IMG/VR virus record: IMGVR_UViG_3300046480_000064
Location: 1 to 21,058 of that record
Reading direction: 5' to 3' (one strand)
Length of the DNA stretch: 21,058 nucleotides
Source: a virus
Part shown: positions 1-21,058 of the stretch, in pieces
How the letters are laid out: every line of letters starts with the position of its first letter
Numbering within the stretch: position 1 is the stretch's first letter
Notes under the pieces: generated by a model
Databases searched by the model: none
The model's input: only the letters and a program-made list of their open reading frames with translations
Told to the model about the DNA's origin: nothing
Program-made: the position numbers and the translations under genes

Positions 1-435
1 GGCAGCCGGATTCACGAGGCGTTCCGCACGGATCGGGCGCGGTTCCTCGCCTATCTCGCCGACGATCTGCGCGAGACGAAGGGGGTGGCGGATCTGCTCC
101 TGCCGACGTACTTCGAGCAGGTGAAGACGTTTCCCCTGTTGCTGCAGGAGGCGACGCTGCGCGGCACGACCAACAAGATCGACGCCCTTTTCCTCGAGGA
201 ATACTACCATGCGCGCCAGAGCTGCCCGGTGCCGCCCGAGGTGCAGCCGTTCGAGGGCGGTTACACGCGCAGCTTTCAAGAGGGCGTGTTCCGGCAGGTG
301 CTTCACTTCGACGTGGCGTCGCTTTATCCGAGCCTGCTGCTCTCCATCGGCGAGAATCCTAGCAGCGATTCACTGGGCGTCTTCATCCCGTTGCTCAGCC
401 GTCTTCGCGAGTACCGGCTCAAACGTAACCGATGA
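1..435 (+). pseudogene. Family B DNA polymerase, N-terminal/central part, interrupted 3' end
   Basis: The frame is open from base 1, so the start lies outside the window, and it ends at TGA 433-435. Visible hallmarks of an archaeal-like family B polymerase are the segment LLLPTYFEQVKTFPLLLQ followed by RGTTNKIDALFLEEYY, the YxGG-like FEGGYTR, and palm motif A, DVASLYPS, which carries the first catalytic aspartate. The expected motif B (KxxxNSxYG) and motif C (DTD) are missing, because the frame stops just after LREYRLKRNR, where the helix before motif B should continue. It is the only + strand gene and converges on the phage operon. I read it as a host replication or repair polymerase cut by prophage insertion. 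The rest should lie on the far side of the prophage. Family assignment is firm; the cause of truncation is inferred. Confidence 0.88.
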
Positions 436-473
436 AATGTTTGAAATGGGTAGCAGAAATAGGTGAAATGGGT
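428..473. other. Probable right end of a transposable prophage (junction, target site and end repeats)
   Basis: The polymerase frame is lost here and short direct repeats begin. TGAAATG occurs at 433-439, 442-448 and 464-470. The longer form TGAAATGGGT occurs at 442-451 and 464-473, exactly 22 bases apart. Mu transposase binding sites are about 22 bases long and Mu ends begin with TG. If the phage starts at TG 433-434, the five bases before it (428-432, ACCGA) fit the Mu target preference N-Y-S-R-N and would be the target duplication. The following 474-601 contains no gene or clear terminator. The exact boundary is inferred. Confidence 0.5.
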
Positions 474-601
474 CCTAAACCGACCCGAAAGCGCGCGCCT
501 GCAAAGCCGGTGCAGCGCATCTGCAAGAGGGTCGCAAAGAACAGGGCGCGATCTGCGGCCTTAGGGCTGGACGATCAGGCCACCAGGGGCTCGCCTGCAG
601 G

Positions 602-1105
602 TCATGTAACAGGTGCCGGCTCCGCCGGCTCCTCCAGCAGCCCAAACTCCATCAGGATGCTGAGGCAGTTGGTCGCGTCGAACTTGTTCGGACAGGCGAC
701 CATCTTCCCACCCTTGTCCGTGCGGTCATCGAGCTGCAGAGCGGCAACGGTGAAGGTAGACAGGTCCATCTCCCCCATCTTCTCCTTGGCCGCATCGGCC
801 AATTTCTTGTCGGACTCCTGCTGTTTCGCCCGCCATGCATCGAATACTGCCTTGTCCGACTGGTCAGGACGTTCCCCCAGGTCTTCCTGGAGCCGCTTCT
901 GAGTCTCCCGGAAATCCTTGAGCTCTGAGCCAAGGATCCGGAGGTTTCGGGCGCAGCGGGTCATTGCGCCGCCCGAGACATCGAACGACTTGGCCTTTCG
1001 GGACACTAGCCCTTGCTCCGGGACAAAGGTCGCTTCTTGGCCATCAAGCAACCGGTGGGCCTGTTCAAGACGGAATGCGTCTTCGATCGTTATGGTGATT
1101 TTCAT
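602..1105 (-). CDS. Unknown coiled-coil protein downstream of the tail fibre
   Basis: 167 residues from ATG 1105. The open frame extends further upstream, but that part overlaps the tail fibre gene out of frame and reads like shadow sequence. The N-terminus (MKITITIEDAFRLEQAHRLL) could be a short strand and helix. Residues ~45-105 are rich in Lys, Glu, Gln and Arg and look helical or coiled-coil. The C-terminus ends in an acidic EEPAEPAP stretch. No signal peptide or membrane segment is visible. It is the last gene of the late operon, 23 bases after the tail fibre stop, which is where tail fibre chaperones or terminal morons often sit. That role is only a positional guess. I do not recognise a family, and no Shine-Dalgarno sequence is visible. 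Confidence 0.7.
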   Translation of the reverse strand: MKITITIEDAFRLEQAHRLLDGQEATFVPEQGLVSRKAKSFDVSGGAMTRCARNLRILGSELKDFRETQKRLQEDLGERPDQSDKAVFDAWRAKQQESDKKLADAAKEKMGEMDLSTFTVAALQLDDRTDKGGKMVACPNKFDATNCLSILMEFGLLEEPAEPAPVT

Positions 1106-1128
1106 CGGGTTTTTTGTTGGTGGAAAAA

Positions 1129-4100
1129 TCAAGAGCTGGAGTCGAGCACGAGGCCATAGGACGCCATGGCTGTAATCAGCGACGCCAGGGCGGCATTGGC
1201 TCCCCTGGACCCGGTGACAGTGATCTTGGTCTGCACTGGCGAGCCATTGCAGCTGAATGCCCCAGTCACGAGGCAACTGCCCCAAATCTTTGCTGCGGTT
1301 GTGCTCGAATTGCCAATGCAAGTCGTATTGCTGCCCAGGCCAATGGCGGCGTACCCGAGGACCAGCTCATTCGATACCCCATCCGCAGATGCTCGCGTGT
1401 TGGCACCGACATAGACAGAATTGCTCGTCGTCGCGTTCGCCGTGCTACCGTCGGCAATGTAGCGACCCGCTTGGTAGCCCCAGGCTGTGACATACGACCC
1501 AGTCAGGGAATAGAGAGCAGCGTATCCGCCGGCTGAATTATAGCTGCCGATCTTATTCAACCCCAGGGCATAGGTGCCCATGGCTACGTTCTGCTGACCA
1601 GTGACGTTGCCGTTCAACGCCTGGTATCCAAAGGCGGCATTGTAGGAGCCAGTGGTATCGAGCGACAACGCTGATTGTCCAAACGCGGTATTGATCGTGC
1701 CTGTCGTAAGGGTGGCCCCGGCATTGTAGCCGACGAAAGTGTTGGTGTTGCCTGCACTCCCCGCCCGCATCTCCAAACAGATTGAAGCTAAGGAGTTGTA
1801 CAACATGACAAGTGGGGCAACAGAATTGGCCGTGATCGTCTTGACAGACAATGCGATGGTGCCATCAAACCCAGATGTCGGCGTAATCGTCAGCCCCCCC
1901 GTCGTGCTGGCATAAAGGTCATAGGCCCCTGTCGCGCTGAGTGCGCCGGACGTCTGCCCCCCAAAGGTCACTGTGAACGTGCCTGCGGTTCGGCCGGACA
2001 CTGTATAGGCGACGCGGTACGATGTTGCCGCCGTAGCCACCAAGGTAGTGTCCACCAGAGCATCTACGTACGTGGTCACGTGAGTCCATCCTCCAGCCCA
2101 AGATCCCGTCCAATTGGTCGAGGTCCAACTATCTCCTGATGCCAGTTTTTCGGCGGAGAACGTCGGAAGATCCGTCGCAGTTGTACCCTGGATGGCAATG
2201 CCGTAACCGATAGTCGCACGATTGATTCCAATGCTCGTAATCCCCTGATAGAGCAGGGTTGCATTGGCATTGGGCAGCGTGAACGTCCTCTCGCTTGTGG
2301 TCGGGCCACTGATCTTGGCAAATCCATTACCAGTGCCCCCATTGGCAGACGTCAGAGGATTGGTCAAAGAGAGTGTACTGACGGTAGCTCCAGCGTCCAT
2401 CGTCACCGCACCGTGCAGATAGGTCGCTGCCGTGCCGGAGTGATAAATGAAATACTTGTTCGTGTCGGCATCCATGACACTCCGAATGCCCGCCGTAATG
2501 GGGGAGACGCCACCAGCCGCTGTCGTTTGGTCTGCGATATACAGCACAGATACCGCATTCGCCGACGCCCTCCCAAGATTCCCAGAGTCGATGCCCCGGA
2601 TTGTACCAGTCACGTCCCCCGATGAGGTGGCATATAGGGCTGACAGCTCCATGTAGTATAGATTCTTCAGATTTCCTGATCCGGTAATCTGGGGGAAAAT
2701 TTGGAATCCGTAGATCGTACCGACAGACCCGGAAGACGTAATCCGGATGGATGTCTGACGTCCATAGATTGTGCCTACATTGGCAGCTGTCCCATGCGAG
2801 AGTGTGATTCCCTCGCCGAAGAAGTTGGCGTAGTCATACGCTCCGTAGGTCTGAGCTGTTAGTGCCCAGACCGTCACTGAACTGGTTCCTCCTGAGTCCG
2901 GGACCGGAGCGAAGATGAATGAGTTGACCGTGTTGAGTCCCGCCGCAAGGTACGTACTCGAAACCTGATGGATGCATCCTGTCACCGCTGAGGCACCCAC
3001 CCCCAGCCCGGTTAAGTGGGGGAGCGGGCCGGAATTGTCCCCGGTGAGCAGACTCTGCCCGAGGTAGAGCGTGCCGAATCGCACGCCGTAACTGCCAATT
3101 GTCAGGTCTTGATTCACCGCAGCACTCGCCCCACCTGCGATGCTCAACGTCCCGACGCTGGTATTTGGTGTCCACGTAGCCCCAGCGAGAATCCTGTCAC
3201 ACTTGAAGTTGTATCCAGGGGCACTGTAATGCAACCAATCGGCGTTGGCATAGGTAGCATTGAGCCGGGTATGGTCAGCCGGATCGCGCATCGCTGTATC
3301 GAGATCCACCACGGCATCGACGTTGGTTGGCCCACCCGTTGTTGCCCAGGTGTTAAAATCTACACGCACTGCTTCCCGGCCAGTGGTATAGTAGGCGCTC
3401 CCGTTGAACGGGGTAATCGTGCAGAGTATGACGTAAGCACCGGCAGCATGGGCCGCTGTGGCCATCGTTTGGAGATTCGCCTCTATGTCTGCTACTGCTG
3501 CATCACCTACAATGTCGTTGATTCCCCCCTCAAGGATGACGACTGTGGCCCCGCCGAAATAGTACCGTGCCGCCATCTGGTCCGTAGTGTTGCCCGATAC
3601 CCCTTGATTCACCACGCGCCAGATGGTCGGGTCCAGACCGCTCGACCCGATCAACCGTGTTGCCCATGTGCAGTTTGCAGTCAGGCTGTCCCCCATTGCG
3701 TAAATGAGGGAGAGCTTCCCTGTCGTCATGCCGTTATAGGTCTTTCCGGTCAACGCTGAGGCGATCTTGCCATCTGCGATGGCTGTGGCGTTCCAAGTGC
3801 CCGTAGTGACCGTGCCGAGAGTCACGATGCTGGCGCTGCCAGTGGTGGGAGCATAGGACAACACCGGGATGTCAGCCGCCACAAGGGCACGCATCGAGGG
3901 CACTCCGCTTGATGCTGCTGGGGTTGCCCACACCTTGCCCTGAGTATCAGAAGTGAAGACCGGGGCGTAGGAGAGGGCAGGGATGTCCGAAGCGACCAGG
4001 GCACGAAGGTACGGCACGCCAGTCGTAGTGGGCGGGGTCGCAACCACCAGCCCCGCACCACCCGGAGTAGAGGATGGAGACGTGACCTGAATCCAATCTT

Positions 4101-4407
4101 CATCCGACTCCCCATGATTGGTAATGCAGTAGAAAAACATCCCAGTGTCCGTCTGCTTGATGGTATCCCCCGGCCAGCATCCGACTGCTGGATTCGCCGC
4201 ATCGAAGCCGATCCGGGCAGCCGAGTTGGCGACGGCCCCAAGATGCTTCCCACCACTTGTCAGATGGTGGTTCAGGAACGTCCGATACTGGTCCCGCGTT
4301 GTGTGCACCTCGGATGCTCCCATCACAGCTTCTCCTGTCCCGTGGTTCTGTATCCATAGGCGCTGGACTTCTGTTCCCGTCACCGGGCATATCCGTTCGA
4401 TGCTCAT
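1129..4407 (-). CDS. Tail fibre with an SGNH/GDSL esterase domain and adhesin-head-like repeats
   Basis: 1092 residues; the start is fixed by a 4-base overlap with the gene before it. Residues ~1-115 probably form the tail attachment part. Two similar linker repeats (GVPYLRALVASDIPALSYAP near 130 and GVPSMRALVAADIPVLSYAP near 169) are typical of fibre shafts. Residues ~233-410 are an SGNH hydrolase with all blocks present: GDSL with Ser241, Gly272, GGIND with Asn297, and DWLH with Asp390 and His393. It could deacetylate or de-esterify a surface polysaccharide, but the substrate is unknown. Residues ~889-985 carry repeats like those of trimeric autotransporter adhesin heads (NTAFGQSAL, NAAFGYQAL, NVAMGTYAL), suggesting a trimer. 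The end, GSRGANAALASLITAMASYG, looks like a conserved fibre tip. No S74 self-cleaving chaperone is seen. GC is lower than in the head genes. Confidence 0.9.
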   Translation of the reverse strand: MSIERICPVTGTEVQRLWIQNHGTGEAVMGASEVHTTRDQYRTFLNHHLTSGGKHLGAVANSAARIGFDAANPAVGCWPGDTIKQTDTGMFFYCITNHGESDEDWIQVTSPSSTPGGAGLVVATPPTTTGVPYLRALVASDIPALSYAPVFTSDTQGKVWATPAASSGVPSMRALVAADIPVLSYAPTTGSASIVTLGTVTTGTWNATAIADGKIASALTGKTYNGMTTGKLSLIYAMGDSLTANCTWATRLIGSSGLDPTIWRVVNQGVSGNTTDQMAARYYFGGATVVILEGGINDIVGDAAVADIEANLQTMATAAHAAGAYVILCTITPFNGSAYYTTGREAVRVDFNTWATTGGPTNVDAVVDLDTAMRDPADHTRLNATYANADWLHYSAPGYNFKCDRILAGATWTPNTSVGTLSIAGGASAAVNQDLTIGSYGVRFGTLYLGQSLLTGDNSGPLPHLTGLGVGASAVTGCIHQVSSTYLAAGLNTVNSFIFAPVPDSGGTSSVTVWALTAQTYGAYDYANFFGEGITLSHGTAANVGTIYGRQTSIRITSSGSVGTIYGFQIFPQITGSGNLKNLYYMELSALYATSSGDVTGTIRGIDSGNLGRASANAVSVLYIADQTTAAGGVSPITAGIRSVMDADTNKYFIYHSGTAATYLHGAVTMDAGATVSTLSLTNPLTSANGGTGNGFAKISGPTTSERTFTLPNANATLLYQGITSIGINRATIGYGIAIQGTTATDLPTFSAEKLASGDSWTSTNWTGSWAGGWTHVTTYVDALVDTTLVATAATSYRVAYTVSGRTAGTFTVTFGGQTSGALSATGAYDLYASTTGGLTITPTSGFDGTIALSVKTITANSVAPLVMLYNSLASICLEMRAGSAGNTNTFVGYNAGATLTTGTINTAFGQSALSLDTTGSYNAAFGYQALNGNVTGQQNVAMGTYALGLNKIGSYNSAGGYAALYSLTGSYVTAWGYQAGRYIADGSTANATTSNSVYVGANTRASADGVSNELVLGYAAIGLGSNTTCIGNSSTTAAKIWGSCLVTGAFSCNGSPVQTKITVTGSRGANAALASLITAMASYGLVLDSSS

Positions 4408-4601
4408 TGTTTTTTGGTTGCCTCAGCAGAAGCCTTGGCAATCCCTGCTACATCTTTCTCGCCACCACAGCAGACTCCGATCCCCCTTGGACCCATCTGA
4501 TATGTCACTGGGGGTGGGTCTGGAGGAGGGGGTGGAGGAAGGGGTGGCTCTGGTGGGTCAACGGGATACACAAACCTCTGATATATGAGTACCTTTTTCA
4601 T
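4404..4601 (-). CDS. Proline-rich mini-protein between tip protein and tail fibre
   Basis: 65 residues. It starts inside the stop of the J-like gene (ATGA overlap 4598-4601) and its stop overlaps the fibre start in the same way (4404-4407), which strongly supports translation. Residues 13-31 are almost all proline with Asp/Glu, including six prolines in a row (22-27). A GVCCGG segment with paired cysteines follows at 42-47, then an Ala/Lys-rich helical tail. It has no signal peptide or membrane segment. The polyproline rod could be a flexible or stiff spacer, or an adaptor between tip and fibre. The coupling to both neighbours suggests it is made in fixed ratio with them. No family is recognised. 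Confidence 0.65.
   Translation of the reverse strand: MKKVLIYQRFVYPVDPPEPPLPPPPPPDPPPVTYQMGPRGIGVCCGGEKDVAGIAKASAEATKKQ
4510..4556 (+). other. Possible G-quadruplex in the template strand of the proline-rich gene
   Basis: The + strand, which is the template strand for the phage operon, carries five G runs of three or more within 47 bases: 4510-4514, 4516-4518, 4528-4532, 4541-4544 and 4554-4556. The runs are a by-product of the proline codons (CCN), but together they fit a G4 pattern and could slow polymerase just before the fibre gene. Folding is not shown by sequence alone. Confidence 0.4.
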
Positions 4602-6904
4602 GCATCAAAAACGAGAGTGTAGGATTTGATCCGCTTCTCCCGGCCAACCGTTGCCACCACTTCAATCTCCTCGTCAAGGACCATATTCCCATCCGGGTCG
4701 GCTGAAAGGGATCGTGTGACAGTATCTTCCTCCACCCAGTCGCCAGTTCCGTAGGCCCGCCCTTCCATCAGTACCTGCAACTCATAGGACCACCAAGGGA
4801 GGGCGTTTATCCAACTACCCCTGAACTTGAACTTGAGCCATACCCACGAGATCCCGGTACGCTGCTGGTAAGCCGCGACAGGGGGGTATATCCCCCACCC
4901 GGACCAGGATGCCCCATTGATAAACCGAGTGATTGCATTATCCTCTGTGTCCTCATTGGATAGATACCGGCCACCAGACGTGCTTGTTAGCCTGAAAGAG
5001 TCACCTTCACTACCACGGCAACATCCTCCATTGAAACCCATCGTGGAAGTGGTCTTATCTAGAATCGGGAAGACGCAGACGCTGTTGGCAACGTGATGTC
5101 CGATGTCTGTTGGGTGCAGAGTTGGGCCATATGAACGGACGATGGTGTCGCTTCCTGTCTTCACTCCCGTCACAGGGTCAATATCAAACTCTCCGTCTTG
5201 CTGAGAATACCGTGTCTGCATGGAACCAGCGCAGTGATCTGTGTCAAAATAATAGTCCCACTCCTCCCTGTCTGCTATCGCTCTCACCGTGAGATATTTA
5301 GCTGGCGGGGTGCTCGGATTGGCAAACTCACTATATCCAATTAGAGAAGGGCTCCCATCCATAGTAGAAAACTCCAGCCCACCGGAGGGGGAAGTGGACT
5401 GGTCAATGAGATCGGCATAATCCCCTGGCCGGGGGATTGAGCCCTGTAGCACAGGTACGAAATCCGCACCAACCATGGCCGCGAGCCCAGGATTGCCTCC
5501 TGTCTGATACGGGATTTGCTGAGCGCCCTCCCAAATGTCGGCGGCGGTGGCGCGCAGGGTGAGATCTACCCCGAGCGCCGGTGCGCCGCCTTGGTAGTAG
5601 ATCGCGAATTTCAATTCCTGCACCAGGAAGATCTTCTCCGACCAGCCGAAACGGGCGTTGTTCACCATCACCGTATCTCCGGCCCGGATGCGCAATGCGG
5701 TCAGTTTGCAGGGCATGGTGGCGACCATGTCCAGCCGCGTCCGCTTTAGCTCGATCGTTGCCAGGCGTTGAGCGGTAAAGGCGCTGGTCGTGAATCCCAA
5801 GTCGAGATCTCGCCAGATCGGAACGCCATCCTCCGCGACGGCCGCCGAGTCTTGCACAGCCGGAAAGTCCGCCGGCTGCCATTTGTCCGCCGGCGAAGCA
5901 AACGTGCCTTTCACTCCATTACAGGTATCGCGCATCGATGCCTTTGTCTGCACATCGATGCCCGCCCGAAGATCGTCTTCATCGAGGGTGATCGCCGGCT
6001 CCGTATATGCGCCGGCGTGGCAAATCCATCTCCCGCCAATATACACGGCCCAACCTGCCATGGACCCGCATAGTTGTTCGATCACTGTGGATGGTTGGAC
6101 GGATAGCTCAAAGCAGCCGTTGCATGTGTACCGTTTCTCGGTCGTCCCCCCTGGCAGACTTACGACTTCATCGCAGACGTTCGCTGCCGCGATGAATGAG
6201 GCATCGTCGATTTCGTCGATGGCGACGCCCATGCCGAAGGTTGCATTCGTCAGATAGTCGCGAACTGCCAGCGCGGGATTGTCGCTCCATGCCGTAGCCT
6301 GGGTGCGCGGATCAAAGACCTTTCGGCCCCGCACGACCGCGGTCGGATTCGGTTGCCCTGCGGGGAATTTCTCCTGACTGAACACCAGGTGCCCCGCGAG
6401 ATAACAGATGCCTCGAAGCCGATGATTGCTCGTCCAATAGTACAAACAGCCGTCGACCAGGTCCGCGTCAGCCACCTGGTCATCGGCCCCGAGATGCTTT
6501 TGGATGGAGCCATAGCCCGCATAGTCCCCCGTGAGATTGCCAACCCAATCGAGCTGCGCCGTGATATCGTTGAAATAGATCTGCTCAATCCCATCACATT
6601 CGTGCCCGGCCAGCGTCATCGCAAATCGCAGGTTTTCGTTGTTCGTGCCATTGCAATGGGCGAAAACCAGCGTTCCAGCCACCCGCGTCTTCCCATAGAT
6701 CACCCTGCGCGGATCGACTGGCCCGCGGCTGAGTTGGAGCGGATTGCCACCGTTGAGCGATCCGGTCGGCAGCTTGCCGCGCAACGCCATGCCGATCCCA
6801 TATGCCGCGGCAGCCTCCATTACAGCCCAGACTACTTTCGCCCAAAAGGACCCTGCTTCTATCCAGGCGGCAAAAGCTTCGATGGCTATTTCGACTTGGG
6901 GCAT
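4598..6904 (-). CDS. J-like tail tip / host-specificity protein
   Basis: 768 residues, shorter than lambda J (over 1100). The N-terminus has a hydrophobic helix (~20-42) followed by the GNPLQLSRGPVDPRRVIYGKTRVAG segment typical of J/megatron-type tip proteins. Conserved hub features continue to about residue 480, including DPRTQATAWSDNPALAVRDYL and GDTVMVNNARFGWSEKIF. Residues from ~490 to the end differ in style: aromatic-rich, cysteine-containing and encoded by lower-GC DNA. They probably form the exchangeable fibre-facing part. It follows the NlpC/P60-like gene after 3 bases and overlaps the next gene by 4. It would sit at the tail tip, joined to the tape measure and hub, and guide receptor binding. 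The start is ATG 6904; no Shine-Dalgarno sequence is visible. Confidence 0.85.
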   Translation of the reverse strand: MPQVEIAIEAFAAWIEAGSFWAKVVWAVMEAAAAYGIGMALRGKLPTGSLNGGNPLQLSRGPVDPRRVIYGKTRVAGTLVFAHCNGTNNENLRFAMTLAGHECDGIEQIYFNDITAQLDWVGNLTGDYAGYGSIQKHLGADDQVADADLVDGCLYYWTSNHRLRGICYLAGHLVFSQEKFPAGQPNPTAVVRGRKVFDPRTQATAWSDNPALAVRDYLTNATFGMGVAIDEIDDASFIAAANVCDEVVSLPGGTTEKRYTCNGCFELSVQPSTVIEQLCGSMAGWAVYIGGRWICHAGAYTEPAITLDEDDLRAGIDVQTKASMRDTCNGVKGTFASPADKWQPADFPAVQDSAAVAEDGVPIWRDLDLGFTTSAFTAQRLATIELKRTRLDMVATMPCKLTALRIRAGDTVMVNNARFGWSEKIFLVQELKFAIYYQGGAPALGVDLTLRATAADIWEGAQQIPYQTGGNPGLAAMVGADFVPVLQGSIPRPGDYADLIDQSTSPSGGLEFSTMDGSPSLIGYSEFANPSTPPAKYLTVRAIADREEWDYYFDTDHCAGSMQTRYSQQDGEFDIDPVTGVKTGSDTIVRSYGPTLHPTDIGHHVANSVCVFPILDKTTSTMGFNGGCCRGSEGDSFRLTSTSGGRYLSNEDTEDNAITRFINGASWSGWGIYPPVAAYQQRTGISWVWLKFKFRGSWINALPWWSYELQVLMEGRAYGTGDWVEEDTVTRSLSADPDGNMVLDEEIEVVATVGREKRIKSYTLVFDA

Positions 6905-6907
6905 CGA

Positions 6908-7306
6908 TCATACCCTCCAGGCGCAGCGACACCGCATGGTCGCTGCGAATGCTAATCCGGCCGGCGCGGCGAAGACCGAGTCCCGACCGATACAGATGCC
7001 CAGTGCTATCCGCCGGCCAGCATCGTAGCTCACGAGATCCCCTCGCTGCGCGAGCGGCAGGTGGATCTCCGAAAGACCCGCCTCGATTGGCAGATGCTCT
7101 ATGCCCCCATGCCGGCGTAAGATCCGGGCCGCTGCCGCTGCTGTTGCATAGATCTCGATATCCGGCATGGGATCCGATCCGGTGATGGCTGTGATCGCCC
7201 CCCGTGCAAATTGGCAGCAGTCGTGGGTGCCCCACTGAAACGGCTGATCCCTCCGCGTTGCGATAAAGGCGGACATTCGGCGCGGCCAATCTGCCAGTCT
7301 CAACAT
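6908..7306 (-). CDS. NlpC/P60-like tail peptidase (DUF6950-like)
   Basis: 132 residues. The segment FQWGTHDCCQFARGAITAITG (residues ~23-43) is the usual catalytic-cysteine signature of small phage NlpC/P60-type proteins, where the first Cys after HD is the likely nucleophile. A later LAQRGDLVSYD matches the conserved GD strand before the catalytic region that contains His in classic members. Here the following segment is ALGICIGRDSVFAAP and no clear catalytic His stands there, so activity is uncertain. Its place between a hub protein and a J-like protein is the same as the GTA gp14 and lambda K positions, where such enzymes cut peptidoglycan stem peptides during DNA entry. The ATG overlaps the previous stop by one base (TGATG). 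Confidence 0.8.
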   Translation of the reverse strand: MLRLADWPRRMSAFIATRRDQPFQWGTHDCCQFARGAITAITGSDPMPDIEIYATAAAAARILRRHGGIEHLPIEAGLSEIHLPLAQRGDLVSYDAGRRIALGICIGRDSVFAAPAGLAFAATMRCRCAWRV

Positions 7307-7926
7307 CAGAATATTTTGGATACCGCTGGGGTCGCGTTGGGGTACCCTGGTACTGCCGCGATAGCCGGAGGATTGACCCCCCAGTAGATGAGCGCGTCGG
7401 CCAGGGTCGCCACATAGGCGAGACCGAGATCGCCAGGGAACAAGCGTTGCTGCTCCTCGTGGGTGTAGCGCAGGTTTCGCGCCCGCTGCAGATCGATCAG
7501 CGCGTTCTCGGCCTGGACCGAGATCGAGCTGGTCTGTCCAGCATCGGAGATCTTTAATGTGTCCATTCTTCCACCGAAGATCTGGTAGGCGTCCACGACC
7601 GCCGGGGTCGTGTTGACGATCGCGAGCCAGAGCCGGCAGCGGCGCCCACGGTATGCGTCCTCGAGGGCGAGCGTGGCGAGGTTCGACGGTATGCCGCTGA
7701 GGGTGAAGGTCAGCCCGGCTGCGCTCGTCTCGATAATCTCATCGATCGGCGTGACGGTCCCCAGAGATCCCGACCCTGCCCAGGTATAGCCGCCCCAGCT
7801 CAGATTTGAGAGGCCCGTCCAGAATCGGACAGGCCCCGCCGCGAAATCGAACTCGGCCAACAACACCAGATTGACGACCGGCTTGGCGATCTCGGTGACG
7901 ATGGTAGATGGCAGATCGCGGCTCAT
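7306..7926 (-). CDS. Baseplate hub-type tail protein (DUF2163-like)
   Basis: 206 residues from ATG 7926. Twelve additional in-frame codons upstream would overlap the previous gene. The sequence is rich in beta strands and contains FAAGPVRFWTGLSNLSWGGY, then the conserved SGIPSNLATLALEDAYRGR, and FGGRMDTLKISDAGQT leading to NALIDLQRARNLRYTHEEQQ. This pattern is common in small tail proteins that precede the NlpC/P60 gene in transposable siphophages and gene transfer agents (GTA gp13 position). It probably forms part of the hub ring joining tail tube and tip. The order distal-tail-like, hub, peptidase, J supports the call. There is a one-base gap after the previous stop. Confidence 0.75.
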   Translation of the reverse strand: MSRDLPSTIVTEIAKPVVNLVLLAEFDFAAGPVRFWTGLSNLSWGGYTWAGSGSLGTVTPIDEIIETSAAGLTFTLSGIPSNLATLALEDAYRGRRCRLWLAIVNTTPAVVDAYQIFGGRMDTLKISDAGQTSSISVQAENALIDLQRARNLRYTHEEQQRLFPGDLGLAYVATLADALIYWGVNPPAIAAVPGYPNATPAVSKIF

Positions 7927-7927
7927 A

Positions 7928-8302
7928 TCAAAGCGCCTCGACAGCTCGGAATGTGAATCCAAAATCGACCGCCAGCCGCGAATCCCAGCCGGGATCCTCG
8001 ATGAGGCGGAATACGTGCGTGCCTGGCGCGGGCGACAGCCCAGGGCAATGCGGCGTCAGGTCGAAATTGAACGTCCCCACCTTGCCCTTCAGATCGAAAA
8101 AGAATTGCGTCCATTGGCCCGCTTCAGCCGGCGCCATGGCCTGCAGCGTCACCTCGATCTCCCATCGCGCACCGGGCCATTGGTAGACCTGCTGGACCAA
8201 CGTGAACGGACTCTCGGCGATGGCCGCGACCGTGTGGCGGAGCACATGGACGTTCTCCGGGAATATGTTGGCCGGCAAACTGAGCGGATAGGTGATCGGC
8301 AT
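7928..8302 (-). CDS. Minor tail protein, candidate distal tail ring component
   Basis: 124 residues. The N-terminus, YPLSLPANIFPENVHVLRHT, and the central WPGARWEIEVTLQAMAPAEA resemble small tail proteins encoded directly after the tape measure gene in Mu-like siphophages. The C-terminus has a beta-rich RLIEDPGWDSRLAVDFGFTF segment. By position it matches the distal tail slot (GTA gp12, lambda M), but at 124 residues it is smaller than most DUF2460-type or Dit proteins. It overlaps the tape measure stop by one base and is followed closely by the hub gene. The role comes mainly from gene order. Confidence 0.7.
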   Translation of the reverse strand: MPITYPLSLPANIFPENVHVLRHTVAAIAESPFTLVQQVYQWPGARWEIEVTLQAMAPAEAGQWTQFFFDLKGKVGTFNFDLTPHCPGLSPAPGTHVFRLIEDPGWDSRLAVDFGFTFRAVEAL

Positions 8303-10290
8303 CAGCGGAAGCCGTCCCGGCGGCGTTTCTGGGCATCGAGCACGGCCGCCTTGCTCGCCTCGACCATCTTGGGCAGGATCGCGAGCACTTCCTCGCGCGA
8401 GACGCCCCCGTTGAATTGGTATGTGAAATGGAATGTGTCTCCCCCGCCAGCCGCGGCAGCATTGCCCGCGACCAGAGCGACGCCGCCGCCCGCCATGGCG
8501 AGCTGCGCCGCGGAACCCGAAATGCTGGTGCGGCCGATCCCCGACAGGGGAATGACCCGGACTAACTCGACTCCGCCGGGGTTGTCACCGACCGTGAAGT
8601 GAGTGGGCCCATGCGTAAGGAAGGATCCGCCGCCGGCGGAAGAGATCTGCATTGTGCTACCAGCGGACCCGAGAGTACTTGCGCCGGCACTGACAGTGCC
8701 GGCGCCGGCGGTCGCCGGAAAGAGACCGAGCACCGCGTTGATGGCCTGGATCATCGCCATCTTCAGGAGGATTTCCGTGAGCATCCGGCCAGCGATGTCC
8801 CCAAGATCCCGGAAGGATTGGCCCCAACTCTGGGTGCCCTTGGTGGCCTCCCAAATGTCGTTCGTAAGGCTTGAAAACGTCTGACCGAGCGTCTGATTCA
8901 GCAGTTGAGAAGCTTGCTCTCCAGCGCTGCCGAGCGATTTCACCCAATCCATCGCGCCGGCCTGCCACCCCTCCGAAGTGGTCATATAGTTCGGATTTCC
9001 GTGCCGGTCATTCACGTGCTGATATTCATCCTGGATCTTGCGAAACGCCTGGGTCTCTCCGCCGGCTGGGTTGATCGCGATCTTTGCTCCCTCTTGCTGC
9101 CATTTCGTAATGTCGGCAAAGAGCTTCCGCTTCTCCTGAAGCTGCGTGAGCTGGGCTTTGGTCAGACCGTTTTCATCCGAGTCAAGCGAGATGTCAGCAT
9201 ACCTATTTGCCATGATTTCGTTCTCGAGATCGACGATTTGCTGGATGATGCCCAATTGCTCCCCCCGCTTTTCGGTCTCAGTTGTGAACCCCTCGCCGGA
9301 GGCAGCCTGATATGCCTGCTGGAGGTATTGCAGGTTCGCCTGCGTGGCTTCCTCGGGGGTCGCCATCACCGGACCCGTCCCCGGGAGTTTCGGGGGAGTG
9401 TCCTTGGATCTTCGGGCCAATCCGTCATAATAGTTGTTATAGGCGTCCATGCCGTAGATCCACGCCGCGGAAGTGGCGCCGAGCCATTGGCCCAATTGCA
9501 TGAACCAACCCACTTCTGTTGTGAGGCCCTTTGCCAAATCCTTTCCGGCGTCGGGATTCTGCTCTAAGATGTCGCCAATTTTCTCGCCTACAGCGATCGC
9601 CATTTCCTGCTTGAATTTCTTAATCTGTTTTTCGGCTTCAGCCAGGCGATTGACCGTATTGTCGGACATGATCCGGCCAGCTTCCTTCTGTGCGTCGGCG
9701 AGTTTACCGTAGCCTTCCGTGGCCAGTTCCTTCAATGCCCCCATCAGCCGGGGTGCATTACGGGCACCGAGTATCTGCACGGCCGAGTCGAAGGCGCGCG
9801 TCTGGTTCGTGCTGCTGAGGATCGCCTTCGCCACCCGCTCAAGCTGCAGCTCCAACGGAAGGCGGCTCAGCTGGTCGACGTCGAGGCCCAGCCGGCGAAA
9901 TTCGGCCGAGGCAGTGCCCGTGCCATTGCGGACTTCATCGAGTTTACCCCGATAGATTGTCAGAGCCATCGTGAGCTGGCCCACGTCGCCACCGGCATCG
10001 CTGATGACGTTTCCCAGTACCTGATATGCTTCGGCCGAAAGGCCGAGATTGGCCGATTGTTCCTTGATCTGGACCGCCATCTGGAACGCGCCGACGACAA
10101 AATCCTTCAGCGAGGTGACCAGCATATCCAGGCCCTTTTGCGCAATGGCGACGCCGAAACCGGTCTTCAATGCCTGGCCAAATCCGCTGGCTTGATCCGC
10201 CGCGTCCTTAATGGCGTCCTTGGTTCGCGTGAGCCCCGACAGCTCATCCCGGATTTGGATCAGGATTTCGAGTGTTGCTTGATCGGACAT
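8302..10290 (-). CDS. Tail tape measure protein
   Basis: 662 residues from ATG 10290 (MSDQATLEILIQIRDELSGL). An alternative TTG start 33 bases upstream reads MPGFPFSQFSA and is less likely. The first 260 residues are helical with alternating Lys/Glu and Ala, typical of a tape measure. A hydrophobic, Gly/Ala-rich stretch (ILLKMAMIQAINAVLGLFPA, followed by many AG/GAS) in the last third probably inserts in the host membrane. The C-terminus ends in FHFTYQFNGG followed by a basic helix, as in lambda H-like proteins. At about 0.15 nm per residue the tail would be about 100 nm (inference). It lies directly after the chaperone G/GT pair, the invariant order in long-tailed siphophages. Confidence 0.9.
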   Translation of the reverse strand: MSDQATLEILIQIRDELSGLTRTKDAIKDAADQASGFGQALKTGFGVAIAQKGLDMLVTSLKDFVVGAFQMAVQIKEQSANLGLSAEAYQVLGNVISDAGGDVGQLTMALTIYRGKLDEVRNGTGTASAEFRRLGLDVDQLSRLPLELQLERVAKAILSSTNQTRAFDSAVQILGARNAPRLMGALKELATEGYGKLADAQKEAGRIMSDNTVNRLAEAEKQIKKFKQEMAIAVGEKIGDILEQNPDAGKDLAKGLTTEVGWFMQLGQWLGATSAAWIYGMDAYNNYYDGLARRSKDTPPKLPGTGPVMATPEEATQANLQYLQQAYQAASGEGFTTETEKRGEQLGIIQQIVDLENEIMANRYADISLDSDENGLTKAQLTQLQEKRKLFADITKWQQEGAKIAINPAGGETQAFRKIQDEYQHVNDRHGNPNYMTTSEGWQAGAMDWVKSLGSAGEQASQLLNQTLGQTFSSLTNDIWEATKGTQSWGQSFRDLGDIAGRMLTEILLKMAMIQAINAVLGLFPATAGAGTVSAGASTLGSAGSTMQISSAGGGSFLTHGPTHFTVGDNPGGVELVRVIPLSGIGRTSISGSAAQLAMAGGGVALVAGNAAAAGGGDTFHFTYQFNGGVSREEVLAILPKMVEASKAAVLDAQKRRRDGFR

Positions 10291-10323
10291 TGCTGAAAAC
10301 TGGGAAAAGGGGAAACCGGGCAA

Positions 10324-11036
10324 CTAGGAACGGCCGGGGGATTGCGTCGCCGCATAGGCCGCTAGGCGTTGGAAGGGTGTCATGGGAGCCTCCCCACTGA
10401 TCTCCCGGATCAGGTCCCGTTGCATTTGCTGTGGCTTGGCGGGGTGCATTGCTGACAACCAGCGGAGCTGCGCGGCGGCATTCAACCGTCGTTGGGCTGC
10501 CATGACTTCCACCAGCCAGGGCAGCGTCTGGTTCAGGATTTCTTCACGGCCGAGTCCGAGGGTGGCAGCGGATTCGGCGCAGAATCGGACAAGTTTTTGA
10601 TCCGGGCTAAGAGCGGCTGAATGATCCGATCGACCATCGGAGAGATTTGCCGGATCGTCGCGTCGAAGAGCGGACCGACCGTCTTTTTGGCGGAGATCTG
10701 GGCGGTCGCCCAGGTCACCGCCGTCGTAAAATTTAGCCGGGTCGCGGCTTCGTGCAGGGCGAAGAAGCTGTCGGCGGTCAGATTGTCGGCCCAGCCTCTC
10801 TGCACCGGGCACATGCCTGCCGGCGCGCCGGCCGGCGAATCCTCGCCCGCCGCCGCGTGCAGATAGGTGCAGAGTTCGACCAGGCCGGCCTGATCTTCCG
10901 CGCGGGCGAGCACGTCGCCCATCGCGCGGATTGGCATGGCACGGATGAAACAGTCCACTTCGGTTCCATCGACGAGTTTCGCCCGGATCATCTCGCCGCC
11001 GAAGAGGATCGTGAGCGGTGAGGAGTTTTCTTTCAT
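10324..11036 (-). CDS. Tail assembly chaperone GT fusion made by a -1 frameshift
   Basis: A second frame continues after the G gene: from about base 10593 to the stop at 10324 it encodes a protein-like sequence (EEILNQTLPWLVEVMAAQRR, HPAKPQQMQRDLI, PMTPFQRLAAYAA). Upstream in that frame the translation is Arg-rich shadow sequence, so no independent gene fits. Reading G to codon 148 and slipping back one base at CAAAAAC (10599-10593) gives a 237-residue fusion: 148 residues of G plus 89 of T. Two such proteins coat the tape measure during tail assembly in lambda-like phages, where the G:GT ratio is set by the shift. Position between tube and tape measure supports this. The shift itself is inferred. 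Confidence 0.75.
10533..11036 (-). CDS. Tail assembly chaperone G-like protein
   Basis: 167 residues, start ATG 11036, stop TGA 10533. The N-terminal part (MIRAKLVDGTEVDCFIRAMPIRAMGDVLAR) is a short beta section typical of small tail chaperones, and the rest is mostly helical, with a Lys-rich C-terminus (DSAVKKS). It lies between the tail tube and tape measure genes, where lambda G lies. Codons 146-148 are ATC AAA AAC and overlap the slippery site that makes the GT form. It acts in the cytoplasm by binding the tape measure and recruiting tube subunits, and is not expected in the virion. No Shine-Dalgarno sequence is visible. Sequence similarity alone would not identify it; the order and the overlapping frame do. 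Confidence 0.75.
   Translation of the reverse strand: MKENSSPLTILFGGEMIRAKLVDGTEVDCFIRAMPIRAMGDVLARAEDQAGLVELCTYLHAAAGEDSPAGAPAGMCPVQRGWADNLTADSFFALHEAATRLNFTTAVTWATAQISAKKTVGPLFDATIRQISPMVDRIIQPLLARIKNLSDSAPNPLPPSDSAVKKS
10571..10599 (-). promoter_or_regulatory. Candidate -1 ribosomal frameshift signal
   Basis: On the coding strand the heptamer C AAA AAC occupies 10599-10593 in the G frame (codons 147-148). Six bases later a small hairpin, GATTC-TGCGCC-GAATC (10586-10571), could stall the ribosome. The stem is only 5 bp and the heptamer is imperfect (first base C, not A), so the shift may be of low efficiency, as expected for GT. Confidence 0.6.
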
Positions 11037-11060
11037 GATGAAATGCTACCGGAAGCACTC

Positions 11061-11939
11061 TCAGTTGCCGGTGATTGCCGCATGGCCGACTGCGCTGAAC
11101 CCGCCAAGATCGGCCATGACGTAAAGGTCGCCATTCGGCGTCCGCGCATAGGTGAAACTCAGCAGGCCGGTCTCATCTGTGACCGCATGGAACACCGCGT
11201 CTGTCGTATCGACCTTGATGAGTGTACCGGCGACGAGCGTCTGGTTGAGAGTGCCAAGGTCGGTCGGGGCACCATAGGATGTGCCCGAAAGGAAGACTTC
11301 CACCGGCACGCGTGCGGCAACGTTGTTGCCCAGCTCGTTCTTGGCCTGTACGGTCACATGGGCGACGCCATCAGGCGTGCCTGTGTTTGCGACCGTGACC
11401 GTGGCGCCTCCGACGACGATATCTGGCGCCGGCTCCCCGTCGATGGGTGTGTATGCGGCGTCCGGGGTGAAGGTGATCGCTCCGTCCTTGCGGGAGCGGA
11501 CCACGAGGGTCAGCTCGGTCGAATTGTCGCCCGAAAAACCCTCTTCGCCTGTGTCGACGAAGATCGTGCATGCGAAATCGTCCGTGCGCAGCGCCACGAC
11601 GGCAGAGGCATCATCGGGGTCACGGATCCATGCCGTGCAGGTGCCCGATTTCGAGCCTGAGAGCGAGCCAAGGAGCGTGATTACTTTCTTCACCTCCTTA
11701 GTCTTGAATTTCAGCAATTCCTTGCGCGCTTTCTCCCAGATCTTATCGGTGAATGCGGGGCCATTGCCCGCGCCGGGCGCCTGACTCTCGCCGATTTCAA
11801 GACCTGGATCATGGCTGACATAGTTGACCAGGAGATTCGTGGTCACGGTGGCGATCGTGAGAGCCAGGATGGATTGGCGACCGGTCACGGCCTTGGTCGT
11901 ATCGTAGGCTGCGGTGGGTAGTGTTGGAGGCGTTGGCAT
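11061..11939 (-). CDS. Major tail tube protein with C-terminal Ig-like domain
   Basis: 292 residues. The first ~175 residues look like a siphophage tube subunit: PTAAYDTTKAVTGRQSILAL, a Lys-rich helix (KARKELLKFKTKEVKKVI), then strands with AWIRDPDDASAVVALRTDDF and TFTPDAAYTPIDGEPAPDI. Residues 179-292 are a separate beta-sandwich domain that decorates the tube surface in many phages. This domain is nearly the same (16 differences in 114 by my alignment) as the end of the decoration-like protein at 14055-15113. One of the few good ribosome sites of the window precedes the start (AAGGA, 6 bases from ATG), consistent with a highly expressed virion protein. The following G/GT and tape measure genes support the call. 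Confidence 0.82.
   Translation of the reverse strand: MPTPPTLPTAAYDTTKAVTGRQSILALTIATVTTNLLVNYVSHDPGLEIGESQAPGAGNGPAFTDKIWEKARKELLKFKTKEVKKVITLLGSLSGSKSGTCTAWIRDPDDASAVVALRTDDFACTIFVDTGEEGFSGDNSTELTLVVRSRKDGAITFTPDAAYTPIDGEPAPDIVVGGATVTVANTGTPDGVAHVTVQAKNELGNNVAARVPVEVFLSGTSYGAPTDLGTLNQTLVAGTLIKVDTTDAVFHAVTDETGLLSFTYARTPNGDLYVMADLGGFSAVGHAAITGN
11064..11405 (-). repeat. Copy 1 of a domain repeated in two virion genes
   Basis: This segment encodes residues 179-292 of the tube protein, from VTVANTGTPDGVAHVTVQAK to the final AAITGN. It matches 14058-14399 at about 98 of 114 residues. Similarity starts sharply at the domain edge and ends at the stop codon. Many third positions differ, so the copy is not recent. 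Confidence 0.9.
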
Positions 11940-11985
11940 GGGAGTTCCTTATTGGCTATTTGCTATTGGCAATTTGAGATTGGAT
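11940..11985 (-). promoter_or_regulatory. AT-rich leader of the tail tube gene with a 14-base spaced repeat
   Basis: 46 bases between genes, strikingly AT-rich for this window. TATTGGC occurs at 11950-11956 and 11964-11970, 14 bases apart. On the coding strand it ends in AAGGAACTCCC before ATG. It may be an unstructured ribosome-loading leader or hold a promoter, but I cannot fit a clear -35/-10 pair. Confidence 0.4.
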
Positions 11986-12519
11986 CTATGGCACGGCCAC
12001 GTGGACAATGCCGGCGAAGGCGATGAGCTCCTGTGCCCAGCATTCTCGGCCCAGATTCGCCGCGTTCGTTCCTTTGGCGTCGGGCGGCTGGATCATCATG
12101 GGATCGCCGGCGCAGGGCTCGAATGTGAGATCCGCATGCCCGGTGAACGGATGGCCGACCAGGTCATCGATCACACGGTCCCCGAGCTCGAGGACGCCGA
12201 TGTTCGCCGGGCCGCCAACCAGGGCGGTCTGATGGATCTTATCCAGTGACTTGTCGGCAATGAGCAACATCAGGCGCACCGTCCGCACACTGGTCAGGTC
12301 CAGACGGGACCGCGTGTTCGCGTGCTGGGTGCCTGCCGGCACGATGAAGCAGACGCGCTGCTCGCTCGCGAACGTCTCCTTCAGCGCCTTGGCCAGGTCA
12401 TTCGCGCCGAAATACCCCACGCGCTCGAATAGCGGATCCGAGCCGACCGCCCCGACAAGCAGCGACTCAAGTCGCGTCTTGAGGAGATCCATCACAGTGA
12501 TGACGTGCAGGAATGCCAT
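11986..12519 (-). CDS. Mu gp37-like protein, candidate tail completion/terminator
   Basis: 177 residues, ATG 12519, one base after the previous stop. The middle has a beta-rich section (TSVRTVRLMLLIADKSLDKI, NIGVLELGDRVIDDL) ending in FEPCAGDPMMIQ, the pattern of small proteins that cap the tail tube. In Mu the genes after the major head protein are gp36 and gp37, and here a gp36-like gene (DUF1320) comes directly before and the tail tube directly after, so this is the gp37/tail-terminator slot. It probably joins the head-tail connector to the tube. The role rests mainly on gene order, and I cannot place it firmly in a named family. Confidence 0.65.
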   Translation of the reverse strand: MAFLHVITVMDLLKTRLESLLVGAVGSDPLFERVGYFGANDLAKALKETFASEQRVCFIVPAGTQHANTRSRLDLTSVRTVRLMLLIADKSLDKIHQTALVGGPANIGVLELGDRVIDDLVGHPFTGHADLTFEPCAGDPMMIQPPDAKGTNAANLGRECWAQELIAFAGIVHVAVP

Positions 12520-12520
12520 G

Positions 12521-12982
12521 TCAGATAGACAGCCGGCCCGTCGCTGAATGCGTCCGGGTGCGCTCAGTGATGACCGATGCCGAGGGCTGCTTGCGGTTGA
12601 GATCCGGAGATAGGGGCAGTTCTCCCGTCACGATCTTGTCCAGCAGGCCCGGCTGGCCTCCTTGCTGCCCCGCCGTGCCACGGACGGCCGTCGCACGGGC
12701 CAACCATGGGTTGGAGTCGCCGAAGAATCCCTTGCGCTGGTAAAGCAGTTCGGCAGCCAGCACGAAGCCCGCATTGAGTAGCACCTGCGGCAGTGGATCC
12801 ACTAGCGGCAATGCGTACCGCTGGCCGATCTTGCCATCGATCTCCTGTCCGACCGCCGCGACGATCTGCTGCCAGATATCCATATCCGGCGTCCCGGCGC
12901 CCGTGTCATCGAGCAGCTGGCTGGTGATCTCGTCTGGGAGTCCGGCGATGATCTGGTCGAAGGTGATATAGGCGGTGGCCAT
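12521..12982 (-). CDS. DUF1320 / Mu gp36-like head-tail connector protein
   Basis: 153 residues from ATG 12982; a TTG four codons upstream is a poorer start. Typical DUF1320 features are present: an N-terminal YITFDQIIAGLPDEITSQLL, a central AAVGQEIDGKIGQRYALPL with the conserved arginine-tyrosine-PL motif, then PQVLLNAGFVLAAELLYQRK. In Mu this protein (gp36, gpJ) is needed for head completion or joining. The all-helical fold resembles connector adaptors that bind under the portal. The C-terminus (SPDLNRKQPSASVITERTR) is extended and probably flexible. It is the first gene after the intrinsic terminator that follows the capsid gene. Confidence 0.85.
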   Translation of the reverse strand: MATAYITFDQIIAGLPDEITSQLLDDTGAGTPDMDIWQQIVAAVGQEIDGKIGQRYALPLVDPLPQVLLNAGFVLAAELLYQRKGFFGDSNPWLARATAVRGTAGQQGGQPGLLDKIVTGELPLSPDLNRKQPSASVITERTRTHSATGRLSI

Positions 12983-12990
12983 TGGCTTTG

Positions 12991-13029
12991 ACAAAAGCGC
13001 CCCCGGCGGCGGACGCCGGCCGGGGGCGC
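12991..13029 (-). terminator. Intrinsic terminator after the major capsid gene
   Basis: Bases 12997-13007 and 13019-13029 form a perfect 11 bp GC-rich stem (GCGCCCCCGGC with its complement) around an 11-base loop. On the - strand it is followed directly by TTTT (12996-12993) and GT. It lies 28 bases after the capsid stop and overlaps the start region of the next gene. It could reduce read-through so that head genes outnumber downstream transcripts. Confidence 0.85.
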
Positions 13030-13057
13030 GAGTAGCGCATGTTGGCTGGTACCGAAA

Positions 13058-13999
13058 TCAGGCGGCGTCGGCCCCGGTGGATCCCCAGGCGAGTTCCGGC
13101 AGGCCGTAGCCGGCGGCATAGCGGCCGTAGGCTTGGTAAAGGAACTCGTGGTTCTTGAAGACGTGGTCGCTGGTCGGCGTATCGAGGGCGGTGAGCACCG
13201 GTGCCACTTCCTGCTGGTGGATGAGCGGCTTCATCGGCCACCCGGTCTCCAGGAGGAACCAGGCATCGGAGCCCCCGAGTTGCGGCCAGACCATCAAACT
13301 CGCCGTCCCCTTATTGACGTTCGTGACCGCGGCCGACGCGACATTCTCAGTGCCCGCCTTGTTCATCGCGATCTGCTGGATGAAGTCGGCCTGCAAGATC
13401 TGGCGGCCGAGCGCCTCGTTCTTTGCCGAGACGACCAAGAGCAATCTGAGCCCCAGATTGAGCGGGCGCCCTTCGGCGTTTTTGCGGCTTTTGATGTCGG
13501 CGCGCGCCGTCTCGAAATTGGTCGAACTGAGTTTCTTCGTGCCCTTGTTGTCGAAGGTGGTCTTCCCTTTCTGCGGCTCATGCCCGGTGTCGAAGAAATT
13601 CTTGCCCGTATAGCATTTCGTGGTGAAGCCGGCCAGCAGCAGGTTGGCAATCAGCTCGTCGGGATGCTGCTTTGCGGCGAGGCCCAAGGCGCTGAACCGC
13701 GGGTTGTACAAGCCATAGGCATTCCGCTCGATGTCGGCCTGGCGGACGCCGATCGCGTCATAGTACTCGTCGTTGACGATCGAGTACCTGTGCGCGGCAA
13801 GATTCGCCACAGTGATCTCGCCCAAAAGCTTCTTCATGCCCGGAAAGCTGCCGAGCCAGGCATAAACCTCTTCGGCTGCGCTGGACGGAACCAGGGTGGC
13901 GACCTGGTCCCACATCGCCGCGCCGGCCTGGTATGCCTCGTTGAAGATCACGCGATAGGCGCGGAAGAGTTCGGTCAGGGAGGATTGATTGATTTGCAT
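13058..13999 (-). CDS. Major capsid protein, Mu gpT-like
   Basis: 313 residues, close to Mu gpT (about 305). The N-terminus (MQINQSSLTELFRAYRVIFNEAY) with a nearby AAMWDQVATLVPSSAAEEVYAWLG segment is characteristic of the family. Other conserved parts are GVRQADIERNAYGLYNPRFSALG, YTGKNFFDTGHEPQKG, and WPMKPLIHQQEVAPVLTAL with DHVFKNHEFLYQAYGRYAAGYGLPELA near the end. It builds the HK97-fold shell. It follows the protease/scaffold and decoration genes, and a strong terminator comes after it. There is no Shine-Dalgarno sequence: the bases before ATG are pyrimidine-rich (CTTCTCTCCTC). Confidence 0.92.
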   Translation of the reverse strand: MQINQSSLTELFRAYRVIFNEAYQAGAAMWDQVATLVPSSAAEEVYAWLGSFPGMKKLLGEITVANLAAHRYSIVNDEYYDAIGVRQADIERNAYGLYNPRFSALGLAAKQHPDELIANLLLAGFTTKCYTGKNFFDTGHEPQKGKTTFDNKGTKKLSSTNFETARADIKSRKNAEGRPLNLGLRLLLVVSAKNEALGRQILQADFIQQIAMNKAGTENVASAAVTNVNKGTASLMVWPQLGGSDAWFLLETGWPMKPLIHQQEVAPVLTALDTPTSDHVFKNHEFLYQAYGRYAAGYGLPELAWGSTGADAA

Positions 14000-14054
14000 G
14001 AGGAGAGAAGCTTAGGGCTGAGGGTGAGAGGTAAGGTGGACCGGGCGTTGATCG

Positions 14055-15113
14055 TCAGTTTCCGGTGATGGCCGCGTTCCCGACCGCGCAGATCCCGCCG
14101 AGCTGGGCCATGACATAGAGGTCGCCGTTAGGTGATCGTGCATAGGTGAAGCTGAGGAGGCCCGTCGCATCGGTGACCGCGCGGAACTCGGCGTCGGTGG
14201 TGTCGACCTTGATCAGGCTGCCAGCCACCAGGGTCTGGTTGAGGGTGCCGAGATCGGCCGGCGCGCCATAAGAGGTCGCGGAGAGGAACACGGCGACCGG
14301 AACGCGGGCCGCGACGTTGTTGCCCTGAGCGTCCTTGGCCTGCACGGTCACATGGGCGACGCCGTCCGGGGTGCCTGTGTTGGCGACCGTGACAACGGCG
14401 CTCGCAACGATCATCTGCGCGACGGCGGCGGCAAGCTTGGCAGCCGTAATCGCGCCGGCGCCGACCGTGCCCACGACCGGGAGGTGATAGGTGGAGTCCA
14501 CCCAGACACCATCGCTGTCGATCGCGATCGCCAGGCCGGCTTTCACGGCATTGCTGTTGCTGTGGGCAACGGTGTGATCGTCCTCGACGTAGATCACGGT
14601 GTTCAGATCGGCGGTGACAACCGCGCTGCCCGTGCTATTCGCCCATTTGAAGCAGCCGCGCTTCACATTGACCATGAGATCGCCCGGCGCGCCCGCTGAA
14701 TTGTCCACATCCGCCTCGATCCGGCCGAAAGCGACCAGGCCGGTCGTATCGGCTGCCGGCACGACATAGCCGCTCGCGTTGAGCGCTGCCATGGTACCAG
14801 CGTAGAGTTTCGTCGAGGCAGCGACAGGATAGGCGGCCACGGCGCCTGCGCGCTCGGGCGTGTCGATCGGCTCGTCCGAAGAAAGACCCAGCGCCAGAGG
14901 GGCGACGCACCAGAGTTCGCCGATCCAGCCATGGATCGCCATCAAGGCGTGCGACAAACCGATCTTGAAGACCATGCCGACGTTCTCGAAAAACAAGGTG
15001 GCGCTGTTGGTCGGCGGCGATCGGTCGACGCCCAGCGGCGGGGCGAGGAAGGCAGTGAACAGGCCCAGGATGAAGATCAGCGGGGCGAGGAAGGCAGTGA
15101 ACAGCGTTTTCAT
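14055..15113 (-). CDS. Head decoration-like protein with hydrophobic N-terminus and C-terminal Ig-like domain
   Basis: 352 residues in three parts. Residues ~1-78 are hydrophobic, with a 14-residue tandem repeat (FTAFLAPLIFILGL, FTAFLAPPLGV) and further apolar stretches. This is unusual for a virion decoration protein and looks like a signal or membrane segment. Residues ~80-210 (PVAASTKLYAGTMAALNASG, RIEADVDNSAGAPGDLMVNV, FKWANSTG) match the layout of Mu-type capsid decoration/DUF2190-like proteins encoded between protease and capsid. Residues 239-352 are the Ig-like domain shared with the tail tube protein. The N-terminal part could be a separate or fused gene, or translation may begin at one of the internal Met codons (such as the one in GMVFKIGL). 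Virion role: likely, by position. Confidence 0.75.
   Translation of the reverse strand: MKTLFTAFLAPLIFILGLFTAFLAPPLGVDRSPPTNSATLFFENVGMVFKIGLSHALMAIHGWIGELWCVAPLALGLSSDEPIDTPERAGAVAAYPVAASTKLYAGTMAALNASGYVVPAADTTGLVAFGRIEADVDNSAGAPGDLMVNVKRGCFKWANSTGSAVVTADLNTVIYVEDDHTVAHSNSNAVKAGLAIAIDSDGVWVDSTYHLPVVGTVGAGAITAAKLAAAVAQMIVASAVVTVANTGTPDGVAHVTVQAKDAQGNNVAARVPVAVFLSATSYGAPADLGTLNQTLVAGSLIKVDTTDAEFRAVTDATGLLSFTYARSPNGDLYVMAQLGGICAVGNAAITGN
14058..14399 (-). repeat. Copy 2 of a domain repeated in two virion genes
   Basis: Residues 239-352 of the decoration-like protein; partner of 11064-11405. Both copies sit at the extreme C-terminus of their proteins and end in AAITGN. Confidence 0.9.
15038..15104. 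repeat. 25-base direct repeat, 42-base period
   Basis: The same 25 bases (from GCGGGGCGAGG to GTGAACAG) occur at 15038-15062 and 15080-15104. In the protein this gives FTAFLAP twice, 14 residues apart. It appears to be a small in-frame tandem duplication at the start of the decoration-like gene. Confidence 0.85.
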
Positions 15114-15173
15114 GAGGTCGAGATTTGAGGTGGAGATTGTTGAGGACCGGATATTCGGAGATCGGCTGGTGGA

Positions 15174-15617
15174 TCAGACGGCCTTGTTGTGCTTGTCCCA
15201 CAGCTCTTTCGTGATGCCCATGGTCTTCATGATCTCATCACGGACGGCATTGCCCTGGCTGATGCCGCTGCTGTGGGTCTTGATGCCTTCCACCGTGCGC
15301 TTTTCCATCGGGACCTGGTCGGCCGGAAGTTCTTCGACCAATTTCTTGAAGGCGTCGACCGGCAGTTCCATGGCCGATTGCGGGATGATCTTGCCGGCGG
15401 AGAGCGCGCGGGCCGCGATGCTTTCGCGCTCGGATTTCTCACTGGCCTTCTTCAGGGCTTCGATTTCCCCGGTGAGCTTGAGGATGTCGGCAGTGTTCGT
15501 CTTGACGGCGCTGTCGGGTTCGTCCGCTTCTTTCTTCACGGCTGCGGTGATCGCCGCATCGGTCGCCGTATCGGGGAGATCGAGCACGGACAAAAGCAGT
15601 TTCTTGTAATCGAGCAT
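15174..15617 (-). CDS. Putative scaffold made from an internal start in the protease gene
   Basis: ATG 15617 lies in frame in the protease gene and begins MLDYKKLLLSVLDLPDTATD, which resembles the usual N-terminus of separate scaffold proteins. The 147-residue product is highly charged and helical, with a Lys/Glu-rich coiled coil (LTGEIEALKKASEKSERESI). In Mu and lambda the scaffold (Z, Nu3) is made from a nested start in the protease gene. No clear ribosome site is seen, so this is inferred from layout. Confidence 0.45.
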   Translation of the reverse strand: MLDYKKLLLSVLDLPDTATDAAITAAVKKEADEPDSAVKTNTADILKLTGEIEALKKASEKSERESIAARALSAGKIIPQSAMELPVDAFKKLVEELPADQVPMEKRTVEGIKTHSSGISQGNAVRDEIMKTMGITKELWDKHNKAV

Positions 15618-16130
15618 GGCGGGAGTGGTTGGTTGTTCGTCGGAAAATAGAGAGAGAAGCGGATCACCGGAGTTGAGCTGCAGGGGCAGATCATCGGTCG
15701 CGCCATGGCGGGCCAGGGCGACGCTGTGCACGAAGACGACTTCGTTTGCCTTGTTCACGAGAATCGCCGGGCTCAGGTCGTTGAAGTGTCCGCCCTTCGC
15801 GGCCTCACTGCCCTCCGGGGTCCAGCGATCGGCCGTATGCAGATAGATCCCCTCGCCAGGCACGACTTCGAGAGGCCCATAGGCGGCACGTTTGCGCGGC
15901 TCTTTCTCCGCCTTGAATGTCGTGCTACCAGGGACCGTGTTGTGTTCGAAATCCAGATCGACCGTATCGAAATTGACGGCGTGGAGGTTCTTCGGCAGCT
16001 CGCGGACGGTCGTCTCGTTGACGACGTAGTCGCCATTCACTGACTTGTTCGTGCCCCATTTGCCGACCAGAAGCCGCTTGGGGAGATCGGGTCCGGAGGC
16101 GAAATTCAGGCGGAAGGTGCGGAGCAACAT
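15174..16130 (-). CDS. Mu I-like prohead protease with C-terminal scaffold region
   Basis: 318 residues from ATG 16130; a GTG seven codons upstream (16151) is an alternative. The N-terminal ~165 residues are the protease: KWGTNKSVNGDYVVNETT, VDLDFEHNTVPGST, and DLSPAILVNKANEVVFVHSVALARHGATDDLPLQL, which is the family's conserved FSPA...VALT-like region. The last ~140 residues are charged and helical and look like a scaffold. The protease cuts scaffold and itself during capsid maturation, inside the prohead. It lies in the Mu order between gpG-like and capsid genes. Confidence 0.85.
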   Translation of the reverse strand: MLLRTFRLNFASGPDLPKRLLVGKWGTNKSVNGDYVVNETTVRELPKNLHAVNFDTVDLDFEHNTVPGSTTFKAEKEPRKRAAYGPLEVVPGEGIYLHTADRWTPEGSEAAKGGHFNDLSPAILVNKANEVVFVHSVALARHGATDDLPLQLNSGDPLLSLFSDEQPTTPAMLDYKKLLLSVLDLPDTATDAAITAAVKKEADEPDSAVKTNTADILKLTGEIEALKKASEKSERESIAARALSAGKIIPQSAMELPVDAFKKLVEELPADQVPMEKRTVEGIKTHSSGISQGNAVRDEIMKTMGITKELWDKHNKAV

Positions 16131-16230
16131 GGCGCGTTTGAAAGACGCCACTGTGCCGCAAATGCACCTTGCCTGGCTATCGTCGCTGGCGCGCCTGGCG
16201 ACGGTGGGGAGGTTTCCGCGCGCCCCGTTT

Positions 16231-16261
16231 TGTAGGAAGCCCGCTCGCGGGCGATCCTACA
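16231..16261. repeat. REP-like palindrome at the end of the gpG-like gene
   Basis: 31 bases: arms TGTAGGA/TCCTACA (7 bp) then GCCCGC/GCGGGC (6 bp) with a TC loop and a small internal mismatch. It resembles the REP elements moved by RAYT transposases in many bacterial chromosomes. Its CTA (16257-16259) is the TAG stop of the gpG-like gene. There is no U run on the - strand after it, so it is a poor terminator. The 16152-16230 stretch beside it is non-coding. Confidence 0.65.
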
Positions 16262-16733
16262 TCAGCGCATTCAGCGCCCGCAGCGCTGCTGCACGCACAC
16301 TTTTCACCGCGAGCGGAGTCAGTATGTTGCTGTCCGGCGTGCCCCAAATCGGAAGCATCGGCCGCGGTGGAATCCGCCCGTCCTTCGTGCCGAACTGGTG
16401 GAGCGATGCGAGCGACAGCCCGCCGGGCGTGGCCCGGTCGCTGCCAACGCGGACGGTGTCATTGGTCGTTTCAAACACCCGATATGATCGCCAAAGAAGG
16501 CCATGCCGCTTCAGGATTGCCGTCGAAGTTCCCTCTTTGATCTTCTGGAGAAGGGTCGATTCCTTGAGCGGAGCCCAGGGCGAGGCGCGCACGCTTGGGT
16601 CGTTGAAACTGCGCGTCGCGAGCGATACGACCGCTAGGCCGGCCGCCTCCGATATCGACTCGGTATTCATCAGCTTGGACTGCAGCCGATCGAGCGCGAC
16701 TGTCGCCAGATCCTTGATGATGAGTTCGGCCAT
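16257..16733 (-). CDS. Phage virion morphogenesis protein, Mu gpG-like
   Basis: 158 residues, nearly the usual length. Conserved features: WAPLKESTLLQKIKEG, LKRHGLLWRSYRVFETTNDTVRVGSD, and SLASLHQFGTKDGRIPPRPMLPIWG, the HQFG...IPxRPxL pattern of the Phage_tail_S/virion morphogenesis family. It acts in joining tail to head. It follows the 47-residue small gene, in the Mu order F, G, protease. The stop codon lies inside a REP-like palindrome, so its natural C-terminus may have been replaced. No Shine-Dalgarno sequence is visible. Confidence 0.85.
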   Translation of the reverse strand: MAELIIKDLATVALDRLQSKLMNTESISEAAGLAVVSLATRSFNDPSVRASPWAPLKESTLLQKIKEGTSTAILKRHGLLWRSYRVFETTNDTVRVGSDRATPGGLSLASLHQFGTKDGRIPPRPMLPIWGTPDSNILTPLAVKSVRAAALRALNALM

Positions 16734-16765
16734 AGCACGAGTAGAGCAGATCGCGCAGCAAAAAC

Positions 16766-16909
16766 TTAAGCGTCGCCGGACTTTGCTGGCGCAGCGCTTA
16801 GGTCAACGTCGGGCGTCGACTCGACCACCATCACCTCCGAGGCCTCACGCGTCCAGCCGGCCGCGATGAGCTTGTCGACTTCCAGCATCTGTTCTTCAGT
16901 GAGTTTCAT
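16766..16909 (-). CDS. Small 47-residue protein after the MuF gene
   Basis: ATG 16909 overlaps the MuF-like stop in an ATGA (16906-16909); stop TAA 16768-16766. Sequence begins MKLTEEQMLEVDKLIAAGWT and ends PAKSGDA. It is acidic, with one predicted helix and a disordered tail. The 4-base overlap and position support translation. It reads like a small UBA-like or coupling peptide, but I recognise no family. Confidence 0.6.
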   Translation of the reverse strand: MKLTEEQMLEVDKLIAAGWTREASEVMVVESTPDVDLSAAPAKSGDA

Positions 16910-18465
16910 TTGATCCATCCTTTTGCGCGGAAGAGTTTATCGATCGCCGTGGCCACGGGTGCGAAATCAGCGTCCGACCATTGGATGAGTGTGCCGATTT
17001 CCGGGATATCGCGAATCAAATTGAGCTGCTTGAGCATCTCCGCATCGCCGCTGCGCGTCGCGATGTATTGCGCATAGGAGCGCGCCCAGATCTCCAGTGG
17101 CTTGAGATAGTAGGCGGCATTGTAGATCGGCTTGCCGTCCACTATGCCCTTATCGATCGCCTTGATCGCGGCCGTCGCATCCACAGCCGCGCGCCATTCG
17201 GCAAATGCGGGATCGCTCTTCGATGCGAACGCGCCTGCCTCGCCGAGCGCCTGGTAATCGAGCAGATGCCCGATCTCATGCGCTGCCGTCATCCTTGGCC
17301 AGGGGCTATCGGCACTCACGCCGATGCGATCCTGCCCTGCGAAGAACGTGCCGTTGGCGCCTCTGCCCGCGGCCGCATCGACAGTGATCTTCGGCAGCGT
17401 GCCGTCATCGTGCACCTTGTCGATCGTCGCGATCGTCGCCGTGATGTCCGCAACATGCGCTGCCTTGGTCGTCACCTTGAGCGCGGCACTGACTGCCGTC
17501 TTCTTGGCTTCTTCCGATCTGGCATCCGTTTTCCCGGCCGCGGCCGCAGCCGCAATGACCGGAGGCTTTGGCGCCGGCGTCGCCGCAGGCTTCGGCGCGA
17601 CCGTCACGGCCGGCTTGCCCGCGCCGTTGAGCCAATCCCACACGTTGCCCTGCCCGGATCCGAGATCGGTGGATTGCGCCCAGGCCGTAAAGGTTGCCCA
17701 TGTTTCGGGATCATACCGTTTGGCCAGGTCCGCGACATTGATGTCCATCGTCGTCTGGTTCCACCGCCCCGTGCCATCTGTCGTGGTCACGTTGAACTCG
17801 CGCGGCATGCCGTTGTCGCCGGGAAGCGCGCGGACCAGGCGGCCGCTGGTCTCGATGTCGTGCAGCCGGTCGCCATCGAGCACGCGCTGTTCTTCCGGCA
17901 GCGCATCGGCGTCATCCAGCTGTATCTGGTCAACATCCTCCGGACTGAGCGCCACCTTGATGCAGCGACATCCCCATTCGCGTTTCCGATCCCAGAAGGG
18001 AGAGTCGGCCGGCAATACCAGTTGATCGAGGGCGGCATGAGTGTCGCGCACGCGTTCGTCTTCCATGGTTTGGTACTGCCAATAGGGAAACGCTGCCTGC
18101 TGGCGGTCCATGACAGCGGTGGACGCGGCATCATATGCCGCAAACCCGTGCGTCCGGAGCAGCAACTCGGCCCGGGATTCGCCCCGGCCGACTTCCTCAG
18201 TGTCCAGGTAAGGCGAGATCTGCCCCGCGATGTCCGCCTTCACCGCATCCCAATCCGCCCCCTGCGGCAGGTCTGCAATCCGGTCGCGAACTGCCTGCAG
18301 CACGTTTGCGGCCTCGATACCGGTGACCGTGAACGCCCGGGCCTGGAGATCGGGCAGCATGCCGTTGAAGATGTCGCGGCTGACGACCGGTTTCGACGCG
18401 ATGAAGTCCGCGGCATCTGTGTTCGGGACCGGCGTTGTCAGAAATGTTGTCGGGAAGTCAGGCAT
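16906..18465 (-). CDS. MuF-like minor head protein fused to a zincin-like metallopeptidase domain
   Basis: 519 residues. Residues ~30-172 are the MuF core, ending in YWQYQTMEDERVRDTHAALD and the REWGCRCIKVAL strand with the conserved CxC (166, 168). It joins portal to scaffold and enters the host with DNA in related phages. An Ala/Pro/Lys linker (~282-312) leads to a C-terminal domain with AAHEIGHLLDYQALG: HEIGH at 396-400, a fitting HExxH zinc site with Asp403, and Glu458 in PLEIWARSYAQYI as a possible third ligand. MuF proteins often carry toxin or peptidase tails. Targets are unknown; it could cut phage scaffold or a host protein. ATG 18465 follows the previous gene by 10 bases. Confidence 0.88.
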   Translation of the reverse strand: MPDFPTTFLTTPVPNTDAADFIASKPVVSRDIFNGMLPDLQARAFTVTGIEAANVLQAVRDRIADLPQGADWDAVKADIAGQISPYLDTEEVGRGESRAELLLRTHGFAAYDAASTAVMDRQQAAFPYWQYQTMEDERVRDTHAALDQLVLPADSPFWDRKREWGCRCIKVALSPEDVDQIQLDDADALPEEQRVLDGDRLHDIETSGRLVRALPGDNGMPREFNVTTTDGTGRWNQTTMDINVADLAKRYDPETWATFTAWAQSTDLGSGQGNVWDWLNGAGKPAVTVAPKPAATPAPKPPVIAAAAAAGKTDARSEEAKKTAVSAALKVTTKAAHVADITATIATIDKVHDDGTLPKITVDAAAGRGANGTFFAGQDRIGVSADSPWPRMTAAHEIGHLLDYQALGEAGAFASKSDPAFAEWRAAVDATAAIKAIDKGIVDGKPIYNAAYYLKPLEIWARSYAQYIATRSGDAEMLKQLNLIRDIPEIGTLIQWSDADFAPVATAIDKLFRAKGWIK

Positions 18466-18475
18466 GGGAAATGGG

Positions 18476-18775
18476 TCAGGCCGGAAAAGGTCGATTTTGC
18501 ATTAGCGGGCAAATCTCGACATCCTGTGCTTCCACGTGGGGGTTTGCGGAAACACTAGTCTGCACGGCCAAGGAAACGGTCTGCACGGGCCGATTCCGTG
18601 TTTCCGAAGGCATTTCGACGTCGGCGCGCAGATCGCATTCCGCCGGTTCCGCGGGCCGCAGCCCAAAAAGCTCGGCCCAGGCCATGGCGTCAGCTTGGGC
18701 AAGCAGGTATTCCGCCAGCAGGGCGGCGACCGCCTCTTCCCGCTCATTTCCCACGTACTCGAGTTCGACGGTCAT
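18476..18775 (-). CDS. Unknown protein upstream of MuF
   Basis: 99 residues from ATG 18775, three bases after the previous stop. The open frame also runs further upstream through the previous gene, but that part is likely shadow. The N-terminus is a helical, acidic segment (MTVELEYVGNEREEAVAALLAEYLLAQADAM without a membrane span), and the C-terminal half is Gln/Val/Ser-rich, probably disordered. No family is recognised. Tight spacing on both sides supports expression in the operon. Confidence 0.6.
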   Translation of the reverse strand: MTVELEYVGNEREEAVAALLAEYLLAQADAMAWAELFGLRPAEPAECDLRADVEMPSETRNRPVQTVSLAVQTSVSANPHVEAQDVEICPLMQNRPFPA

Positions 18776-18777
18776 GC

Positions 18778-19209
18778 TCAGAGAGCTTGTCTGTAGCGTT
18801 CGCGATTGCTGAAGCGCGCTCCGGGCTCGGTCCGATCCCAAAACTCCGGATCGCCGGCGACGTCCGCCTCATGTTTTAGGTACGAGAAATAGTCGAACTG
18901 CATCACCCCGGGCGTCACATTCATGCCAGTGACGAACTTCGCCCGGATGAGTCGTGCCATGCCCTGTTCGCTGATGGCGATGCCGAGTCGCTTCAGATTC
19001 CCGCGCGCCACCGTAAACCAACGGGGGCAGATCCGTGCGACCGGGCGGAACGTTCCGCCGCCGGCCGGAACGAGTTCCGTGATTGCCACCGTGTCGATAT
19101 TGTCCGGGGGAATCGACACATAGGTGTGCCCGGGCGTGATTTCCACGGTCGTGCCTGGTCGGGCTCCCACGACGGAGATGCGGAGAGGTGAGGATGGGGT
19201 TGTGTTCAT
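18778..19209 (-). CDS. Unknown protein in the accessory block
   Basis: 143 residues, start overlapping the PolX-like stop by 4 bases (19206-19209). A beta-rich N-terminal part (ISVVGARPGTTVEITPGHTY, IDTVAITELVPAGGGTF) is followed by a helix-rich half: WFTVARGNLKRLGIAISEQGMARLIRAKFV, then QFDYFSYLKHEADVAGDPEFW and a basic end. The middle resembles an HTH-like DNA-binding segment that could recognise DNA or an adaptor, but the fit is weak. I do not recognise a family. Neighbours suggest it works with or alongside the methyltransferase and nucleotidyltransferase. Confidence 0.65.
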   Translation of the reverse strand: MNTTPSSPLRISVVGARPGTTVEITPGHTYVSIPPDNIDTVAITELVPAGGGTFRPVARICPRWFTVARGNLKRLGIAISEQGMARLIRAKFVTGMNVTPGVMQFDYFSYLKHEADVAGDPEFWDRTEPGARFSNRERYRQAL

Positions 19210-19721
19210 GTTTCGCGATCTTCCGGGCGGACAAATTCAAGATTTAGCTCCCGGAAGAAATCTTCTTCGGTCTCGGTCACGACGGCGGTCCGGCCAAGCA
19301 GCTTTTGCAGCCCGGCATGGGGATTCCAATGCAGTCCTACCTCCCGGGCGCGCCGGGCGATCATGACGTTGAACTCTGCCGAGCCTGTGCGGCAGACGAG
19401 CAGCGTCGCCCAATTGGCCGGAGTCACATTGCCGAACAGGTCCGCGGATGCCGCGTGGGCGATCCACAAATCAAGCTGGCCTCCGCCCTGGAGTTCAAAG
19501 AGGCGGTATTGCTCGCCCGTCTTCGTGCAGCGCGTCCGCCGTTCGCAGCGCTCGATCAAATCATGCAGGCCAGCCTCGCCCTTGGGCAGACAGACAACGT
19601 CGATGTCGCCGACCTCCGGCCGCTGCCGGCGGATCGAGCCGGCGATTTCGCAGTGCTCGCAAAACGGCGCAAGATCGTCGCGGATCCGACCGGCCAGGCG
19701 TTGTGCAGTGGCGAGCTTCAT
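19206..19721 (-). CDS. Stand-alone DNA polymerase X/beta-type nucleotidyltransferase
   Basis: 171 residues. Clear family X palm motif: GSIRRQRPEVGDIDVV with Gly28-Ser29 and the two catalytic Asp residues 39 and 41; QLDLWIA supplies the third acid, Asp84. The TGSAEFNVMIARRAREVG (112-129) and later DFFRELNLEFVRPEDR segments match the thumb-side part of PolX. The 8-kDa lyase and PHP domains are absent, so it is about half the size of bacterial PolX. It could add nucleotides to DNA or RNA ends or repair gaps, perhaps at phage DNA ends. It overlaps both neighbours by 4 bases (ATGA), next to a winged-helix gene and a DNA methyltransferase. Catalytic residues look intact. Confidence 0.85.
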   Translation of the reverse strand: MKLATAQRLAGRIRDDLAPFCEHCEIAGSIRRQRPEVGDIDVVCLPKGEAGLHDLIERCERRTRCTKTGEQYRLFELQGGGQLDLWIAHAASADLFGNVTPANWATLLVCRTGSAEFNVMIARRAREVGLHWNPHAGLQKLLGRTAVVTETEEDFFRELNLEFVRPEDRET

Positions 19722-20113
19722 CCCATCAATCCTTTGTTATGGACCTTGGCGACCAAGCGTTGCGCAGGGGTCTTTGGGAAGATCCAGCTGCCGAAAGTCA
19801 TTTCGAGCTGGCATTGGCGGGTGACGTGCTCGCGTCTTTCCTCCAGACCGTTGCGGATCTCGTCATCGGTGCCTGCTCGGTAGACGCCTTTACCCTTCGC
19901 AGGCTGGTCCCTTGTTAGGCCGACAAACCCGAGGTAACAGAGCTCGGTCGTGCGCGGCCGAAAACTCAGGATAGAGATGCCGGCCTTCGCGGCCACCTCC
20001 GCCGTCGTGCCCGGCCCGTGCCTCTGCCAGGCCGCGAACACAGCCGCACGACCGCCGGCGAGACGCGATTTCAGTTCCTCAAAGGTCGCAAGACGGAAAT
20101 TGATCGGTTTCAT
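19718..20113 (-). CDS. Winged-helix DNA-binding protein
   Basis: 131 residues; overlaps the methyltransferase stop and the PolX start by ATGA. Residues ~20-70 form a winged helix: AVFAAWQRHGPGTTAEVAAK, AGISILSFRPRTTELCYLGF, then a wing with GLTRDQPAKGKGVYRAG. The C-terminal part is a charged helix (EEIRNGLEERREHV-like) and may give dimerisation. Similar phage proteins pair with nucleases or methyltransferases as DNA-targeting parts or regulate nearby genes. The partner cannot be shown here. Confidence 0.7.
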   Translation of the reverse strand: MKPINFRLATFEELKSRLAGGRAAVFAAWQRHGPGTTAEVAAKAGISILSFRPRTTELCYLGFVGLTRDQPAKGKGVYRAGTDDEIRNGLEERREHVTRQCQLEMTFGSWIFPKTPAQRLVAKVHNKGLMG

Positions 20114-21058
20114 GCGATGGCCTCCGCGTAGAGCGGCAATTCATCGCGCTCCGGGCGCAAGCAATGGGGACTGAACCAGATCCGCTCCTTGGCTGAGTTC
20201 AGCGATCCTCCGGCCGATTGATTCGCGTATCCGCCACCGGCTTTCCATGGGACGCATTTCCAGGCGCCCGGCATGTCATGTTCGCCTTCGTATCCGCATA
20301 GTGCGATGCGCAACCGCGGGCTATCTCCATGGGCAATAGCCCAATCCCGCACAACCGCGGAGATCTTGTGCCCGTCGATCGCATAGCAATCCTTGTCCCG
20401 AAGATCGCCATCGTAGGGCGGGTCAAGCACGACGCCGGTGACGAATCCGACCGGAACATTGTCCGTTAGGCCCAGCGGCGTCGGCGTGAGCACGCGTTGC
20501 CAATCTCCGCAGATACAGCGCACGCGTCGCAGACGGACCTGCAGCGTGCTGAACCATTCCGTCAGATTACAATCGGCGTTCGCCCCAAAGTCGCCCTGGG
20601 CATCCGATCGGGGTAACTGCGACGAATGCACACCCGAGTTTCCCTTCGGGTGCATCGACGGAATCTTCTGGTGGACGCCCTTCGATCCGCACCAATAGAC
20701 CTCGGGCATCTGACGGCGAACAAACACTCCATTGGTTCTGCCAGCAGATGCTTGCGGGCGGCGCCTCTCCGGGCGGCGGCCCGTGACTTTGCACCAACCG
20801 GCGCCGATCCAACAAGAGATCCCCCACACCCACCAGCCGGCGATCCGCGCGTCGTAATAATCCGCGTCAGACTTCATCCGCTCGCGGAAGGCGGACTGAT
20901 TCACGAGCCATTGATGACGTGCGTGCAGATCCGCTTCGTTCACCGGCCAGTCGGCCCAGTGCGCAACGTCATCCGGAGCCGAGGCAATCGCGCGCCAGAA
21001 ATTGGCGAGGTAGCAATCCAGGTCGTTGACCGTCTCCGTCGACGGCGGGTTGGGATTG
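20110..21058 (-). CDS. Phage N6-adenine DNA methyltransferase (5' end outside window)
   Basis: The frame is open to the right edge: 38 codons before a GTG at 20943 encode VNDLDCYLANFWRAI and other family-conserved residues, so the true start is upstream. 315 residues are visible. GVVLDPPYDGD holds catalytic motif IV (DPPY). The later ALCGYEGEHDMPGAWKCVPW, KAGGGYANQSAGG and KERIWFSPHC are typical of a D12-class-like Dam family found in Mu-like phages and bacteria. It probably methylates adenines in phage DNA to evade restriction or control genes. It opens the ATGA-linked block with HTH and PolX genes. The missing N-terminus should carry the SAM-binding motif. Confidence 0.85.
   Translation of the reverse strand, partial: NPNPPSTETVNDLDCYLANFWRAIASAPDDVAHWADWPVNEADLHARHQWLVNQSAFRERMKSDADYYDARIAGWWVWGISCWIGAGWCKVTGRRPERRRPQASAGRTNGVFVRRQMPEVYWCGSKGVHQKIPSMHPKGNSGVHSSQLPRSDAQGDFGANADCNLTEWFSTLQVRLRRVRCICGDWQRVLTPTPLGLTDNVPVGFVTGVVLDPPYDGDLRDKDCYAIDGHKISAVVRDWAIAHGDSPRLRIALCGYEGEHDMPGAWKCVPWKAGGGYANQSAGGSLNSAKERIWFSPHCLRPERDELPLYAEAIA

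Follow-up and report, generated by a model that had tools for sequence, protein, structure and literature searches.

Transposition leaves a target duplication of 5 bp in phage Mu and of 6 bp in phage B3 (PMC8705779). The transposable phages described before a group in Leptospira with TA ends and a 6-bp duplication had TG...CA ends (PMC8705779). In the Verrucomicrobia, two Mu-like phage proteins have been mentioned for a degraded prophage, and no more than that (PMC6920513). In the literature, mainly non-subscription papers, I found no report of 4-bp duplications and no transposable phages with defined ends in the Opitutaceae. The polymerases of Salinibacter and Nostoc/Anabaena phages, the closest phage relatives of the gene fragment described below, have been assigned to the uncharacterised bacterial B-family group G3 (Kazlauskas et al. 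2020, PMC7544198; for further context, PMC12926913).

The DNA analysed here (the window) corresponds to an entire public virus record, 21,058 bases long. With a probability of about 0.93, I take it to be the right part of a Mu/B3-type prophage with a siphophage-like tail, transposed into a chromosomal gene for a family B DNA polymerase in a member of the Opitutaceae, the family of Geminisphaera colitermitum TAV2. The frame at 1-435, in which the first-pass annotation had recognised a family B polymerase with motif A and a stop at 433-435, matches phrog_262 (family B polymerase, E 1e-13) as well as the Salinibacter phage polymerases (tblastn, query residues 12-141), contains motif A (DVASLYPS) and ends at TGA 433-435. 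Its polymerase part covers a portion of the exonuclease-to-motif A region and motif A, as far as ...REYRLK. Verrucomicrobiota genomes, reached via relatives of the window's head protein, carry chromosomal genes with 82%, 77%, 64% and 46% identity to the fragment, and within the Opitutaceae the gene is present in 210 of 252 genomes, the best identity being about 90%. An intact homologue has the exonuclease and polymerase domains (PF03104 and PF00136) and ends in QGELF; the comparison with group G3 considered these two domains and a C-terminal clamp-binding motif. The stop is not conserved in phage-free relatives, as motif B (NSFYGYLGF) follows in all 32 genes for which the script obtained a reading over the break point. 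RL(K/R/x) is followed in these relatives by (Y/F/C/S)-K, which in the window is replaced by R-N-R-stop, so that polymerase homology ends at about 423 and not at 432. A search of viral contigs with the N-terminal fragment found no relative.

Because the minus strand of the remaining contig encodes Mu-type head proteins and a tail protein of the lambda J type (Table 1), the region around 430 lies at the right end of the phage. The repeats with a 22-base interval noted there earlier are real: TGAAATGGGT occurs at 442 and 464, where 0.02 are expected, and two copies appeared in no shuffle. The exact 41-base end sequence was found in none of the viral contigs. The initial proposal had been a canonical Mu-type end, with the phage starting at TG 433, ACCGA (428-432) as target under the rule N-Y-S-R-N and a 5-bp duplication. 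There is indeed a TG followed by repeats, and by inspection ACCGA fits the rule, but CGTAACCGA (424-432), the bases from 424 on, recurs at the right ends of the UBA2377 and G130 prophages, which are inserted elsewhere. Relatives at other insertion sites likewise have CGTAAC(C)GA beside the same repeats, and the left end of TAV2_C38 has ACCGAG. As prophages at other sites share this end sequence, ACCGA is phage DNA and not target; moreover, the polymerase homology has already ended at about 423, and the far side of the insertion reads TCAA instead of ACCGA. This proposal is contradicted already and has next to no chance of being right; a close phage-free relative with in-frame AAACGTAACCGA would revive it. 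The phage end thus lies at 423, and the bases 423-433 give the interrupted Lys codon its final base, followed by R-N-R and the TGA stop.

Table 1. Features of the window, and right ends of related prophages (read inward)
Feature	Position in window	Strand	Evidence or sequence
Host family B DNA polymerase gene, 5' part, truncated by contig end	1..422	+	phrog_262, tblastn, Opitutaceae homologues
Target duplication, right copy, TCAA, 4 bp	419..422	.	left copy in L117: GCACG-TCAA-GTACAAACAG
Phage right end, terminal 11 bp, ACGTAACCGAT	423..433	.	comparison with related right ends
First end site GAAATGTTTGAAATGGGT (presumed transposase binding site)	434..451	.	conserved in 8 right ends
Second end site, 22 bp further inward	456..473	.	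similar to first site
Large protein near right end, GDSL-lipase domain (probable tail fibre or receptor-binding protein)	1129..4407	-	PF13472 E 5e-16
Lambda J-like tail protein	4598..6904	-	phrog_5616, phrog_31
Tail tape measure protein	8302..10323	-	phrog_9483
Head-tail adaptor	12521..12994	-	phrog_195
Mu-type major head protein	13058..13999	-	phrog_371; 67% to L002, 57% to Spartobacteria prophage
Head maturation protease	15174..16151	-	phrog_328
Tail completion/neck protein	16257..16733	-	phrog_26
Mu F-like minor head protein	16906..18465	-	PF04233 E 2e-12; phrog_220
Window right end			ACGTAACCGAT-GAAATGTTTGAAATGGGT
UBA2377 right end			CGTAACCGAGC-GTAATGTTTGAAATGGGT
G130 right end			CGTAACCGAGC-GAAATGTTTGAAATGGGT
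TAV2_C132 right end			CCGTAACGCGA-AAAATGTTTGGAATGGGT
TAV2_C116 right end			CGTAAACGCGC-AAAATATTTGGAATGGGT
G049 right end			AGTAACCCGCC-GAAAAGTTTGAAACGGGT
G060 right end			CCGTAACAGCC-AAAATATTTGAAATGGGT

When viral contigs were scanned with aligned C-terminal polymerase halves, a separate record of 9,024 bases was returned, IMGVR_UViG_3300046480_000108 (L117). Its phage left end has sites of the same type and is followed by TCAAGTACAAACAG..., which is the polymerase reading from the break codon through to the stop, with motifs B and C and the terminal QGELF; the break falls at the same codon as in the window, and TCAA stands on both sides, at the window's right end and at the left end in L117. 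Together with the intact gene in relatives, this half bears out the earlier idea of a transposable prophage inside the polymerase gene, between motif A and motifs B and C. The look at the far side that had been proposed thus gave a divided answer: the C-terminal half was there, but the adjoining bases are TCAA and not ACCGA, and the duplication is one of 4 bp (419-422 in the window) instead of the five bases foreseen. The sequence of the two contigs itself shows the split gene, both phage ends and the 4-bp duplication.

It is unlikely, though it deserves some weight, that the two contigs come from separate lysogens in which related phages chose the same polymerase position as a preferred target. 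They are separate records, and the base after TCAA (A in the phage, G in the host) fits either case. However, other prophages of the group sit at unrelated sites with the targets GTGG, GGGA, TTAT, TTAA, CTGT, AACC and ATCC, so that no strong target preference is seen. The gene sets are also complementary, the portal being in L117 and not in the window, and heads and tails in the window and not in L117, and the same six genomes are closest to both polymerase halves. Identity is 90% for the N-terminal half and 82-83% for the C-terminal half, a gap similar to that seen in intact genes, and the GC contents of the two phage parts are 60.7% and 60.4%. I therefore infer that window and L117 represent one lysogen. 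The flanks could in principle be host DNA packaged in virions, as PMC5977238 describes host DNA at both ends of transposable phage virions, or the product of a chimeric assembly; both are very unlikely. A chimera would not yield a gene split in register together with a 4-bp duplication. In Mu virions the left host flank is short, and the host DNA at the left end in L117, about 1.4 kb, is longer than that.

Apart from its host part, the window represents a Mu/B3-type transposable prophage, of which it holds the right portion. The Mu-type head genes reported at first sight are confirmed by phrog and Pfam matches: an F-like protein, protease and major head protein in the window, and a Mu-type portal in L117 (PF06074, E 2e-59), preceded by terminase-like frames and directed toward the left end. 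The same arrangement, with a portal close to the left end and transcribed outward, recurs in seven related prophages. At L117:3957-7467, and in the prophages of G002, G003, G049, G060 and G130, the portal stands at the extreme left, apart from the other head genes; terminase-like genes beside such a portal are seen in L117. Three further features of the contigs may be mentioned. A 171-aa frame at 19206-19721 (minus strand) shows similarity to X-family DNA polymerases in their palm and thumb (PF14791 E 3e-11, PF14792 E 0.005) and possibly encodes a phage-borne PolX-like protein. Two frames among the virion genes, 11061-11939 and 14055-15113 (minus strand), have a common C-terminal domain of 120 aa with 82.5% identity, probably a recently duplicated Ig-like surface domain. 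Finally, 36 bases at 16186-16221 are 97% identical to L117:1512-1547, while the contigs are otherwise without overlap; this stretch, encoding a LARLATVGRF-like peptide in both, may be a repeat dispersed in the host or the phage group.

With the related prophages, a rule for the ends can be stated. In all eight resolved insertions, each at a different site, the phage DNA extends 11 bp beyond the first end site at either terminus and is flanked by a 4-bp target duplication. Four insertions served to set the rule, UBA2377 (GTGG), TAV2_C132 (GGGA), TAV2_C116 (TTAT) and window plus L117 (TCAA), and four more, checked after it had been fixed, all fit it: G049 (TTAA), G130 (CTGT) and two in G060 (ATCC and AACC). 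For G060, the left flanks were predicted from the right-end contig flanks ATCC and AACC before retrieval, and those found were ATCC and AACC; the ends of the collapsed element contig lie at most 1 or 2 bases from the predicted termini. The chance of a 4-base match at a fixed offset is 1 in 256 per insertion. The count of eight leaves out G110a, G110b and TAV2_C207, which have AGAGYCGGGG-type ends, and the right end of TAV2_C38. The insertion sites are unrelated and carry a short target duplication, as in transposable phages, but the termini are not the Mu-type TG...CA that had been supposed: they are C/T on the left and C/A on the right, mostly C. At the right ends of C132, the window and G060, one extra outer base offsets one base fewer inside. 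This compensation, together with the variable terminal base, favours a rule of distance.

A duplication of neither 5 bp, as in Mu, nor 6 bp, as in B3, describes this group. A length of 5 bp fits UBA2377, G130 and G049 and fails for C116, C132 and the second G060 copy. A true length of 6 bp, as in B3, obscured by later mutation, is distinctly improbable. It would agree with UBA2377 (GGTGGC) and G130 (GCTGTC), which match over 6 bp with termini 10 bp from the site; however, the two identical G060 copies match over exactly 4 bp at a common offset, elsewhere the mismatches are confined to the two outer positions with none in the central four, and the outer positions match in 5 of 12 cases, about chance level. 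A blind search of the related prophages for TG...CA ends with 5-bp duplications gave chance pairs only. ACCCATTTCA, near the end of L003, was rejected as an end site, being located inside a reading frame that by inspection resembles a transposition ATPase.

Two variants of these elements were seen in passing. The G110 genome has two prophage copies (G110:C1, about 5.12 Mb and about 6.97 Mb, L097-L104) that are 99.8% identical over 33.5 kb; the match ends about 2.4-2.6 kb before the left end sites, which suggests that a left-end module was exchanged between prophages. The left ends of the two copies differ, and no clean duplication was obtained. In G060, a 14.26-kb derivative (L115, G060:C94:1-14273; flanks in G060 contigs C38, C39, C73 and C175) is present in at least two copies, each with its own 4-bp duplication. 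It retains the portal, tail genes and both ends, the early region being apparently absent, and a search of the G060 genome with the UBA2377 transposase gave no match; possibly it is a deletion derivative mobilised in trans.

The event is an ordinary insertional knock-out by a new variant of transposable phage. A transposase, known from relatives and outside the window contig, would bind the end sites with their 22-bp spacing and cut 11 bp outside the first one, the position being set by distance. Joining of the phage ends to a target cut with a 4-bp stagger would duplicate TCAA and sever the polymerase after ...REYRLK, leaving motif A beside the right phage end (window 1-422) and motifs B and C, together with the terminal QGELF, beside the left end in L117. 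The N-terminal part would then read into the phage end and stop after R-N-R, and polymerase function would presumably be lost. Here an uncharacterised B-family polymerase of bacteria, one that most Opitutaceae retain, is disrupted in nature, which suggests that this lysogen, at least, can do without the enzyme. The end rule is of greater use than the knock-out itself: it lets the termini of such prophages in the Verrucomicrobiota be placed, and a group with 4-bp duplications and variable termini would help to reveal how Mu-family recombinases determine the length of the stagger and the position of the cut.

Compared with known systems, the fragment resembles the G3 polymerases in that its nearest phage relatives belong to that group, which makes it a candidate member, and differs in that the gene is interrupted. 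The transposase and the AAA transposition ATPase are absent from the window contig, whose left part is missing. In UBA2377, the closest fully bounded relative, they match phrog_310 (E 5e-16) and phrog_296 (E 9e-23); the transposases of TAV2_C132 and C116 had no match in PHROG, and that of UBA2377 had none by tblastn in phage records. Pseudomonas phage B3 (Beetrevirus) has the same transposase family (phrog_310) and AAA transposition protein (phrog_296), and B3 and related transposable siphophages also share Mu-type heads, a lambda J-type tail gene and scattered insertion sites. However, B3 has the ends TGAGAG...GCTACA and a 6-bp duplication instead of ends other than TG...CA and 4 bp, and it differs in the portal module, which is inverted at the left end in the Opitutaceae relatives. 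Faecalibacterium phage FP_Mushu (Mushuvirus), one of the nearest named phages when major head proteins are compared (40%), likewise has a phrog_310 transposase, but its own ends are TGTGGG...GCTACA, its contractile tail is of the Mu type, and portal and terminase are in line with the head genes. The Leptospira prophages with TA-TA ends also break the TG-CA rule (PMC8705779), yet they have a 6-bp duplication and a constant TA, in contrast to the 4 bp and variable terminal bases found here. As the gene kit is kept while duplication and termini depart from both models, the phage falls outside the strict Mu and B3 groups and is a new variant of transposable phage. The Opitutaceae thus probably harbour a B3-related lineage that cuts at a set distance (11 bp from the end site, with no terminal TG/CA), makes a 4-bp stagger and carries portal and terminase inverted at its left end.

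Follow-up and report, generated by a model that had tools for sequence, protein, structure and literature searches.

The purpose of Ig-like domains on phages has been a question since 2006. The locus described here raises it in a specific form, namely why one such domain should form the C-terminus of two virion proteins, one of the head and one probably of the tail. The window, by which is meant the whole stretch of DNA that was analysed, is a record of 21,058 bases from an uncultured bacterial virus in which the virion genes lie on the − strand, with head genes that are Mu-like and tail genes of the siphophage type. Its head and tail genes, with the two copies of the domain, are as follows.

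8302..10323 (−): tape measure protein, 673 aa (phrog_9483, E 4.1e-11)
10324..11036 (−): tail assembly chaperone candidate (from reading frames)
11061..11402 (−): Ig-like domain, tail copy; last 113 residues and stop codon of the putative tail tube protein (86 % amino acid identity to the head copy)
11403..11939 (−): putative tail tube (major tail) protein, residues 1-179 (from gene order)
11986..12519 (−): candidate neck or tail-terminator protein of 177 aa (from position alone)
12521..12994 (−): head–tail adaptor, Mu gp36-like (PF07030, E 6.8e-11; phrog_195)
13058..13999 (−): major capsid protein of the Mu gpT family (PF10124, E 4.3e-67; phrog_371)
14055..14396 (−): Ig-like domain, head copy; last 113 residues and stop codon of the decoration-like protein
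14397..14864 (−): phrog_1731 part and linker of the decoration-like head protein (phrog_1731, E 1.3e-35)
14865..15113 (−): hydrophobic N-terminal extension of the decoration ORF, true start codon uncertain (from the ORF list and sequence)
15174..16151 (−): Mu I-like head protease (PF10123, E 2.1e-19)
16257-16733 (−): gpG-like head protein
16906-18465 (−): gpF-like minor head protein with a C-terminal HEIGH motif (TAAHEIGHLLD)

The chaperone candidate consists of a frame at 10533-11036 overlapped by a −1 frame that stays open to 10324, an arrangement like that of lambda G/GT, and no classical slippery site was identified within it. Further tail genes in the window encode distal tail, minor tail L-like, DUF6950 and J-like proteins. 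Several other features were recorded in passing. The HEIGH motif of the gpF-like protein suggests that this head protein is fused to a zinc metallopeptidase; a large tail fibre or spike protein (1129-4407, −) carries a GDSL/SGNH esterase domain (PF13472, E 5e-16) and is possibly a glycan deacylase; and a protein at 19206-19721 (−) matches the DNA polymerase beta thumb (PF14791, E 2.9e-11) and, weakly, the palm (PF14792, E 0.0045). On the opposite strand, a fragment at 85-435 (+) resembles motif A of family B DNA polymerases (FDVASLYPSLLLS), with a stop soon after, and has no Pfam match.

The original prediction held that the last 114 residues of the two proteins differ at only 16 positions and that the remainder of the proteins is unrelated, and both statements were borne out. 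The copies share 97 of 113 domain residues, while the N-terminal parts and linkers are without similarity. Similarity begins at the domain boundary and ends at the stop codon, so that the repeated unit is one domain plus its stop. The two copies are offset by 2994 bp; the predicted span of 11064-14399 holds both and also takes in the genes between them. A within-contig all-against-all comparison of ORFs, made without composition correction, gave mostly spurious-frame matches and was discarded. DNA identity of the copies was 78 % over 300 nt and their profile match had an E value of about 1e-64, so the pair is due neither to assembly duplication nor to chance; an assembly artefact is ruled out by the 22 % of bases at which the copies differ.

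Comparison of the 113 codons identified 46 synonymous and 16 nonsynonymous codon differences, and the 72 base differences were distributed 8/9/55 over the three codon positions. By the NG86 method dS was 1.09, an imprecise value as are all those near or above 1, dN was 0.084 and dN/dS was 0.077 (bootstrap 95 % 0.036–0.141). A ratio near 1, which the original prediction had named as the result that would count against it, is excluded, and both domain copies are under strong purifying selection. The further claim that the pair is maintained by selection holds for each copy taken singly, whereas a low ratio alone is no proof of selection for sameness; conservation of the domain could reflect constraint on the fold alone. 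The copies are not a fresh duplication, because dS is above 1.

A domain model (AF2) built from three sequences, with one good model among five, was a nine-strand beta-sandwich with a pLDDT of 73.4. Viral matches to this model in Foldseek were uncharacterised phage proteins (best E 9e-7, TM 0.76), and its Ig-like matches included bacterial domains (GH2 galactosidase, cohesin and intimin) as well as titin Ig (best PDB E 5.7e-4). At the sequence level, the Pfam Big_1 match was sub-threshold (E 0.002, 18.6 bits against a cut-off of 34.9), the domain fell in none of the curated Pfam Ig-like families (Big_1, Big_2, I-set and FN3), and no sequence relative was found among solved structures. As modelled, the domain is Ig-like, in line with phage surface domains of the kind treated by Fraser et al. 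(2006), and lies outside the curated families.

One other relative of the domain was found, 51 % identical and located in a prophage of Verrucomicrobium sp. BvORR034, where it forms the C-terminus of an unrelated 245-aa head-cluster protein beside the capsid gene. No match was obtained in 50,697 phage records, and a search of 388 Verrucomicrobiota genomes returned the known BvORR034 copy alone. A degenerate pattern for the C-terminal GNAAITGN matched 48 contigs, which were unrelated by profile except for the known Verrucomicrobium prophage, and a loop-pattern search for more members yielded one doubtful partial match (L163). VANTGTPDG and the loop YGAPxDLGTL are the stretches kept in the Verrucomicrobium copy despite its distance, as would be expected for a shared functional face. 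Adjoining the Ig-carrying protein of this prophage is a 280-aa protein (L003:10671-11513) judged by eye to resemble a LamG-like lectin fold, with no Pfam or PHROG match.

How the two copies arose bears on what their likeness means. The sequences suggest that they have been long apart and have changed at similar rates: at the 16 differing sites the Verrucomicrobium relative agrees with the head copy at five and with the tail copy at three. The pair is most simply explained by a duplication after which the copies came under constraint. A second account, which we regard as a real but lesser possibility, is that the copies arrived independently, or that mosaic exchange united head and tail modules in each of which the cassette was present beforehand; ordinary selection on each copy would then suffice, and sameness would not be required. 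In third-position GC each copy resembles its own carrier (0.726 against 0.726 for the tail copy and 0.850 against 0.816 for the head copy), the dS of 1.09 shows long separation, and the Verrucomicrobium prophage has the cassette on a third, unrelated protein, all of which favour separate arrivals. However, the GC difference is modest (26 against 12 third-position changes, P 0.03), and with one other relative in the searched collections, two arrivals of a rare domain at 86 % identity are less likely than duplication. This account concerns origin and is compatible with a role in adhesion. Gene conversion, in which recombination homogenises the copies, is very unlikely. The first 21 codons do contain fewer synonymous differences (5 of 20) than the rest (41 of 77), a weak hint of conversion with a P value of 0.04 that is uncorrected for the choice of segment, but 46 silent differences over most of the domain and a dS above 1 leave little room for it.

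The head carrier is encoded by an ORF at 14055-15113 (−), between the protease and capsid genes. PHROG annotates phrog_1731 as 'virion structural protein, head and packaging', and the phrog_1731 part is 44 % identical to RC1 gp15, which ends without an Ig domain. The related decoration proteins of RC1, vB_ThpS-P1 and several contigs all end in the same way, so the Ig domain is an add-on. In several related decoration proteins (L014, L015, L016 and L028) other extensions take the place of the Ig domain, which suggests that the phrog_1731 protein may be a carrier of exchangeable surface modules. The start of the decoration-like ORF (MKTLFTAFLAPLIFILGLFTAFLAPPLG...) is hydrophobic with repeated CTGTTCACTGCCTTCCTCGCCCCG, which is odd for a capsid protein; signal-peptide-like N-terminal segments were also seen in two decoration relatives (L014:6833-7717 and L015:6815-7747).

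The tail carrier is a 292-aa protein (ORF 11061-11939, −). Its position in the order adaptor, neck, 292-aa protein, chaperone and tape measure is that found in JBD30 and Roseobacter phage CRP-406, and the tail-gene order of the window also matches Roseobacter phage CRP-6. By gene order alone, the protein is likely to be the tail tube. The 'tail tube' label of the original prediction therefore fits the gene order and lacks a family match: none was found in Pfam, PHROGs, PDB sequences or the candidate tail proteins compared. The tail proteins of RC1, vB_ThpS-P1, CRP-6 and CRP-406 were considered as homologues and showed no similarity. No relatives of the 292-aa protein were found, and a single-sequence model of the whole protein had a pLDDT of 37.

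A parallel was detected in contig L011, the head of which is related. Here a phrog_1731-family protein (5843-6919) has two Bxb1-type modules inserted in loops and is adjoined by a plain decoration paralogue (6923-7387), while a third Bxb1-type module, 47-48 % identical, is present in a putative tail protein (9832-11220). This contig appears to be an independent case of one module, different from that of the window, placed on the head and on a probable tail protein.

Head and tail proteins that have a surface module in common are on record for Bxb1, LeBron, Wildcat, Douge and A2. The reading of the original prediction is partly supported, in that one Ig-like module is present on a head-surface protein and a probable tail protein, but the idea had been published before. 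C-terminal extensions common to capsid and tail proteins were described in Bxb1, Wildcat and LeBron, with an estimate of more than 750 Ig-like copies per virion (PMC3029335). As in the window, these phages have one C-terminal surface module on a head and a tail major protein, and in LeBron and Wildcat the module is Ig-like. In these three it is borne on the head by the major capsid protein, in the window by a decoration-like protein. Related Big_2-like domains also occur on or next to the head and tail major proteins of Lactobacillus phage A2 and Enterococcus phage 9181. The A2 copies are 39 % identical and are made by frameshift (PMC5009743). The precedent pairs were taken from papers and one search, and are few and not sampled; measured alike, the known pairs were 39-58 % identical with dN/dS of 0.25-0.6. 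The Bxb1 pair was identical at 37 of 92 residues (dN/dS 0.60), the LeBron pair at 36 of 73 (0.56) and the 9181 pair at 49 of 84 (0.25), in comparison with 97 of 113 (0.077) for the pair of the window. The window pair is the most alike of the pairs measured here.

Other phages place Ig-like domains on head or tail in different ways. In T5 they occur on the decoration protein pb10 and the tail tube protein pb6 (PMC5292684, PMC8718954), a placement like that proposed for the window; unlike the window pair, the pb10 and pb6 domains showed no significant sequence match. Display on head and tail does not need sameness, because T5 uses unrelated Ig domains on both. JBD30 is like the window in its gpT-type capsid, its gene order and an Ig-like decoration domain on the tail tube, and the structure of its major tail protein gp44, obtained by cryo-EM, has an outward Ig-like domain (PMC11445458). 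The gp44 domain is internal whereas that of the window is C-terminal, and JBD30 is without a phrog_1731 gene between protease and capsid. The JBD30 minor capsid protein gp39 was ruled out as a decoration homologue as its gene lies 3′ of the capsid gene, the phrog_1731 position being vacant. In Douge, 919 Ig-like domains per virion are located on the MCP and TTP, and the purified Ig-like domains of both proteins label M. smegmatis and not E. coli (PMC13033339). Douge resembles the window in having Ig-like domains on head and, in the window probably, tail tube, with the capsid protein as its head carrier. The evidence for host-cell binding is that of Douge, and it gives the general idea of the original prediction an experimental footing in another phage.

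By analogy with Douge, a role in weak, multivalent contact is proposed, and we lean towards a reading in which the domain is a weak adhesion module that coats the particle and aids reversible attachment. On this reading, an in-frame fusion has placed an Ig-like adhesion cassette at the exposed C-terminal end of the decoration protein and of the tail tube protein, both abundant in the virion, so that head and tail would bear hundreds of copies. For the phage of the window we infer the presence of the domains on the virion surface, their number, their ligand and their part in adsorption; a total of 500-600 copies per virion is plausible if a T=7 head is fully decorated and the tail has the length set by the 673-aa tape measure. 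The coat would make weak, reversible, multivalent surface contacts, most simply with the host cell envelope, and these contacts may keep the virion lying alongside the cell until its tail tip meets the receptor. The need to preserve one binding face in both would keep the copies alike.

It is unlikely that the domain mainly stabilises the virion, through contacts with its neighbours in the capsid lattice and from one tail ring to the next, with surface binding secondary. Strong purifying selection fits a structural role, contacts within a ring are made by the Ig domain of lambda gpV, the loss of which lowers activity about 100-fold (PMC8718954), and the Ig-like domains of the Douge MCP take part in capsomere contacts (PMC13033339). 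Against this, the capsid and tail lattices differ, so that one nearly unchanged domain would hardly clamp both, and the decoration proteins of relatives manage without it. We think it still less probable that selection acts on sameness as such, either through one binding face for a single ligand bound by head and tail at once, with the virion flat on a cell or polymer, or through domains that bind each other and couple tail to head or virion to virion.

A pair so alike on two carriers offers a clean natural test of what Ig-like domains do on phages. The ligand of head and tail alike could be read out with a single recombinant domain, and removal of either copy would separate the role of the head from that of the tail. 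The finding also suggests that the Mu-like decoration protein may serve as a carrier for exchangeable surface modules.
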